Origin: Planctomycetota bacterium
GTDB taxonomy: Bacteria; Planctomycetota; Planctomycetia; Pirellulales; PLA5
DNA length: 64,000 bases
NCBI GenBank assembly: GCA_003576845.1
Contig: QEVJ01000009.1
Coordinates: forward strand, 1-64,000
Reading direction: 5' to 3'
Below, in pieces: positions 1 to 64,000 of the stretch. The notes below the pieces were generated by a model that did no database searches, had not been told where the DNA came from, and worked only from the letters and a program-made list of their open reading frames with translations. The translations under genes and the position numbers were made by a program. The stretch's first letter is position 1; every line of letters begins with the position of its first letter.

Positions 1-176
1 CTCGATGACTTCTCGCCGCCGCCGCGCCACCCGCCAAACCGGCTTCCGCAAGCCCGGCAAACCGCATTCCACAGGATAGCAAACCCTGTCCTGCACCCGC
101 CAAGCACGCCAAGCACCGCGGACCCGGCGACACGGAGGTGCAAACCGGCCGTTTTGGAACGCGGGCGACCTTGGTG

Positions 177-2042
177 CTAACGGCACGGCCGCGCCCCGAC
201 GATGGAAGGCGCGAGCGGATGCTCCAGTGCGGCCAAAGCGACGGTTGTGGGATGGCTGCCGGAGTTTCGACGGTGCGCGGCGTGACAGACGGCGGCCGCG
301 AGGACATAGAGTGCTTGGATGAGAACGCCCAACGCCACGTAGCCGGCGCCGTGGCTCTCGCCGAACCCATAACTGTGCAGCCCGGCGCCGAGCACGAAGT
401 TGACGCCGTACCAAGCCATGACGACGAGCGGGAAGCAGAGCACGGCCAGCGCGGCGAGACCGAATTGGTGGACCCACCCGGCGAAGCGAGCGTGTAGCAC
501 GGCGAGGTATCCGAGCAGCGTCACGAGGGCCCAGACTTCCTTGGGATCCCAACCCCAGAACCGCCCCCACGAGTAATCGGCCCACACGCCGCCCAAAATC
601 GTTCCGGCCGCGAGCAACAGCACGCCGAGTTGGATGGCCCGGTACGTAAGGTTGGTCAGATTGTCGATCGCGGCTTTGTTTGGGGAGCCGACCAAAAAGT
701 AGCCGAGCGCGATGTTGCCGAGGCCCAGGGCCAACGCTAGCGCCGCGTAGCTCAGCGTAATCGTCATCACGTGCGTGACGAGCCAGAAGTTGTTTCGCAA
801 CACGGGTTGGAGCGGCGCGATGCTGGCGTCGAGCACGACGGGGCTGTTGTCGGCGACGACGAGGGCGAGCGTCGTCACCGCGGCGGCAGCGGCAAGGACG
901 TACCTCTTGCGGTACAGCGCCTCTAGCACCATACCGAACAGCGCTACGCCGGCGGCCACGAACACGACCGATTCGTACATATTCGTAACGGGGGCGCGTC
1001 CCGAGATGATCACTCGCATGGCGAAACCGGCAATCAAAGCAACAACGCCCGCGCCGAAGGTCAGCCAACCGGCCGCGTCGGCAATTCGCCAGTGCGTCGC
1101 ATGGGCCAACAGCAACGACACGCAACTCACGAGGGTGAAGACCCAGGCGATGCGAAACGGGGCCCAGTCGTGGAAGGCAACTTCGAGGTCGACGATCGCC
1201 GCGTCCACCGACGCGGGCGAATCGGCGGCGATTGCGTCGCGGGCGGCGAAGAACCGTTGCGACGCCGCATTGAAATCGGCGGCCGAGCCGCGGAGGTATG
1301 CATTGCGGACGGCACGCAAAGCCGCTTGAGCCTCGCGCCGCTGTCCCGTTGGGTCGCTCGCGTCGTTCCAACGTGTCGTGAGCAGCGCCGCAGCCGTGGT
1401 CCAGGCATCCGCGTCGCTTCCCGATGGGGCCAGGAGAAACAGCCGCTTGCCCATCCGATGGTCCACGTAGGCGCGGAAACGATCGGCCAATTGCACCGCG
1501 TCCTGTTCGAGCTTCGTGAGTGGGGCTTCCTGCTTGGCAAGCTCCTGCGTCCAGCGGAGCAAGGAACTCTCTCGACCGGTGGCCGGCACGACGAGTTTGG
1601 CGGCATGGACTTCGACGGGCGAAACGAGCTTGCGCTGCGAATCCCATTTCAGTAGCCGCCGTAGTTCGAGGTTGTCGACGCGGAGCAACGCCGTCTGGTC
1701 CCACTTGTCGGGGCGATGCACGGCGAAGTAGTCGTTAGCGTCTGCGGGTGGATGCTCGCTCTGCGTCTCTGCTTCGGACCAGCCTTGCCAATCGAGCAGC
1801 AGCACCAGGTAGAACGCGCACGCATCGAGGTGCTGTCCGTCGATGGGATCGGTCATCTCCGCGCGATTGGCGAGTCCCCGCAATGTTTCGCGGGCAAGCG
1901 AATCGAGCGGCTTGACGCGGCCGCCGTCGAGGACCGGCGCGTTTCGCCAAGCTCGCCACGCAAACGCCTCGTCGCCGCGACTCGTCGGCGCGACGCCGAG
2001 CAGAACGAGCACTGCCAGGATGATCGAGTGGGCTTGTCGCAT
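177..2042 (-). CDS. ccsA: Cytochrome c biogenesis protein CcsA/ResC-like (haem handling, system II)
   Basis: A 621-residue membrane protein that, with ResB, would carry haem across the membrane and attach it to CXXCH cytochromes outside the cytoplasm. After a signal-like N-terminus (about 1-23) comes an unusually long soluble region to about residue 295, then several hydrophobic helices. The family signature is clear: a tryptophan-rich WWD-type segment ending WGWDPKE at about 496-502, plus candidate haem-ligand histidines at about 424 (VTHVM) and 556 (GLHSYGF). The ATG start lies 31 bases after the ResB stop on the same strand, so the two genes form an operon. It is divergent from the 14-haem cytochrome at 4414, a likely client. 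The N-terminal half has no recognised function. Confidence 0.9.
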   Translation of the reverse strand: MRQAHSIILAVLVLLGVAPTSRGDEAFAWRAWRNAPVLDGGRVKPLDSLARETLRGLANRAEMTDPIDGQHLDACAFYLVLLLDWQGWSEAETQSEHPPADANDYFAVHRPDKWDQTALLRVDNLELRRLLKWDSQRKLVSPVEVHAAKLVVPATGRESSLLRWTQELAKQEAPLTKLEQDAVQLADRFRAYVDHRMGKRLFLLAPSGSDADAWTTAAALLTTRWNDASDPTGQRREAQAALRAVRNAYLRGSAADFNAASQRFFAARDAIAADSPASVDAAIVDLEVAFHDWAPFRIAWVFTLVSCVSLLLAHATHWRIADAAGWLTFGAGVVALIAGFAMRVIISGRAPVTNMYESVVFVAAGVALFGMVLEALYRKRYVLAAAAAVTTLALVVADNSPVVLDASIAPLQPVLRNNFWLVTHVMTITLSYAALALALGLGNIALGYFLVGSPNKAAIDNLTNLTYRAIQLGVLLLAAGTILGGVWADYSWGRFWGWDPKEVWALVTLLGYLAVLHARFAGWVHQFGLAALAVLCFPLVVMAWYGVNFVLGAGLHSYGFGESHGAGYVALGVLIQALYVLAAAVCHAAHRRNSGSHPTTVALAALEHPLAPSIVGARPCR

Positions 2043-2073
2043 CGCTTCGAGCCTCGATAAGAATGCTTGCGGT

Positions 2074-3933
2074 TCACGCGGCCCGCTGCTGGGACTCGGC
2101 GGCGGAATGGACGACCGGCGGTGGCACGGGCGGGGTCAACGATTGCGCGTCGCGCCGGCCGAATGCACGAGGAACGTTCGCGAAGAAGTACGCCCGCATG
2201 TAGAACATCGCGAAGATACCGCCGCAGATCATCGCGCTGCCGAGGTACTTGAGGAAACGGCCTGGATCGTAAGCGACGGCGAGCACGCTGGCCGATTTGG
2301 CGTGGCCGGCGTCCTCGAAGCTGGATTGGTAGAACGTGAACTTGCCGTACGACAGCGGCCGGTTCATCGAAATGTCGAACGACTGCTTGTCGTCGGCTTG
2401 CGGGTCCATCACCTCGACGGCGCTGGAGAAGGTCGCATTGCCCACGCGGCCGGGGTTTTGCGTCCGCGTGAAGTCGACCAGCCGCAGCGTGAAACCGAGC
2501 GGACGGCGGGCGTAATCGAACGAGAGCGTGAGCGGACCCTGGTCCGACGGAATCGTACATGTGCCGTGCAACGGATCGCCGCGGCGGAGCCAGATGCGCC
2601 GCGTCGTTTCACCAGTCGATACTTCCACAAGCGCCGCGGCTTCGGGCGGGTTTTTCTGGCGCGGCGAGGACGCGACCGGCTTGAACCGGGCATCGTGACG
2701 CGCGCGGGGAAGGTAGCGGCGGACCGAGAGCTTGAAGCCTCCGACGAGTTGCAGGTCGCCGCCCTCGCGAACCAATTGCGGTTCGGAATACGCTCCGCCT
2801 GCCGCCGCGCGGCAAAACAGCCGGCCGTCCGTGGTCTGCATGAATGCCGCGCCGGACTCGGGCTTCGCGTCGGCGTGGTGATACCAGAACTTCGCGCGGC
2901 AAGGCTTGCCGTGGACTCCGTCGAGGTTCAGCAGCGGCCGCTTGGCGAACGCGACCTGGCGCGTCGGCTTCGAATTGCCGGGTTCGTACACCAGCAACTC
3001 GAGCATCGGATTGCGCGCCACGGCGCCGCGGGACTCGAAACGTCCGCTTGCGTTTGGGCGTGCGTTGGGCAGATATTCGACAATCTCGACTTGGACGCCG
3101 GCTTTCCCAACGGCAACTTTCTTGCCGACGTGTTCGGCGACGTCGATCCGTTGCATCTCCCCGTCGCAGTGGAGCGACAGGACGCCGGCCGCGACGGAAG
3201 CGATCGGCGGAGGATCGAGGAAGTCCTGTTCCATCGACTTCTCGACGATCGGCAGCATCGTGTACATCGTGGGACCAATCACGGCTTCGCCGCCGTAGAT
3301 GTTTCCGGCAAGCCACTCTTCGGCGACGACTTTGCCGTGCGCGTCGGCAAGGGCAAGCTGCAATGCCGGTCCGTCGAACAAACGGTCGTCGGCAACCCAT
3401 TCCATGTGCTCGAGGGCGTGGCGATAGAACTTGAGCACTTTGACGCCCAGTCCCTTCTCGACGCCGAAATCCAATTCGTGGCCGTCTTGCCAGTCGCCGG
3501 GACCGGGCGCGAAAGCCAATTCGGTCGACAGCGTTCCCGAGGGCGTTTTTCTCACGACCTGGATCAAACTCTCGTCGCGGACGAGCATTTCGCTGGTCCC
3601 GTCGCCCTCGCGGAGCACGACCTGTCCCTCCGACCCGTGCATGAACGTCTGCACCGCGCCCGCTAGCAGCACCAGCAGGCCGGCGTGCGTGACGACGAAC
3701 CCCGCGTGGCGTCGTTTCCACGGCCAGCGGCTCAATGCCGCCGCGAGGATGTTGACGGCGAGTGCGGCGAGCAGGGCAATGAACCAGGTGCTGCCATAGA
3801 CGTGCCAGGCGGCGAATTCGCGGCCGCGATTGGCTTCGAGAAACGTCGCCGTCGCCAGGATGCCGCCGAGCAGCAGCAACAGCCCAACGGCGAGCTTGAG
3901 CGACCCCAGAATGTTAAGCAGCGCTCGCAGCAT
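2074..3933 (-). CDS. resB: Cytochrome c biogenesis protein ResB/Ccs1
   Basis: A 619-residue partner of CcsA in system II cytochrome c maturation, thought to hold apocytochrome and haem at the outer face of the membrane. Three hydrophobic helices are visible in the first 100 residues (about 10-30, 48-66, 77-95), then a large soluble domain, then a last helix near 565-590 (YLGSAMICGGIFAMFYM), the ResB topology. The segment with MNRPLSYGKFTFYQSSF before the last helix is typical of the family. It is the first gene of a two-gene minus-strand operon with ccsA 31 bases downstream. The ATG at 3931-3933 gives a normal membrane-anchor N-terminus. Confidence 0.88.
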   Translation of the reverse strand: MLRALLNILGSLKLAVGLLLLLGGILATATFLEANRGREFAAWHVYGSTWFIALLAALAVNILAAALSRWPWKRRHAGFVVTHAGLLVLLAGAVQTFMHGSEGQVVLREGDGTSEMLVRDESLIQVVRKTPSGTLSTELAFAPGPGDWQDGHELDFGVEKGLGVKVLKFYRHALEHMEWVADDRLFDGPALQLALADAHGKVVAEEWLAGNIYGGEAVIGPTMYTMLPIVEKSMEQDFLDPPPIASVAAGVLSLHCDGEMQRIDVAEHVGKKVAVGKAGVQVEIVEYLPNARPNASGRFESRGAVARNPMLELLVYEPGNSKPTRQVAFAKRPLLNLDGVHGKPCRAKFWYHHADAKPESGAAFMQTTDGRLFCRAAAGGAYSEPQLVREGGDLQLVGGFKLSVRRYLPRARHDARFKPVASSPRQKNPPEAAALVEVSTGETTRRIWLRRGDPLHGTCTIPSDQGPLTLSFDYARRPLGFTLRLVDFTRTQNPGRVGNATFSSAVEVMDPQADDKQSFDISMNRPLSYGKFTFYQSSFEDAGHAKSASVLAVAYDPGRFLKYLGSAMICGGIFAMFYMRAYFFANVPRAFGRRDAQSLTPPVPPPVVHSAAESQQRAA

Positions 3934-4413
3934 GGTCGGTTTACCGCTGCCGGGGAAGTCGACGGCAAATTGCAGACGGCGTGTTTATCGGCCGCGAGTT
4001 TGACGGTCTTTCGCTTTTTCGCGAGTTTGGGGGAAACGGAAGCGGGGCAATCTGGGGATTCCACGCTCGCAAGTCCATCGGACGATCAACGGTCCAGCCG
4101 TCCTTTCGGTGGCGGCCGATAGCCGGCGACTCCGCGACCGTCAACCCGCGAAATTGCCGCGTAGAGGGCAAAACTGTCAAGATTGGTATGCGCGGCGTGC
4201 GAATCTAACCGCTGAGGCGTCTTGTCGGGGGGAACATCCGCCAGACGCCGCCGATGGGAATGCGCGCCGTCTGACGTTTTCGCCTTCACTTGGACGTTGA
4301 TTGCGTCGGCACGGTTGTCCGCGGCGATGGAGCGCCGCATGGACCGCACCTGTCGGCCGATTTGCGAGCGCAGATTGAAATACCCGGTCTTTGTTTAACC
4401 GGGTGCAGACTCC
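3934..4413. other. Divergent intergenic region between resB and the 14-haem cytochrome
   Basis: 480 bases without a credible gene; short open frames here show no protein-like composition. It must hold the promoters for resB (leftward) and the cytochrome (rightward), but I could not identify a convincing -35/-10 pair. The only clear structure is the hairpin at 4382-4404, listed separately. Confidence 0.5.
4382..4404 (+). promoter_or_regulatory. Hairpin immediately upstream of the 14-haem cytochrome start
   Basis: ACCCGGT (4382-4388) and ACCGGGT (4398-4404) form a perfect 7-bp stem with a 9-base A/T-rich loop, ending 9 bases before the ATG at 4414. It could be an operator dyad or an mRNA hairpin that modulates translation; the sequence alone does not decide. 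Confidence 0.4.
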
Positions 4414-5964
4414 ATGGATGGAGATCGTTCCGTGCAAAGCTGCCGCCGTCGTCGGCTGCGACTGGTCGCCTGGTCGCTGGCCGGAATGCTGTTGGCGACG
4501 TTGTTCGTCATTTTGCCGTCGTGCCGTTCGCAGAACGGGCAGGGCCGGCGCACCGACACGGAACTCAAGCCGGGTTGGCCGCAACCGAACCGGACTTTCA
4601 AGCAGGTATCGCTGTCGGAAATCCGCGCGGAGATACCCGTCGTCGCCGGCGCCGAGTACGTCAACGACGACGAGCTCTGCATGCAGTGCCACAAGACGTA
4701 TGTCGAGACGTTCCAACACAACGTCCACCGCGGCATCAATAAAGGACAATCGTGCGAGGCCTGCCACGGTCCGGCCAGCAAGCACTTGGAAACGCGCGGC
4801 CGCGAACCGGGGATGATCCTGAACTTCAAGAAGATGACGCCGGCACAATCGGCCGAAGCGTGTCTGAAGTGCCACGAGCAGAACGCCTGCTCGCCCGGCG
4901 CGCAGTGGCGCACCTCGAAGCACGCGCATGCCAACCTGTCCTGTATCAGTTGCCACACGGCGCACTACAACGTGCCGCCGGGAACGAAGGCCACGACCGG
5001 TCTGGGAGAGGTGACGCAGACGCAGCGCTCCGGCGCGCATGCGACGCCCGGCGCAAACGTCACCGCCGACTCACAGGTCACGTTCGTCAAGTTCGAGCAG
5101 CCGCCGGACATCGAAACGCTGCGGGCGAACTCGAACAACCTGGGCGCGGTTTCTCCCGATACGTGCTTACGTTGCCACGGCGAGATGAAGAACCTGCTGG
5201 AGATCGCCGGACCGCACCAGATCGGCGGCGCGAACGACTTCAACTGCACGACGTGCCACAATCCGCACGGCAACATCGTCGAGCACTCGCGCAAAGACCT
5301 GTGCTTGAGCTGCCACAAGCAGGATTCGCCGACGATGGCCTGGCACGCTTCGACGCACAACCTGGCGGGCGTGGCGTGTACGGACTGTCACAATCCGCAT
5401 CCGCACGCCGGAGTCCGGCGGTTCATCACCACCAGCGGCGTCGACTTGGAAAACACGCATCTCTCGCGGCAAAAACGCCGGCCGATGTCCGTGCAGGAGC
5501 CGGAGGCGTGCTACAAGTGCCACCAGAACATCTTCGCACAAACGCATCTGCCGTCGCACCATCCGATTCGCGAGGGCAAGATGGTCTGTTCCGATTGCCA
5601 CGATCCGCACGGGCAGCTCGAAGGCAACCTCAAGGCGGAAAGCAAGAACCTGCTCTGCTGGAAGTGTCACGCCGACAAGCAAGGTCCGTTTGCTTACGAG
5701 CATCCGCCGGTCACCGAAGACTGCGGCATCTGCCACGAACCGCACGGCACGGTGACGAACAACCTGTTGAAGCAACCGGCCACGTTCCTGTGCTTGCGTT
5801 GCCACGTCGGCCACCGCGACGGCGACCACGGCGGCGGCGCGCGGTTGAACATCGACGCGGTGCCGCAACTCCGCAAGGGTTTTTATACGGATTGCACGAC
5901 TTGCCACTCGCAGATCCACGGTAGCGATCTGCCCACGCCGCACTTTCCTGCCATGTTGAGATAA
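4414..5964 (+). CDS. 14-haem c-type cytochrome (MtrA/DmsE-like), putative lipoprotein
   Basis: A 516-residue exported electron carrier. Fourteen CXXCH haem motifs start near residues 89, 114, 150, 177, 251, 278, 297, 322, 366, 392, 415, 437, 460 and 494, so nearly the whole mature chain is haem-binding. Arg-rich residues 11-16 and a hydrophobic stretch precede LPSC at 34-37, a plausible lipobox. MtrA/PioA/DmsE relatives are decahaem proteins of roughly 300-350 residues; this one is longer and has four more haems. The next gene, 61 bases downstream, encodes a long predicted outer-membrane barrel, the arrangement of porin-cytochrome conduits. The divergent ResB/CcsA pair could mature it. NrfB-like or other multihaem families are alternatives. 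Confidence 0.85.
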   Translation: MDGDRSVQSCRRRRLRLVAWSLAGMLLATLFVILPSCRSQNGQGRRTDTELKPGWPQPNRTFKQVSLSEIRAEIPVVAGAEYVNDDELCMQCHKTYVETFQHNVHRGINKGQSCEACHGPASKHLETRGREPGMILNFKKMTPAQSAEACLKCHEQNACSPGAQWRTSKHAHANLSCISCHTAHYNVPPGTKATTGLGEVTQTQRSGAHATPGANVTADSQVTFVKFEQPPDIETLRANSNNLGAVSPDTCLRCHGEMKNLLEIAGPHQIGGANDFNCTTCHNPHGNIVEHSRKDLCLSCHKQDSPTMAWHASTHNLAGVACTDCHNPHPHAGVRRFITTSGVDLENTHLSRQKRRPMSVQEPEACYKCHQNIFAQTHLPSHHPIREGKMVCSDCHDPHGQLEGNLKAESKNLLCWKCHADKQGPFAYEHPPVTEDCGICHEPHGTVTNNLLKQPATFLCLRCHVGHRDGDHGGGARLNIDAVPQLRKGFYTDCTTCHSQIHGSDLPTPHFPAMLR

Positions 5965-6025
5965 CGGCTCGCTCGGGCGGCTGCGCGTCGCCCGTCGTCG
6001 AGCGAATTATGGGGGGGCCCATACG

Positions 6026-8284
6026 GTGTCACGCCGGAACCAGGCGACGGTCGTCGTCGCGCTCTGTTTATTTGCTGGAACGGTCCGCGCCGGCGATGTT
6101 TTGCCGGCGGTCGGCTCGTCCGAGTATTTCGACCAAGGCACAAGTTCGGCCGTCGAGTTGACTCCGGTCGTCGTCCAGGACGCGCCGGAACCGGCCGAAG
6201 CGGGCGAGAACGCCGCTACGCAGACCGACGCGCCTATGGCGGAAAGCTCGGAAGACCCCTATTTCCGCTTCTACGATCCGCCCTACGAACCGTGGTTCGC
6301 CGCCCGGTTCGGCTGGTGGGGCGTGGGCAAGTCGGGCGCGCGCTCCGGCACCGGCGAGTGGCAGGGCCTGGAGTCGTCGCCATTCTGGGACGTCGACGGC
6401 ATCCGCAGCGACGGTTCGCGGACCATCGACTTCTTCGCCACCGGCGTCGAAAGCGAATCGACGGACGCCGGCGTGTACTATTACGGCGGTCCGGGACTGA
6501 CGATCGACTTCGACTACGACCGGTTCATTCACCGAATCGGACACGACCCGCTGATTCAGCCCGAAGGCGGGTTCTTCGACCCGCCACTACCCAACAACAC
6601 GCCGGGCTACGTGCTCTACGGCACGGACTTGAACGTCGGCCAGGACTACGCGATCCGCGTGCAAAAGATCGAGGCGGATTTCAAGGGCAACCTCAACGAC
6701 GACGTCAAGTGGGGTCTGAAAGTGTGGGGCATGCGGAAAGACGGCACCCGCATGGTCAACTCGACGCAGCACTGCTTCGCGCTCACCCCGGCGCCCGGCG
6801 GCCGCACCTGCCACGTCGTCAGCCAAGGCCAACAGATCGACTGGCTCACCACCGAAGTCGAGCCGAGCATTCGAGCGCGGTTCGACTGGCTGACGGTCGA
6901 GTATTCTCGCACGATGCGGTCGTTCCAGCAGAACGACCAGACGGTGCTCGCCAACTTCACGGCGATCAACGCCACTTACGGTCTGCAAGGCGTTGGCGCG
7001 TACGCCGTCGTGCCCGAGAACTACACGGAAATCGACCGCGTCAAGATGAACGCGCAACTCAACGAGTATAACGAGCTGTACGCGCTAGCTTTCGTCGGCA
7101 ACACGCACAACGACTTCCGCGACTCGGATCGGAAGTTCTACGGCGGCGACGTGCGGCTCACGAACACGTCTCGCGATGCGCTGCGGCTCACGGCTTATGC
7201 CAAGTCGTTCGTCCAAAACAACTCCGCCGACACCATCCCGCTCGACGTCCGCTATCCGGCGCAGGCGAACCTCTGGCGCGAGAGCCAAACGCCGCAGACG
7301 ATCTACAATCCGGACTCATATTACCTGGGTCTGGCCGACCGCGAAACGCACCGGGCCGGCTTTCACGGCCGGTGGCATCCGCACGACGACTACGACGGCG
7401 CGCCGTCGTGGCTCGCGGTCACCGGCGGTTACGAATACAAGATCATCGAGCGCTCGAACGTGACCTATTTCCTCGACGCCCTGCCGGCGGTATTCACCCA
7501 GCCGGACTCGAACACCCACATGTTCTTCGTGGGTCTCGAACAGGACTGGTCCCGGGAGTTCGACACCTATCTCCGCTACCGCGTGCTCGATACCGATTGG
7601 CCGCTGTTGGGCGTCACGCACCGGCAGCAGTTGAGCCTCGACGCGGCGATCAACAGCAACCAGCCCGAGCACGAAGACCGGATCGAGATCGGCGGCAACT
7701 GGTCGCCGACCAACAACTTCATGCTCAATGCGTCGCTGTGGATTCAGAATCGCTACAACCACTCCGAATTCGTCAACTTCGACGAGGACAATTACCCGGT
7801 CGTTCTGAGCGGCTGGTACGCGCCGACGGATCGGTGGTCGATGTCGGCGGGCGCGGCGACGTTCTCGAACTGGATCGACCAGGACGTGACGCTGGGACGC
7901 GAAAACGGCGTGCCGGGGACCGAGCTGACCGCGTTCACGTCGCGATGGAACTACGGCGGGCGGGCCGACGTTCTGAATCTGGGCACGACGTACCTGTGGA
8001 ACGACCGCGTGCAGTTGATCGGCGGCTTCGAGTACGTGCGGAGTTGGAACCGGTTCACCGCGCCGCCCGCCCCGGCGACCGCGATCGGCGGATACGACGA
8101 TTTGCCGGCCTACAGCCAGGTGCGCGTCAACACGTATCGCTTTACTGCCGGCGTGGACTACACGCTGACCGAACTGACGACGTGCTTCTTCCGCTACAAC
8201 TACTTCGACTACGACGACATCGCGTCGCCGTTCAACGCGGGAACGGCGCACCTCTTGTTGGGCGGCATAAGCGCCGTGTACTAA
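6026..8284 (+). CDS. Predicted outer-membrane beta-barrel, MtrB/PioB-like partner of the multihaem cytochrome
   Basis: A 752-residue exported protein with a signal peptide (about 1-23, cut near RAGD). The rest is rich in alternating aromatic/polar stretches, Tyr, Trp, Asn and Asp, and ends in an aromatic strand (LLLGGISAVY), as in transmembrane beta-barrels. Length is close to MtrB/PioB barrels that sheath a multihaem cytochrome through the outer membrane. The GTG start is preferred because a run of seven G at 6011-6017 gives a ribosome site at good distance; an ATG at 6009 is out of frame. The gene lies 61 bases after the 14-haem cytochrome. The shared family with MtrB is inferred from context and composition; a different porin is possible. 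Confidence 0.7.
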   Translation: MSRRNQATVVVALCLFAGTVRAGDVLPAVGSSEYFDQGTSSAVELTPVVVQDAPEPAEAGENAATQTDAPMAESSEDPYFRFYDPPYEPWFAARFGWWGVGKSGARSGTGEWQGLESSPFWDVDGIRSDGSRTIDFFATGVESESTDAGVYYYGGPGLTIDFDYDRFIHRIGHDPLIQPEGGFFDPPLPNNTPGYVLYGTDLNVGQDYAIRVQKIEADFKGNLNDDVKWGLKVWGMRKDGTRMVNSTQHCFALTPAPGGRTCHVVSQGQQIDWLTTEVEPSIRARFDWLTVEYSRTMRSFQQNDQTVLANFTAINATYGLQGVGAYAVVPENYTEIDRVKMNAQLNEYNELYALAFVGNTHNDFRDSDRKFYGGDVRLTNTSRDALRLTAYAKSFVQNNSADTIPLDVRYPAQANLWRESQTPQTIYNPDSYYLGLADRETHRAGFHGRWHPHDDYDGAPSWLAVTGGYEYKIIERSNVTYFLDALPAVFTQPDSNTHMFFVGLEQDWSREFDTYLRYRVLDTDWPLLGVTHRQQLSLDAAINSNQPEHEDRIEIGGNWSPTNNFMLNASLWIQNRYNHSEFVNFDEDNYPVVLSGWYAPTDRWSMSAGAATFSNWIDQDVTLGRENGVPGTELTAFTSRWNYGGRADVLNLGTTYLWNDRVQLIGGFEYVRSWNRFTAPPAPATAIGGYDDLPAYSQVRVNTYRFTAGVDYTLTELTTCFFRYNYFDYDDIASPFNAGTAHLLLGGISAVY

Positions 8285-8406
8285 CGCGGCATTGGCCGTC
8301 GGCGCGGCGGCGGACTAGAATACTACTAACAAACCGGCACAACGAGCTTGGCGGCGGTCGCGAGATTGCCGCCAGGCTCGCTTGCTATGAGCCGTCGCCG
8401 TTAGAA

Positions 8407-8509
8407 CCTATCCCGAAACCCAACGCTGTAGGAGGCGAATCCTCTCGCCGATCGCACCGGTGAGCGATTTCTCGGCGAAGGGATTCGCCTCCTACAATTT
8501 TGGGATAGG
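8407..8509. repeat. MITE/REP-like imperfect palindrome, family A copy 1
   Basis: Left arm CCTATCCCGAAA (8407-8418) then TGTAGGAGGCGAATCC (8427-8442); right arm GGATTCGCCTCCTACA (8481-8496) then TTTTGGGATAGG (8498-8509). The arms are inverted copies of about 40 bases with few mismatches. The core recurs at 17479-17547 and 42719-42790. The upstream GTG at 8460, a possible start for the next gene, falls inside this element and is therefore unlikely to be used. Confidence 0.8.
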
Positions 8510-8543
8510 CACTTTGTGCCGTTCCGTCCGCGGAGCCGCCGAG

Positions 8544-9887
8544 ATGTTTCGTCGTAGCATGCTTGCGCTTGCGATCGCCGCCGCGTTGATCGCGTGCACG
8601 ATCGGTACGCCGACGTGTTGGGCCGCTGCGTCCGACGAGGCGACAACGGCGCTCGCAAGGAAAGTCGCGGAGCTCATCGGGCAACTCGACGCGCCGCGCT
8701 TGGCGGACCGCGATGCCGCCGAGAAGGTCCTAATGGCTCTGGGTCCCGAGGCGCTCGACGTTCTGCCGCGCGGCGAAGCGAAGCACTCCGCTGAGGTCAA
8801 GCAGCGTCTGGCCCGCGTGCGGCGACAGTTGGAACTTGCGTTTGCCAAGTCCGCGGCGAAGGCCTCGCTCATCACGCTTGCCGACGCCGAGCGACCGCTG
8901 TCGGAAGTGCTTGCGGCGATCGCGAAACAGTCCGGAAACCCGCTCGTCGACGGTCGCAAACGCGGTCCGGAAGGCAAGCCGCCCGCCGATCCGCGGATTC
9001 GCGTCGCGTTCGACAAGACGCCATTCTGGCCGGCGCTGGACGCGACTCTCGACGCAGCCGGCGCATCGCTGGAAGTGCGCGACGCTCAAGGGGACGATCC
9101 GCTGCGCCTGGTCGTCGTCGAGCGCGGCGAAACGGCAAAGCCGCGAGCGAGCGACGCCGTTTACCGCGGGCCGCTGCGGTTTGCGGTGGTCGGCGCCGAC
9201 GTGAAGCGCGCGGCGGACGACGCGGAAACTCTCGCTCGAATCGTCCTCAAAGCGGCTTGGGAACCGCGTCTCAAGCCGATCGCGCTGAGTCTGGCCGCCA
9301 AGGACCTGAGCGCCGTCGACGACCAGCAACGCCCGCTCCGCATTGCCAGTGCCGAAGCGCAATGGGCCACGTCGTCGCTCGGCGGGCAAGGGGCCATGCG
9401 GCTCACCCTGCCGTTTGTGTTGGCTCGCGGCGATGCCAAGAGTCTCGCGGTTCGCGGGCGTATGGCGGCCCTATTGGCCGGGGCGAACGTCGCGTTCCGC
9501 TTCGAGCGGCTCAGCGAGACGCGGCCCGGCGCGGCGGTGGCGTCGCAGAAGATGGGCGACGCAACGGTGCGGCTCGAATCGTTTCGCCGGGTGGGCGGAC
9601 GCTGGCTCGCCCGCGTCCGCGTGATCTACGACAACCCGCAGGAGGCGGTGCAGTCGCACTACGACTGGCTCTACGAGAGCCGGGCCACACTGACCGCGGT
9701 CACGGAGCAGCGAAAACCGGTGGAATACGACTCTCAGGCCGCCGAGGATGGCGTGATCGCGACGTACGCGTTCGCCGCCGAGGATGCCGACAAGCCGGGC
9801 GAACTCACGCTGGTCTACTCTACGCCCGCGGTCATCATGACCGTGCCGTTCGAGTTCGAGTTCGCCGACATTGCGTTGCCGCGATGA
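8544..9887 (+). CDS. Exported protein of unknown function
   Basis: A 447-residue protein whose family I do not recognise. The ATG at 8544 is chosen because it gives a clean signal peptide (MFRRSMLALAIAAALIACTIG, cleavage near WAAASD); the in-frame GTG at 8460 lies in a repeat. The mature protein begins with a helical, charged segment containing LDAPRLADRDAAEKVLMALGPEALDVL, which resembles the short helix-pair segments (HEAT-like) common in planctomycete exported proteins, followed by a mixed alpha/beta body and a beta-rich C-terminus without cysteines. It stands alone: a palindromic repeat upstream and a convergent AAA ATPase gene 16 bases downstream. Confidence 0.75.
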   Translation: MFRRSMLALAIAAALIACTIGTPTCWAAASDEATTALARKVAELIGQLDAPRLADRDAAEKVLMALGPEALDVLPRGEAKHSAEVKQRLARVRRQLELAFAKSAAKASLITLADAERPLSEVLAAIAKQSGNPLVDGRKRGPEGKPPADPRIRVAFDKTPFWPALDATLDAAGASLEVRDAQGDDPLRLVVVERGETAKPRASDAVYRGPLRFAVVGADVKRAADDAETLARIVLKAAWEPRLKPIALSLAAKDLSAVDDQQRPLRIASAEAQWATSSLGGQGAMRLTLPFVLARGDAKSLAVRGRMAALLAGANVAFRFERLSETRPGAAVASQKMGDATVRLESFRRVGGRWLARVRVIYDNPQEAVQSHYDWLYESRATLTAVTEQRKPVEYDSQAAEDGVIATYAFAAEDADKPGELTLVYSTPAVIMTVPFEFEFADIALPR

Positions 9888-9903
9888 GCACGCTCTTTGC
9901 GAA

Positions 9904-10725
9904 TCAAGCCGGCACGAACGCGGCCGCCGGTCCTGCGCTTAGCTCCGCGTACACGGCTTCGACCGTCGATGCGTCGATGTGCTCTAATTGCTGTCCAGCG
10001 CCGGCGAGCAGCGCAAGGTCGGCAAGCTGATTGACGCGGCGCGGAATGCCACCGGAAAGCTCGTGCAATCGCGTCAGGGCCGCGGCTTCGAAGACGCCTT
10101 CGTTCGCGCCGGCTTCGGCCAGCGCGCGCTGCACGTATTGGGCCGTGTCGAGCTCGGTCCATGGAGCGAGATCGACGCGCAAGTCGACCGCCGCGAGCAG
10201 ACCGCCGCCGAGCCGTTCGGCGGTGTCGAAGTTCGCCGCCAGGACGATGGTCAGCGTCGCCTCGGGCGTCGATTCGCAATGCACGAGCCGTTCGACGATC
10301 GCCAGGGCTTCCGGACTCGCGCGATGGGCGTCGTCGAGCAACAGGAGCGTGCTGGTTCGTTGGTAGCGGAGCTCGGCGATGCGGTCCGTCAGCGTTCGCC
10401 AGAGGAGAAACGTCGGATCGCCCGCGGTGGGATTCGCGCCGAGTTCCGCCGCCGCTTGCCAAAGGAGTTCCTCGGCGTTGACGGCGATCAGGCTCAAGTC
10501 GGCGACGGTTCCGCCGTCGTAGGTGACATCGGCGGCGAGCCGCGCGAGCAGCGTCGATTTGCCTCCGCCCGGTTCACCCAGCAGCAATCCCAAGCGGCGC
10601 CGCTCTTCGACCAGGAACCCGAGCCGGGCAAAGGCCTCTTCGCCGCTGGGATTGAGATAATAACAGCGGCCCGCCGTCGAATTGGCGAACGGCGAACGGC
10701 TCAAACCCCAGTGTGAACGATCCAT
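9904..10725 (-). CDS. ExeA-like AAA ATPase
   Basis: A 273-residue P-loop ATPase. Walker A GEPGGGKST is at about 50-58 and Walker B TLLLLDDAH at about 126-134, followed by the ELSGGIPRRVNQLADLALL segment near the C-terminus that is typical of ExeA/TniB-type AAA ATPases. The N-terminal YWGL-like start (MDRSHWGLSRSPF) also fits this group, which in other bacteria energises secretion-pore assembly or transposition targeting. There is no peptidoglycan-binding or membrane segment and no secretion gene nearby, so the substrate is unknown. I chose the ATG at 10723-10725; an in-frame TTG at 10740 would add five residues. Confidence 0.8.
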   Translation of the reverse strand: MDRSHWGLSRSPFANSTAGRCYYLNPSGEEAFARLGFLVEERRRLGLLLGEPGGGKSTLLARLAADVTYDGGTVADLSLIAVNAEELLWQAAAELGANPTAGDPTFLLWRTLTDRIAELRYQRTSTLLLLDDAHRASPEALAIVERLVHCESTPEATLTIVLAANFDTAERLGGGLLAAVDLRVDLAPWTELDTAQYVQRALAEAGANEGVFEAAALTRLHELSGGIPRRVNQLADLALLAGAGQQLEHIDASTVEAVYAELSAGPAAAFVPA

Positions 10726-10890
10726 CGCGGCGACTCCCAAGCGCGGTCCTGCCGTGTCCTCGTTACAATCGGTAAACTCACCGTAGCTTATTGAGTCGAA
10801 AGCCGGTTGCGGCCGGTTTTACGGCAAACGGCTCCCGCGGCATGTCATCCGAAACGCCGCCCGCCGCTATCGTTGCTATCGCGATCCACG

Positions 10891-11649
10891 ATGACCCAGC
10901 GCTATTTCTGCGACGCGGCAATCACGGGCTCTCGGGCGGCGCTGTCAGGCGGGGAAGCCCAGCACCTGGCCCGCGTGATGCGCGCCCGCGCGGGCGACGT
11001 GGTTGTGCTGTTCGACGGCAGCGGGGCGGAGTTCTCGGCCAGGATCGACCGGATCGGTAAATCGGCCGTCGAATTGAGCATCGTCGAGCGCCGCGAGGTC
11101 AATCGGGAGTTGCCTTTCTCATTGACGCTCGCCGTAGCTCTGCCGAAGGGCGACCGGCAACGGTGGCTGGTCGAAAAGGCGGTCGAACTCGGGGTGACGC
11201 GGCTCGTGCCGCTCGTTACCGCTCGCGGCGTCGCCGATGGACGAGCGGCGGTCGATCGCCTTCGCCGCGCGGTGATTGAAGCCTCGAAGCAATGCGGCCG
11301 GAATCGCTTGATGGACATCGCCGAGCCGCGGCGGTGGAGCGACGTTGCCGCCGATTCGGCCGGCGACGGCGCGAGCCGGCTTTTCGCGCATCCGACCGGC
11401 GCCACCGCTAGTGACTCCGGCGAGACGATGACGCCGACACAGGCTCGCGGCGTCGTCATTGCAATCGGTCCCGAAGGGGGCTGGACCGAGGAAGAGGCCG
11501 CGCTCGCGCGCTCGAACGATTGGCGGTTCGTCGACCTCGGCCCGCGAATTCTCCGCGTGGAAACGGCGGCGATTGCTATCGCAAGTTACGTCTCGCTCGC
11601 GGCTTCAGGCACATCAGTAGGCGCGAATGCGCTCGCGTCGCCGCAATAG
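10891..11649 (+). CDS. rsmE: 16S rRNA (uracil1498-N3)-methyltransferase RsmE
   Basis: A 252-residue SPOUT methyltransferase that modifies U1498 of 16S rRNA using S-adenosylmethionine. The knot motifs are intact: VVIAIGPEGGWTEEE at about 188-202 and DLGPRILRVETAAI at about 215-228. The N-terminal PUA-like domain begins MTQRYFCD, so the ATG at 10891 is the natural start; an upstream in-frame start at 10807 would add an unrelated tail. Its last 36 bases overlap the 3' end of the convergent alpha-amylase gene, and the final residues (SVGANALASPQ) are probably a dispensable extension. Confidence 0.92.
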   Translation: MTQRYFCDAAITGSRAALSGGEAQHLARVMRARAGDVVVLFDGSGAEFSARIDRIGKSAVELSIVERREVNRELPFSLTLAVALPKGDRQRWLVEKAVELGVTRLVPLVTARGVADGRAAVDRLRRAVIEASKQCGRNRLMDIAEPRRWSDVAADSAGDGASRLFAHPTGATASDSGETMTPTQARGVVIAIGPEGGWTEEEAALARSNDWRFVDLGPRILRVETAAIAIASYVSLAASGTSVGANALASPQ

Positions 11650-14600
11650 CACGATCGCCGCCGCGAGCAACGCGAGCGTCCGCGCCGTTGGTTCCGGTAC
11701 GGGCGCCGACGAAAGCGCAAATTCGCCGCCGCTGGAATGCCCGAGCCGCGTCTGCAACGTTGCTAAATCGGCGAGCGTTGCGAACCCATCGCCGTCGAAA
11801 TCGCCGCCGGCCCAGCCCGTCGCGCCGCCGAATCCCCGGGCGAGCATCGCGGCGTCGGACGAGTCGACCAGGCCGTCGAGGTTCGCGTCGCCGGGTACGG
11901 TCGAAAAGAGCGTGCCGATCAACAGTTGCGTGTCGGCGTCCGTGAGCGCGCCGTCGCCATTGAGGTCGAGCAACCAGGTTGGCGCTCCACCGAGCTGCGA
12001 CCGCAGAAAGTCGATGTCGGCGGCATCGGCGACGCCGCTTGCGTCCACGTCGCCGCGGCGGCGCAAGGCGGCTCGATACGCATCGCGCGCCGCCGGACCG
12101 ACGGAAGTTGACAGGTACGGGCTGGCGAGCGCGAACAAGTCGTCGTTGTCGACGAGGCCGTCTCCATCGGCGTCGGCGGCGGCGGAGAACTCCGTGTTGC
12201 GGCTATAAAGCACCGTCTCGAACGCGGCGACGTCGGCCGGCTCGAACCCGCCGTTGTGGTCGAGGTCGCCGATGCCTGCGCCGAAGATCGTCGACGTGAA
12301 CTGCCCCGGCAGGCGGAGGACGCTTCGGTTGCCCGTCGGCTCGAAGGAGACGACCGTCAGCACGTGGTTGCCGTGCGCGAGGCCCGAGAAGTCGCGGGTG
12401 AACAGGTCGCGGTCGATCTGATTGGCACGATTCGCGGAGCCGACCATTGCCGCGACTTCTTCGTCCGAGAGCGCCGCGGGCAGGTCGAGCAAGACGTGAA
12501 CGCTGTCGGCGGTCTGGTCGAGCGAGCGGACGGCTGCGCGACGATTTTCGTTTACGCCGGTCTGGATCGGGGCGAAGCCGTCGAGCGTCGACTCCGGCGG
12601 CAGGCGATCGACGAAAATCGCCTTCTTGAAACTGCTATACGCGGCCGGACCGCCGTCGTCGCGATGCCGAAACGCGATTGCTTCGAGAAAATGCACGCCT
12701 TCCGAGAGGCCGACGGTGCTAATTGTCTGCCGAAACTCGCCGTCGCCGCCCGTGTAGAGATCGCTGTGCTTGGTGGTGAAGTTCTCAAAGCCGTACGACA
12801 CGCCGCCGGGCGTGCGAAAGTCGATCTGCCCATTGCCGTTCACGTCGCGGCCTCCGTCGAGCTTGATGAGGGCGTTGTCGCCGTCGGCATTACGGTCGCG
12901 GATCGAGCCGAGCAGGTTGACTTCGATCGTTTGCAAGCTGGCGGTGAACGAATCGGCCGTAATGACGTGTAGGTCGGTCAAGCGCCGCGTGCCATTCGTG
13001 CCGGCCGTCGGGTCGGGATCGCTGAGGACTTGCGAAACATTCGTGAGTTGGAGACCCGACGGCGCTTGCGGCGTCGCCAAGCCGTAGATCAAGTAACCGC
13101 GGTCGCCGCCGTTGTTGGGTTTGACCGTGATGTTTACTTTCGACTGGCACTCGAAGCAGTCGTTGAACACCTGAAGCACTTTGGGAATGTTCGCGTCGCC
13201 TTCGGCATTGCCCGTGAGTTCGACGAGGTACGTTCCCCAGGGGAAATCGACGTCGACGGTCCGCTGGCTGTAGTGGTTGTCCATGCGATTGCTGAGCACA
13301 ACCAGCGCCGAGTTCGACCGCTCGTAAACGTAGATCTCCTTTTCCAGCCACCGCTCGCGGAAGTTGCCGCGGCCGTGCGTATTGCGGATTTCGACGAGCC
13401 GCTGGATCGTGTCGCCGTACAGCCCGCCGAGCGCGTCGCCGCGTCCGTCCTTGGGAAAGTCGCGATTGGCGCCGAACTCCTTGCCGTTGAAGTACACGAC
13501 CGCGTTGCCCGGGTGCATGAGCATGTAGGCATGGGCGACGTTGTTGAGCGCCGGGCCGAACGAGTCGTGGCTCTGCACGAACATCACGCCGTTGGACCCG
13601 TTGTGCCGGCCGTCGTCGTGGAAGTCCAAGCCGGCGCTCACGACGTTTCGCCAGTCGTTCTGAAAGCCGTTGCCCGTCAGATTGCTCTGGAACGCAAAGA
13701 ACTGGGCAAAGTCGAGCACGTCGCGATTGCCGCCGACGCGGCCGGGGTCGCTCAGGTCGATGTCCTTGCGGATGAACGATTCGAGGTATTCGCGGTTGCC
13801 GTCGAACACCTCGCTGAAGCTGAACACGTCGCGGCGGCTGCCGTCGAGGTGGTTCCGCGTCGAAGCGCGATAGACCGCGCGGTCGAAGTAGTTGAGCACC
13901 CACGGCTCCATGTGCTTGGCCGCGTCGATGCGAAACCCGTCGACGCCGACGGTCTGCACCATCCACTGGGCGTAGCGCATCAACAGGCCCATCGCGTTTT
14001 CGCTCACCGGGTCGCCGGAGAGCGGGTTCGCCGCGTTGAACGGATAGATCGCGATGTTCGACTCTCCAGTCGTCGGATCGAACACGAAGATCGGCGTCTG
14101 CTGCCGGTCTGGATAGAACCGGCGGTTGTTTTCGTCGGGCACGTTGGCGAGGCGGCCGTTCGACGCCGTCGTTCCGGTGGGAATGTTGTTCGCAAAGCCG
14201 GGCACGGGATGGCGGATGTATTGCAAATTCCGCGAATGGTCGATGTCGATGAGTCCCGAGAGCCGTCCGTCGAGATCGCCGGAGGCAAACGCGGAATGAA
14301 AATCGCCGTCCACCGCGCCCGGCGCGGTGAGGACGAAGCCGGGATATCCGCCCGAGGCTTGAAAGCCGGGCGTGCCGAGGTCGGCGAACCCGTTGTGGTT
14401 GGCGACGAAGTCGACGTACAAATCGCCGCCGGCGCGATGCAGCACGCGGGCCAGGCGCTTGAGTCCGGTCTCGGTGCCGTAAAGCGTCGGGCTCCCCGGC
14501 GAGCCGAGATCGAAGCGGTCGTAGACGTCGTAGCCGACGGAGAAGTTGCTCGATTCCGCGCGACCCGGCGGGGGCAGCCAAAGCTGGCCGTAACCCGCCG

Positions 14601-14763
14601 CCCATACGTCCGGCACGCGGTCTTCCATCGTGGCGTAGCTGCCGTCGAACCATTGGAGGAACGCTGGCGGCGAAACGTCGGCGGCGCGTACGCTCGGCGA
14701 TGCCAGTGCTAGCAGTAAAGTCGCGATGAGGCGAAGCAGTGGGCGAGGCGAAGTCATGCTCAT
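11614..14763 (-). CDS. Secreted GH13 alpha-amylase with dockerin-type repeats and PEP-CTERM anchor
   Basis: A 1049-residue extracellular starch-degrading enzyme. A signal peptide (about 1-28, ending RAAD) is followed by a GH13 barrel: region I DFVANHN (118-123), nucleophile Asp280 in DGFRIDAAKH, acid/base Glu318 in FSFSEVFDGN and region IV Asp400 in FVQSHDSFG. Two beta-rich domains follow to about residue 830, then EF-hand/dockerin-like calcium loops (DLDHNGGFEPAD, DADGDGLVDNDD, DVDASGVADAAD, DLNGDGALTDAD, DANLDGLVDSSD, DFDGDGFATLAD). The C-terminus has VPEPT, a hydrophobic helix and RRRERIR, a PEP-CTERM sorting tail. The 3' end overlaps rsmE by 36 bases tail to tail. Confidence 0.93.
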   Translation of the reverse strand: MSMTSPRPLLRLIATLLLALASPSVRAADVSPPAFLQWFDGSYATMEDRVPDVWAAGYGQLWLPPPGRAESSNFSVGYDVYDRFDLGSPGSPTLYGTETGLKRLARVLHRAGGDLYVDFVANHNGFADLGTPGFQASGGYPGFVLTAPGAVDGDFHSAFASGDLDGRLSGLIDIDHSRNLQYIRHPVPGFANNIPTGTTASNGRLANVPDENNRRFYPDRQQTPIFVFDPTTGESNIAIYPFNAANPLSGDPVSENAMGLLMRYAQWMVQTVGVDGFRIDAAKHMEPWVLNYFDRAVYRASTRNHLDGSRRDVFSFSEVFDGNREYLESFIRKDIDLSDPGRVGGNRDVLDFAQFFAFQSNLTGNGFQNDWRNVVSAGLDFHDDGRHNGSNGVMFVQSHDSFGPALNNVAHAYMLMHPGNAVVYFNGKEFGANRDFPKDGRGDALGGLYGDTIQRLVEIRNTHGRGNFRERWLEKEIYVYERSNSALVVLSNRMDNHYSQRTVDVDFPWGTYLVELTGNAEGDANIPKVLQVFNDCFECQSKVNITVKPNNGGDRGYLIYGLATPQAPSGLQLTNVSQVLSDPDPTAGTNGTRRLTDLHVITADSFTASLQTIEVNLLGSIRDRNADGDNALIKLDGGRDVNGNGQIDFRTPGGVSYGFENFTTKHSDLYTGGDGEFRQTISTVGLSEGVHFLEAIAFRHRDDGGPAAYSSFKKAIFVDRLPPESTLDGFAPIQTGVNENRRAAVRSLDQTADSVHVLLDLPAALSDEEVAAMVGSANRANQIDRDLFTRDFSGLAHGNHVLTVVSFEPTGNRSVLRLPGQFTSTIFGAGIGDLDHNGGFEPADVAAFETVLYSRNTEFSAAADADGDGLVDNDDLFALASPYLSTSVGPAARDAYRAALRRRGDVDASGVADAADIDFLRSQLGGAPTWLLDLNGDGALTDADTQLLIGTLFSTVPGDANLDGLVDSSDAAMLARGFGGATGWAGGDFDGDGFATLADLATLQTRLGHSSGGEFALSSAPVPEPTARTLALLAAAIVLLRRRERIRAY

Positions 14764-14806
14764 CGTGGGGCAGCGAAGGCGGCAATGGGGAACGTCGCCG
14801 TTCCAT

Positions 14807-14853
14807 TGTAATTACACGTCCGCGGGGCGCGCACATCGACCAAAGCCCCGCGG
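14807..14853. promoter_or_regulatory. Palindrome and hairpin in the divergent region upstream of the alpha-amylase
   Basis: TGTAATTACA (14807-14816) is a perfect 10-base palindrome, A/T-rich in a GC-rich region, 43 bases upstream of the amylase start. Next to it CCGCGGGGC (14820-14828) and GCCCCGCGG (14845-14853) form a perfect 9-bp stem. Either could be an operator for the amylase (leftward) or for the gene at 14957 (rightward). No regulator gene is adjacent. Confidence 0.35.
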
Positions 14854-14956
14854 GTCCGACGGCGTAGTTGATGCCCTGCGGACTTTTCCCGCCTCACGCT
14901 GGCGGACGGGCCGGGGAATTGGCGATTGTAACTGTACCGAACCGCTTCTCGTTCAG

Positions 14957-15850
14957 ATGAGCCTGCGAGTGCCTGCCATGTTGCGTCAAACTGGGAAATT
15001 GTCTACGGCAGCACGAATCCCCGCGGGCTGGCTTTGTCCGGTCATCTTTGCACTCGCATTGACGGTGCACCCGCTGGCGGCTGCCGAACCGCCGCCCGCG
15101 CCGGCCAAGAGCCACGCGGTTCGCCCGCCGCTGGTCGACCTGGCCGAATCGCTGATCGCCGAAGCGTTGCCCCGGCGGTATTCCGACGCGAAACATTGGG
15201 GCGGGCAGAAGCACTTCACCAAAGGTCTCAAGGTCGAACTCGACGGGCTCAAGCTCGAAACGCGCCGCCGCAAGGAACTCGTCAACCACGGCACGTGGAA
15301 GCGGTACGACGTGTGGATTCCCGACGGGCAAAAGCTCGTTCTCGACGTGTCCGAAATGCGCACCTACGACGACGGCCGCGTGACGTTTCGCGTCACTGCC
15401 GCCGGACCGCTTCAAGGGCGCGTCGAGCTGCAACAATGGGAACGAGGCGTGCGTCTGGTCGGCCTCAGCGCCGATTGCGAGGCGAAGGTCCGGCTCACGC
15501 TCGACGTCGAAGCGGCTCTTTCGTCGCGCCAGGGAACACTGCTGCCGACCGTCGCCGTCGCGCCGAAGGTTTCGGCCGCGCATGCCGAGATGACCGACTT
15601 CCGATTGCGGCGCATCGGCGATCTCCGCGGGCCGCTGGCCAAGGAGCTCGGCGACCGCGCGGAACCGACGCTCCAGCGCGAGGTCCGCGAGCAGAACGAA
15701 AAGATCGCCGCGAAGATCAACAAGTCGATCGCCAAGCACCAAGACGACCTGCGCCTCTCGGGCGACGAGTTTCTCAAGGAGCAATGGGACAAGCTCAAAG
15801 AGACGTTCTCGAAGGCGCGCAACGAGAAGCCAGCGCCGGCGCCGAATTGA
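14957..15850 (+). CDS. Exported protein of unknown function
   Basis: A 297-residue protein I do not recognise. The N-terminus carries a signal peptide (hydrophobic LCPVIFALALTVHPLAAAEP). The mature part starts with a proline-rich linker, has a beta-rich middle with paired phrases such as GTWKRYDVWIPDGQKLVLDVSE, and ends in a highly charged helical region (REQNEKIAAKINKSIAKHQDDLRLSGDE) that may be a coiled coil. The start could be the ATG at 14957 or the one at 14978; both keep the signal peptide and neither has a strong ribosome site. It is convergent with the next gene at 15871. Confidence 0.7.
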   Translation: MSLRVPAMLRQTGKLSTAARIPAGWLCPVIFALALTVHPLAAAEPPPAPAKSHAVRPPLVDLAESLIAEALPRRYSDAKHWGGQKHFTKGLKVELDGLKLETRRRKELVNHGTWKRYDVWIPDGQKLVLDVSEMRTYDDGRVTFRVTAAGPLQGRVELQQWERGVRLVGLSADCEAKVRLTLDVEAALSSRQGTLLPTVAVAPKVSAAHAEMTDFRLRRIGDLRGPLAKELGDRAEPTLQREVREQNEKIAAKINKSIAKHQDDLRLSGDEFLKEQWDKLKETFSKARNEKPAPAPN

Positions 15851-15870
15851 CCTGCGCGGACGAGTGGCGG

Positions 15871-16719
15871 TCACCGCTTAGCCTCGTCCCAATCGACCGG
15901 CGGAAAATGATGGTGGTATTTGCCTTCGGCATAATAGGCGAATGGCCGACCTTGGCTTCGGCCGATGAGCACAATCATCGCAGGCGGTTCTTCGGAATCC
16001 TCATCCGCAAATGCAGGGACGCGGAGCACGACGCATTCTTCTTGCCACAGGGCGGCCTGGATCGGCGGAGGCGGCGAACGATACTCGTCGAATTGTTGTG
16101 CAAGTGCGACGCCAACGTCGGCAGGCAACGTAATCTGTTCCTGGCCGATGTCGAATCTGCCGAGCTCGAGGTCTTGCTTTCGTATTTCGACGGCGCGTGT
16201 GAGCGCCGTCACGGCTTCCGTTTTGCTTGGGTAAGGACCGGTATAGGCGCCGGGCATGTAGCCAAAACATGCGATCATCGTGCGTAGGGCCAGGTTGTAC
16301 GGACGGAGATACACCCACTCGTTCCCCATCATAATACAACCGCCCGTCGCGCGGCCGCAGCGAAGTTCTCGGTCCAAATTGTCGTACTCCGTTCCGGGCA
16401 ATCCCATACCGCGGATTTTTGCTATGCCGTGCGCGTAGTCGACGACCCCCAAAGTGAAAAACACGACCAGCGGCGAAAACGCGACGAAGCCCACCGCATC
16501 AAGAACTCGCCGCCGCGACAGGAGGAAATACAGTCCCGCCCCGAGAATCGGAAGCAGCGCGATGCTGGCCGGGCCGGCAAGCGCCGCGGCCCACTGAAGC
16601 AGAATTAGCCCGACCACGACGGATGTTCGCTTGGCCATGATGCGCAAGCGCAACTTCGGGCCGGATGGCGCGGTCGCGACGGTGGGCGGACCGCTCGTAA
16701 GAGGATTCTTCGCGGCCAT
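15871..16719 (-). CDS. Membrane protein of unknown function
   Basis: A 282-residue protein without a recognised family. Hydrophobic helices lie at about 35-50, 51-66 and 75-95; the remainder from about 100 is soluble and contains CGRATGGCIMMGNEW, with two close cysteines, and an acidic C-terminal part. The ATG at 16719 is used; an in-frame ATG at 16638 would remove a Pro/Thr-rich 27-residue N-terminal tail and start directly at the first helix. It is flanked by a convergent gene and a 137-base gap to the chorismate-lyase-like gene. Confidence 0.65.
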   Translation of the reverse strand: MAAKNPLTSGPPTVATAPSGPKLRLRIMAKRTSVVVGLILLQWAAALAGPASIALLPILGAGLYFLLSRRRVLDAVGFVAFSPLVVFFTLGVVDYAHGIAKIRGMGLPGTEYDNLDRELRCGRATGGCIMMGNEWVYLRPYNLALRTMIACFGYMPGAYTGPYPSKTEAVTALTRAVEIRKQDLELGRFDIGQEQITLPADVGVALAQQFDEYRSPPPPIQAALWQEECVVLRVPAFADEDSEEPPAMIVLIGRSQGRPFAYYAEGKYHHHFPPVDWDEAKR

Positions 16720-16856
16720 GGACGTAATTCGCCGGTTAGCCCGCTTGCATTGTAGACGCGTCGCATCACGTGGAGAAGCGTGGGCGAAAGGGCGTCATAA
16801 ACGGCGCAATGCCAAACCACATTCAGACGCCCGGGAACTCGTATCTCCGCGTCGCG

Positions 16857-17396
16857 CTACGGAGCCGGAGCGACGATCTCCAACAGTTCCACCGCCGGTT
16901 GGCCGTTGCAGTGAATGAGCGCGGTCCGACCGTAGGTGGTTTCGGGCGCCGCAAGTTCGAACAGGCGGCACAGGTCCGGTCCCGGCTCGACGCGCCACAG
17001 GTCGACCAACTCGACTTCGCGGAGCACGTTGTGCTCGATGAGTATCCGGCCCAGCGGCTTGCGGCGGGCAAGAATTTCGTCCCGCGTTGCGGCGTCGACC
17101 TGATCGAGATCCATCCGCACGATGCCGAATTGCACGATCGCGCCGTCCGATTGGCGCGTGAGCAGGATTTTGCGGCAGTAATGCGGGGGCGACGATTTGT
17201 ACTCGAGCACCTGCACGTCGACCGGGCAACCGTGGAATCGCTCGACCGTTACCGTCATGTGCTGGTCGTGGGCCAACAGGGCACGGTACGGCTCGGGCAG
17301 GTCGCACGCCGCGACCGGCGCGAATGCGCCCAAGTCGGCGCTGTGCTCGAAGAACAAACCCACGAGCTCCATCAAGTCGGGTATCGGCGGATGCAC
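16857..17396 (-). CDS. Chorismate-lyase-like protein (DUF98/UbiC fold)
   Basis: A 179-residue soluble protein. The pattern LLAHDQHMTVTVERFHG near residue 40, a central RKILLTRQSDGAIVQFGIVRMDL, then RRKPLGRILIEH and the closing YGRTALIHCNGQPAVELLEIVAP fit the chorismate pyruvate-lyase superfamily (UbiC and Rv2949c-like DUF98), in which chorismate is split into 4-hydroxybenzoate and pyruvate. I base this on pattern recall, not an alignment; it may be a non-catalytic relative. It is the last gene of a minus-strand run with a polyprenyl synthase, a triterpene-cyclase-like protein and an SDR, so an aromatic or isoprenoid product is plausible. A repeat-filled 187-base gap separates it from the synthase. 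Confidence 0.55.
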   Translation of the reverse strand: MHPPIPDLMELVGLFFEHSADLGAFAPVAACDLPEPYRALLAHDQHMTVTVERFHGCPVDVQVLEYKSSPPHYCRKILLTRQSDGAIVQFGIVRMDLDQVDAATRDEILARRKPLGRILIEHNVLREVELVDLWRVEPGPDLCRLFELAAPETTYGRTALIHCNGQPAVELLEIVAPAP

Positions 17397-17460
17397 GGCA
17401 GGTCCTTCCAGAGGGTCGCGACGCCCAGCAAACGCGCGAGCCGAACGTCGCGGTGACGGA

Positions 17461-17479
17461 CGGCGCCTGTCAGGCGCCG
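17461..17479. repeat. Perfect hairpin, 9-bp arms
   Basis: CGGCGCCTG (17461-17469) and CAGGCGCCG (17471-17479) are exact inverted copies around a single T. It abuts the family A palindrome copy 2 and lies between the polyprenyl synthase stop and the chorismate-lyase-like start, where it may attenuate transcription or protect mRNA ends. No T-run follows on the minus strand, so it is not a standard terminator. Confidence 0.55.
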
Positions 17480-17547
17480 TAGGAGGTGGACCCTTTCATC
17501 GACGGGGTAAGGCCGGTTCCGGTCGGCGAAGGGATTCGCCTCCTACA
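17479..17547. repeat. MITE/REP-like palindrome, family A copy 2
   Basis: Begins GTAGGAGG (17479-17486) and ends with GGCGAAGGGATTCGCCTCCTACAG; the right half matches the copy at 8407-8509 almost exactly, the left half is more diverged. Confidence 0.7.
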
Positions 17548-17582
17548 GCGATGAGGGTGGGATGTAGCGATGAGGGTGGGAT
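17547..17582. repeat. Tandem duplication, 17-base unit
   Basis: AGCGATGAGGGTGGGAT occurs at 17547-17563 and again at 17566-17582, separated by GT. The second copy ends one base before the polyprenyl synthase stop codon (17584-17586 on the minus strand). Confidence 0.85.
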
Positions 17583-17583
17583 A

Positions 17584-19458
17584 TTACGTGACGGGAGCAA
17601 CGACCGGCAGCGAAAGCCCAAGCGTCGGCGCTGCCACGACGACCGGTTCCACGGGCGGCGTCTGATCGAGCACCGTGTCGATGAGGTAATACAGCAATCG
17701 CCGCAGTTCTTCCCGCTCGATCTCGTCGGCCACCGCTTCGGCTCGTTCGCGATACTTGTCGACGAGGCGGGCGGCTTTGTCGAACACGCCCGCTTGCTCG
17801 TATAAGTGCCGCACGCGGTCGACGCGCCACGCCGCGGGGCGGGCGTCTGCGGGGAGCAATTCGAGTTCGGCCCGCCGCGGTTCGTCGAGGGCTTCGAGCG
17901 CGAGCGCCCAAAGCACGGTCGGGCGTCCGCCGAGGATGTCGCCGCCCGCGGCAAGCTTGTTGTGCGCGTCGCCCTGCCAGTCGTTCAAGTCGTTGAGAAT
18001 CTGGAAAGCCACGCCCAAGTGCCGGGCGAACTGTGCGAACGGCTCGCGATACATTTCCGCGTCGCCGGCGAGCCGCGCTCCGCTGTACAGCGCGGCCTCG
18101 AACGCCGGCGCCGTCTTGAGCGCGTAAATCTTCAAGGCGTCGATCGGCGAGAGCCGTTTGTGGAGCGAATCGCGCCACATCAGCTCCGCGCCCTGCCCTT
18201 CCGATAATCGCAAGTGGGCGTCGGCCAGCCGATCGAGGATATCCGCTGCCGTGTCCGCGCCGAGCGTCGCCGCGTCGCGGCTGATCGAACGATAGCCCAA
18301 ACCGATCAAATAGTCGCCGACGTTGATCGCGGTGGGCACGCCGTAGCGGCGATGGACCGTTTCGTCGCCGTAGCGGAAGGCGTCGTCGTCTTGAATGTCG
18401 TCGTGAACGAGAGAGGCCTTGTGAAAGACTTCGATGGCCAGCGCCGCGCGGCGAACGGCGTCGCTCAGACTGCGCAAGTGCTCCTCGCCGCCGGCTTGCG
18501 TTCCGTTTCCGCCCGTCAGCGCGTCGTACACGGCGAGCGTGATGAACGGCCGCGAGTATTTTCCGCCCTTGGCCAGGAAATCGTGGGCGATGGCCTCGGT
18601 GGCCGCGATCGGGTCGAGGGCGGTGGCCCCTTTACCGTTCAATTCGGCGAGCCTTGGGCCGCCGCGCAATCGCGGCGCGAGCCGATCGAGTTCCGCCGGC
18701 TCGAACATCTTCGACGCCGCCCGCAGCAGGTGAACGTAGCTGCGCGTCGTGACCGCCGGCTGCGAAGGTTGGGCGTTGATCGCTTCGTGGACCCAATCTT
18801 CGTCGACGGACGTGTTGCGGCAGTCGCTCGACAACAGCGGGACAGCGAGGCAAGGAATGCCCGAGAGCAGTATCTTGTCGATGGCCTTTTCGAGCACGTT
18901 CAAGCACGCGACGCCGACGATCGCGTCGACGTAGCCGCTGACGATGATCTTGAGCACGATCGGCGAGCCTTCGGCGACGAGCACCTTGTAGCCCAACTGC
19001 TCGGCCACGCCGCGGAAGTCGGCGATGCTGCACGCGCCGCACTCTTTGCAGTCGAGGCCGAAGTCGTCGTAATCGGCCGGGCAGCCTTCGGCATGTTTGA
19101 GGCAATGCGGCAGCAGGAACAGCCGTCGCGACGGCGGGACTGCCGCGACCTGGTCGCGCCAGAACTCGCTGGCCAGGTTGACCATCGTCCAGCCGACGTA
19201 GCCCTCGGGCAATCCGACAGATTCCAGCGTCCGGCGGGCGATCGCCTCCATTTCGTCCTTGGAGAGCGGCCGCGACTTGTCGAGCTGGTCGGCGACTTCC
19301 TTGCAGCGTGCGCGCAGCGAGTCGCGGAGCGCGCGGGTTGCCGGCACCAGCTTCAGATGGCTGGTGTTGCGACGGGAACTCTTCTTCTTTTGGCCGAGCG
19401 GTACCTCCGGCGCCACAGCGGCATCGGCAGTCAAGCTGTCAACGGGTGCGGTCGCCAA
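17584..19458 (-). CDS. DUF116-polyprenyl synthase fusion
   Basis: A 624-residue two-domain protein. Residues about 40-225 look like DUF116, a cysteine-rich domain with Cys119, Cys126, Cys137, Cys140 and Cys143 (LDCKECGACS), likely a metal or Fe-S site. Residues about 280-590 are a trans-isoprenyl diphosphate synthase: the first Asp-rich motif is intact (HDDIQDDD, Asp353-Asp357), while the second reads NDLND (489-493) where DDxxD is usual. The enzyme would condense isopentenyl diphosphate units into a prenyl diphosphate; chain length cannot be read here. It sits 85 bases after the triterpene-cyclase-like gene on the same strand. Fusion of these two domains is unusual; a separate function of the DUF116 part is unknown. 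Confidence 0.85.
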   Translation of the reverse strand: MATAPVDSLTADAAVAPEVPLGQKKKSSRRNTSHLKLVPATRALRDSLRARCKEVADQLDKSRPLSKDEMEAIARRTLESVGLPEGYVGWTMVNLASEFWRDQVAAVPPSRRLFLLPHCLKHAEGCPADYDDFGLDCKECGACSIADFRGVAEQLGYKVLVAEGSPIVLKIIVSGYVDAIVGVACLNVLEKAIDKILLSGIPCLAVPLLSSDCRNTSVDEDWVHEAINAQPSQPAVTTRSYVHLLRAASKMFEPAELDRLAPRLRGGPRLAELNGKGATALDPIAATEAIAHDFLAKGGKYSRPFITLAVYDALTGGNGTQAGGEEHLRSLSDAVRRAALAIEVFHKASLVHDDIQDDDAFRYGDETVHRRYGVPTAINVGDYLIGLGYRSISRDAATLGADTAADILDRLADAHLRLSEGQGAELMWRDSLHKRLSPIDALKIYALKTAPAFEAALYSGARLAGDAEMYREPFAQFARHLGVAFQILNDLNDWQGDAHNKLAAGGDILGGRPTVLWALALEALDEPRRAELELLPADARPAAWRVDRVRHLYEQAGVFDKAARLVDKYRERAEAVADEIEREELRRLLYYLIDTVLDQTPPVEPVVVAAPTLGLSLPVVAPVT

Positions 19459-19543
19459 GAGAAGCCTCGCTCGGTGCTAAAGGTGCAACGCAGAGTCAAA
19501 CGGGTGAGGCAGAACGGTACTGGTAGCGTTCGTCGCGAACACG

Positions 19544-21502
19544 TCACACAGCGGAGCGGGCCGCGTGCGGCGTTTCGGTGGGCTTCGACTCGGGCCGTGG
19601 GAGCAGCCGTTCGACTGCCTGACCCAGCGCCGATGCCGCGAAGGTTAGTGGATACAGCCGTTCATAATACCACAGTCGCGCGAAGTAGAAACCTATCGGC
19701 GAAGGCTCGCGATGCTTCCCCTCCTCCACCCGCATGACGAGCCAATTAAGGCCGTCGATGGCCGCGGCTTGTGCTGCGGAGTTCGATTCCGCGGCGAGGA
19801 GCGCTTCGACGGCCAGCGCCGTCTCTTCCACCGTCGAACACGCGGAGCGCGACCGGGTTTCGCCGGCCATACCCGAACCGCCCCAACCGCCGTCGGAGTT
19901 CCGACATGCGATCAGATACGCGATCGCCCGCCGGGGCGCTTCGGTTTCCAACAGCCGCAAGTCTCGAAGCGCGAGCAACACCTTCGCCGTGCCGTAGATC
20001 GGGTTTTCCTCGGCGGGATGATCCTGGTTGCCGAACCACAGCGGCGTCCAGCTACCGTCGGGGCGTTGGGTTCGGTGAAGGTATTCCAAACCCCGGCGCC
20101 TCGCCCGTTCGAGTCGGGCTTCGTCGATCCCCGGCACTTCCAGCAGGAGCTTTCGCCAGGCGGCAATTGCCCGCAAGGCATGCGCGGTCAGGTCCGGCCC
20201 GCTGCGATCGAACGGCAGCTTGCCCCAGCCGCGGCAGAACGTCGGCCAACCGCCGTTGCCGTTCTGCAAGTCGACGAGCCATTTGAGTCCCGCGGCGGCC
20301 GCCTCGTCGATCCGCGAATGGATTGCCGGCTGCATCGTCCGTCCGCGCAGCGCCGCCAACGCCAAGAGGGCTCCCGACGTGTCGTCGACATCGGGAACGC
20401 CGCCCGAAAGATCGGTCCAGGCCCAGCCGCCCGGCTCTGCGCCGGTGTACGGATGCCGCCGGCGATGCTGGCACGCCATGATCCAGTCGACGAGCCGCGG
20501 GTCGTCCAGGGCGGCCACGGTTTCGTCGGCGTGTCCATTCGTTTCGTGGACGGGCGATTCTCGGGAATCGCCGCCGCGCGCCGCCGCGCTGCCGCAAAGG
20601 GCATTCACCGAGAGCGTCGTGTTCCACGTCGCCAGATTCGCATCGATCGGCCAGCTTCCGTCGGGACGCACCGAGTCGACGAGAAACTGAACGCCCCGTT
20701 TGACGACGGGATGTTCGCAGCGCCCGATCGACGCCAAGCTCATCACGACAAAGCTGGTCAGCGGCGTCGCTTCGAGAAAACCGCCGCTCTCGGGCTGCAT
20801 CCGCGCGAGCACCCACAGGCTCGGCTCGACGGCCAGACGGCGAATCCACCGCACGAGCGGATCCCACGGCGGCCGGTGGAAATACCGCGCCTGTCCGATC
20901 GCCACGAGCGCAGGGATCGCATAGCTCACCACGGGCAGCCGCAAGAAGCGATACCAACTCTGCGGCAGCGCGGCCAATTCGAACGGCAGCGGCGAGACTT
21001 GCCGCCATGGGACGAGTTCGGCCAGCGCCGCGTTCGTCAGAATCGGCACGGCAAAAGTCTTGTCGCGGCCGTAGCGGCGGCGCAAGCCCACAACGTCGCC
21101 CTGGGCGGCGATGAATTGTTCCGCCCGATCGAGCATGTCGGCGTGCTCGGCGGGAACGCCGGTCAGGTGAAACGCGGCGCGGACGAGCATCGTTGTGGCG
21201 ATGTTCGATTGCGAGCGATCGGTGTCGCCCCAGCCGCCGTCGGCATTCTGCCGTCGGCAGAGCCACCGCAACCCGCCGAAAATCAGCCGGTCCAATTGGC
21301 CTTCCCGCGCCGGATCGGCGATTTCGCCGCGTTCCGTCGTGGCCGAATGCCGCTCGACGAGAGCCAACGCGCTCACCGCGGTCGCGGTGGACAGGGCCGA
21401 ACTCGAAAGCTCGCCCACCCAATGCCCCGACGCATCGCGGGCCAAAGCCAAATCGCGCCGCACGGCTTTATGCGCAGCGACCAACCGGTCGAAGTCGATC
21501 AT
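19544..21502 (-). CDS. Squalene-hopene-cyclase-like triterpene cyclase
   Basis: A 652-residue alpha/alpha-barrel terpene cyclase homologue. The protonating motif DxDD is present as DVDDT at 371-375, close to its usual position. QW-type repeats are visible: RRQNADGGWGD (about 83-93), RPDGSW (279-284), LQNGNGGWPTF, RPDGSWTPLWFGNQ and CRNSDGGWGG. These features and the length fit squalene-hopene cyclases that fold linear C30 isoprenoids at the membrane. There is no signal peptide. The neighbours (polyprenyl synthase, SDR) support an isoprenoid product, but no squalene synthase (HpnCDE) is in the window, so the substrate is open. Confidence 0.82.
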   Translation of the reverse strand: MIDFDRLVAAHKAVRRDLALARDASGHWVGELSSSALSTATAVSALALVERHSATTERGEIADPAREGQLDRLIFGGLRWLCRRQNADGGWGDTDRSQSNIATTMLVRAAFHLTGVPAEHADMLDRAEQFIAAQGDVVGLRRRYGRDKTFAVPILTNAALAELVPWRQVSPLPFELAALPQSWYRFLRLPVVSYAIPALVAIGQARYFHRPPWDPLVRWIRRLAVEPSLWVLARMQPESGGFLEATPLTSFVVMSLASIGRCEHPVVKRGVQFLVDSVRPDGSWPIDANLATWNTTLSVNALCGSAAARGGDSRESPVHETNGHADETVAALDDPRLVDWIMACQHRRRHPYTGAEPGGWAWTDLSGGVPDVDDTSGALLALAALRGRTMQPAIHSRIDEAAAAGLKWLVDLQNGNGGWPTFCRGWGKLPFDRSGPDLTAHALRAIAAWRKLLLEVPGIDEARLERARRRGLEYLHRTQRPDGSWTPLWFGNQDHPAEENPIYGTAKVLLALRDLRLLETEAPRRAIAYLIACRNSDGGWGGSGMAGETRSRSACSTVEETALAVEALLAAESNSAAQAAAIDGLNWLVMRVEEGKHREPSPIGFYFARLWYYERLYPLTFAASALGQAVERLLPRPESKPTETPHAARSAV

Positions 21503-21637
21503 CGCGACGCGACTCTCACAAGGAACAACCCGCGTCGCCCAAGCCAGAAGGGACGGACGCCGCGAACCAGTCTAAGCTGCCCCGTGCCGCATGTCGAGAA
21601 AACGCGGGCACCTCGAGCCGCCGTCCCCGGCCCGCGT

Positions 21638-22468
21638 TTATTCGGGAACCGCCGAACCCCGATTCGCCCACCACGGCAGCGTAATGCCTCCGTCGACTTG
21701 CAGCGACGAACCGGTGATGTACTCGCTGTCGGGGTCGCACAAGAATACGATGCCGCGGGCGATTTCCTCACTGCGGCCCATGCGGCCCCACGGAAGCTTC
21801 TCACCGGCTTGCCGCAACGTCTCTTCGCTGGCGTATTTGCGCTCACCGGGGGTGTCGATCCACCCGGGATGAACGAGGTTTACTCGGATGCGGTGCTCGG
21901 CCAGCTCGATTGCGGCGGTGCGGGCCATGTGGTCGATGGCCGCCTTCGACATGTTGTACGACATGGCCCGCGGAACGGCGATGTAGGCGTGGGGAGAACT
22001 GACGATCACGATCGAGCCGATCGAGTTTCGCGGAAACCCGCCCTCGGGGCTGTCTCCCAGCGGTCGGCGGGGTTGGGATAGCATCTGCCGCGTCGCCGCG
22101 CGGAGCAGGTTGAACGCCCCCCACATGGTCACGTCGACGCCGCGGCGAAATCCGGCCAGATCGGCCTCCCAAAATGGTTCGCGGTCGCTGTAGGCCGCGT
22201 TGCTCACCGCAATGTCCAGTCGGCCGAACTTCTGGACGACCGCTGCAACCATTTTTTCCACGAAATCCAGATCGGCGACGTCGCCTTGGAGCAACAGCGG
22301 CTCGACGCCGAACTCGAGGACCGCCGCCGCGACTTCTTCCGCTTCCCCGGCGTGCGAGCGGTAATTGATCCCGACGTGGGCGCCCGCACGGGCGAGCGAA
22401 ATGGCCGCCGCCCTCCCAATTCCGCGGCTGGCGCCGGTGACGATCGCGATTTGACCTTCGAGCGACAT
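21638..22468 (-). CDS. Short-chain dehydrogenase/reductase (SDR)
   Basis: A 276-residue classical SDR that would oxidise or reduce a hydroxyl/keto group with NAD(P)H. The cofactor motif TGASRGIG is at 11-18, SNAAYSD stands at the NAG position (about 89-95), the catalytic serine is about 157-158 (IVSSPHAY) and YNMSK supplies Tyr171 and Lys175. A C-terminal PDSEYITGSSLQVDGG is typical. An insertion of roughly 20 residues (LSQPRRPLGDSPEGGFPRN) before the catalytic strand is unusual. It is 135 bases upstream of the cyclase gene on the same strand and may act on the same isoprenoid; FabG-like activity is an alternative. Confidence 0.88.
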   Translation of the reverse strand: MSLEGQIAIVTGASRGIGRAAAISLARAGAHVGINYRSHAGEAEEVAAAVLEFGVEPLLLQGDVADLDFVEKMVAAVVQKFGRLDIAVSNAAYSDREPFWEADLAGFRRGVDVTMWGAFNLLRAATRQMLSQPRRPLGDSPEGGFPRNSIGSIVIVSSPHAYIAVPRAMSYNMSKAAIDHMARTAAIELAEHRIRVNLVHPGWIDTPGERKYASEETLRQAGEKLPWGRMGRSEEIARGIVFLCDPDSEYITGSSLQVDGGITLPWWANRGSAVPE

Positions 22469-23212
22469 CGAATCGGTTCACCACGACGGGGTAGAGGTGT
22501 GCGACGCGCGGACCGCGAGGATACATCGCCGGTCCGGTATCGCGATGCTAGCGATCCGCCACTCCCCCGGCAAGCGGTGCGTCGGGCGAGAGACGGGTCG
22601 CGCGAGAAACGTTCGGAAATTGTCCCGGTTGAATTATTTTGACCCTAGACCGGTCCCATCACCTGACTAGAATACAAAAGCCTCGCCTTCCTGCCACAAA
22701 GCTTTGGTCACTCCGCTACTCCGCAAGAGCACGCCGCGCTTGGGCGCGATCCCGCGGGCCGATTCGTTCGTATATCTCTCTAAAGAGACCGACACGGATG
22801 GCTTTGCATCGGGTCGCGCTTACCACGATGGCATCGTCTCTCGGACCGCCGACGGGCTTCTGCAAAGCCGGTGTGGGAAAGAGGGGAAAAATGGTCGCGG
22901 CTGCTGACACGGCTTGCGCGGCCGGTAAGTTTTCCCCATGCGCTATTCCTTTCCAAATCGTGGCCACGACAGGACTTGCGTCTGTCTGGTGTTAGAATTG
23001 TCTGACCTCACACGTTTGGCTCGCGATAGTGCATGTCCTGCCTAGTTTTTCGGGGTGAGTCATCGACGCCGCGGATAGGCCGGTTGGCCGTCCGAGCGGG
23101 GTGTTGATTTGGCGAGTTTAAGACACGGGTGATCTTCCAGATATTCGGGGCCAGCGCGGCCGCCACCGCCGTGCCGCGCGCCTTTTTCCTTTCAAGATCC
23201 GGGGGTGTTCGC
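22469..23212. other. Long intergenic region upstream of rpoD-like sigma factor
   Basis: 744 bases between divergent genes with no credible coding frame. A/T-rich patches and a TAGAAT at 22668 and a TTAGAAT at 22992 look like isolated -10 boxes, but no -35 box sits at a standard distance. TCTCT-CTAA-AGAGA near 22775 is a small dyad. I see no known RNA family; the length suggests a long leader or multiple promoters for the sigma factor. Confidence 0.4.
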
Positions 23213-24796
<1,584 letters not shown>

Positions 24797-24836
24797 TCGT
24801 GGCGCCGGTTTGCCAAGACCGACAGAAACGATTCAC

Positions 24837-24883
24837 AACGCCGCCGCGTCCGACTTAGGGCGCGACGGCGTTCTTTTCGTTTT
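24837..24883 (+). terminator. Rho-independent terminator of the sigma factor gene
   Basis: AACGCCG (24837-24843) pairs with CGGCGTT (24866-24872), a C/A mismatch follows, then CGCGTCC (24845-24851) pairs with GGGCGCG (24858-24864) around the loop GACTTA. The 14-bp stem is followed directly by CTTTTCGTTTT (24873-24883). Confidence 0.9.
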
Positions 24884-24941
24884 GTCGCTAAAGCGTACGC
24901 AGCCAGCGGCAAACCAAATCCGCAACCGATGGAGACGCCAA

Positions 24942-25193
24942 ATGCCGGCGCTTTTCGATTGGCTACCGCTCGCGATGGCCGGGGTATTGTTTACCGCACT
25001 GGGAGCGTTCAAGCTTTTTGGAGTGGCGCACGATATCCGGGGCGGCCACTCCAAGCCATTCACCGAGCGTTTGTGCGGCACGTGACCTTCGTGGCAAAGC
25101 CGCAGTTTGCGGATTGGTTTTCCGCTGGTGCTTCTCGCGGTCGGCGTAGGCGAATTGGCATGGCTCGCGTGGCTCTTTTGGCGTGCGTCGTGA
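24942..25193 (+). CDS. Small two-helix membrane protein with in-frame TGA (candidate selenoprotein)
   Basis: Reading from the ATG at 24942 gives one hydrophobic helix (about 8-28), a basic loop, LCGT, then TGA at 25083-25085. The same frame continues PSWQSRSLR and a second clear hydrophobic helix (GFPLVLLAVGVGELAWLAWLFW) to a TGA at 25191-25193. If the first TGA is selenocysteine, the product is 83 residues with a CGTU (45-48) redox motif in a cytoplasmic loop (loop is Arg/Lys-rich). GGAG at 24931-24934 is a well-placed ribosome site. Nineteen bases after the TGA, CCGCA-GTT-TGCGG (25100-25112) forms a 5-bp hairpin with G first in the loop, as expected of a bacterial SECIS. Alternatives are a 47-residue protein ending at the TGA, or a nonsense mutation. 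Confidence 0.6.
25086..25117 (+). promoter_or_regulatory. Candidate bacterial SECIS hairpin
   Basis: Perfect stem c25100-a25104 with t25108-g25112, loop GTT; after one mismatch, a25097-a25098 can pair with t25114-t25115. The loop starts 19 bases after the in-frame TGA at 25083-25085, within the spacing known for bacterial selenocysteine insertion elements, and its first base is the required G. Confidence 0.5.
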
Positions 25194-25203
25194 CGGCCAT
25201 CGG

Positions 25204-26001
25204 TCACCTCGTCGGCGAATAGTCCGTCGGCTTGAGATACGTCGACTTCACGCCGTCCGGCAGCGTCGTGAGCGAGCCGTTTTTTTCCGAAGCGGTCTTG
25301 GCGGCGATCCAGTCCGGATCCTGCCGAAACGCGGCGAACGACGCTCTGCCCGCCTCTTCGCTCTTGTGGGCGAGGAAATAAACGAGCGTGTCGTCGGCGC
25401 CGGCCTGGCTCTTGCCGTTCGGCGCGTTCTTGGCCACGGAAAAGTACGCCACGTTCGTCATCCCGTGCTTGGCGAACAACTTCGTCGTGTGGTTGCGGAA
25501 GCGGGCGTGCAGATTATCGAGGTTGCCCTTGGTGGCCGTATAGACGCGCAGTTCGAATACGCGATCGCCCACCGCCGCGGGCTCGAGCACCGGCGAGTAA
25601 TCGGTGGACTTCAAGAACACCGATTCGACCTTCGCCACGAGCCGCCCGTTTGTTTCCGATGCGGCCGCCGCCTTCTTCCATTCGGGATCGGCCAGAAATT
25701 CCTTCCAAGCTTTCTCGCAGGCTTCGTTGCTCTCGTAGGCGAGCACGTAGATCAGCTTGTTCTCTTTGTTGTCGAGCGGCGTCCAGTAGCCGACGTTCGT
25801 CATGCCGTGCTTTTCGAAGAGCTTCACGGTGTGGTCGCGAAACCGGGCGTGCAGCGCGTCGAGCTTGCCTTCCGCGGCATAATACGTCCGCATCTCGTAC
25901 ACGCGGTCGTCTTTTGGTTTCTCCGCGTCGGGTTCGGCCGCTGCGACGGAAGCAACGGCGAAGGCGGCTATGAATTCCAGACTCCAAATGCCGAGCGACA
26001 T
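25204..26001 (-). CDS. Exported NIPSNAP-family protein with two domains
   Basis: A 265-residue protein with a signal peptide (start ATG at 26001; AFAVASVAAAEPD) followed by two NIPSNAP-like ferredoxin-fold domains. The repeats are clear: RVYEMRTYYAAEGKLDALHARFRDHTVKLFEKHGMTNVGYW and RVFELRVYTATKGNLDNLHARFRNHTTKLFAKHGMTNVAYF, each opening with the same strand-helix pattern. NIPSNAP proteins have no agreed reaction; dimeric alpha/beta-barrel relatives often bind small organic molecules. It ends 10 bases from the convergent candidate selenoprotein gene. The true start is the ATG before the signal peptide; upstream in-frame codons give no sensible sequence. Confidence 0.88.
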   Translation of the reverse strand: MSLGIWSLEFIAAFAVASVAAAEPDAEKPKDDRVYEMRTYYAAEGKLDALHARFRDHTVKLFEKHGMTNVGYWTPLDNKENKLIYVLAYESNEACEKAWKEFLADPEWKKAAAASETNGRLVAKVESVFLKSTDYSPVLEPAAVGDRVFELRVYTATKGNLDNLHARFRNHTTKLFAKHGMTNVAYFSVAKNAPNGKSQAGADDTLVYFLAHKSEEAGRASFAAFRQDPDWIAAKTASEKNGSLTTLPDGVKSTYLKPTDYSPTR

Positions 26002-26128
26002 GCTGATTCTCCGTTTGCTGGTGTGGGACGGTGGGCGAAGCCCAAATCGTAACATGCGCGGCCGCGCGGCGACAGAATCCGCCGGAATCGCTGCGAGCCG
26101 CAGCACCGCCGCGTCGCATCGTAGCATC

Positions 26129-26285
26129 GTAGGTCAGGCCAAGTGGGCGACGAGTCCACCATTCTCGCAAAACCCAACACGCGCCGGCCTGACGGGATCG
26201 ACGTTCTGTGGGTGATTCCCGTCAGGCCGGCGCGGGCCGAATCATTCGACAATGGCAACGTCCATCGCCGCTTGGCCTGACCTAC
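26129..26285. repeat. MITE-like nested inverted repeat, family B
   Basis: Outer arms GTAGGTCAGGCCAAG (26129-26143) and CTTGGCCTGACCTAC (26271-26285) are exact inverted copies. Inside, CGCGCCGGCCTGACGGGA (26180-26197) and TCCCGTCAGGCCGGCGCG (26217-26234) are also exact inverted copies, 18 bp. The element overlaps the 3' end of the glycerate kinase gene, encoding its last residues. Confidence 0.85.
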
Positions 26286-27714
26286 CGCGTGATCCACCGC
26301 GGCGAACGAGCACGACGCGCAGATCGCAGACGTTCGTGTGCGTCGGACCGGTCTTGAGCAATCCGCCCGTGGCGGCGAAGAAATGATAGGCGTCGTTCCG
26401 CGCGAGGTAGTCGGCTGCGTCGAGCCGCCGTTCCAGCACGGCGGCGGCGACCGCGGCATCGACAACAGCCCCCGCCGCGTCGGTTGGGCCGTCTTCGCCG
26501 TCCGTGCCGGCGGACAACAGAACGGCATCCGCGGGAAAGGGCGAGCGAACCTCGCACGAACCCATGGAATTGGGCGGCCGTGTCAACGCGACGTAGGCCG
26601 CGAGCACCAACTGCTGATTCCGCCCGCCCAATCCGCGGTGTTCCGGCGGCACGAGTTTCACGACCGGTTCGCCGCCGGTAACGAGGCAATCCGGGCCATC
26701 GGTGGACAACATTCGCAAAGCCATTTGCGCCAGATGGCGGCCCACTTCCTCGGCCTGGCCTTCGAGCGTCGCCGCGGCGTGCATGGCGTGGCGATAGCCG
26801 AGCCGTTCGGCTTCCATGCCCGCGGCGTCGACGGCCGTCGCGTTGTTGCCGATGACGAGATTCGTGGCGCGGCAGGGCGCTTCTCCACTCGGCGAGCGCG
26901 TTCGATCGTGCGGTTCGCCTGCCGCTTGCCGCTCCAAGAACTTCACGACCGACCGCGGGATGCCGGCTTGCTCGCTCCCGAACCGTTCGAGCACGGCGAG
27001 CGCCTCGGCCGGCGTCGACGAGTTTTCGACCGTCGGTCCCGAAGCAATCACGTCGAGCGGGTCGCCGAGCACGTCGGAAACGATCAGCGCGAACAACCGC
27101 CCCGCCGCACATGCTCGCGCGAGTCCGCCGCCTTTGACGCGGCTGAGTTGCTTGCGAACCGCGTTGAGTTCGGCGATGTTCGCTCCCGCGGCGCTGAGGG
27201 CGCGCGTCACGGCGATCTTGTCGTCGAGCGAAATGCCCTCGACCGGTGCGGGCAAGAGCGCCGACCCACCGCCGGAAAGAAGCGCGATGCAAACGTCTGT
27301 CTCGGCGAGTCCCGCGACGAGTTCGAGCATTGCCGCGGTCCCCGCGACGCCCTCGGCGCGCGGCTCGTTCACGCCCGGCGGCCGGGCCGCGTGCAAGCGA
27401 ATCGCCTGCGTGGCGTGGACGCAGTCCGCGGGCACGTTGACTAGCCCTTCGACGCGATGCCGCGCGAGGACCTCCTCGCCCAGGGCCCGCTCCAGCCCGA
27501 CGACCATGCCCGCTCCCGCTTTACCGCCGCCGACCACAACGACCCGTCCGACACGCCGCAGATCGACCGCCTCGTCGCCGATCGACAGCAAGTCGCCATC
27601 GCGCCGCACGAACCGCTCGACGAGCCGATCGGCGCGGACGGCTTCGAGTCCCGCGCGCCAAATCCGCCACGCATCGTCGCGGAGCGAGCGGCGTCCGTCG
27701 TCGGAGAAAGTCAT
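26242..27714 (-). CDS. Glycerate 2-kinase, DUF4147/GckA type
   Basis: A 490-residue enzyme expected to phosphorylate glycerate to 2-phosphoglycerate, linking glycolate or serine breakdown with glycolysis. Visible family features: GRVVVVGGGKAGAGM (N-terminal DUF4147), ALLSGGGSALLPAP, TVRKQLSRVKGGGLA-like segment (AVRKQLSRVKGGGLA), IVSDVLGDPLDVIASGPT and C-terminal LLSAGTDGEDGPTDAAGAVVD. The ATG at 27714 is chosen since upstream in-frame residues are not protein-like. The last 14 codons (RSGQAAMDVAIVE) lie within an inverted repeat element, so the C-terminus is probably an acquired extension. It is 43 bases downstream of the next gene on the same strand. Confidence 0.9.
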   Translation of the reverse strand: MTFSDDGRRSLRDDAWRIWRAGLEAVRADRLVERFVRRDGDLLSIGDEAVDLRRVGRVVVVGGGKAGAGMVVGLERALGEEVLARHRVEGLVNVPADCVHATQAIRLHAARPPGVNEPRAEGVAGTAAMLELVAGLAETDVCIALLSGGGSALLPAPVEGISLDDKIAVTRALSAAGANIAELNAVRKQLSRVKGGGLARACAAGRLFALIVSDVLGDPLDVIASGPTVENSSTPAEALAVLERFGSEQAGIPRSVVKFLERQAAGEPHDRTRSPSGEAPCRATNLVIGNNATAVDAAGMEAERLGYRHAMHAAATLEGQAEEVGRHLAQMALRMLSTDGPDCLVTGGEPVVKLVPPEHRGLGGRNQQLVLAAYVALTRPPNSMGSCEVRSPFPADAVLLSAGTDGEDGPTDAAGAVVDAAVAAAVLERRLDAADYLARNDAYHFFAATGGLLKTGPTHTNVCDLRVVLVRRGGSRGRSGQAAMDVAIVE

Positions 27715-27757
27715 GCGCCGCCGCAAAGGCTGTGAAAGGCAAGCCAACTCGGTCGCC

Positions 27758-30667
27758 CTATTTGCCGTCCGTAAACGGTACGACCACACGAAAACCCACG
27801 TCCGCGCCGCCGTTGGGGGCTTTGTTCTGTCGCATCGTCGTCCGGGCGTTTCGCGACGTGCTGTTATAGGGTTCGAGGTAACTGCCGCCGCGGATCGTCG
27901 GAAAGACGCGAGTCCCCGGCGTGCGGTCCTCGATATCGCGATGCCCCGCTTCATACGTATCTTCGCACCATTCGGCCGCGTTGCCCAGCATGTTGAGCAG
28001 GCCCTCCGGCGTCGCGCCCCCGGGCAAGGCATCGACGGCCGCCAGCTTACCCTGTCCGATCGGGCCAAAGCCAAGGTTGCACCGCTCGGCCGAAGGTTCA
28101 TCGTCGTCGGCCCACGGATAGATACGTCCCTTCGTGCCGCGGGCGGCGCGTTCCCACTGTTTCTCGGTCGGCAGCGTCCCGCCCACGAACTCGGCAAAGC
28201 TCATTGCCTGCTGGTGCGAGACGTTGGTCACCGGCAGCTTCGCGGCCGAGTCCAGATCGGCGGGCCGCCACCGCGTGCCGGCCTTCGCTTCGCCGGCTTT
28301 ATCGGCAAAAATCGCATACTGCCGGACGGAGACCTCGGTCGTCGAGATCAAAAACGGCGCGTCGATCCTCGCCGTGCGACGTTCGAGTTCGCCGTTGCGA
28401 ATGCCGTCGCGGGCGGCGCCGAACACGAAATCGCCGGGTTCGACGACGACGAAATAGAGCGGGGCGCCGGCCTTGTCCAACTCGTCATGAACGTATCGCC
28501 CCGCGGCGACTTCGCGGAGCGTCGCGGGCGGCCGCGGACCGGGCGGAAGCTCGAAGCGGAAGCTCCGAGAGGCGAGATCCGATCGAGACACCGTCACGTC
28601 AAGTGTGCCGTATCCCTTGGCCGTCGCCACGATGTGAAGCTGTTGTCCCGACTTGGCGGCAATCCGCGCCCGGCCGGCGTCGAGCGGAAGCGGTGCGTCG
28701 TTCACTTTCACGGCCGCTTCCGGCGGCACGAACGAAATGAACGGATCGAGTTCGGCCACCACGGTAAATCGCGATGCCTTCAACTCGTCGAAGGAAACCG
28801 TCTGCTTCCAATCGGCGAAATCTGCGGCCGACGCGGTAATTTCGAGCGGCGAGCCTTCTTCGACTTCTACGGTCGCTTGTCCTCCCGCGGCCGCGACCGC
28901 CTTTCCGCCAACCGTCAGCCGGGCATCGGCCGGATCGACCTTGACGACGACGCGTTCTATCCGCTTCGGCACAGGCGAAAGCGTCGCGCGTTGGGCCTGC
29001 GCGCCGTCGCCGAGAACGACATCCACTTCCGCCTTCGTATCGACGTAGCCCGCTTTCTTGAAGACCAGTGTGTGCCGCCCGAGCGACAAAGTGACCTCCG
29101 CGGGCGTTCGCGAACCGAGCGGCACCGGATTGTCATCGAGATAAATCTCCGCATCGGCCGGCTGCGTTTCGAGCCGCACGACGCGGACCGTCGGGATTTT
29201 GGTCAGTTCGATCCGGACGGTGCGCTGCGTATCGTCCTGGACGATTTCCACCGACTCCTTGGCGTCATAGTGTCCGTCGAGCGTCGCGCGGAGATCGTGC
29301 TTGCCAATCTTGAGCTTGATTTTCGCCGGCGCGCGTTCGCCGCTGGCGACGCCATCGACGCTGATTGCCGCGCCGGACGGATCGCTCCTGATTTCCACCG
29401 TTCGCGTGCCGTCGTCGGCGGGCCAGACGACGAACAGCAAGTATCCGACCGCCGCGATGATCGCCGCGGATAGCAAGAGCAGCACCACCGGATGCTCGAG
29501 CGGCCCGCGGCGCTTCTTCATCGCCAGCTTCATCGCCGGCGGCAAATGATCGGCTGGATGGACCGGCGTGCTTGCCGGTTTCGGCCGTCGCGCCTCGGGG
29601 GCCGACGGTTGGGCTTTCGCCGCCGCTGCGACGGGCCGCCCGAACGTCGAGTCGTCCTCGTCCGGCATCATTGTGCCGCGGACCGGCTGAGCGGACCGAC
29701 GGGCCGGCTCGGACCACGACGACTCCTCTTCGTGCGGGGCCGGTTCGGCATTTGGCGACGGTGCGATCGGCGGCGCTGCGGGCGGTTCCTCGCGCGCCGT
29801 GTCCGTCACCCGCGGCGTTGCCCGCACGTCGTCTTGCCAGACCGGCAGCGGCTCGAGGCCGTGCGCCGCTCCGTCGACGTGCGTCTTGGTATCGTCGTAA
29901 TATATCGTCGCGGCCGTCGCGGCATCCTGCGTCTTTCGCACGCTCGCATCGACGTCGGCGTGGCTTCCGGCGAGATCGACCGCCGGCGGTTCCGGTTCGG
30001 CTTCCCTGGGAACCTCCGCCGGAGGTTGCGACTTCGCCGCCACATCGCCCTGCGCCGGCGCCGACGAACTGGGCGGCGCGAACGCTTCGGCCTCCGCTTC
30101 ACCGCCCGCGAGCAGCGCGAGCACTTGCTGAGCTGTCCCCGGCCGCTCGGCGACGTGCTTGGCGATCATCCGGTCGATCGCGGCGGCAAGTCCCGCGTCG
30201 ATGCTCGGCACAATCTCACGCACCGGCGGCAAACGCAGCTCCGGCGTGCCGTGCCAGCGCATCCAGGCCAGGTCGCCGCCGAGCGGATCGTCGGCGATGC
30301 CCTCGAACAGGCTCTCGAACCGCGGCCCGACCAGCAGTTCGATCGCCACCATTCCGAGCGCGTAAATGTCCGTCGCCGGCCCGACTTCGCCGAACACGTC
30401 CGCGGCGAGTGTCTCCGGCGGTAGATACTTCGACAGGCCCTCCGGCGCTTCGACTTGCGTGCTGACGATGGTCGCCCGCACGTCGCCGAGCCGCACCCGC
30501 CCATCCGCCGCCAGGTAGACGGTATCGGGCCGGACCTGTCCGTAGGACCGTCCCCGCTCGTGATACGACGCAAGCTGCTTGAGCACGCCCTCGACCACGT
30601 GCCGCACGAACTCCGCGTCGTGCGGTTCGGCCAGCAGCCCGACCAGGTTTCCAGACGGGAAATTCAT
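27758..30667 (-). CDS. Degenerate kinase-PEGA-FGE-fold membrane protein
   Basis: A 969-residue fusion. The first ~190 residues resemble only the C-lobe of a serine/threonine kinase: HERGRSYGQVRPDTVYL stands where the catalytic loop would be and GDVR where DFG would be, and the glycine loop and Lys lobe are missing, so catalysis is unlikely. A Pro/Ala-rich linker leads to one transmembrane helix (about 393-415). Then come three or more PEGA-type beta repeats (VEIRSDPSGAAISVDG, VRLETQPADAEIYLDD) and, in the last ~240 residues, a formylglycine-generating-enzyme/SUMF1 fold (PVTNVSHQQAMSFAEFVGGTLPTEKQWERAARG, GNAAEWCED, IRGGSY, VGFRVV). The start ATG at 30667 is followed by MNFPSGNLVGLL. Probably an envelope sensor or scaffold; substrate unknown. 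Confidence 0.83.
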   Translation of the reverse strand: MNFPSGNLVGLLAEPHDAEFVRHVVEGVLKQLASYHERGRSYGQVRPDTVYLAADGRVRLGDVRATIVSTQVEAPEGLSKYLPPETLAADVFGEVGPATDIYALGMVAIELLVGPRFESLFEGIADDPLGGDLAWMRWHGTPELRLPPVREIVPSIDAGLAAAIDRMIAKHVAERPGTAQQVLALLAGGEAEAEAFAPPSSSAPAQGDVAAKSQPPAEVPREAEPEPPAVDLAGSHADVDASVRKTQDAATAATIYYDDTKTHVDGAAHGLEPLPVWQDDVRATPRVTDTAREEPPAAPPIAPSPNAEPAPHEEESSWSEPARRSAQPVRGTMMPDEDDSTFGRPVAAAAKAQPSAPEARRPKPASTPVHPADHLPPAMKLAMKKRRGPLEHPVVLLLLSAAIIAAVGYLLFVVWPADDGTRTVEIRSDPSGAAISVDGVASGERAPAKIKLKIGKHDLRATLDGHYDAKESVEIVQDDTQRTVRIELTKIPTVRVVRLETQPADAEIYLDDNPVPLGSRTPAEVTLSLGRHTLVFKKAGYVDTKAEVDVVLGDGAQAQRATLSPVPKRIERVVVKVDPADARLTVGGKAVAAAGGQATVEVEEGSPLEITASAADFADWKQTVSFDELKASRFTVVAELDPFISFVPPEAAVKVNDAPLPLDAGRARIAAKSGQQLHIVATAKGYGTLDVTVSRSDLASRSFRFELPPGPRPPATLREVAAGRYVHDELDKAGAPLYFVVVEPGDFVFGAARDGIRNGELERRTARIDAPFLISTTEVSVRQYAIFADKAGEAKAGTRWRPADLDSAAKLPVTNVSHQQAMSFAEFVGGTLPTEKQWERAARGTKGRIYPWADDDEPSAERCNLGFGPIGQGKLAAVDALPGGATPEGLLNMLGNAAEWCEDTYEAGHRDIEDRTPGTRVFPTIRGGSYLEPYNSTSRNARTTMRQNKAPNGGADVGFRVVVPFTDGK

Positions 30668-31150
30668 GTTCGATCCGTGCCGTTGGGGCCGAGTGTGACG
30701 ATTGGGCCGCATGGCCCTCGGGGCGTGCCGCGAGCCGCACGAGCGCTCGGGGACCGCGGCGTTCTCCCGTATATCCGATTCCGGCTCTCCGTCAGCCTAA
30801 CGTTTCCGCCACAAACCGCCAACCAAACCGGCCTGCGGCGGCATCCGCTACACTGCTAACCGTCCCACACATGCGGTAGTATGCCCCCATCGGAAAACCG
30901 GAGGAGAATGCATCCACAGATTGCGCAGGTGCCCGCAGATGAAGGGGATTTGACGCGATTTCTCTTCGTCTGCGAACATCTGCGCCATCTGCGGATAGTT
31001 ATTTGATTGTGGCAACGGCCACGCTGCGTTATCGGAGCCGATCCGCACGATCGTTCGAAGTCACGGCTCGCGCCGTGGGGCCCGGCGCGGTATGCTGCTC
31101 CTAACCTCAACCCTACTACGCGCCGCTGCCGAGTGCCGGGCCGATTCGCG
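30668..31150. other. Intergenic region with a palindromic repeat
   Basis: 483 bases between divergent genes. Apart from the palindrome at 30911-30998 listed separately, I see no gene and no clear promoter. Confidence 0.5.
30911..30998. repeat. Imperfect palindrome of CAGATNGCGCAG type, family C
   Basis: The left arm begins ATCCACAGATTGCGCAGGTG (from 30912) and the right arm, read on the other strand, begins ATCCGCAGATGGCGCAGATG; about 32 bases on each side match at most positions. The internal period (GCAGATGnnCGCAGA) resembles the intergenic ATCTGCG-type repeats seen in many environmental bacterial genomes. Confidence 0.75.
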
Positions 31151-32152
31151 ATGTCCACGCTTTATCCCCTGCGTTTCGTGCCGATTCTGCGTTCCTATCT
31201 CTGGGGTGGCCGGCGGCTCGTCGAGATGTTCGGCAAGGGCGACGCGCGCCACGGCGTTGTCGCCGAATCGTGGGAAATCTGCGACCGCGGCGACGATCAG
31301 AGCATCGTGGCTCATGGCCCGCTTGCCGGCCGCACGCTTGGCGAGATCGCCCGCGAGTTTCCCGGCGAACTTTACGGCGACATTGCCCCGCCCGCGCGGT
31401 TCCCGCTCCTGTTCAAGTTCCTCGATGCGCGGCACCCGCTTTCGGTTCAGGTTCATCCGAACGACGCCCAAGCCGCTCGGCTCGACCCGCCCGATCTCGG
31501 CAAAACGGAGGCTTGGGTCGTGCTGGCCGCGGAACTGCGCAGCGTGATCTACGCGGGCCTCAAACGCGGGTTCGATCGCGCCGCTCTCGCCCGCGAAGTC
31601 GCCCGCGGCACGACCGAGCTGTGCCTGCACCGCTTCGAGCCGCGGGTCGGCGACTGCATCTTCCTTCCCGCCGGGACGGTTCACGCTCTCGGCGCGGGGC
31701 TCGTCGTGGCCGAAATCCAGCAAGCCAGCGACACGACGTTTCGGCTGTTCGATTGGAACCGCGTCGGTCCCGACGGCAAGCCGCGCGCGTTGCACGTCGA
31801 CGAAGCCCTCGCCGTGATCGACGATCGCCTCGGCCCCGTCGAGCCGCAGCGGCCGCAACCGACGGGCGAACCGGGCGTCGAACGGCTCGTGGCGTGCGAC
31901 AAGTTCACGCTCGACCGCCACACGCTCGACGGCAGCGGCCTCAACCGCGGCACCAGCGACGCGCCGCACGTCCTCCGCACGAACGCCCGCCCTCAAATCG
32001 TCGCCGTCCTCTCTGGCCGACTCCAAATCGACGGCGATCCCGCGCCACAACCGCTAATCGCCGGTAACACCGCACTCATCCCGGCCTGCTGCGGCGGCGT
32101 TTCGCTGGTCGCGGACGAAGGCACGGTCGTGCTCACCGCGGGTTTGCCGTAA
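31151..32152 (+). CDS. manA: Mannose-6-phosphate isomerase, type I
   Basis: A 333-residue zinc enzyme that interconverts mannose 6-phosphate and fructose 6-phosphate, feeding GDP-mannose and polysaccharide synthesis. The zinc ligands of the cupin are visible: Gln100 and His102 in LSVQVHPND, Glu120 in KTEAW and His178 in PAGTVHALGAG. Length fits the short bacterial class. The ATG at 31151 begins MSTLYPLRFVPILRSYLWGG, the standard N-terminus. Just after the TAA the same frame stays open and re-encodes a decayed copy of the last ~45 residues. Confidence 0.93.
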   Translation: MSTLYPLRFVPILRSYLWGGRRLVEMFGKGDARHGVVAESWEICDRGDDQSIVAHGPLAGRTLGEIAREFPGELYGDIAPPARFPLLFKFLDARHPLSVQVHPNDAQAARLDPPDLGKTEAWVVLAAELRSVIYAGLKRGFDRAALAREVARGTTELCLHRFEPRVGDCIFLPAGTVHALGAGLVVAEIQQASDTTFRLFDWNRVGPDGKPRALHVDEALAVIDDRLGPVEPQRPQPTGEPGVERLVACDKFTLDRHTLDGSGLNRGTSDAPHVLRTNARPQIVAVLSGRLQIDGDPAPQPLIAGNTALIPACCGGVSLVADEGTVVLTAGLP

Positions 32153-32194
32153 GGATCGGGTCCGAATAAAGACTCCCGTCCCCTTTGTTTCTTC

Positions 32195-32359
32195 CGCCCG
32201 CGAATCGTCGCCGTCCTTTCCGGCAGCCTTCGCATCGGCGGAGATTCGTGCGACAAGCCGCTAATCGCCGGCGACACGGCGCTCGTGCCCGCCTGCTGTG
32301 ACGGCGCGGTTCTTTATCCGCTCGCCGCGACCCAACTTCTCACGGCGACGCCCACGTAG
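32195..32359 (+). pseudogene. Duplicated manA tail remnant
   Basis: Translating from 32195 gives RPRIVAVLSGSLRIGG followed by DKPLIAGDTALVPACC, which parallels the manA C-terminus RPQIVAVLSGRLQIDG and QPLIAGNTALIPACC. It is in the same frame as manA, 43 bases past its TAA, has no start codon or ribosome site and diverges after PACC before a TAG at 32357-32359. It is best read as a decayed tandem duplication of the 3' end of manA. Confidence 0.75.
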
Positions 32360-32415
32360 CGAATGTCGCGGAAACATCAGAGCGGCGTGAACAGAACGCA
32401 ACTCGGCGACAGTCG

Positions 32416-32859
32416 CTACGCCAATGACCGTCCTTCGAGCCGCTCGATCGCCTCGCGCAGGCGCGGCGGGATCGGCTCGGGGCGGTTCGTGGTGTAATCG
32501 AACACGACCACCGTCGAATCGCCTTCGGCCACGATCGCTTGTTGCTCGATGCTGAACACGGCGTGAACCATCGACAAGCTCGTCCGGCCCAGCCGCGTCA
32601 CGCGGGCGCCGATCGCGACCGTGTCGGGAAAGTTGAGCTGCCGCCGATAGTCGCACTTCACCGAAGCCAGGATCGGCCCCAAGTGGTCGCTGCTGCTCGC
32701 CAGTTGAATCCGGTCGAGATACGCCACCCGCGCCGACTCGAACCAGCGAAAGAACACGACGTTGTTCACGTGCCCCATCGCGTCCATGTCGCCCCATTGC
32801 ACGGGCAGCGCGATGGCGACGCGGTAGTCGACAAGTAACGGATGCGGCGAATCGGACAT
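32416..32859 (-). CDS. Acyl-CoA thioesterase, YbgC/4-hydroxybenzoyl-CoA type hotdog
   Basis: A 147-residue hotdog-fold thioesterase that hydrolyses acyl- or aroyl-CoA. The signature WGDMDAMGHVNNVVFFRWFESARVAYLDRI (about 20-50) contains the catalytic Asp and the GHVNN helix start of the YbgC/FcbC group. Length is normal. It stands alone: the oxygenase gene upstream on the same strand stops 36 bases before its start. Substrate cannot be read; the Asp-type active site allows aromatic or short-chain acyl groups. Confidence 0.87.
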   Translation of the reverse strand: MSDSPHPLLVDYRVAIALPVQWGDMDAMGHVNNVVFFRWFESARVAYLDRIQLASSSDHLGPILASVKCDYRRQLNFPDTVAIGARVTRLGRTSLSMVHAVFSIEQQAIVAEGDSTVVVFDYTTNRPEPIPPRLREAIERLEGRSLA

Positions 32860-32895
32860 GAGTACTCCAAGGAATCGCGATACCGCGTGCGAACG

Positions 32896-35334
32896 CTATC
32901 TGCCTTGCGCTGCCGACGCAACCAACTTTTTTTCGAGGTCGCAAATGCGCTTGAGACTTTTCCGATTCCGCGTGAATTCCTCGTAGGCTCGATCGAAGGA
33001 TGCGGTGGACTTCTTGCAGACAAGCGTGAAAGGCCGGCCGGTTCGCTTCGTTTCGTGGGTCACATCGAGTCGATTCGCGTCGATGACTTGATGCAAATGC
33101 GCTCGGCGATCCTTCGCCAACGGAAAGCCTCGCTCGGAGGCAGTCGGATCGGCCAAAAACTGTCTTAACTCGCGGCAAATGCCGCACGAGCATTTCCAAT
33201 TTGCCTCGCGGCGAAAGTCGGTCGGCGCTCGCGGCGCCGAAGCCGTTCGCAACTCCAATTCGCGTCGACAATAGGAAACCCAACTTGCGACGGCGTCCAA
33301 GCTCCGTTCCGCATGCTTCGATAGCCACGCTTCCAGGGAAAACACGGCCTTAAGATGCGCCTCCGTCAGGTCGTACCGTGCCTCATCCAAGGCGGCATGG
33401 TCGACGAGCCGTCGGGCCGGCTCGTCTGCTCCGACCGACACCAGCGCCTTGACCAGCGTTGCCAGCAGCGCCGCGCGGTCGAGTTCCCTAAGGCGCCAGT
33501 CATGTACCTGGGTACTTCCATCGAGCCGCTCGACCGCGTCTACTGCACGTTCGGCAAGACGCTGGCACAGATCGATGCGCTCCGCGTCCTTGTCAGGCTT
33601 GGTGCAGAGCAACGCCAGCAATTCGGCATTCCGCCCGATCGTGGCCGCGTTCGATTCGTCCCAGAGACTTTCCAATGCCGACGCGAACGTCGACCACCCG
33701 TGTTGCTTGCCAAACGCCAAGAACGACCGGTCGAGCTTGAGCGACGGTTCGCCGGGCATCACGTGCCCGATGTACCGCGACATCAGCTCGGGCGAATCCA
33801 AGTCGACGAGCAGACCGGCCACCCGCGACCGATCGGGCTTGTCGCGCAACGGTGCGTAACTCGAGTAATCGTACATCGAAAAATGACGGTTGCCCCCCGA
33901 CCTTTGCCAATCGTCGAGGATCGCCTTTGCAAAGCTCAGGCAATCCCGCCGTGCTTCTGCCTGCTCTGATTCTCGCGCTCGCTTGGCCTGCTGGACCATC
34001 GTTTCGAGTCCGGCAATGGCCGCATCAGTGCCCGCGCCGCAGAGCACGGTAAAACGATTGTGCCGCGGCCAGATTACGACTGCGGCGCGATGATACCAAC
34101 GCTCCAGCGTCATCCCCGCATTGCCCGTAAATCCCTCGAATTCCTCGCGGGAGACTTCCCACGCATCGAGCGGCACGGCGGAGACGATCTCGTCCTCCTC
34201 CAGGCGCATGTGCCCAAACGCGGGCTTTTTGCCGTCGCGATCCGACCAGTCGTTGACCGACAGGCCGTGGTCGTAGATCTCGCCCATCTCGTATCCAGTT
34301 CCCTCGCCGGACGCGGATTCGTCGTCATCTTCGTCGTCGTAGGACCAGCTCCGATAGCGATTTCGGCCTCGGCGGTTGCGATAGCGCCCGTAGTAATCGC
34401 CGCCCTCCGCGCTGCCGCTCTGCCAATGCGTCAAGAGCGCGAGATGCGCCAGGCACCCGGCTTGCTCCGCCGCTTCGAACAGTACGTTGGCCCGTGACCC
34501 GTCGACGCCCTTGAGCGCGTCGAGCGTCAATCCCTGTTGCGAATACCGGTGATCGAGCGTGATCGCCAGCTTGACGGGCTGTTGTCCAATCGGCCAATTG
34601 GACAGCAACGATGCAATCTTCGAGACCGCCTGGCCCGTTCGCGGCGCCCGAGGCGTTTTCTTGCCACGCGCGGGCGTCAGGGTCAGGTTATACACGAGAC
34701 ACAGGCGGTAACCGTCGCTCACCGGAAGCACTTCGTGCTCGCAATCGGCATAGAACGCTGCGAAGCTGAGCGAGTGGCCGCTCGCCGCACCGGCGAAATG
34801 AATCTCGTGTCGCTGTCCTTCGTTTTCGACGACCAGCTCTCCGCCCCGATGCACAGCCGGCAGCGCAACAACGAGCGTCGCCACCATGCCGTCGAGCTTT
34901 TCGCCGTCGCGATGCGGCTTGAAAAAGCTGCCCTTCTCGTAGACGAGGAGTTTGTAGAGGTGCGGCGTCAGCCTGGCGTCCCCTAGTCCCAACGCCTTCT
35001 CGACGTCGCCGACCAACTTCGCGATCGACTCGTTCCACTGCGGGTTGGTCAGCGAAAACCGCTTGGGATCGAGTTCCCATACGCAACGCACGCTCGTGTC
35101 GACGAGCGTTTCGACGCCCTTTCCATACGGCGCTTGCGTGCATTGTCGAATCAGCTTGGCGGCTTGAGTCTTTCCCAGCGGCAGGCGAATCGTGCCGACA
35201 TTCGCCACTTCAAGGCCCGGCATGACCAAAGGCATGTCGCCGGAGGTGCAGAACGCACCGCAACGATCCACTTGCTGCAACGCCTTGAGAATCTCCTTGC
35301 CAAACGGTGGGGCCGAAGTTGCTGCGTTCGTCAT
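32896..35334 (-). CDS. Large protein with N-terminal 2OG-Fe(II) prolyl-hydroxylase-like domain
   Basis: An 812-residue protein. The N-terminal part has the iron and 2-oxoglutarate ligands of a P4H-type oxygenase: His141 and Asp143 in KPHRDGEK, His200 in DCEHEVLPV and Arg210 in DGYRLCLVYNL. It would hydroxylate a protein or small substrate with 2-oxoglutarate and O2. The rest, about 600 residues, is mainly helical with no recognised domain; it includes an Arg/Tyr-rich then acidic insert (YGRYRNRRGRNRYRSW then DDEDDDESASGEG, about 335-365) and a C-terminal cysteine pair CSCGIC. Typical bacterial P4H proteins are around 200-300 residues, so the C-terminal part defines a distinct group. No signal peptide: cytoplasmic. 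Confidence 0.82.
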   Translation of the reverse strand: MTNAATSAPPFGKEILKALQQVDRCGAFCTSGDMPLVMPGLEVANVGTIRLPLGKTQAAKLIRQCTQAPYGKGVETLVDTSVRCVWELDPKRFSLTNPQWNESIAKLVGDVEKALGLGDARLTPHLYKLLVYEKGSFFKPHRDGEKLDGMVATLVVALPAVHRGGELVVENEGQRHEIHFAGAASGHSLSFAAFYADCEHEVLPVSDGYRLCLVYNLTLTPARGKKTPRAPRTGQAVSKIASLLSNWPIGQQPVKLAITLDHRYSQQGLTLDALKGVDGSRANVLFEAAEQAGCLAHLALLTHWQSGSAEGGDYYGRYRNRRGRNRYRSWSYDDEDDDESASGEGTGYEMGEIYDHGLSVNDWSDRDGKKPAFGHMRLEEDEIVSAVPLDAWEVSREEFEGFTGNAGMTLERWYHRAAVVIWPRHNRFTVLCGAGTDAAIAGLETMVQQAKRARESEQAEARRDCLSFAKAILDDWQRSGGNRHFSMYDYSSYAPLRDKPDRSRVAGLLVDLDSPELMSRYIGHVMPGEPSLKLDRSFLAFGKQHGWSTFASALESLWDESNAATIGRNAELLALLCTKPDKDAERIDLCQRLAERAVDAVERLDGSTQVHDWRLRELDRAALLATLVKALVSVGADEPARRLVDHAALDEARYDLTEAHLKAVFSLEAWLSKHAERSLDAVASWVSYCRRELELRTASAPRAPTDFRREANWKCSCGICRELRQFLADPTASERGFPLAKDRRAHLHQVIDANRLDVTHETKRTGRPFTLVCKKSTASFDRAYEEFTRNRKSLKRICDLEKKLVASAAQGR

Positions 35335-35535
35335 CGTGACTAGCTCCTACGGAAAGAATCCGGCGCTGGCCGATCGCGTCACGCGCCGCGGAAATCAGGG
35401 CCACCGGTCGAATCGGCCTTCGTGCCTACGCGTCGCGCCAAGACGGTGTTTTCGCAAAAGATGACGTTGGCCGCAACCGGCAGGGCGGCAAGAAGGAGAA
35501 CTCGTCTCCGACGCGGCTTTCGCCTGCCGTCGATT

Positions 35536-35853
35536 TCAATCGGACACCATTGCGTCACTCATTCCGCGCGGGCGCGGGATCACTGCCCGCAGCGGCCGCG
35601 ATTCGAGGCGATAAAGGTATGCCCCGACGAGCCAGATCGATGGCCCTTCGATCATCAACATCGTACTTCCAACCCAAATCCCGATTCCCAGCACCACGGC
35701 GCCTACGACGAAGGCAATCACAAGGTTCCGACGACATCGTCCCCGAAAACGACTCGGCACATGCGAGACGATATCTATCCGGTCGTCATCGATCGGGTTT
35801 ACGTCGAACATACGCATCGGCATCACGAACAATGCCTCGACGTAGCGCCCCAT
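35536..35853 (-). CDS. Small two-helix membrane protein
   Basis: A 105-residue predicted protein with two hydrophobic helices, NLVIAFVVGAVVLGIGIWVG (about 43-62) and MLMIEGPSIWLVGAYLY (about 65-81), flanked by basic residues. The start could be at 35853 or at the in-frame ATGs at 35823 and 35814. It lies 43 bases downstream of the HNH gene on the same strand. The family is unknown; the helix pattern with basic flanks argues that it is real. Confidence 0.5.
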   Translation of the reverse strand: MGRYVEALFVMPMRMFDVNPIDDDRIDIVSHVPSRFRGRCRRNLVIAFVVGAVVLGIGIWVGSTMLMIEGPSIWLVGAYLYRLESRPLRAVIPRPRGMSDAMVSD

Positions 35854-35874
35854 CCAAGCGTTGTCGCGCCACCC

Positions 35875-35895
35875 GAATCCCGAATCCCGAACCCC
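35875..35895. repeat. Heptanucleotide tandem array
   Basis: GAATCCC, GAATCCC, GAACCCC: three head-to-tail 7-base units one base away from the HNH endonuclease stop codon. One of five such arrays in the window. Confidence 0.75.
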
Positions 35896-35896
35896 G

Positions 35897-36532
35897 CTAC
35901 TTCAAATCCACCGACCAGTACGCGTTGCTCAGGAACGACTTCCAGCTTTCGTACTTCGGGTTGCCGAGCTTGAGCGTGACGAGCGGGCTGCGCTTGGGTT
36001 TGGCCGGCTTGCGGACGAGGGCCATGTGGGCCTCTTGCGGGGTGCGGCCGCCCTTCCGCACGTTGCAGGCGATGCAGGCGCAGACGATGTTCTCCCACGA
36101 CGTATCGCCGCCGCGGCTTCGCGGCACGACGTGGTCGAGGCTCAAATCGCTCGTTGGGAACCGCTTGCCGCAATACTGGCACGAGTTGTTGTCGCGGGCG
36201 AACAGGTTTCGCCGGTTGAACCGCACGGTCTGGTTCGGCACGCGATCGTAGAACAACAGGCGAATCACCCGCGGCACCTGCACCTCGAAGTTGACCGAGC
36301 GCAGCCAGTCCTCGTTCGGTTCCTTGAACTGGGCCTTGAGTTCGCTGATCTCGCGCCACGACTCGAAGTCGTAGTTGGCGTATTGCCCGTCCTCGACGTG
36401 GATCACCTCGGCCAGGTCGCGCACCAAGAGCGCGAACGCCCGGCGGACGTTGATCACGTGGACCGCCAGATAATGGCGATTGAGAACCAGCACGCTGCTG
36501 GAGAGAGGACAGGCGGTTTCGGCCAAGCTCAT
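35897..36532 (-). CDS. HNH endonuclease
   Basis: A 211-residue protein with a C-terminal HNH nuclease domain: CQYC (118-121), LDHVVPRSRGG (132-142) carrying the catalytic His, ENIVCACIACN with the second cysteine pair, and KGGRTPQEA. The N-terminal half (LVLNRHYLAVHVINVRRAFALLV) is the conserved region of free-standing bacterial HNH proteins often found as single copies in planctomycetes and cyanobacteria; these are not part of restriction systems. The ATG at 36532 is chosen because the upstream in-frame sequence is low-complexity. No methylase or phage gene is nearby. Confidence 0.9.
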   Translation of the reverse strand: MSLAETACPLSSSVLVLNRHYLAVHVINVRRAFALLVRDLAEVIHVEDGQYANYDFESWREISELKAQFKEPNEDWLRSVNFEVQVPRVIRLLFYDRVPNQTVRFNRRNLFARDNNSCQYCGKRFPTSDLSLDHVVPRSRGGDTSWENIVCACIACNVRKGGRTPQEAHMALVRKPAKPKRSPLVTLKLGNPKYESWKSFLSNAYWSVDLK

Positions 36533-36812
36533 TGCGGCCTCGCGACGCGGATGGTGGGAAACGATCGGGGGTATTCCGATCGGCCCGCGAGTCGCCGCAA
36601 GTCCCGCAGCGTGCCTCGAAATCGCCGGCCGAGCGGAAGGCGATACGACACGGACACGCCAAACGGCCCGCACGTTCGCCCGCATTGCCGGCGAATCGCC
36701 GCGCCGCTCGGCGTGTCCGCGTGGAACGCCAAGCTACCCACATTGTAATCGGCCCGCTTTCGCGAGACCAGCCGGACAGCGCCGGTCTGGCGGAACCGCC
36801 GCCCGCGCGCCG

Positions 36813-37139
36813 TTAAGCCGGCAGCTCCAAATCCAAGATCGCCGTGCCCAGCAGCTTTCCTTGGGTGTCGATTCGCAACGAGCGGCTCGCCCCGCCTGCT
36901 AGCACGTCGTAGAGGACGAAATTGAGCGCGGCGATCTTCGGCAACTCGAAACGTTCGACGCGGGCCGGTCCAAGCGGCGCAAAAAACTCCGCCACGCGAT
37001 CGGCCGTCAATCGAGTGACGAGCAGCGCATACTCCGCCGGGCCGTGCGCGACGACGCCGATGTTCGCGTGGTTGCCCTTGTCGCCGCTGCGGGCGTGGGC
37101 GATGTCGCCTAGCACGGCCGTATTTGCTTCGTTCGCCAT
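36813..37139 (-). CDS. AtuA-associated small protein
   Basis: A 108-residue soluble protein of the family that accompanies or is fused to the C-terminus of AtuA-type proteins. LGDIAHARSGDKGNHANIGVVA near the N-terminus is its conserved core. Its ATG is 14 bases after the AtuA gene stop, so the two are co-translated. In pseudomonads AtuA belongs to the acyclic terpene (citronellol/geraniol) utilisation operon, but its reaction is unknown. None of the other atu genes (carboxylase, dehydrogenases) is present here. Confidence 0.85.
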   Translation of the reverse strand: MANEANTAVLGDIAHARSGDKGNHANIGVVAHGPAEYALLVTRLTADRVAEFFAPLGPARVERFELPKIAALNFVLYDVLAGGASRSLRIDTQGKLLGTAILDLELPA

Positions 37140-37153
37140 CGGTTAGCCGTTCG

Positions 37154-38554
37154 TTACCGAGGAGTTGCCGTCCAATCGCCGGCGGCTCTTACGTCGACTC
37201 GCACTTGCACCGCGTCGCGGGCGATTCGCGCCGGCCAATACGCGAACACCGGCCGCACTTCGGGTCGCCCCGCGGCGTAGCCGGCCAATCCCGCCGGACC
37301 GCCGGTGATGAGCGGGGCGATTTCGCGCGTGAACCGTTCGACCGCCTCGCGCCGCGGATCGCGCACCGCAATTCGCAGCATGACTTCCGTTGCATTCGCA
37401 TTCGCCGCGAGCACGCCCGGCACGCCCTCGCCCGCGCCGAGGCATTCGATGTTCGTGGCCTCTGGTTCGATGCCCGCCGCGCGCAACCGCTCGAACACGA
37501 TCGCGGCACACGCCCGCGACCGCTCGACCGCGTCGCGGCCGATTACCAGCAATTGCCCGCTCGCAGTATAGCCGTCGCGATACGCGATTGACACTTTGAG
37601 CGTGTCCGGCGGCGCTTGGCCGCTGGCCCCGCGCACCGTGACGCGATCGGCGCCGATCTCTTCCACTTCGACCGTCGTGAAATCGACGTCGACGTCCGGC
37701 GTTAGATAGTGCCGCGGGTCGCCGATCTCGTACACGAGCTGCTCGCAGACCGTCCGGCGATCGACCGCGCCGCCGCTGGCGTCCGGCTTCGTGATCGTCA
37801 CGCTGCCGTCGGCTTCGAGTTCCGCGATCGGATAGCCGACGTTGGCGAGATCGAGATCGCGCCAGGTGTTCGAGTATCCGCCGGTTACTTGCGCGCCGCA
37901 TTCGATCAAGTGACCGGCAACCGACGCCTGAGCGAGTCGCGGCCAATCGTCCCACCGCCAGCCGAACTCGTGCATTGCGGGGCCGACCGTCAGCGAGGCG
38001 TCGGCGACGCGCCCGGTGATCACGATCCGCGCTCCGGAGGCGAGCGCCTCGACGATCGGCGGCGCACCGAGATAGGCGTTGGCGCTGACGATCGGCTTGC
38101 CTAGGGCGACGAGCGGCTCGCCCGTGTCGAAATGGGCGAAGTCGTGCCCCGCGGCGGCAAGCTCGTCGAGCCGGCCGAGCAAATCGTCTCCCGTGACGAC
38201 GCCAATCGTCGTATCACCCAAGCCGGCGTCGTGCAGAATCTTTCCCGCCGCCGCCGCGCACGCCAGCGGATTCATGCCGCCGGCGTTCGTGACGATCTTA
38301 AGTTGCGGCTGTGCAGCGAGAGCCGGGATCAAGCTTGAGAGCACGTCGAGAAAATCGGCCGCATAGCCGCGCGTGGGGTCCTTCTCGCGCACGCGGGCGA
38401 GAATCGATAGCGTCAATTCGGCCAGGTATTCGAGCGTCAGATAGTCGAGTCGGGTCGCCTCGACGAGCCGCCGCGGCGCATCGAGCCAATCGCCCAAGAA
38501 CCCAGCGCCGTTGCCGATGCGAAGCGTCACCGCGCGCGTCCCGTTGCGTGGCAT
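37154..38554 (-). CDS. AtuA-family protein (DUF1446)
   Basis: A 466-residue cytoplasmic protein. RIGNGAGFLGD at the N-terminus, KIVTNAGGMNP, IVITGRVADASLTVGP and HLIECGAQVTGGY are the conserved blocks of the acyclic terpene utilisation AtuA/DUF1446 family; no biochemical reaction is established. The ATG at 38554 gives the usual N-terminus and lies 2 bases from a large palindromic element (38557-38655), so its promoter and leader must lie in or beyond that repeat. It is followed by its usual small partner. Confidence 0.88.
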   Translation of the reverse strand: MPRNGTRAVTLRIGNGAGFLGDWLDAPRRLVEATRLDYLTLEYLAELTLSILARVREKDPTRGYAADFLDVLSSLIPALAAQPQLKIVTNAGGMNPLACAAAAGKILHDAGLGDTTIGVVTGDDLLGRLDELAAAGHDFAHFDTGEPLVALGKPIVSANAYLGAPPIVEALASGARIVITGRVADASLTVGPAMHEFGWRWDDWPRLAQASVAGHLIECGAQVTGGYSNTWRDLDLANVGYPIAELEADGSVTITKPDASGGAVDRRTVCEQLVYEIGDPRHYLTPDVDVDFTTVEVEEIGADRVTVRGASGQAPPDTLKVSIAYRDGYTASGQLLVIGRDAVERSRACAAIVFERLRAAGIEPEATNIECLGAGEGVPGVLAANANATEVMLRIAVRDPRREAVERFTREIAPLITGGPAGLAGYAAGRPEVRPVFAYWPARIARDAVQVRVDVRAAGDWTATPR

Positions 38555-38556
38555 CC

Positions 38557-38655
38557 GTTTGGGTGGGCACTGGTGGCTCGACCACCAGTGGGAACTGCCG
38601 TTCGACGTCGGCCTTGCGCGCTCACGGGTGGACAAGCCACCCGTGCCACCCAAAC
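38557..38655. repeat. MITE-like palindrome with two internal hairpins, family D
   Basis: Ends GTTTGGGTGGGCAC (38557-38570) and GTGCCACCCAAAC (38643-38655) are inverted copies. Inside are two 9-bp hairpins: CACTGGTGG-ctcga-CCACCAGTG (38568-38590) and CACGGGTGG-acaag-CCACCCGTG (38623-38645), which are near copies of one another. The element ends 2 bases before the AtuA start codon and 11 bases after the NuoM stop codon. Confidence 0.85.
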
Positions 38656-38666
38656 GCCTCGGCGGT

Positions 38667-40394
38667 TCATTTCGTGGTCGCTCTGGCAGTCGGGCCCTCG
38701 GCGACGCGGGTTTCGCCTTCGCCGCTCGGCCGGCGCGATTCCCACGCGGTCAGGTCCTCGACCGTTGCCTGCAAGCTCGTGTCCGTATACCGCAAGACCG
38801 CCTGAGGATACACGCCAAACAGGATCGCCAGCGCCAGAATCGGCGCCCCGATCGCGAGCTCCCAACCGGTCATCGGCGCGATGCCTTCCGCATGGGGACC
38901 TTTGTACTCGCTGCCGAAGAACACGCGCTGCAAGGTCCACAGGATATAGCCCGAAGTGAGCAACACGACCGACGCCGCGACAACCGCCAAGGCCGCGCTG
39001 TACTCGAACGTGCCGAGCACGACCATGATCTCGCCGATGAACCCGCAGAGTCCCGGCAGACCGAGGCCGGCGAAGAAAATGCCGAAGGCCAAGCCGCTAT
39101 AGACGGGCATCTTGGCGTAGATCCCGCCGAACTCGTCGAGGTTGCGATGGTGCACGCGGTCGTAGAGCACGCCGACCATAAAGAACATGCCGGTCGAGCT
39201 GATGCCGTGGGCGATCATCTGGAACATCGCCCCGCTCATGCCCCAGAGCCACGAATCGGCCGCGTTCCAGACGCCGATGCCGAGCACGACGTAGCCCATG
39301 TGCGATACGGAGCTATATGCCACGAGCCGCTTGAAGTCCTTGGCCGCCATCGCCGCGAACGCGCCGTAGACCATGCTCACGATGCCCAAGCCGCAGACGA
39401 AGGTCTGTAGTTCGTATCCACCGGCCGGACAGATTGGGTAGCAAATCCGCAGAATCCCGTATCCTCCGAGCTTCAGGAGCACGCCGGCGAGGATCATCGA
39501 GATTGGCGTCGGGGCTTCGACGTGCGCGTCGGGGAGCCACGTGTGCACCGGCACCGACGGCACCTTGACCACGAAGCCGAGGAACAACAGCAGGAAACAC
39601 CACCACGAGAGGGACTGGCCGAGGAAAGCCTCGCCGTCGAACAGCGTCGTGTGCTGGCCCATCGCCTGGAGGGCGAGGATGTTGAACGTGTGCTGCGATT
39701 TATCGCCGGCGTCGATGGCGGAGCGGAGCGCCGTTGCGTCCGCCGTCGTCGCAACGACGTGGGCCTCCGCCAGTAGCTGGTCGCTAAGCTGGCGCAGGTC
39801 GCTGGCAAAATACAGCAGCAGAATGGCGATGAGCATCAACACGCCGCCGACCAGCGTGAACAAGAAGAACTTGAGCGAAGCATACAACCGCCGCGGCCCG
39901 CCCCAGACGCCGATGAGAAAATACATCGGCACGAGCATGACTTCCCAGAAGACGTAGAACAGGAACAAGTCGAGCGAGAGGAACACGCCCAAGATGCCCG
40001 TTTGCAGCAGCAAGAACAGCGCGCAATACGCTTTGACGTTCTTGGTAATGTTCCAACTGGCGGCCATTGCGAGCACGCCGACGAGGGTGGTGAGCACGAC
40101 GAGCGGCAGGCTGATTCCGTCCACGCCGAGGGCATAGTCGATATTGAGCGACGGGACCCAGCTCGTCAGATAGACGTTCTGCATCGCGGGATTCGACACG
40201 TCGAACGACGCGCGATTGGCGGCCGCCTCCGACGCGCCCGGCGGCAGCGCGACGATAACGCTCAACAGCAGCGTCGCCGCCATGACGGCGAGGGTAAACC
40301 AGCGCTGCGCCGCGGCCGTCCGCATAAACAGCGGCCCGAGCAACACCAACAACGCCGCCCCGATCGAGGGGAGAAAGATAATCAAACTCAGCAA
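38667..40394 (-). CDS. nuoM: NADH-quinone oxidoreductase subunit M
   Basis: A roughly 575-residue, 13-14-helix proton-pumping subunit of complex I. LSLIIFLPSIGAALLVLL at the N-terminus, the VPVHTWLPDAHVEAPTPISMILAGVLLKLGGYGILRI block, and LVAYSSVSHMGYVVLG identify NuoM rather than NuoL or NuoN. About 75 soluble residues (FASDLRQLSDQLLAEAHVV and on) are inserted between helices in the middle, making it longer than the usual ~500. No ATG is available; TTG at 40394 starts at LLSLIIFL, GTG at 40412 and TTG at 40511 are alternatives. No other nuo gene is next to it, so complex I genes must be split in this genome. Confidence 0.88.
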   Translation of the reverse strand: MLSLIIFLPSIGAALLVLLGPLFMRTAAAQRWFTLAVMAATLLLSVIVALPPGASEAAANRASFDVSNPAMQNVYLTSWVPSLNIDYALGVDGISLPLVVLTTLVGVLAMAASWNITKNVKAYCALFLLLQTGILGVFLSLDLFLFYVFWEVMLVPMYFLIGVWGGPRRLYASLKFFLFTLVGGVLMLIAILLLYFASDLRQLSDQLLAEAHVVATTADATALRSAIDAGDKSQHTFNILALQAMGQHTTLFDGEAFLGQSLSWWCFLLLFLGFVVKVPSVPVHTWLPDAHVEAPTPISMILAGVLLKLGGYGILRICYPICPAGGYELQTFVCGLGIVSMVYGAFAAMAAKDFKRLVAYSSVSHMGYVVLGIGVWNAADSWLWGMSGAMFQMIAHGISSTGMFFMVGVLYDRVHHRNLDEFGGIYAKMPVYSGLAFGIFFAGLGLPGLCGFIGEIMVVLGTFEYSAALAVVAASVVLLTSGYILWTLQRVFFGSEYKGPHAEGIAPMTGWELAIGAPILALAILFGVYPQAVLRYTDTSLQATVEDLTAWESRRPSGEGETRVAEGPTARATTK

Positions 40395-40545
40395 GCAACC
40401 GGGCGAAAGCACGGGCAAGTCCCTTGCGAGATAAAGACGAACGACGACCGGTCCGGCGATTGGCCCGGCCGGCGAAAACACGCATTTTAGGGAGCCTCCG
40501 GCCGTTTGCAAGCGGATGCCGGAGGGCGATTCGCGCTTTGCGCGG

Positions 40546-42333
40546 CTATTGTCCGCGGTCGCCGAACTTGGGATTCACCTCGCGGGCAAACTTGCGGGCC
40601 GGGTGGTCGGCGGGCAACTCGCGGAGCAAGAATGGCGTGCCCGCGGCGTGATCCTTTTTGAGCCGGTCGTCCATGCCCTTGAGGTAGTCGATGAACTCGC
40701 CCTCGACCTTGGTCGTGCGGTCGCCTTTGAAGATCAGGATGAAGGCATTTTCGTCGAAGGGGACTTCATAGCCGGTCGGCGTGCCGGCGGTGAAGCGGAA
40801 CAGCGTGCCGGGCTTCATCAAGTGCCGGCGGCCTTTGCTGCAAAGCACCCATTGCCCGCGGACCGTGTAGATGATGCTTTCGCTGCTGTGCGGATGCTCC
40901 TCGACGTACATGCCGCCGGGCATGTCGATGAAATGGGCCTGGCTACCGGTCGCCAACAACAGCGGCCCGATGCGCCCTTCGAGCGTGTCGACGCCGGCCG
41001 TCTTCTCGCGGCTCGTGATGGCGTCGACGATTTCGATGCCGGGGGCGAGCACGGTTCGCTCCGGCGTGGTGTCGGTCTTGGAATCGACCTCCGGCTTGTC
41101 GAGGGCGCGGCCGTTTGCCGGGTCGTCGGGCTGCTTTGAGCCGGCGGCGGCTTCGTGCTCGTGCTCGTGCTCATGTTCGTGCTCGCGTTTGTCCGCGGCT
41201 GCGACTTCGGCGGGGCTATGGCCGCTGGCCGGCGTCGGCGCGACTTTCGACAACCATAGCACGATCTCGCCGTACAGCCGCGGACTATACGGACGGCGAA
41301 AGCTCTCCAGCGTGTATCGCTCGCGGTAGCGCTGGTCTTCGTCGACCGGCGTGCTCTGAAAACTGTGATCCGCGCCGGCAATCGCGACGTGCTTTGTGTG
41401 CTTCTTCACGTTGTCGCCCGCGGCCTTGGCGACGCGGGCCGCGATGCGGGCGGCATGGTCGGGCGGCACGTTCAAATCGTGCTCGCCTTGCAGCGCCAGC
41501 GTCGGCGCGCGGATGTAGGCGAACATCTCATCGGGCGGCATCGTCAACTCTTCGCGGCGTCGGGCCAGGCCGCCCATCGCGAAGCGATAGTCGCCGTCGA
41601 TGAGTTCGACTTCGTTCTTGCCGTCGGCGGCTGCGGTGAGCATCGCCTTATATTGCCGGCCGAGGGCCAGATCGCGGCGACAGTGTTTCTCGGCCCAAGC
41701 GAGGCGGTCGGGGTTGCTCTCGGCCCAACGCACGAGCGAGCCGAACGCATGGGCGTACATTTCTTCCGACGAACCGCACAACGCGCCGAGAAAGATATAA
41801 CCGTCGGCCGCCGTTCCTTGCTTCGAGGCCAGGCACGCGAGATACCCACCGGCGCTTTCGCCCGCCACGACGACCTTCGAGATTTCCTTGCGGCCGCGGG
41901 CGAAGTCGATCGCCGCCGCAACGACGCGGGCTTCGTCCGTGTACGAACCGGTCCAGTCGGTTCTCGACTTGCTGCCCCCGTGGCCGACCGTGTCGTATCG
42001 CAGGCTCGCATACCCCGCGACGACCAATGCCTCGGCCAACCGCCGCAGCGCGTCGCGCTCGGGAGCGCCTTTGGCGAACAGCTTGCCATTGCGGTCGTGC
42101 GACAATGTCCCGCCGACGATCACCACGCACGGAACCTTGTCGTGAGCGCGTGGCAGCAGCAACGTGCCCGCCACGTCGGCGACGGGCGAGGGAATCGTCA
42201 CGTCGATGGCCTGCGGTCCGTCATGCGCTGTGGCCGTGGTCGTCAGCCAACCACAAAACGCGAAGACGAGAACGGCCCTGACAACGGTGCGCAAGATCGC
42301 GTGTGGCTGCAAGTGTTGTGGCGAGCGCGGCAT
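40546..42333 (-). CDS. Exported alpha/beta hydrolase fused to a cupin domain
   Basis: A 595-residue exported protein (signal peptide about 1-36, TATAHD). Residues about 45-370 are an alpha/beta hydrolase: nucleophile Ser160 in VAGESAGGY, acid in QGEHDLNVPPDH, catalytic His in GADHSFQ; the domain resembles dienelactone-type esterases. A His/Glu repeat HEHEHEHEHEHE (about 391-402) forms the linker. Residues about 430-545 are a cupin (EEHPHSSESIIYTVRGQWVLCSKGRRHLMKPGTLFRF) with metal-binding His/Glu residues. The combination suggests hydrolysis coupled with a metal-dependent step on a sugar or aromatic, but the substrate is unknown. The CDS stops 34 bases before the possible TTG start of nuoM at 40511. 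Confidence 0.85.
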   Translation of the reverse strand: MPRSPQHLQPHAILRTVVRAVLVFAFCGWLTTTATAHDGPQAIDVTIPSPVADVAGTLLLPRAHDKVPCVVIVGGTLSHDRNGKLFAKGAPERDALRRLAEALVVAGYASLRYDTVGHGGSKSRTDWTGSYTDEARVVAAAIDFARGRKEISKVVVAGESAGGYLACLASKQGTAADGYIFLGALCGSSEEMYAHAFGSLVRWAESNPDRLAWAEKHCRRDLALGRQYKAMLTAAADGKNEVELIDGDYRFAMGGLARRREELTMPPDEMFAYIRAPTLALQGEHDLNVPPDHAARIAARVAKAAGDNVKKHTKHVAIAGADHSFQSTPVDEDQRYRERYTLESFRRPYSPRLYGEIVLWLSKVAPTPASGHSPAEVAAADKREHEHEHEHEHEAAAGSKQPDDPANGRALDKPEVDSKTDTTPERTVLAPGIEIVDAITSREKTAGVDTLEGRIGPLLLATGSQAHFIDMPGGMYVEEHPHSSESIIYTVRGQWVLCSKGRRHLMKPGTLFRFTAGTPTGYEVPFDENAFILIFKGDRTTKVEGEFIDYLKGMDDRLKKDHAAGTPFLLRELPADHPARKFAREVNPKFGDRGQ

Positions 42334-42386
42334 GGAATTCTTCTCTCGAACGCGACATGGAACGGGTTTGATACGCCGAGGCGAGG

Positions 42387-42650
42387 TCAGCCGCTGCTGC
42401 CGAGTTTGGCGATCAAGTCCATCAACGGTTGAAACAAATCATCGATCGTCTGCGGATCATGGTACCGGTTGGGGGTGTCGAACTCGTGGAATACCTTCAC
42501 AAAATGAGGCTTCCACTTCTCGACCAACGCCCGCTCGCGTTTCTCCAACGCCCGTTCCACCCGAGCCTCCGCTTGCGAATGGGTCCACACGGACAAAGCA
42601 AGCGAGGCGGAGCTTAGCACGAGCGCCGCAATACACAGGAATCGGTTCAT
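42387..42650 (-). CDS. Small exported or membrane-anchored protein
   Basis: An 87-residue protein with an N-terminal hydrophobic segment (FLCIAALVLSSASLALSVWT) followed by a charged helix with heptad-like Glu/Arg/Lys pattern (RVERALEKRERALVEKW) and an acidic C-terminal region. No family is recognised. It has good coding character (start ATG at 42650, stop 42387) and stands alone between the hydrolase-cupin gene and the repeat upstream of recJ. Confidence 0.6.
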   Translation of the reverse strand: MNRFLCIAALVLSSASLALSVWTHSQAEARVERALEKRERALVEKWKPHFVKVFHEFDTPNRYHDPQTIDDLFQPLMDLIAKLGSSG

Positions 42651-42718
42651 GTTCGTCCTCCAGCACGTTGGGTCGCACGTGCGAACATTTCAACGAGTGC
42701 TCATCGTAAAACCGAATT

Positions 42719-42790
42719 CTGTCGGAAGCGAATCTCCTCGCCGATCGGAGTCCAAACCGACGCTTCGGCGAGAGGATTCGCCTCCCACAG
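42719..42790. repeat. MITE/REP-like palindrome, family A copy 3
   Basis: CTGTCGGAAGCGAATCTCC (42719-42737) opposes AGGATTCGCCTCCCACAG (42773-42790) as an imperfect inverted repeat with the family core GGAGGCGAATCC; an internal CGCCGA/TCGGCG pair extends the stem. It lies in the leader of recJ. Confidence 0.75.
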
Positions 42791-42947
42791 TACGGGGACG
42801 GGGTCTTAAGCGGTCCTCCAAGCATAGCTGTCCCACGCGCCAATTCAATGCGCGGGCCGCGGCGGGTTGTCTTGCCGCGTGCCTTTTGTTTCAATTTCAT
42901 GCGGCAGATTTCCCAACCGCGCCGGCACACACGACAGGCAGGACGCT

Positions 42948-44708
42948 ATGGCCAAACTCTGGCGTTTCCATCCGCACGATGCCGAGCGAATCGCTCACAT
43001 GGAACGTTCGGCGGGCGTGTCGCCGATCATCGCCCAACTGCTCGTTGCCCGCGGCGTGACCGATCCGGTCGCCGCGCGGCAGTTTCTCGACCCAAAGCTC
43101 AACACGCTCCGCGATCCCGAGGAATTGCCCGGCGTTTCGCTCGCCGCCGGGCGAATCGCCGCCGCGGTCGCCGACAAGCGGCGGATTGTCATCTACGGCG
43201 ACTACGACGCCGACGGGGTGACGGCCACCGCCCTGCTCTATCGCTGCCTGACGCTCCTCGGCGCGAATGTCGGTTACTACATTCCGAGCCGCTTCGACGA
43301 AGGCTACGGACTCAACGACGACGCCTTGCGGACCATCGCCGCGGGCGGGGCCAAGCTCGTCGTAACGGTCGATTGCGGCATCGCGAGCGTCCGCGAAGCC
43401 CAAACCGCCCGCGAACTCGGCCTGGAACTGGTCATTACCGACCACCACGCGCTCGGTCCGCAACTGCCGGAAGCGGCGGCGCTCGTCCATCCGCAACTGC
43501 CGGGGCATAGCTATCCCTTCGCCGGACTCTGCGGCGCGGGCGTGGCCTTCAAGCTCGCCTGGGCGTTGTGTCAGCACGCCAGCGGCGCAAAGCGGGTCGG
43601 CGAACGGATGAAGGCGTTCCTGCTGCAAGCCGTCGGCCTGGCCGCCATCGGCACGGTCGCCGACGTCGTTCCGCTGGTCGACGAAAACCGCGTACTCGTG
43701 ACCCACGGACTCAATAGTCTCAAACAACAGCCGACGCCCGGACTTGCCGCGCTGATGCGCGTGTGCGAACTCGCGGATAAGCCGCTGCTAACGAGCGAAG
43801 ACCTCGCGTTTTCGATCGGCCCGCGGCTCAACGCCGCGGGCCGACTCGGGCAAGCGCTCCTCGCCGTCGAACTGCTCGCCACCGATTCGCCGGAGCGCGC
43901 ACAAGCACTCGCCGAATACGTCCACGAGCTCAACAACAGCCGCGGCAGCTTGGAACGGAGCATCACGCTCGCCGCGTCGAAGCAAGCGAAGGAGTTTTTC
44001 GATCCCGATGGGGACGCCGCGCTCGTCCTCGCCGATCACGACTGGCACCCCGGCGTGATCGGCATCGTCGCGGGCCGGTTGGTCGAAAAGTTTCATCGGC
44101 CCGTGGTCGTAATTTCGCTCGACAAGCTCGGCGTCAAGCCGGGCCAAGGCTCGGCGCGGAGCGTGCCCGGGTTCGATCTGCACGACGCGCTGGCCGCGTG
44201 TTCGCACCATCTGGTGAGTCACGGGGGCCACGCGGCGGCTGCGGGACTCAAGGTCGAAGAAAGCAACCTCGCGGCGTTTCGAGCCGAGTTCTGCGAGCAC
44301 GCCGCACGGCTGATCAAACCAGAAGGACGTATTGCGGAGCTTTCGATCGACGCGGAAACGCCGCTGGCTTCGCTCACGCTCAACATCGTCGAGCAATTGG
44401 AGCGGCTGGCCCCGTTCGGCAATGGCAACGCCCGACCCGTGCTGGCGACGACGGGTGTCGAACTCGCGCAGCCGCCGAAACGAATGGGCGACGGCGGTCG
44501 GCACGTCTCGCTTACGCTGCGGCACCACGGCGTCACCGCGCGGGCCGTGGCCTTCGGTCAAGGCGAATGGGCCGACGAAATGGCCGCGCTCGACGGGCCG
44601 ATTTCGGTCGCTTACCGCCCGGTCGTCAATCACTTCCGCGGACGGCGGTCCGTCGATCTGCACCTCGTCGACTGGAAACCGGCCCGCGCGGCAGTCGCCG
44701 TTTCGTAG
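42948..44708 (+). CDS. recJ: Single-stranded-DNA-specific exonuclease RecJ
   Basis: A 586-residue DHH-family 5'-3' exonuclease for recombination and mismatch repair. Motifs in order: IVIYGDYDADGVTATAL (81-97), VDCGI (141-145), ITDHHALGP with the DHH triad at 165-167, and in the DHHA1 domain HLVSHGGHAAAAGL. The C-terminal OB-like part follows. The length matches other RecJ proteins. The ATG at 42948 (MAKLWRFHPHD) is the natural start; an upstream in-frame start at 42867 gives an unrelated 27-residue tail. Preceded by a family A repeat. Confidence 0.93.
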   Translation: MAKLWRFHPHDAERIAHMERSAGVSPIIAQLLVARGVTDPVAARQFLDPKLNTLRDPEELPGVSLAAGRIAAAVADKRRIVIYGDYDADGVTATALLYRCLTLLGANVGYYIPSRFDEGYGLNDDALRTIAAGGAKLVVTVDCGIASVREAQTARELGLELVITDHHALGPQLPEAAALVHPQLPGHSYPFAGLCGAGVAFKLAWALCQHASGAKRVGERMKAFLLQAVGLAAIGTVADVVPLVDENRVLVTHGLNSLKQQPTPGLAALMRVCELADKPLLTSEDLAFSIGPRLNAAGRLGQALLAVELLATDSPERAQALAEYVHELNNSRGSLERSITLAASKQAKEFFDPDGDAALVLADHDWHPGVIGIVAGRLVEKFHRPVVVISLDKLGVKPGQGSARSVPGFDLHDALAACSHHLVSHGGHAAAAGLKVEESNLAAFRAEFCEHAARLIKPEGRIAELSIDAETPLASLTLNIVEQLERLAPFGNGNARPVLATTGVELAQPPKRMGDGGRHVSLTLRHHGVTARAVAFGQGEWADEMAALDGPISVAYRPVVNHFRGRRSVDLHLVDWKPARAAVAVS

Positions 44709-44747
44709 GTTCGTCACTTCGAGGCGATGACGGTCGGCGGCCGATCA

Positions 44748-46160
44748 TCAGGAGAGAATCCCGCGGATCGGCTCGCCGCGGGCGATGGGAAACGGCCGGC
44801 CGAGGGCGTCGTGCATTTCGGTCGACGGCGCATACCCAAGGCATTGAAACAGCGTCGCGAGCAAATCGGCGGGCAGTACGGTCCCGTCGTGCGGTTCGCC
44901 ACCCACCGCGTCCGAAGTGCCGTGGATATGTCCGCCGCAGATGCCGCCGCCGGCAAGACAGATCGAAAACACATTGCCCCAATGGTCGCGTCCGCCCGCC
45001 GCGTTGATCTTCGGGCTGCGGCCGAATTCGGAGAGGCACAGGACGAGCGTCTCGTCGAGCATTCCGCGCTCGACAAGATCGCCCAGCAAGGCCGAAAACG
45101 CCTGGTCGAACGGCGGCACGAGCGCCGTGCGGAGGCGATGGGCTTCCTTCGTGTGCGAGTCCCAGCAGGGCGCGTCGCTCGGCTCTTCCGGTCCGCGGAA
45201 CCAGTTGACCTGCACGAGTTGCACGCCCGCTTCGACGAGTCGCCGCGCCAGGAGCACGCTTTGCCCGAATTGCGTGCGGCCGTACCGATCGCGCGACGCG
45301 GGCGATTCGTCGTCGAGCCGGAACGCGGCCCGCGAACGCTCCGAGGTGAGCAAGTCGAACGCTTGCCGTGTGGCGGCGTCGTAAGGTGCCAGCGCGTCGC
45401 TCTGTTCGACGCTCGCCCGGTGGTCGTTAAGCTGCGCGAGCAGCGACCGCCGCGCGTGGAGCCGGTCGGCGGTTACGTCGGCCGAGAGCGTGAACTCGGG
45501 TATCCGAAACTCCGGCGACGCCGGCTCGCATCGAAACATCCACGGATCGAGCGCCCTGCCCAGAAAGCCCGCGTCTTGCCCCGGCCAGACGGAGCCGTCC
45601 GTGTTGAAGATATGATGCGGCAAGCGGACGGCGGCCGGCAGCGACCGCGCGTTCGTCGCGAGCCGCCGCAGGACCGAGCCGAAGTTCGGCCAATTGTTCG
45701 GCGCGCCGGGATTGGCGTTCTCCATGTTCATCGGGACGTGCGGATGCCCGGTGAGCATGTAATAGCCGCTCGAGGAATGGGCGTTGTCGCCGGTGCGCAT
45801 CGCCCGCACCAGACAGAGGTGCTTGGCGAGCGCCGCGGTTTTCGGGAGGAGCTCGCCGATCTGCATTCCCGGCACGCCGGTGGAAATCGGCTTGAACTCG
45901 CCGCGGACTTCGCTGGGGGCATCGGGCTTGGGGTCCCAGGTCGAATGCTGTGGCGGCCCGCCCATGAGAAACAGCACGATGCACGCCTTGGCTTTACCCT
46001 GCGCGTTTGGACGGGCCGAAGCGTTCTCGCTGCCCGTCGCGCGAAGCCGCATCAAGTCGGCCAATCCTAACCCCGCCGCTCCCAGTGCGCCGATGTGCAA
46101 CATCTCGCGCCGGGAAACGCGGTCGCAAAGACGCACGGCGGGGGCGGTGAGCGTGAGCAT
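44748..46160 (-). CDS. DUF1501 protein with twin-arginine signal
   Basis: A 470-residue exported protein. The N-terminus carries a twin-arginine-type signal (SRREMLHIGALGAAGLGLADLM). Conserved DUF1501 features are present: ACIVLFLMGGPPQHSTWDPKPDAP, GHPHVPMNMENANPGAPNNWPNFGSVL, VQLVQVNWF and LSEFGRSPKINAAGGRDHWG. DUF1501 members share the alkaline-phosphatase/sulfatase superfamily core and are highly expanded in planctomycetes, usually paired with a DUF1549/cytochrome partner; no such partner is adjacent here. The start at 46160 is chosen because the upstream residues are low-complexity. It converges on recJ 39 bases away. Confidence 0.9.
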   Translation of the reverse strand: MLTLTAPAVRLCDRVSRREMLHIGALGAAGLGLADLMRLRATGSENASARPNAQGKAKACIVLFLMGGPPQHSTWDPKPDAPSEVRGEFKPISTGVPGMQIGELLPKTAALAKHLCLVRAMRTGDNAHSSSGYYMLTGHPHVPMNMENANPGAPNNWPNFGSVLRRLATNARSLPAAVRLPHHIFNTDGSVWPGQDAGFLGRALDPWMFRCEPASPEFRIPEFTLSADVTADRLHARRSLLAQLNDHRASVEQSDALAPYDAATRQAFDLLTSERSRAAFRLDDESPASRDRYGRTQFGQSVLLARRLVEAGVQLVQVNWFRGPEEPSDAPCWDSHTKEAHRLRTALVPPFDQAFSALLGDLVERGMLDETLVLCLSEFGRSPKINAAGGRDHWGNVFSICLAGGGICGGHIHGTSDAVGGEPHDGTVLPADLLATLFQCLGYAPSTEMHDALGRPFPIARGEPIRGILS

Positions 46161-46175
46161 GGGGGCGATGAGCGA

Positions 46176-46196
46176 GGGGCGCGGGGCGTGGGGCGC
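46176..46196. repeat. Heptanucleotide tandem array
   Basis: GGGGCGC, GGGGCGT, GGGGCGC: three 7-base units directly upstream of the DUF1501 gene start. Confidence 0.65.
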
Positions 46197-46409
46197 GGGA
46201 CGACAAACACTTGCCATCGCCGCTATTCTGGCCGCTGGGCGGGGAAAAGTCGACTGGGATTCGGCCGCGGATCGCCCGTTTCGCCCCGCTGGGCTTCGCG
46301 ACTTTGCGGTTTCCAAATTGCCGCGTTCCAACCACAATTGGCGTTGATCTCCCACGACATCCGAATTGGCCGACTCCATTCACAATTCACCTCAGCCTCG
46401 CTTCCTCCC

Positions 46410-46444
46410 GCCTTCCGTCTCCGGCCTCCCGCCTCCAGCCTCCG
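46410..46444. repeat. Heptanucleotide tandem array
   Basis: Five 7-base units GCCTTCC, GTCTCCG, GCCTCCC, GCCTCCA, GCCTCCG end 9 bases before the start codon of the E1-like gene, occupying the place of its ribosome-binding site. Confidence 0.7.
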
Positions 46445-46453
46445 GCTTGTTCC

Positions 46454-47203
46454 ATGTCTCTCTCCGCGGCCGAATGGGAACGCTATGCCCGACAGATTGG
46501 TCCGGGCGTGCTCTCGCGCGCAGGCCAAGAGCGGCTCAAGCGTTCCACCGTGCTCGTGACGCGCGTCGGCGGCATGGGCGGACCGGCGGCGCAAGCGCTC
46601 GTCATGGCCGGCGTGGGCCGCGTCATCATCGCCCACGGCGGAGCGATGATCTCGGCGGACCTGAATCGCCAGGTGCTGGGCAGCGAAACCGGCATCGGCC
46701 GCTTGCGGGCCGAGCACTTCGCGGCCCGGCTCCGCGAACTCAACCGCTTCGTCGCGGTCGAGTCGATCGACCACGAACCGGACGACGCCGAAGCCGACGC
46801 CCTGGCCGAGCGGTGCGACCTGCTGATCGCCTCGCCGCCGAACTTTGCCGAACGCCTGCGGCTCAATCGCGCCGCCGTGCGCGCGGGAAAGCCGCTCGTC
46901 GACGCCGCCCAGTGGGGACTCGGCGGCACGCTGATCGTCGTCCGGCCCGGCGAAACCGCCTGCCTCGCGTGCGTGTATCCCGAAGAGCCGCCGTTCGAGG
47001 AGTTCTTTCCCGTCGTCGGCGCGATCTCCTCGACGATCGGCTCGCTCGCCGCGCTCGAAGCGATCAAGATTCTGTCGGGAACCGGCGAACCGCTCTTCGG
47101 CAGGATGTTGGTCTACGACGGCCTGCGCGGAATTCCCTCGCTTGTAGCGCTGCGGCGCAATGCCGCGTGTCCCGTCTGCTCAGCGTCAAGTCCAAATCGT
47201 TAA
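46454..47203 (+). CDS. ThiF/MoeB-like E1 protein with altered nucleotide site
   Basis: A 249-residue member of the E1/ThiF/MoeB family, which adenylates the C-terminal glycine of a ubiquitin-like sulfur carrier. The fold features are present: N-terminal ERYARQIGPG, Gly-rich loop VGGMGG (38-43), ADLNRQ with Arg72, and zinc-type pairs CLAC (170-173) and CPVC (239-242). However, the conserved Asp-X-Asp after the second strand is HGG (61-63), and the Mg-site Asp (in the TDN triplet of MoeB) is Pro129 in SPPN. Adenylation may be lost or altered. The next gene, 29 bases downstream, encodes a ubiquitin-like protein ending GG. Confidence 0.82.
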   Translation: MSLSAAEWERYARQIGPGVLSRAGQERLKRSTVLVTRVGGMGGPAAQALVMAGVGRVIIAHGGAMISADLNRQVLGSETGIGRLRAEHFAARLRELNRFVAVESIDHEPDDAEADALAERCDLLIASPPNFAERLRLNRAAVRAGKPLVDAAQWGLGGTLIVVRPGETACLACVYPEEPPFEEFFPVVGAISSTIGSLAALEAIKILSGTGEPLFGRMLVYDGLRGIPSLVALRRNAACPVCSASSPNR

Positions 47204-47232
47204 TCGACAACCTTCCGCGAGAAAGCATCGCC

Positions 47233-47487
47233 ATGAAGATTCGCATCGTGCTTACGGGGCGAGGGTACGACGCGGCACGACTTCCCGAACGGCTCGACCT
47301 CGCCGCGGGGGCAACGGTTTCCGCGGCCCTCGCAGCGATCCAGGCGGAATTCGGCGAAGGCAAACTGCCCGCGAGCACGCTCGTCGTTCATTCGGGCAAG
47401 CATCTGGGCGCTGTCGCCGGCTACGACGACGCGCCGCTCGCCGAGGGCGACGAAATCATGTTGCTGCAGCCCGTGGCAGGCGGATAA
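47233..47487 (+). CDS. MoaD/ThiS-like ubiquitin-fold sulfur carrier ending in Gly-Gly
   Basis: An 84-residue beta-grasp protein. It starts MKIRIVLTGRGYDAARLPERLDLAAGATV and ends EGDEIMLLQPVAGG; the closing Gly-Gly is the site where MoaD, ThiS and related carriers are adenylated and thiocarboxylated. Size and pattern favour MoaD over ThiS (about 65 residues). It is co-directional with the E1-like gene, 29 bases after it. Sulfur could go to molybdopterin, a tungsten cofactor, or another product; no MoaE, ThiG or aldehyde oxidoreductase gene is nearby. Confidence 0.85.
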   Translation: MKIRIVLTGRGYDAARLPERLDLAAGATVSAALAAIQAEFGEGKLPASTLVVHSGKHLGAVAGYDDAPLAEGDEIMLLQPVAGG

Positions 47488-47557
47488 GAAGCTTTATGGG
47501 CGAGCGGCCGCAATCTGCGAGCGGCGGCCGTGCATTGCCAAACGAGCGCGGCCGGGG

Positions 47558-49456
47558 TTACAGCGATTTGAGATACTCGATCAGGTCCGCGCGCTCTTCG
47601 GCCGAAAGCTCGCCGTCGCCGGTGACCTTCGCCGGGTTGTGCGGGCCGGTGAGGAGGTGTTCGAGCGTTCGCGAGCGGCCGTCGTGCAACAGGCGAATGC
47701 GGCGCTGGACGTCGACGAGCGAAGGGGTGTTGTAGCCTTCATAGCGATCGTTCTTGCGGCCGAGGCCGACGTCGTGGATTTCGCCGTCCGTGTAGTGCGG
47801 TCCGTCGTGGCAGTTGGCGCAGCCCGCTTTCGGCGAATCGAAGACGGTCTCGCCGCGCTGGGCGGCTTCGCTCGGCTTGCCGTCGGCCGGGCGATGCGGA
47901 TTGGGCAGCGGGCGGAGCGTTTGCAGGTACGCCACGATGTCGGCCGCTTCTTCCGCGGTGGGCTTGCGGCCGCGCATCGTCGTGGCGAACGAACCGCTCA
48001 CCGATTCGTGCAGGTCCTTCTGCCAGCCGTGCCACGTCCAGGGACCCGTTTCGACGATGTTGTAGAGAGCGGGAACCGTTTTGTACGTGCCCGAGGAACC
48101 GTCGTTGAACGTGTCGATCGTTTCGGCGTTGGGACCGCCGTCGAAGTGGCAGGTGTGGCAGGAATACCAGTTTTCGAGACAGCGATTGGCGTCGTGGAAG
48201 ATTGCCTCGCCGCGGCGGGCCGCGGTCGCCGGTTCCGTCGTTCCGCCGAGGGCGATTTCGCCCGCGATTTTGCGCTCGGCGAGGTCGACGATTTGGATGC
48301 CGTTGCGGAGGTAGTTGGCGACGAACGCGCGATTCCCGTCGCGGGCGAACCGCACGCCCAGTGGCCGGCCGCCGAGCGCGATCCGGCGGAAACGCGCGCG
48401 GTCGCGGGCGAGATCGCGATCCATGTGTTCGCTGCCGCCGATGCCGAGGAACGGCAGCGCGTCGGCCGAGAGCACGAGCAGCTCGTGCGTGCCGCCGGCG
48501 GCGACAATTGCCCGCTTGCCGTCCGCGGACAGCGCGAGTCCGTACACGTCGGCGACGGCATCGCCGCGGGGATCGAGCGAGAGGCCCTGCGGCTCGACTT
48601 GCTCGTCGAACGACACGATGCCCAGGCGGCTGGCCATCACCCAACCGGCGCGGATGCTGCCGGGAGAGGTTTCGCGTTGTCCGTAAAACGTCCAGGGAAA
48701 CCAGACGCCGCGGCCGTCGGGAGCGAGCGCCATGTGGCCGAGGTTCAGGCCACCAAACGTCTTCGTAAAGAGCACCGAGCGCGCGGCCGCGTCGATCATC
48801 CACACGCCGCCCGAGCCGTTGCAACCGACGGCGAGCCGCGAGCCGTCGGGCGACAGGCACAGATAGCGCGGCCAGCGTCCCACGGCGATGTCGGCCACCT
48901 TTTTGCGCTCGGCGAGGTCGACGACGGCGACCTTGTCTTCGGCGGCGAGCGCGACGTAGGCCGTGCGTCCGTCCGGCGCGATGGCGATGCCGCGCGGTTC
49001 GTGGCCGACGGCGATCTTCGCGACTGGCTTCAGTCGGCGGTCGGCGACTTCGAACACCGCGATCGCCGATGAACGGGCGGCGGAGATGAGAACGTGCTTG
49101 CCGTCGGGCGCGAGCGCGGCGGCGCTCGGCAGTTCGCCGACCGGTTGCTCGTCGAGAATTCGGGGCGCGGTCGCGGCTTCGCCTTGGTCGGCGGTCAAGT
49201 CGATCAGCGTCGCCGTGCCCGAGGATGCGTTGACGGAGATCGCCCACGATTCGTCGGGAGCGACGATGAGATCGACCGGCGAGCGGTCGGTTTCGGCAGC
49301 AGCAGCGGCCGGTTCCGGCGAGGCAGGCGGGCGTGACTCCGCGGCGGACGGTTCAACGGTTCTTGCGGCGTCCGTCCAACCCGGCGGCACGAGCGCGGCG
49401 ATCGTCAGGGCGGCGGCGACGGTCGGCCAAAGTCCCACGTGCTTCGAGAGCGGCAT
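47558..49456 (-). CDS. Exported beta-propeller protein with two cytochrome c haem sites
   Basis: A 632-residue exported protein. After a signal peptide (start at 49456; WPTVAAALTIAALVPPGW) come YVTN-type propeller blades (AIAPDGRTAYVALAAEDKVAVVDLAERKKVADIAVG and similar). The C-terminal third resembles the dihaem cytochrome c peroxidase/MauG group, with CHTCH at about 433 and CANCH at about 546, followed by THE TPSLVDVQ and a final EERADLIEYLKSL helix. It probably works in periplasmic electron transfer or as a haem-dependent oxidase of a protein or sugar. It is last in the minus-strand series beginning at 59210, 160 bases after ExbD, so cotranscription is uncertain. Confidence 0.85.
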   Translation of the reverse strand: MPLSKHVGLWPTVAAALTIAALVPPGWTDAARTVEPSAAESRPPASPEPAAAAAETDRSPVDLIVAPDESWAISVNASSGTATLIDLTADQGEAATAPRILDEQPVGELPSAAALAPDGKHVLISAARSSAIAVFEVADRRLKPVAKIAVGHEPRGIAIAPDGRTAYVALAAEDKVAVVDLAERKKVADIAVGRWPRYLCLSPDGSRLAVGCNGSGGVWMIDAAARSVLFTKTFGGLNLGHMALAPDGRGVWFPWTFYGQRETSPGSIRAGWVMASRLGIVSFDEQVEPQGLSLDPRGDAVADVYGLALSADGKRAIVAAGGTHELLVLSADALPFLGIGGSEHMDRDLARDRARFRRIALGGRPLGVRFARDGNRAFVANYLRNGIQIVDLAERKIAGEIALGGTTEPATAARRGEAIFHDANRCLENWYSCHTCHFDGGPNAETIDTFNDGSSGTYKTVPALYNIVETGPWTWHGWQKDLHESVSGSFATTMRGRKPTAEEAADIVAYLQTLRPLPNPHRPADGKPSEAAQRGETVFDSPKAGCANCHDGPHYTDGEIHDVGLGRKNDRYEGYNTPSLVDVQRRIRLLHDGRSRTLEHLLTGPHNPAKVTGDGELSAEERADLIEYLKSL

Positions 49457-49616
49457 GGCTCGGTGCTTCCGATCGAAGGAAATGTCGTCGCCGACGGCGA
49501 CCCCACGCGACCGGACTATGATAGCCAAGCCGGGAAGGCACGGCGAGACGCGAGAAGGAAATGCAAAAGGCAAAATGAAGAAGGCAGAATGCCATTGCCG
49601 TCGCCGGCAAACGGCA

Positions 49617-50135
49617 TTATGGCGTCGGGCGCTTTTGCGGGCGGGAGAATTTGACCTTCTCGAACAGCGAGATCGGCGTGTTCGTCGAAGGGTCGAGATA
49701 GCCGGAGACGGCCGCGACCGCCGCCATCGTGTGGCCGTAGTGCAGCCGATAATCGCACGCGAGCTCCGCTTCGACGGTCTTGGCGAGGCTGTTCGGGCCG
49801 CGGTCGGAACCGAGGTAATTGATCACCCAATTGCTGAGCAGCCGCATGTCCGTGCCGAAGTTGCGGGCGTCGGCCGTGCCGGGGTTGATCGTGATCGACT
49901 GGAGCTTACCGGCGGCGTCCGCCTTGAGCGCGATCTTCACGGGCGGAAGCGGCACGTCCGCGACGGATTCCTGCGGCTTGGCCGACGGCATCCGAATGCC
50001 GAAGTCGCCTTCCGGGCTGACGATCTTGAACGTCATGATAAAGAACGCGAGCAACTGAAAGACGACGTCGATCATCGGCGTCATCTGCTGCTCGACTTTA
50101 TCGTGGCTTTGGGTGCGTTTGAGCTTGAGCGACAT
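49617..50135 (-). CDS. ExbD/TolR-type biopolymer transport protein (second copy)
   Basis: A 172-residue proton-channel partner. The N-terminus has KVEQQMTPMIDVVFQLLAFFIMTFK, the single transmembrane helix with the conserved Asp that carries protons, followed by a periplasmic domain. With ExbB it converts the proton gradient into work on envelope proteins. It follows the other ExbD by 61 bases and, like it, starts with ATG on the minus strand. Two ExbD copies in one operon suggest a heteromeric channel. No TonB or TolA gene is in the window. Confidence 0.9.
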   Translation of the reverse strand: MSLKLKRTQSHDKVEQQMTPMIDVVFQLLAFFIMTFKIVSPEGDFGIRMPSAKPQESVADVPLPPVKIALKADAAGKLQSITINPGTADARNFGTDMRLLSNWVINYLGSDRGPNSLAKTVEAELACDYRLHYGHTMAAVAAVSGYLDPSTNTPISLFEKVKFSRPQKRPTP

Positions 50136-50196
50136 GACGGGGGATGTCCTTGCTAACGGTCGTCGCCTCTGGATCGAGGAGGGACGCGTTCGCGGG

Positions 50197-50649
50197 CTAT
50201 TTCTTCCGATCCTGTTCGGCCCGGAGCTTGAAGTTCTCGAACCCGACCTTTTGGCACGTGCCGATGACCTCCTGGACCAGTCCGGTTTGGGCCTTGCGGT
50301 CGGCGCGGATGACGATCCGCGTCTTTTTCGTGTCGAGTTTGTCCTTTTCCAATTCGCTGCGGCGTTTGGCGAGCGCTCCTTCGAGCGTGGTCAGCGAGTA
50401 GTCGTCGGCCGCCATGACGATCGTTTCGTTCTTGTCGTCGACGTGCAGCGTGATGAAGTTGTGGTCGTCCGTGTCCTCGACTGGAATTGCCAGGGCCGAG
50501 AGCGGCAACTCGATCCGCTTGTTGGTCTCGGCCTGCGAAAAGTTGATCAGCATCATGAAGAACGCGATCAACTGGAACACCATGTCGATCATCGGCGTCA
50601 TGTCCATTTCGGCCGACGGCATTTCGCCTTTTCGAAGTTGGATTCCCAT
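50197..50649 (-). CDS. ExbD/TolR-type biopolymer transport protein (first copy)
   Basis: A 150-residue paralogue of the next ExbD. EMDMTPMIDMVFQLIAFFMMLINF is the membrane helix with the essential Asp in PMIDM; the periplasmic part ends with a charged helix (KLRAEQDRKK). It lies 63 bases after ExbB on the same strand. The two ExbD copies share the helix but differ in the soluble domain, so they may contact different partners, perhaps the TPR proteins upstream in the operon. Confidence 0.9.
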   Translation of the reverse strand: MGIQLRKGEMPSAEMDMTPMIDMVFQLIAFFMMLINFSQAETNKRIELPLSALAIPVEDTDDHNFITLHVDDKNETIVMAADDYSLTTLEGALAKRRSELEKDKLDTKKTRIVIRADRKAQTGLVQEVIGTCQKVGFENFKLRAEQDRKK

Positions 50650-50712
50650 TGCGACTGCTCGGCAGGACGGACGGAGAACGGAGGACGGCTCAACGCATGC
50701 AACGAACGGCGA

Positions 50713-51537
50713 TTACTTCTTCGCGCCGACGTTTTCGAATCGGCCCATCAGGTTGCCGGCAATCATGCTGGCCTCGAGCATCATCCGGTTCATGCGGTTG
50801 CGGAGGAACGCGAACGCGGCGACGGCCGGAATCGCCAGGAGCAGGCCGACCAGGGTCGTGATGAGGGCCGTCGAAATACCGCCGGCAAGCTTCGACGGGC
50901 TGGGCGTCGCTTCCGAAACGGCGATTTCCATGAACGAGATCACCATGCCGTGCACGGTGCCTAAGAGGCCGACCATCGGGCTGATCGTGCCGATCAGGGC
51001 AATGTGGCCGAGCTTCTGTTCCATCTTCATGCCTTCGTCGGCGCCGACCTCTTGCATGGCTTCGACGACTTTGCCGTAACCGCTTTGGAGCTTGGCCATG
51101 CCGGCGGCGAGGACCATGCCCAAGAACGAATCGTCGCTCTTGGCGAGGTCGAAGGCTTCCTGATAGCGCTTCTCGTTGAGGTGGGCTTCCATCAATTCCG
51201 CGAGTTGTGGCGGGCAGATCGTGTCGCGGCGGAGCATCAAGATGCACATCACCAAGAGCGCCACGAACCAGAACGAGATTGCAAGAAAGGCTGTGGTATA
51301 ATCCCAGCCGAGCGCGCCCAAGAACCAGGTGAGCAGGTTCTTTTGCTTCTCCTTTTCCGAGCTGGCCGAATCGGCCGCGGCTTCTTCCTCGGTTTGGGTC
51401 GCCGTCTCTTCGTCTTGGGCCTGAACGGCGGCCGGCGCGACGAACGTGATGGCGGAGAACGCCGCCGCACCCCAGGCAAACATCAAGGCCAGCATGGCCA
51501 CCGCGCGAAGCCGGCCACCATTCGAGAAACGCCGCAT
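50713..51537 (-). CDS. MotA/TolQ/ExbB proton channel protein
   Basis: A 274-residue membrane protein. An N-terminal signal-like segment (VAMLALMFAWGAAAFSAITFVAPAAVQAQ) and a Glu/Ala-rich stretch precede helix DYTTAFLAISFWFVALLVMCIL, then the cytoplasmic region and the hallmark channel helices (ALIGTISPMVGLLGTVHGMVISF and ALITTLVGLLLAIPAVAAFAFL). The start at 51537 is favoured because GGAGGG lies five bases upstream; ATGs further upstream at 51570 lack a ribosome site. The two ExbD genes follow. The channel powers an envelope machine with the adjacent TPR proteins; TonB-, Tol- and motor-type functions are all possible. Confidence 0.9.
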   Translation of the reverse strand: MRRFSNGGRLRAVAMLALMFAWGAAAFSAITFVAPAAVQAQDEETATQTEEEAAADSASSEKEKQKNLLTWFLGALGWDYTTAFLAISFWFVALLVMCILMLRRDTICPPQLAELMEAHLNEKRYQEAFDLAKSDDSFLGMVLAAGMAKLQSGYGKVVEAMQEVGADEGMKMEQKLGHIALIGTISPMVGLLGTVHGMVISFMEIAVSEATPSPSKLAGGISTALITTLVGLLLAIPAVAAFAFLRNRMNRMMLEASMIAGNLMGRFENVGAKK

Positions 51538-51740
51538 CGGACCCTCCGAGAAGACTGAAAGAAAACGCATGTGTGTTCCGAGGAATCGCCCGACCAGCCG
51601 GAAAGTTACCGATGTACGGGACGAACTTGTAGTGTAACCAGCCGCATTCGCCGACGCAAAGCGGTGGGCAACCGGAATGCGGAAAACTGCAAAACGGTAC
51701 GTGCGTGGCGTGCCGCGATCGAGAGACCGCGGCACAACAA

Positions 51741-51768
51741 GCGCTCCTTGACCCCCGCTCCCTGACCC
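51741..51768. repeat. Tandem repeat of 14-base (2 x 7) units
   Basis: GCTCCTTGACCCCC and GCTCCCTGACCCCT, two head-to-tail copies followed by GCTC, end just before the stop codon of the 341-residue TPR gene (51773). Confidence 0.65.
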
Positions 51769-51772
51769 CTGC

Positions 51773-52798
51773 TCACTTCTTCGCCCAAACGCTCGTCGGA
51801 TAGAGCCGCTGGAGCCGCCGATTGGCCTCTTCGCCCCGTTCGGGCTGGCCGATTTGCTTCCAAAGCTCCTTGAGGTTGCCCAGGGCTTCGGCGTGCTCGG
51901 CCGGGTCTTGCGAGTACATGAGGTCGACGTGCAGGTAGGCCATGACGGCCGCCTTGGCGTCGTTGTTCTTGGCCTGGGCCGAACCGAGGACGTTGTACAT
52001 CCGGGCGTCGAGCCCTTCGGGCGGGCTCTTTTCGATCACGTCCTCGACGAGTTTCACGGCTTCGGCCGCCTGACCCTTGGCGACCACGCAGGCCGCCTTG
52101 CCGACCGCCGCGAGGCGTTTTTGGGCCTCGGCCGCTTCGCCCGTGGACCGGTCGGCCAGAGCCGCGTCGAAGGCCTTGGCGGCATCGTCGGGCTTGTCCT
52201 GTTCGAGGTGCGTCCAGCCGACGAGGGCGTTCGCTCGGACGGCCATGTCCTTGTTCTTCGCCAGTTGGGCGTAGAATTTCACCGCGTTGGCGTAGTCCTT
52301 CCTCGCCCGCGACAAGTCGCCAAGCAACTCATTGGCTTCATAAAACGTGTAATGGTCCGGGTAATCCTTGATGAAGCCGGCCAGCGCCTGGCCGGCGTTC
52401 TGAATGGTCTCCTTGCCGACGAGGGCCAACTTGGCCTTGCACAGGGCGATGTAGAACGCTACGTCGGCCTGCGCTTCCGGCGGCGTGACTTCGGCTTTTT
52501 TCAGCTTCGAGAGCGAGGCAAGCACTTCCTCGTACTTGCCGTTGCGGCGGGCCTGTTCGCGGCCGTCCGAAAGCTCGTTCGGCTCGCCGCCGAACTTCAC
52601 CCATAGCACGTTGGCCACGGGCATTTTCGATTCCCGGTTTTGCCCGTCAATAACCGTGATCTCGTCGCGGCCGACGGTCACCTTCTTGGCCAACATGACC
52701 TTTTGATCGCCGACGGGAACGATTTCGTCGATCGCCAGTGCCGAAGCGGCCGAAGCGGCGACTGCCGCCGTTGCCAGAATGAATGAGTGCAAACGCAT
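51773..52798 (-). CDS. Exported TPR protein
   Basis: A 341-residue periplasmic protein (signal peptide FILATAAVAASAASALAIDE). After a small N-terminal beta segment (MLAKKVTVGRDEITVIDGQNRESKMPVANVLWVKFGGEP, possibly an RNA/ligand-type or SH3-like unit) it is built of helix pairs with TPR-like spacing (YTFYEANELLGDLSRARKDYANAVKFYAQLA, AVRANALVGWTHLEQDKPDDAAKAFDAALAD). TPR scaffolds bind other proteins. It lies between the giant TPR gene upstream and ExbB downstream on the same strand, and is probably an accessory of the proton-channel complex. No known family name. Confidence 0.82.
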   Translation of the reverse strand: MRLHSFILATAAVAASAASALAIDEIVPVGDQKVMLAKKVTVGRDEITVIDGQNRESKMPVANVLWVKFGGEPNELSDGREQARRNGKYEEVLASLSKLKKAEVTPPEAQADVAFYIALCKAKLALVGKETIQNAGQALAGFIKDYPDHYTFYEANELLGDLSRARKDYANAVKFYAQLAKNKDMAVRANALVGWTHLEQDKPDDAAKAFDAALADRSTGEAAEAQKRLAAVGKAACVVAKGQAAEAVKLVEDVIEKSPPEGLDARMYNVLGSAQAKNNDAKAAVMAYLHVDLMYSQDPAEHAEALGNLKELWKQIGQPERGEEANRRLQRLYPTSVWAKK

Positions 52799-52935
52799 CT
52801 GCTGTTCCTCGAAACGGATTGCGGAAATGAATGAGTTGTCCTGCGAGCGGGAAATGTGGAATCTCGAATCGGAAATCTCAAATCTGAGAATTCAGATCAC
52901 AGACCACGAGGCAGACCCGGCCCAACCGCCGCGCG

Positions 52936-52984
52936 AACCTCCAACCTCCAACCTCTAACCTCCAACCTCTAACCTCCAACCTCT
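52936..52984. repeat. Heptanucleotide tandem array, seven units
   Basis: AACCTCC, AACCTCC, AACCTCT, AACCTCC, AACCTCT, AACCTCC, AACCTCT occupy 52936-52984, the longest 7-base array in the window. It lies in the gap between the two TPR genes. Confidence 0.9.
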
Positions 52985-53036
52985 CTCCTTTCGCCACAGC
53001 GGCCGCGACTTATTGCGGCGTCGTCGGCCGGCCACG

Positions 53037-56000
53037 CTACTTGGCCGCCTGATCGGTTGCCGCGGGCGGCGGGCCGAATTCGGCCAGGCCCTGCTGTTTT
53101 TCGCCGAGTTCCTTCTGCACCAACTTCATGAGCCGGTCGTATTTGGCCTTGAGTTCCGGACCGCCCATCGTGGGAAACTGCCGGTAGATTGCCATCGTGG
53201 CCTTCTTGGCGTTATTGAGGTAGATGTTCTTCGTGCTCTCTTTCTCGGTCACGCGGCCCAGCTCGTAGTAGCACACGGCCATCTGGTAGCGCGACTCGTG
53301 GAACGTGTCGATGTACTTGGCGTTCTTGAGCGTGACCTTCGAGATTTGCGTCCAGCCCCAGATTTTCGGTTTCTCGCCCGAGGGCGCTCCCGGCCGGCCG
53401 CCGCTGAGGGCGTATTTGTAGTATTTCGAGTCCTCGCGGCCCATCTGCTGATAGGCCATTGCGGCGTCGACCTGGACGCTGAGCATGTACGGCTTGGCGC
53501 CGAGGATCGCTTCGTACATGTCGAGGGCCGTGTCGAACTGGCCCGTGCGGCTGGCGCACTTGGCGAGCACCGCCCGCACGGCGAGCATCTTCATTTCGTC
53601 CGGCGCGGGATCGAGCTTCTTCTCGTCGGCGAGCGAGACGATCTTTTCGCCGGTCTTTACCGCTTCGGCGTAATAGCCCTTGGCCTGGGCGGATAGCGGT
53701 TTGCCTTCGTCGGTGAAGCCTTCGGCGAGACCTTCGAACGATTTGAGCACGTAGGCGAGCGTGTCGTACTTGTTCGCATTGCCGCCGTCGCGCATTTTGG
53801 CGAGGAACTTGGAATAGCCCGAGGCGATGCTCTGCTTTTGCGCTTCGGGCGCGGCGGCGAGTTGCTTCTTGAGCTCCAGGGCCATCCGCGTGTAGGAAAA
53901 GAGCAGGGCTTCGGTGTCGACCAGCTTTTCGAGCTTGCCGATCGTCTTTTCGGCCTTGGCCATGACTTCCGGATTGTCGCCGATCGAACCGATGTACGCC
54001 CGCAGCGCCAAGTTATACGTGGCGATGGCAAAATCGGGATGCTTGAAGTTTGGCTCTTGGACGAGCGGGCTGTTGGCTTCGAGCAGCGTGAGCGGCCCGT
54101 ATTTGGCGTGTTCGACGAGCGGGATCGCCTTCGCTTGCTTGGCGTCGTCGATATAGATTTGGGCGAGCGTGTAGGCGGCGTTGACGAGGTTCGGCGTCAC
54201 CGCGCCTTGGTCCTCCATCTGCTTGATGCTGCCCTCGATCAGGGCCTGGGCCTTGGCCATGAGGGCCTCGAGTTCGGCATCGGCGGGGCGTTCGCCGTCG
54301 GGGAGCCGCTTTTTGGTGAAGTATTCCCGAGACAGGGCCTGGCCGAGCGACATCATCGCGGCGGCCTTCTTGGGAAACTCGTCGGCCACCTTATTCAGAT
54401 GTTCCTCGGCCTTGGCGTAGTCGCCCTGTTCGATGTAGATGTTGGCGATCAGGACGTTCGTGTCGTTGGCGGTTTCCTTGTCGGTCCAGGTGGTAAGAAT
54501 CAGCCGGGCGACGCCGGCCATGCGGGCCAGCTCGAACTTGTTGTCTTCCTTTTTCTGAGTCCGCAGGCCGTTGAGCTTCGACCAGCTTGCCAGGGCGATC
54601 TTGGCGGCGTTGCGTCCGCCGGGGCTTTGCGGATAGCGCCGCAGCAGGAACTCGCCGATCGCGGCGGCTTCGTAAAGCTTGTCCTGCTGGTAGTAGATCA
54701 AGCAGAGGTTGAACCGGACCGTGTTGACGTCGTCGAGCTTGTCGGTGGGCCGAGCGAGCGAGAGGGCGAGGCGATACAAGTCGATCACCTGCGGCTGCAT
54801 CTCGGTGATCGCCTTTTCGGCCGCGGCCAATTCGTCCTTAATGCGTTTGATCTCCTCCGGCGGGTTGTTGGGCAATGCCAGGTCTTCTTTGAGCTTGTCC
54901 AACAGGAACATCTTGGAGGGGAGCGAGCCGAACAGGTCGTCGCCGCGCTGTTTGGCCTCGGCAAACGTCTTCGGCTCTTCGCGATTCTTCGACTCTTGCC
55001 CCGCGAGGCGATCGAGCAGTTCCTGGCCCTTGGTGCGATAGGGATTAGGGTTCGCCGCGACGGGGCGGACGATGCTGATGGCGTCCGAGATCAACTGTTG
55101 GCGCATCGCGGGGTTCACCGCGGCGGACTCTTCCTTCGTGGCCTTCGGGTTCGTGGCTTTCTTGACGATCTCTTCCTTCGAGCGGGCGACGAAATATCGC
55201 AGCGCGAGCCAGTCGTGATCTTTCAACTCGTTGGGGCGGGCTTGGATGAGCCACTCGCCCCCGCGCTCCGATGCCGACTCCGCCTTGTTCACCTTGGGGT
55301 CGATCCACACTTCGCAGGCGTAGACGAACGCCTTCGTCTTCAGATCGCGAAAGATGTCCGGGTCGGCCGGCGCGCCCAAGCATTCGTCGTAGAGCGTGGC
55401 GGCCTGCTTGACGTCGCCCATGTCCTGGTAGCAGCGGCCTTCGCTGAGCCGGGCCTTCATCGAGCCGTAATAGTAGAGCTTCTGGTAGTCGGTGTAGATT
55501 TTGTTGAAGCCGGCCGCGGCCTTCTTGAGTTGGGCCGTGTGTTCGTTGCTGCCGACGGCGTGGAGCCTGGCTCGCAAGTATTCGACCTGGCCGCCCTGCA
55601 ACCGCGACCAGACCACGTCGAACAGCGCGGCGTTGTGCTCGCCTTCCTTGTCCTTGTCTTTCTTGGGGTCGAAGCCCTTGAACTTGGCGAACGCCGCGTC
55701 GGCTTCCTTCATTTGCTCGTCGACGATCTTTTGGGCTTCGTCGAAGAACGCCTTGGCTTCGCCGAGCAGCTTCGCTTTGTCGGCGCCGGGCGTGGCGGCG
55801 CGATCGATGCGGCTCAAGGCCCGAATCACGTTGAGCTCGGTCAAGCGGTTGCGGGCGTCGTTGACCCGCGGCTTGCCGGCGTTGGCCTTGATGAAGTTCG
55901 TGAATTCGGCGATGGCGCGGTTGAAGTAGTCGTCGCGGGTCCGCTCGATTCGCTGGACCTGGGCCAGGTCGATCAGCGTCGAGCCGAGCTCGTAGGGCAA

Positions 56001-56204
56001 GTTCGCTTTGAACTCGTCGTCGAACGCCTTGCTGGTCTTGGCCTTTTCGAGGTATTCGAGCGCGATGTCGTGATAGCCGGCCTGGCGGAGCGCTTTGAGA
56101 AACTCGGCGGCGGGTTCGCCGGCCGCCGCGGGCACGGAAAGCGACGCGAACGCCGCCAGGAGCGGGAAACCTATGGCAATACGCCAAGCGCGGGCGGTCT
56201 TCAT
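53037..56204 (-). CDS. Giant exported TPR protein
   Basis: A 1055-residue periplasmic protein (signal peptide about 1-28, PAAAGEP). It is helical throughout with many TPR-like pairs (DIALEYLEKAKTSKAF, YAKAEEHLNKVADEFPKKAAAMMSLGQAL, FDTALDMYEAILGAKPYMLSVQVDAAMAYQQMG), giving a long solenoid that could wrap or bind a partner. Few cysteines and no enzymatic motif. It is the second gene of the series (sigma, VWA, this, TPR-341, ExbB, ExbD, ExbD). A role as envelope scaffold for the ExbB/ExbD motor is inferred from location alone. Confidence 0.85.
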   Translation of the reverse strand: MKTARAWRIAIGFPLLAAFASLSVPAAAGEPAAEFLKALRQAGYHDIALEYLEKAKTSKAFDDEFKANLPYELGSTLIDLAQVQRIERTRDDYFNRAIAEFTNFIKANAGKPRVNDARNRLTELNVIRALSRIDRAATPGADKAKLLGEAKAFFDEAQKIVDEQMKEADAAFAKFKGFDPKKDKDKEGEHNAALFDVVWSRLQGGQVEYLRARLHAVGSNEHTAQLKKAAAGFNKIYTDYQKLYYYGSMKARLSEGRCYQDMGDVKQAATLYDECLGAPADPDIFRDLKTKAFVYACEVWIDPKVNKAESASERGGEWLIQARPNELKDHDWLALRYFVARSKEEIVKKATNPKATKEESAAVNPAMRQQLISDAISIVRPVAANPNPYRTKGQELLDRLAGQESKNREEPKTFAEAKQRGDDLFGSLPSKMFLLDKLKEDLALPNNPPEEIKRIKDELAAAEKAITEMQPQVIDLYRLALSLARPTDKLDDVNTVRFNLCLIYYQQDKLYEAAAIGEFLLRRYPQSPGGRNAAKIALASWSKLNGLRTQKKEDNKFELARMAGVARLILTTWTDKETANDTNVLIANIYIEQGDYAKAEEHLNKVADEFPKKAAAMMSLGQALSREYFTKKRLPDGERPADAELEALMAKAQALIEGSIKQMEDQGAVTPNLVNAAYTLAQIYIDDAKQAKAIPLVEHAKYGPLTLLEANSPLVQEPNFKHPDFAIATYNLALRAYIGSIGDNPEVMAKAEKTIGKLEKLVDTEALLFSYTRMALELKKQLAAAPEAQKQSIASGYSKFLAKMRDGGNANKYDTLAYVLKSFEGLAEGFTDEGKPLSAQAKGYYAEAVKTGEKIVSLADEKKLDPAPDEMKMLAVRAVLAKCASRTGQFDTALDMYEAILGAKPYMLSVQVDAAMAYQQMGREDSKYYKYALSGGRPGAPSGEKPKIWGWTQISKVTLKNAKYIDTFHESRYQMAVCYYELGRVTEKESTKNIYLNNAKKATMAIYRQFPTMGGPELKAKYDRLMKLVQKELGEKQQGLAEFGPPPAATDQAAK

Positions 56205-56354
56205 GTTCCTGTTCCTTACGGTGACTTGGCCGGCGGGTCCCTACGCGCGCGGCTACCGTCGAGTAGAAGTGTCCATTCCAGTATAAACGATAGGAAGTCG
56301 ATTTCGACCCGGCAAGCACCTGGAAAACGGGTATCTCATCCGGTCAATTTTGCG

Positions 56355-58616
56355 CTACGGTGAACTGCGCCCCAGGCCGCTTTGCCGCGCCAGGTCGATC
56401 AACTCGACCAGGGCGCGGAACTCGGTCTGCTCGCGGAGCCGCGGATGGACTGCCCGAGCGACTTCCAGGGTGCGGTCGAGCGAATGTTCGCCGGAGGGCG
56501 CGGCGGCGCGGGCGCCGCGGAGGATTTCGGCCGCTTCGGCGGCGACGGCCGCGGCTTGCAGCGAGATCGACGACTCGGCCAGCGAGTTGGCGAACTGCAC
56601 GCGGCTGATCGGCTGCGTGAGCAGTTGCGGCTTGGGGGACGCGGAGTCGGTCCATTCGAGTTCGGCGACGCCCACGTCGTTCGTGCCGTCGTCGCGGAGG
56701 ATTACCTCGAAGAGGACGACGGCCGATTCGCCGCTGTGGAGCGAGATCTTGGCCGGCGCGGTCGGCAGGCCGAGCGTCGCCTCGTGGCCGACGAGCCGAT
56801 ACGCTGCGACGGACCGCGGATTGAACCGCACGGACAGCTCGACGTCGGTGGCGATGACCGTCGAGCGCGCGAACAGTGCTTCGTCGAGCGCGCGGCTCGC
56901 TCCGGGGACGGACGCGACGCGCGAGAGCTTGGCATGGGCCGCTTCGGCGAGGCTCGCGAGGTCGGCGTCCGTTGAGGCGGATTGCGACACGTCGACGATC
57001 GAGACGGCGATGCCGTCGGCCGCGGCGGCCGCCAAAGCGCGGCGGCATTCGGAGCGCTGCACCGGCGAGACGAACGTCGGCGCGTCGGCGAACACGACCA
57101 ATTGCCGTCGCGACGACGATCGGGATTCATCGGCGGTCGTCTTGCGGGCGACTGCCGACGCGCGGACGAGGACGCTCGGCAACGTCGCGGTCGGTTCGAC
57201 GGATAGTTCGGCGATCGCCCGCCGCAGCAGCGGATTGCTCGGCGCGACGCGGTCGACCAGCACGCGTTCGGTCGAACCGGCGGCGACCAGCGACACGCGG
57301 TCTTCCGGCCGCAGGCGATCGACCACGTCGCGGAGCGCCTGGCGAACGATCTGGAGCCGGCCGAGCGACGCCATTCGCCGCGACACGTCGACGGCGATCG
57401 TCAACTCGACGGGCGGACGGCTCGATGACGCAAGCACTTTCGACTGTACGCCGATCTGGAGCAAACGGACGTTAGGCGCGGCAAAGGGCGAAGGGCCGGC
57501 CGCCGTGCGGATCGCGAGGGCGCCCACCGTCGGCGGTGGGAAGTCGTACCGCATCGCGGCGAGGAATTCTTCGGTCCGCACGCGCACGCTCGCCGACGAG
57601 AAAACGCTGGGCGTTTCCGGACGCGGCTGGCCGGCCCGGCGGGCGAGCTGTTCCTCGTGCAACCGCCAGCGGAGCGCGTCGAATGACCTCGTGCTACGAA
57701 CCAAGGGCGCGGCGGTCGATTCGAGCAGCGGATGGGCCGCCGGATCGACGAACGGATGCACGCCCAAACGGGCCAAGGTTATGCGGTCGTAGTTCGGCGC
57801 TGTCGGCGGCGACACGCCGTGCGCGGCGATGGGGCGGGCCGCTTCGAGCGGCGGCAAATCGAGCGCGTGCGGCGCGGCGCCTTGCAGCGTGCCGCGGCCG
57901 TCGTCCGTCGGCCAACTCGACGCGATCTCGAACGCCGACGGCCGGCGAAGCTGCCGATCGACGCTCGCGACGAGATCGCGGATGGTCGCATCCGCCGATG
58001 CGGTTCCACTGCCCCAGAGATCGGCATCCGCGAGCACGTCGACGGGCGCGGCGGGCGACAAGACCGCGGGGTCGAGCAACTCTTCGTCGGGAATTGCAAA
58101 CGGATCGCCATCGCCTTGGGGCAACTCGGGAGCGTTTTGGGCGAGGTTGGCCGCGTCCGGCGCGAGCGTGCCCGAGAATTGATCGAGCAACGCGAAGTAC
58201 GCCACGCCCACCGCGATCATTGCCGCGGCCGCGACGGAAAGCTGCCGCAGCACGGAAAGCCTCGCCGACCTGCGCACGGCGACCGCCGCACTGGGAACGA
58301 GCGTGCCGGGGACGGGAACGTCGCGAATCGCTTCGTCGAGCAAGTCGTCGTCTGGAATCTGGGCAAGGCTCGCGAGCAAGCCGTCCGGCAGCGGCACCTC
58401 GTTGATCCGGCGGTCGAGCGGTTCGTCGTCGACTATCGAACTCAGTCGCGCGAGCAGGCCGTCGGGCAAGTCGACCGCAGCAATCTGCTCGTCGAGCGCG
58501 TCGTCCGCGCCGTTCTCGGCGATCTTGCGGAGCCGAGCCAACAGCCCATCGGGCACGCGGACGCGGCGCAGCTCACCGTCGATCCAGCGGTTCGGGTTGT
58601 TGGATGAATCGGACAT
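56355..58616 (-). CDS. YfbK-like VWA membrane protein, putative anti-sigma partner
   Basis: A 753-residue protein. The cytoplasmic N-terminus holds three near-copies of a ~27-residue unit centred on PDGLLARL (22-29), PDGLLARL (51-58) and PDGLLASL (77-84), with a fourth degenerate unit (VPVPGTLVP). A transmembrane helix (about 128-145) leads to the periplasmic part with a VWA fold from about residue 385 (ELTIAVDVSRRMASLGRLQIVRQALRDVVDRL). The metal-site motif DxSxS reads DVSRR, so metal binding may be impaired. The C-terminal region resembles YfbK. It follows the ECF sigma gene by 90 bases, which suggests that the N-terminal repeats bind and hold that sigma factor. This is inferred. Confidence 0.78.
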   Translation of the reverse strand: MSDSSNNPNRWIDGELRRVRVPDGLLARLRKIAENGADDALDEQIAAVDLPDGLLARLSSIVDDEPLDRRINEVPLPDGLLASLAQIPDDDLLDEAIRDVPVPGTLVPSAAVAVRRSARLSVLRQLSVAAAAMIAVGVAYFALLDQFSGTLAPDAANLAQNAPELPQGDGDPFAIPDEELLDPAVLSPAAPVDVLADADLWGSGTASADATIRDLVASVDRQLRRPSAFEIASSWPTDDGRGTLQGAAPHALDLPPLEAARPIAAHGVSPPTAPNYDRITLARLGVHPFVDPAAHPLLESTAAPLVRSTRSFDALRWRLHEEQLARRAGQPRPETPSVFSSASVRVRTEEFLAAMRYDFPPPTVGALAIRTAAGPSPFAAPNVRLLQIGVQSKVLASSSRPPVELTIAVDVSRRMASLGRLQIVRQALRDVVDRLRPEDRVSLVAAGSTERVLVDRVAPSNPLLRRAIAELSVEPTATLPSVLVRASAVARKTTADESRSSSRRQLVVFADAPTFVSPVQRSECRRALAAAAADGIAVSIVDVSQSASTDADLASLAEAAHAKLSRVASVPGASRALDEALFARSTVIATDVELSVRFNPRSVAAYRLVGHEATLGLPTAPAKISLHSGESAVVLFEVILRDDGTNDVGVAELEWTDSASPKPQLLTQPISRVQFANSLAESSISLQAAAVAAEAAEILRGARAAAPSGEHSLDRTLEVARAVHPRLREQTEFRALVELIDLARQSGLGRSSP

Positions 58617-58706
58617 GGGACGGCAGGAGAAAGCGGTTCGGTCGAAAAACGAAACGCATCGCGACGCCGCAACGGGCGTGCGCCGGCATTTCGGGTCGTG
58701 TTTTCG

Positions 58707-59210
58707 TTAGGTCGTGCGGGTGGCCGCCAGGAGGAACTCGCGAAGTCGGCTGCGAGCACGGCTCACGCGAGAAAGCACGGTGCCCAGGGGGACACCGAGC
58801 AGGTCGGCGGCTTCTTGGTGGGTCAGTTCCGTGACCACGACGAGCAACAATGTTTCTCGCAGGTCGTGGGGCAACTGGTTCAGGGCATGTTGCATTTCGT
58901 CGGTAAAGGTTTGGCCTGCCGGATCGGCGCCGTCGACGCTGACTTCCAGCGGCGCCTCGCCGCTCAGCACGGCGGGGGCCGGTTTGCGTCGCCAGCGGTC
59001 GATCGCCCGACGCCGCAGAATCGAAGCCAGCCAGGCGCGTTCGCTCCTGTCGGGCTGATAGGTGCGGCGGCTTTTCCAGGCGGAACGATACGCCTCCTGC
59101 ACCAAGTCCTCCGCCTCGTGCCGATCGCCCACCATGCGGTAAGCCATGCGGTACAAGGCGGGTCCATGGTCAGCGACGAACCGATGAAACTCCGCTTGGT
59201 TCAAAGCCAA
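58707..59210 (-). CDS. ECF-type RNA polymerase sigma factor
   Basis: A 167-residue sigma-70 factor with only regions 2 and 4. Region 2: YRMAYRMVGDRHEAEDLVQEAYRSAWKSRRTYQPDRS (about 19-57) and WLASILRRRAIDRWRRK. Region 4: LNQLPHDLRETLLLVVVTELTHQEAADLLGVPLGTVLSRVSRARSRLREFL (about 113-160), the helix-turn-helix that reads the -35 element. It starts at the ATG at 59210 and heads the minus-strand series with the VWA, TPR and Exb genes, so it probably controls that set in response to an envelope signal. Confidence 0.9.
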   Translation of the reverse strand: MALNQAEFHRFVADHGPALYRMAYRMVGDRHEAEDLVQEAYRSAWKSRRTYQPDRSERAWLASILRRRAIDRWRRKPAPAVLSGEAPLEVSVDGADPAGQTFTDEMQHALNQLPHDLRETLLLVVVTELTHQEAADLLGVPLGTVLSRVSRARSRLREFLLAATRTT

Positions 59211-59541
59211 AGGCCATAGCTCCGCGGTGGGGATTGGCTCCCCGGTTGTGCCTCAGATCTCGTCCCCGAACAATGACTTCATCGCGCGGATTGCCGGGAC
59301 TTATTCCCGAGCGGATCTACGCCGGCGAAAGATGGGCAGAGCGATAGCGCAAGTCGTTGCCGTTTCTTATGATACGACCGATCGGGCGGCCGATCAACCG
59401 TTCCGGGGACCGGCGAAGTGTCCGCAGCCGAGAGGTTCCGCCGAGTAGATCGCCCGTTGTTGCGCCGCTCTGCCGCCGATATCTTGGCGATTCTGCCACG
59501 TCCGCGATGGACGCGGTGTTCTCGTCGAATAGGGCCGTCCC
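59211..59541. other. Divergent intergenic region upstream of the ECF sigma gene and the cyclo-ligase gene
   Basis: 331 bases with no gene and no repeat that I can support. It must contain the promoter of the sigma/VWA/TPR series (leftward), possibly autoregulated, and that of the cyclo-ligase (rightward). No clear -35/-10 pair was seen. Confidence 0.4.
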
Positions 59542-60174
59542 GTGAGCGAATCGTGCATTGACCAGACCGAGCGCGTTGACCCGAAGGCTGCCATTCGGCG
59601 GGCGGCTTACGATGCGCGGAATGCGCAGCCGGACAAGGATCGGGTGAGCGAATTGGCGATCGCGCGGTTCTTGGAGTTGCCGGAGTACGCGCGGGCGGGG
59701 ACGGCGATGTGGTATATCGACTGCCGGTCGGAGCTGCGGACTCGGCAGACGCTGCCGGCGGCGCTCGCGAGCGGCAAGCGGATCGTTGTGCCGTATTGCA
59801 CCGTCGACGAGCACGGGGCGAACAAGCTCGGATTGTGGCATTTGGAGAGTATGAACGAGCTGATCGTCGGCAAGTGGAAAATTCTCGAACCGCCGCGCGC
59901 GCGCTGGGGCGAGCCGGGTAAGGAAGTGCCGGTCACTGAACTAGATATCGTGATGGCGCCTGGGGTGGGCTTCAGCCGCGAAGGCGGGCGAATGGGCAAC
60001 GGGGAGGGGTATTACGACCGGCTGCTGGCGAACGTGCGGGAAGATTGTGCGCTCGTCGGACTGTGTTACGAGTGCCAGTTGTTCGACGATCTCGTGGTCG
60101 GCGAACACGACGTGTTCATGGACTACATCGTCACGGAGAGCGCGGTCTATCGCGGCCGCGGGCGGCGCGGTTAG
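59542..60174 (+). CDS. 5-formyltetrahydrofolate cyclo-ligase
   Basis: A 210-residue ATP-dependent enzyme converting 5-formyl- to 5,10-methenyltetrahydrofolate, salvaging folate. Conserved features: RRAAYDARNAQPDKDRVSE near the N-terminus, the substrate block ELDIVMAPGVGFSREGGRMGNGEGYYDRLL with the ATP-loop MGNGEGYYD, and a final VGEHDVFMDYIVTE. Length fits the family. It begins with GTG at 59542. It is monocistronic: the sigma gene is divergent and the giant surface protein is convergent. Confidence 0.92.
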   Translation: MSESCIDQTERVDPKAAIRRAAYDARNAQPDKDRVSELAIARFLELPEYARAGTAMWYIDCRSELRTRQTLPAALASGKRIVVPYCTVDEHGANKLGLWHLESMNELIVGKWKILEPPRARWGEPGKEVPVTELDIVMAPGVGFSREGGRMGNGEGYYDRLLANVREDCALVGLCYECQLFDDLVVGEHDVFMDYIVTESAVYRGRGRRG

Positions 60175-60238
60175 CGAGGAATTTGGGCCTCACTTCGTTC
60201 GCCCATCCTACAAAGGTGGTAGGCGCCGGCGATTCCGA

Positions 60239-63200
60239 TCAGCGTCGTGCTCGTGCTGACAACCGCGACGGGAGGGCCGCGAACGGCGTCACCGCGTCGA
60301 CGGTAGCTGCGAACGCTCGATCTGTGGCATCGAACCGGGCGCGAGACTCAGCGCGGATTGGCCGGTGCGATCGGTGGTTGGCTTTAAGCGCCGCGCCGGG
60401 AACGCCGGTCGTCTGGACGATCGCCCGATCGTTTGCCTTTGCGACGACGACGGCGGCGGCAGGCGCGGGCGGGGGCGATAGGGCGTTTCGCAGGGTAATG
60501 GCGTCATGCAGGCCGACGGCGCCGTTGCCGTCGAGGTCGCCCTCGGAGGCGAGGGCGTCGGCCGCTTTGCCGAAACTCGCGACGAGGAGCGCGAGGTCGC
60601 GGCGATCGACTTGTCCGTCGGCGTTGAGGTCGGAGTTCGATCCGGTCGGCTCGCGCACGTCGATCGTGACGGTCGCGACATTCGATTGCGAAAGTCCGTC
60701 GATGGCGCGGTATCTGAACGTGTCGATCCCGACGAAGCCGGGATTGGGCGTATACGTGAACCCGCCGTCGGGCAGGAGAGCGAGCGTGCCGTTCATCGGC
60801 GAGGCAATCAACGTCGCCGAAAGCACGTCGCCGTCGACATCGAGATCGTTGAGGAGCACGCCGCCGTCCCGCGGGCCGGCCAGCTCGACCTCGAGGAAGA
60901 GATCGAAGCTCATGTCGCTGCTGACTTGGCTGGACTGGTGGACCTCGACGGCGACGACGTTCCTTCCCGGTTGGAGCGTTTCGGGAGCGAGTTGAAACTC
61001 CTGAAACGCGTTTTCCTCGTCGCCGGCGACCGATCGTTGAGCAAACGTCTCGTAGCCGATGGACGTGGGTAGATTACTGAGCACGACGCGCTGTTCGTTG
61101 AGGTAGACCGCGGCGCCGTCGTCGCGGAGCAAACCCAATCGCACGGCCTGGATGCCTACCGTCGACGTCAGGAAGAGGTCGCGGCGGAAGTAGGTCGTGA
61201 TGTAGCGGTTGTTGAAGTCGTCGCCGAAGCGGACGACGGTTGTTTCGTCGCCGTCGCCATACCCGAATTGCGCATTGCCCGAAGCCCAGGCGGAATCGTC
61301 GAAGTTCGAGGACCGCCAGCCCGATCCTTGATTGGAACCGTCGTCCAGGTATCTCCATTGTGCCTCGGCAGGAATGAGCATTCGGCGTTCGAGCGGGGCG
61401 GCCAGGACGTCGAGGGGCGTGCCGGCTGTCGTAGTGAAAGCGTCGTCGAACGCGACGGGGGCGTCGGGCGACGGGGCAACGCGCACGGTGGCGGTCGCTC
61501 CTGCGGACTCGCCGTGGTTATCGGTTGCGCGGTAACGGAACTGGTCGTCGCCGTAAAAGTCGGGCGCAGGCACATAGCGAAAACCGCCGTCCGCATCGAG
61601 CGTCATCGCGCCATGGAGCGGCGGTTCAATCAGGGCCGCGGACACGAGGATGCCGCCGTCGTCCGTGTCGTTGCTGAGCACGCCGAATGCGGCCGAAACA
61701 TTCAGCACGTCGTCTTCGTCGACGTAGTAATCGTCGTCGACGGGCAGGGGGATGCTCGGGACTACGTCGATCGAGACGATCGCTACGTTCGACTCGCGGC
61801 CGGCCGTGTCGCGAACGGTGTAGGTGAACGTGTCTTCGCCGGCAAACGACGCCGCGGGTGTGTATGCGACCTGTCCGTTGCCAGCGATCGTCACGCTGCC
61901 TTGCGTCGGTCCGGCAATGACCGTTACCGTCGCGGGATCGATGGGTGCGCCGTCCGGCACGTCGTTCGCCAGGACATCGATCGGAAGAGGTTGATCGACT
62001 TTGGTGAGCGCGGCGTCGTTGATTGCTTGCGGCGGCTCGTTGGTCGAAGCGACGGCGACGGTCACGGTGGCGACGTTCGAGCGGCGGCCGCTTGGCCCGC
62101 GGATCGTGGCGACCATTTCCACGTCCATGCTGATGTCGGAGCTGCTAAACGAGGACTGATGAATCTCGACCGCGACGACGTTTGTTCCCGGCCGGAACAA
62201 AGACGATAGCTCGGAGGTCAGCAGCCCGATCGTCTGGAAGCTTCCACCGTTGTGTGTGGTGGCGAGCGTCTGATACGTGATCGGTCCGGCGGGCAGCGAT
62301 TCGCGGGCGACTTCCAGACCGTTGAGATACACGACGATGCCGTCGTCGTAGTCGGCGGCAATACTCAGGTCTTGCACGGCGCTTGAGTCGTCCAAGTCAA
62401 ACGTGGTGCGGAAATAGGTCGTGATGTACTTGTTGCTGGCGTTTGGGCCGTAACCGACGGTGGTGGTCTGATTCGTGCCGTACCCGAGTTTGGCAGGACC
62501 GGACGCCCAGGCGGTGTCGTCGAAGTCGACGCTTCTCCAAGCGGTGCCTTGGTTCGTGCCGTTGTCCAGGTATTTCCAGGTCGAGCGCCGCGGTAGTAGG
62601 GCGAGCGTTGTTACGTCTCCGCCGACAGGGGCGGCGTCGCGGACGGTGTATTGGAAGCTGTCTTCACCAAAGAAGCCGGGATTTGCCCGATAGGTGATTT
62701 CGCCGGTGACCGGGTCAATCGTGGCCGTGCCGTTGGCGGGATGCTGCGCGAATTGCACGGACTCGGGTCGGAGCGGGAAATCGTTGGGCGGGACGCCTAT
62801 CTCGTCGTTCGCGAGAACGGCAATCGTAACCGGGGCCACACCCGTCGTTTGGGCATCGTCGTCGAATGCCGTCGGGCCCTCGCCTTGGACGGTTATCGTA
62901 ACCGTTGCCTCGTTCGACCAACGACCGGTGGGGCCGAGATCGGCGAGCAACTCCGGTTGAATTAACAAGTCGGAGCTTCCCAACGTGTCGTTGAGACCTT
63001 GAATCGCCAGGATGTTTGCACCCGCCCCGTCCTTGAGAACCAAACCCGCTGCGGCGAGGTCGACGACGAACTCGGTCTGGGCGATGGCCGCGGCCTCGTT
63101 CCGCGCGCCGCCGTTTGCTAACGAGTTCCACAATGCCGGCGTCGGCGCTCCGGCGCGCGCCACCTCGACCCCATTGATCCAGGCGACGAAACCGTCTTCG

Positions 63201-64000
63201 TAACGCATTTGCAGCCGAAGCCCAACGACCTTCGTGGGATCGATCAACGTAAACGGATACCGTGCATACACGGAGCCGTTGACGTTCTGCATCGTCACCA
63301 GTCCGTTTTGGATATACGGTTCATAGTCGACCGCCACATCCGTGTCGTAGCCAACACCGCCCGCGCCGACCAGCCACGTGCTGTCGTCGAATGTGCCGGA
63401 GCCAGTCCAAGTCGCGGCTTGCGCAGCCGTTGGCACGAGCCGACGGTGCGCCGCGGTTGTCGAGACGACCACGAGCGTCGTCATCGGGCCATCTGGTGTC
63501 GGGATGTCGGCCGTATCGCGCACGCGGTAGGTGAACGTGTCTGCTCCACGAAACTCATCATCCGGCGTGTAGGTAATAGCACCGGTGCTTGGATCGATCG
63601 CGTGGGTTCCAAACGCGGGCGGTTGTACGACCTCGACCGTCGTCGGGTCGATCGGGTCGTCACCCGGCAGGTCGTTTGCCAGCACGTTAATGACCGCCGG
63701 CGTATCGGTCGCGGTCGTCGCCGCGTCGTCGTTGGCCGTCGGGGGAACGTTGACGATTTCCGCGTCGAGCGTCGCTTGCACGACGAAGTCCTGCGTTACC
63801 GGAAAACTGCCGACTTGCGGGCGGTCGAAGCCGCGGACGGCGAGGATGTTTGTGCCGCTGCGCAGGGCAGTTCTGTGCGCGGAGATGTCGAACGACGTGA
63901 ACACCGCGGTTGCATCGGAACCGAAGGACGATGCGGGCACGTCCCAAGCGGGATAGCCGGGGCTCGCGATGTTCTGTCGGGCGACTTCGACACCGTTGAG
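60239..64000 (-). CDS. Giant surface protein with Ig/cadherin-like repeats and dockerin, 5' end outside the window
   Basis: 1253 residues are visible; the frame is open to base 64000 (LNGVEVARQNIASPGYPAW continues across the edge), so the N-terminus is missing. It alternates two units: bacterial Ig-like/cadherin-like domains of the pattern NDxxxxDxxPxxIxVLANDxxG...DTFTYxVRD, and beta-sandwich modules containing YGTNQTTTVGYGPNASNKYITTYFR and YLNGLEVARES, each recurring at least three times. The C-terminus has dockerin-type calcium loops (DLNADGQVDRRD, DLDGNGAVGLHD), then a low-complexity tail without a PEP-CTERM signal. It is secreted and probably an adhesin or matrix component. Tandem domain number is a minimum. 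Confidence 0.88.
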   Translation of the reverse strand, partial: LNGVEVARQNIASPGYPAWDVPASSFGSDATAVFTSFDISAHRTALRSGTNILAVRGFDRPQVGSFPVTQDFVVQATLDAEIVNVPPTANDDAATTATDTPAVINVLANDLPGDDPIDPTTVEVVQPPAFGTHAIDPSTGAITYTPDDEFRGADTFTYRVRDTADIPTPDGPMTTLVVVSTTAAHRRLVPTAAQAATWTGSGTFDDSTWLVGAGGVGYDTDVAVDYEPYIQNGLVTMQNVNGSVYARYPFTLIDPTKVVGLRLQMRYEDGFVAWINGVEVARAGAPTPALWNSLANGGARNEAAAIAQTEFVVDLAAAGLVLKDGAGANILAIQGLNDTLGSSDLLIQPELLADLGPTGRWSNEATVTITVQGEGPTAFDDDAQTTGVAPVTIAVLANDEIGVPPNDFPLRPESVQFAQHPANGTATIDPVTGEITYRANPGFFGEDSFQYTVRDAAPVGGDVTTLALLPRRSTWKYLDNGTNQGTAWRSVDFDDTAWASGPAKLGYGTNQTTTVGYGPNASNKYITTYFRTTFDLDDSSAVQDLSIAADYDDGIVVYLNGLEVARESLPAGPITYQTLATTHNGGSFQTIGLLTSELSSLFRPGTNVVAVEIHQSSFSSSDISMDVEMVATIRGPSGRRSNVATVTVAVASTNEPPQAINDAALTKVDQPLPIDVLANDVPDGAPIDPATVTVIAGPTQGSVTIAGNGQVAYTPAASFAGEDTFTYTVRDTAGRESNVAIVSIDVVPSIPLPVDDDYYVDEDDVLNVSAAFGVLSNDTDDGGILVSAALIEPPLHGAMTLDADGGFRYVPAPDFYGDDQFRYRATDNHGESAGATATVRVAPSPDAPVAFDDAFTTTAGTPLDVLAAPLERRMLIPAEAQWRYLDDGSNQGSGWRSSNFDDSAWASGNAQFGYGDGDETTVVRFGDDFNNRYITTYFRRDLFLTSTVGIQAVRLGLLRDDGAAVYLNEQRVVLSNLPTSIGYETFAQRSVAGDEENAFQEFQLAPETLQPGRNVVAVEVHQSSQVSSDMSFDLFLEVELAGPRDGGVLLNDLDVDGDVLSATLIASPMNGTLALLPDGGFTYTPNPGFVGIDTFRYRAIDGLSQSNVATVTIDVREPTGSNSDLNADGQVDRRDLALLVASFGKAADALASEGDLDGNGAVGLHDAITLRNALSPPPAPAAAVVVAKANDRAIVQTTGVPGAALKANHRSHRPIRAESRARFDATDRAFAATVDAVTPFAALPSRLSARARR

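Follow-up and report, generated by a model that had tools for sequence, protein, structure and literature searches.

Does a planctomycete locus in which a fourteen-haem cytochrome gene precedes the gene of a barrel-like protein encode a conduit for electrons through the outer membrane, and, if so, where did four more haems than MtrA has come from? The locus lies in contig QEVJ01000009.1 of a member of the Pirellulales (assembly GCA_003576845.1), of which the first 64,000 nucleotides were analysed as a whole (the window). The initial annotation described a 516-residue possible lipoprotein with 14 CXXCH motifs, a 752-residue barrel-like protein 61 bases downstream, and ResB and CcsA divergent from the two, and it read the ensemble as a conduit of the MtrAB/PioAB type in a likely planctomycete, a guess at the phylum that is right. 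All of these figures hold: the barrel ORF, which starts with GTG, has the length and distance given, and both maturation genes lie on the minus strand (Table 1). We consider it likely, with a probability of about 0.8, that the locus encodes a trans-outer-membrane electron conduit in which a cytochrome wire is threaded in a barrel. The conduit part of the earlier proposal is strengthened by fold matches to the complex in PDB 6r2q, while the nearest relative has changed, from MtrAB/PioAB to OmcK-OmcL (GSU2203-2204).

Table 1. Features of the conduit locus, in window coordinates.
Feature	Position	Strand	Evidence
CcsA/CcsB, System II cytochrome c maturation	177..2042	-	PF01578 E 5.5e-31; TIGR03144 E 5e-46, below its cut-off; homologues adjoin conduit in relatives
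ResB, System II cytochrome c maturation	2074..3933	-	PF05140 E 8.2e-25; homologues adjoin conduit in relatives
14-haem c-type cytochrome, lipoprotein wire, MtrA/DmsE/OmcK relative	4414..5964	+	CXXCH count; TIGR03508; 6r2q_A by sequence and Foldseek
Lipobox Cys37, likely lipid anchor	4522..4524	+	Invariant in alignment A1; family rows
Tetrahaem block copy 1, window haems 3-6	4846..5286	+	Profile order; alignment; copy-to-copy score
Tetrahaem block copy 2, window haems 7-10	5287..5619	+	Profile order; copy-to-copy score
26-strand outer-membrane barrel, MtrB fold, OmcL/GSU2204 relative	6026..8284	+	NF041027 below cut-off; model; 6r2q_B
C250-x11-C262-H263, haem-attachment-like motif, barrel loop predicted extracellular	6773..6814	+	Conservation; model

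Family and fold of the two partners

Residue shuffles of the cytochrome yield 0.13 CXXCH motifs on average and 2 at most, against the 14 observed, and no other window ORF of at least 80 residues contains more than two. The signal sequence ends with a lipobox-like LPS-C37, and a lipoprotein-type cysteine in this position is common to the compared family rows. Outside the CXXCH motifs 16 histidine positions are conserved, each in 17-18 of 18 relatives, so that a second axial ligand (bis-His) is possible for all 14 haems. The protein passes the DmsE-family model TIGR03508 (260.9 bits, cut-off 192.2) and falls below the cut-off of 325 of the OmcK model NF041028 (GSU2203 decahaem), on which it scores 314.5 bits and the 18-haem protein of one relative, L022, scores 331.9. 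With a profile built from five planctomycete sequences, MtrA in 6r2q (chain 6r2q_A) is matched at E 1.9e-47, improving to 1.9e-84 once 10-haem relatives join the profile; the PDB molecule name of this matched chain is wrong. The AlphaFold2 model of the cytochrome is of low confidence (pLDDT 62, pTM 0.43), and its sole significant Foldseek match is again 6r2q_A (E 1.1e-9), with a VIA-align Z of 9.8 across residues 272-508. A cytochrome fold unlike MtrA would have counted against the earlier proposal; instead, sequence and Foldseek both match MtrA. The ten haems by which the MtrA/DmsE superfamily is recognised are exceeded here by the 14 motifs, a departure that a tetrahaem duplication explains.

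Since the cytochrome passes a DmsE-family model, one might suppose that its electrons go to one particular extracellular reductase and not to minerals or cells, in the way that DmsEF supplies the DMSO reductase; TIGR03508 also takes in MtrA-like proteins, however, and with no molybdenum reductase noticed next to the conduit, either here or in relatives, we regard such a use as very improbable.

The barrel has no Pfam match, and its only NCBIfam match is NF041027 (OmcL/GSU2204), at 162.1 bits and E 2.2e-47, below the cut-off of 350; all 18 members of the family in the order match this NCBIfam model and no other, at E < 0.01 and likewise below its cut-off. The search against the MtrB/PioB families that the initial annotation had suggested (TIGR03509, PF11854) gave no match for this barrel, and membership of those families by sequence is rejected. 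A PDB sequence search with a profile of the 18 barrels found nothing. Elsewhere, ten barrels that stand next to 10-haem cytochromes were compared with the models; seven pass TIGR03509, and the two delta-proteobacterial ones pass NF041027. The structural model (pLDDT 69, pTM 0.63) is a barrel of 26 long strands, with one pair of short strands counted once, as had been suspected of this product. Its best match in a structure search is MtrB (6r2q_B, E 4.7e-20; next match 5e-9), and structure alignment to the same chain gives Z 23.6 over 558 residues, against 15.7 for the next barrel. Fold and partner therefore agree with MtrAB, each protein, modelled as a single chain, pointing to one half of the same solved complex, and sequence places the pair near OmcKL.

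In the arrangement that we propose, the barrel would span the outer membrane and enclose the cytochrome as an insulated haem wire, as MtrB encloses MtrA. The C-terminal haems 11-14, which correspond to MtrA haems 7-10, would stand at the outer mouth, and the lipid-anchored N-terminal end would face the periplasm, as the N-terminal end of MtrA does in the published account of its orientation and dimensions (PMC7198977).

Origin of the four extra haems

In a scan of named genomes, planctomycetes supply the six best-scoring distinct proteins, which carry 14 or 18 motifs, and the next matches, which are also the best-scoring outside the phylum, nearly all carry 10; some weaker matches in the scan are larger cytochromes of no relation. 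Matched to the window protein, a profile built from 12 ten-haem proteins gives the order H1-H4, H5-H6, H3-H4, H5-H10, and global alignment places the insertion relative to 10-haem proteins at window haems 3-6; together the two indicate one tetrahaem block present twice. The two copies align to each other at a score of 117, where 300 shuffles with the CXXCH positions held fixed gave 50 +/- 9 and a maximum of 111. In L022 the 18-haem protein has the block three times. Judged from sequence, then, the four extra haems are a tandem repeat of the internal haem 3-6 block. Their number is as first reported in comparison with MtrA/PioA, and their origin is now read as internal duplication. A fused N-terminal domain was considered as their source and ruled out, since profile order and alignment put the repeat inside the wire.

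The barrel is carried by 18 of 397 genomes of the order; samples spread evenly over the phylum had returned this genome alone, and the relatives came from class and order samples. In all 17 order genomes for which upstream DNA was available (the window and 16 others) the cytochrome and barrel genes are adjacent. The adjacent cytochrome has 14 motifs in fourteen of them; in the others the count is 19, 20 or, where the gene is frameshifted, at least 18, and it is never 10. Haem counts among relatives are 14, 18, 19 or 20, with one or two single haems added on top of the blocks in L165 and L166. In the barrel tree the three largest members from the order form one clade (99/97) apart from the window, so growth beyond 14 haems has occurred at least once; the placement of L022 is without support. 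Across this range of 14 to 20 haems the barrel domain keeps a steady size of 619-706 residues.

The second copy of the block would lengthen the wire, and the side on which it does so bears on its use. With a barrel domain about the size of MtrB, and with MtrA oriented as in 6r2q, the added haems probably overhang into the periplasm and reach further toward the inner membrane. They might instead extend the wire outward and stand in for a surface cytochrome such as MtrC, a replacement that Shi et al. 2014 proposed for periplasmic cytochromes of 12-14 haems (PMC4245776). The absence of MtrC/OmcA, first noted for the window, holds across the whole genome by the TIGR03507 search (best score 17.2 bits, noise only, against a cut-off of 209.3), and would suit such a role. 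The inserted block, however, lies near the N-terminal end, which is the periplasmic side in MtrA, and in the 14-haem forms no insertion interrupts the alignment of the C-terminal end with the outer end of MtrA; we consider outward extension unlikely and a periplasmic overhang the better reading. The TIGR03507 result leaves room for a surface cytochrome of an unrelated type.

The barrel loop motif and the haem lyases

The loop that joins strands 7 and 8 in the barrel model contains C250 and, further along, C262-H263. Since loops from odd to even strands are mostly long in this model and turns from even to odd strands are short, this loop should be outside. All 20 barrels compared retain two cysteines, separated by 2 to 29 residues, and the histidine, whereas 16 barrels beside 10-haem cytochromes of other phyla have no motif of this kind. 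Where OmcL (NF041027) has CXXCH the window barrel has CX11CH; the CXXCH form is also found in L024, L163, L025 and L026, and in the first two of these the first cysteine is lost and a nearer one gives the plain motif.

A covalent haem on this motif is plausible from the sequence pattern. We give about an even chance to its being instead a disulfide-closed loop or some other site, for which the spacing speaks, being wider than in known haem-attachment motifs, as does the family's description as a CXXCH-containing (seleno)protein (PMC13188914), unusual for haem attachment. Against this stand the histidine kept after the second cysteine in all 20 barrels, the return of plain CXXCH in L024 and L163, and the haem motifs described in porin loops of GM18_3465 (PMC4245776).

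The neighbouring lyase genes probably serve to attach haem in this system. Eight other conduit loci have ResB, CcsA or both alongside, fused in one case. A congener, G001, lacks the conduit, and its only match to the window ResB is of 22 bits, in an ORF of the size of a fused CcsBA; a similar ORF is also present on contig C2 of the window genome, in which there are five Cytochrom_C_asm places. With neither conduit nor a close ResB copy in G001, which is 92% complete, the window pair looks tied to the conduit and not to housekeeping. The earlier description of the locus as having its own cytochrome maturation genes gains support in this way, from the congener and from the many relatives with ResB/CcsA beside the conduit. 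The dedicated System II lyases of Wolinella offer a precedent: its isoenzymes CcsA1 (CX15CH) and NrfI (CXXCK) are likewise additional cytochrome c synthases that go with particular cytochromes (PMC12285233). In the window, unlike in Wolinella, ResB and CcsA are encoded as two proteins, and any substrate specificity of the pair would be by analogy. CcsA lies outside the interval 2074-8284 over which the locus was first described. On the other side of the barrel gene, a 475-aa ORF (8460-9887) was considered as part of the system and set aside, having no homologue at other conduits and no family match.

Electron partners, direction and known conduits

In L020, L021, L022, L157 and L158 the conduit adjoins genes for a NapC/NrfH-like cytochrome of 11-12 haems and a c554-like one of four, and cytochrome-b-fused multihaem proteins also occur beside it in relatives. 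The window genome has homologues of the first two, an 11-haem NapC-like and a 4-haem c554-like protein, on contig C15, unlinked to the conduit; the NapC-like one is 57-60% identical to its counterparts in L157 and L158. The list of multihaem proteins for this genome is partial. Electrons would probably pass from quinol through the NapC-like inner-membrane cytochrome and the c554-like shuttle to the 14-haem wire and on to an acceptor outside, and the reverse direction is possible. Whichever way electrons flow, these bacteria probably use the conduit for electron exchange with extracellular material.

Conduits of the MtrAB fold work both ways, as MtoAB and PioAB illustrate, and here the wire could take in electrons donated by Fe(II), by Mn(II) or by a partner cell and deliver them to an oxidase or to the quinone pool. 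An alternative-complex-III-like cluster in this genome (L018) includes a 5-haem ActA-like protein; oxygen respiration is therefore probable, which would suit such use. Inward flow is nevertheless the doubtful alternative: the NapC/NrfH-like and cytochrome-b-fused neighbours in relatives are of types usual in quinol oxidation, and in Geobacter the genes of OmcK and OmcL are up on the Fe(III) minerals hematite and magnetite (PMC4070692), although direction stays unsettled by either observation.

The closest named family for both genes is OmcK-OmcL of Geobacter sulfurreducens (GSU2203-GSU2204), with homologues in HotSeep-1, in which a lipoprotein cytochrome is likewise followed by a barrel bearing a Cys...CysHis motif. 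The window pair differs in having 14 haems instead of 10, in falling below both equivalog cut-offs and in the wider spacing of the barrel motif. OmcK has been termed extracellular (PMC10553843), whereas the window protein, to judge by its match to MtrA, is better read as a wire within its barrel. Shewanella MtrA-MtrB is matched in both chains, including the 26-strand barrel, and differs from the window pair, which has four more haems, a lipoprotein cytochrome, a barrel that fails TIGR03509 and no MtrC/OmcA found. Two-gene conduits of 12-14 haems were described in 2014 from Anaeromyxobacter and the planctomycete Kuenenia, with many haems and no surface cytochrome, which longer wires may make dispensable, and Ignavibacterium IALB_1838 combines 14 haems with two genes (PMC4245776); the cytochromes of all three are described as having 338-400 residues, against 516 here.

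We found no direct report of 14-haem MtrA conduits or of extracellular electron transfer in Pirellulales, many subscription papers being beyond the reach of the search, and no experiment on any member of the planctomycete group. As far as the literature was searched, the OmcKL-type form in this planctomycete order, block-wise growth to 14 haems and more, the variable-spacing barrel motif and the linked lyase pair are new. Only tentatively do we combine these into a conduit that grows in four-haem steps (10, 14, 18), whose barrel would carry a haem of its own at the outer mouth, on the variable motif and by way of a co-inherited lyase, and which would work without a surface cytochrome. Porin-cytochrome genes have been listed for planctomycete MAGs (PMC10732223), and electron delivery to electrodes is described for anammox bacteria (PMC7188810); the present locus points to non-anammox planctomycetes whose electron acceptors or donors may be solid or borne by cells. 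Members of this wire family form a natural series that differs mainly by four-haem blocks in a barrel of constant size, so that wire length can be tested directly against the width of the periplasm.

Longer cytochromes and adjoining fusions in relatives

In relatives that carry the conduit, cytochromes of the same family can be longer than the 14-haem protein, and fusions with a cytochrome-b-like membrane domain can adjoin the conduit (table). Single haems beyond the tetrahaem blocks have also been acquired in the L165 and L166 cytochromes. Separately, the solved MtrA, PDB 6r2q chain A, appears in the search output under the molecule name Cystathionine beta-synthase, and would therefore be missed by name-based searches.

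Features in the window, the source genome and its relatives
Locus	Position	Strand	Feature
L020 (relative)	3956-8440		9 haems; C-terminal cytochrome-b-like membrane domain; adjoins conduit
L021 (relative)	16420-18765		11 haems; C-terminal cytochrome-b-like membrane domain; adjoins conduit
L165 (relative)	6238-8292		Same-family cytochrome, 20 CXXCH (motif count)
L166 (relative)	826-2715		Same-family cytochrome, 19 CXXCH (motif count)
L022 (relative)	8254-10077		Same-family cytochrome, 18 CXXCH (motif count)
L016 (source genome, contig C29)	8751-10457	-	8-haem cytochrome, distantly similar to hydrazine dehydrogenase
L017 (source genome, contig C228)	4740-7289	-	850 aa; fusion of an 8-haem cytochrome with HEAT and TPR repeats
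Window	11614-14763	-	Alpha-amylase-like secreted protein, 1049 aa

Other multihaem cytochromes of the source genome

Contig C15 of the same genome encodes, at locus L015, an 11-haem NapC-like, a 9-haem and a 4-haem c554-like cytochrome, with Cytochrom_C_asm (CcsA/CcmF-type) genes close by; this second cytochrome region may form the conduit's donor side.

An amylase-like protein in the window

The alpha-amylase-like protein contains dockerin type I repeats, and its tail is PEP-CTERM-like.
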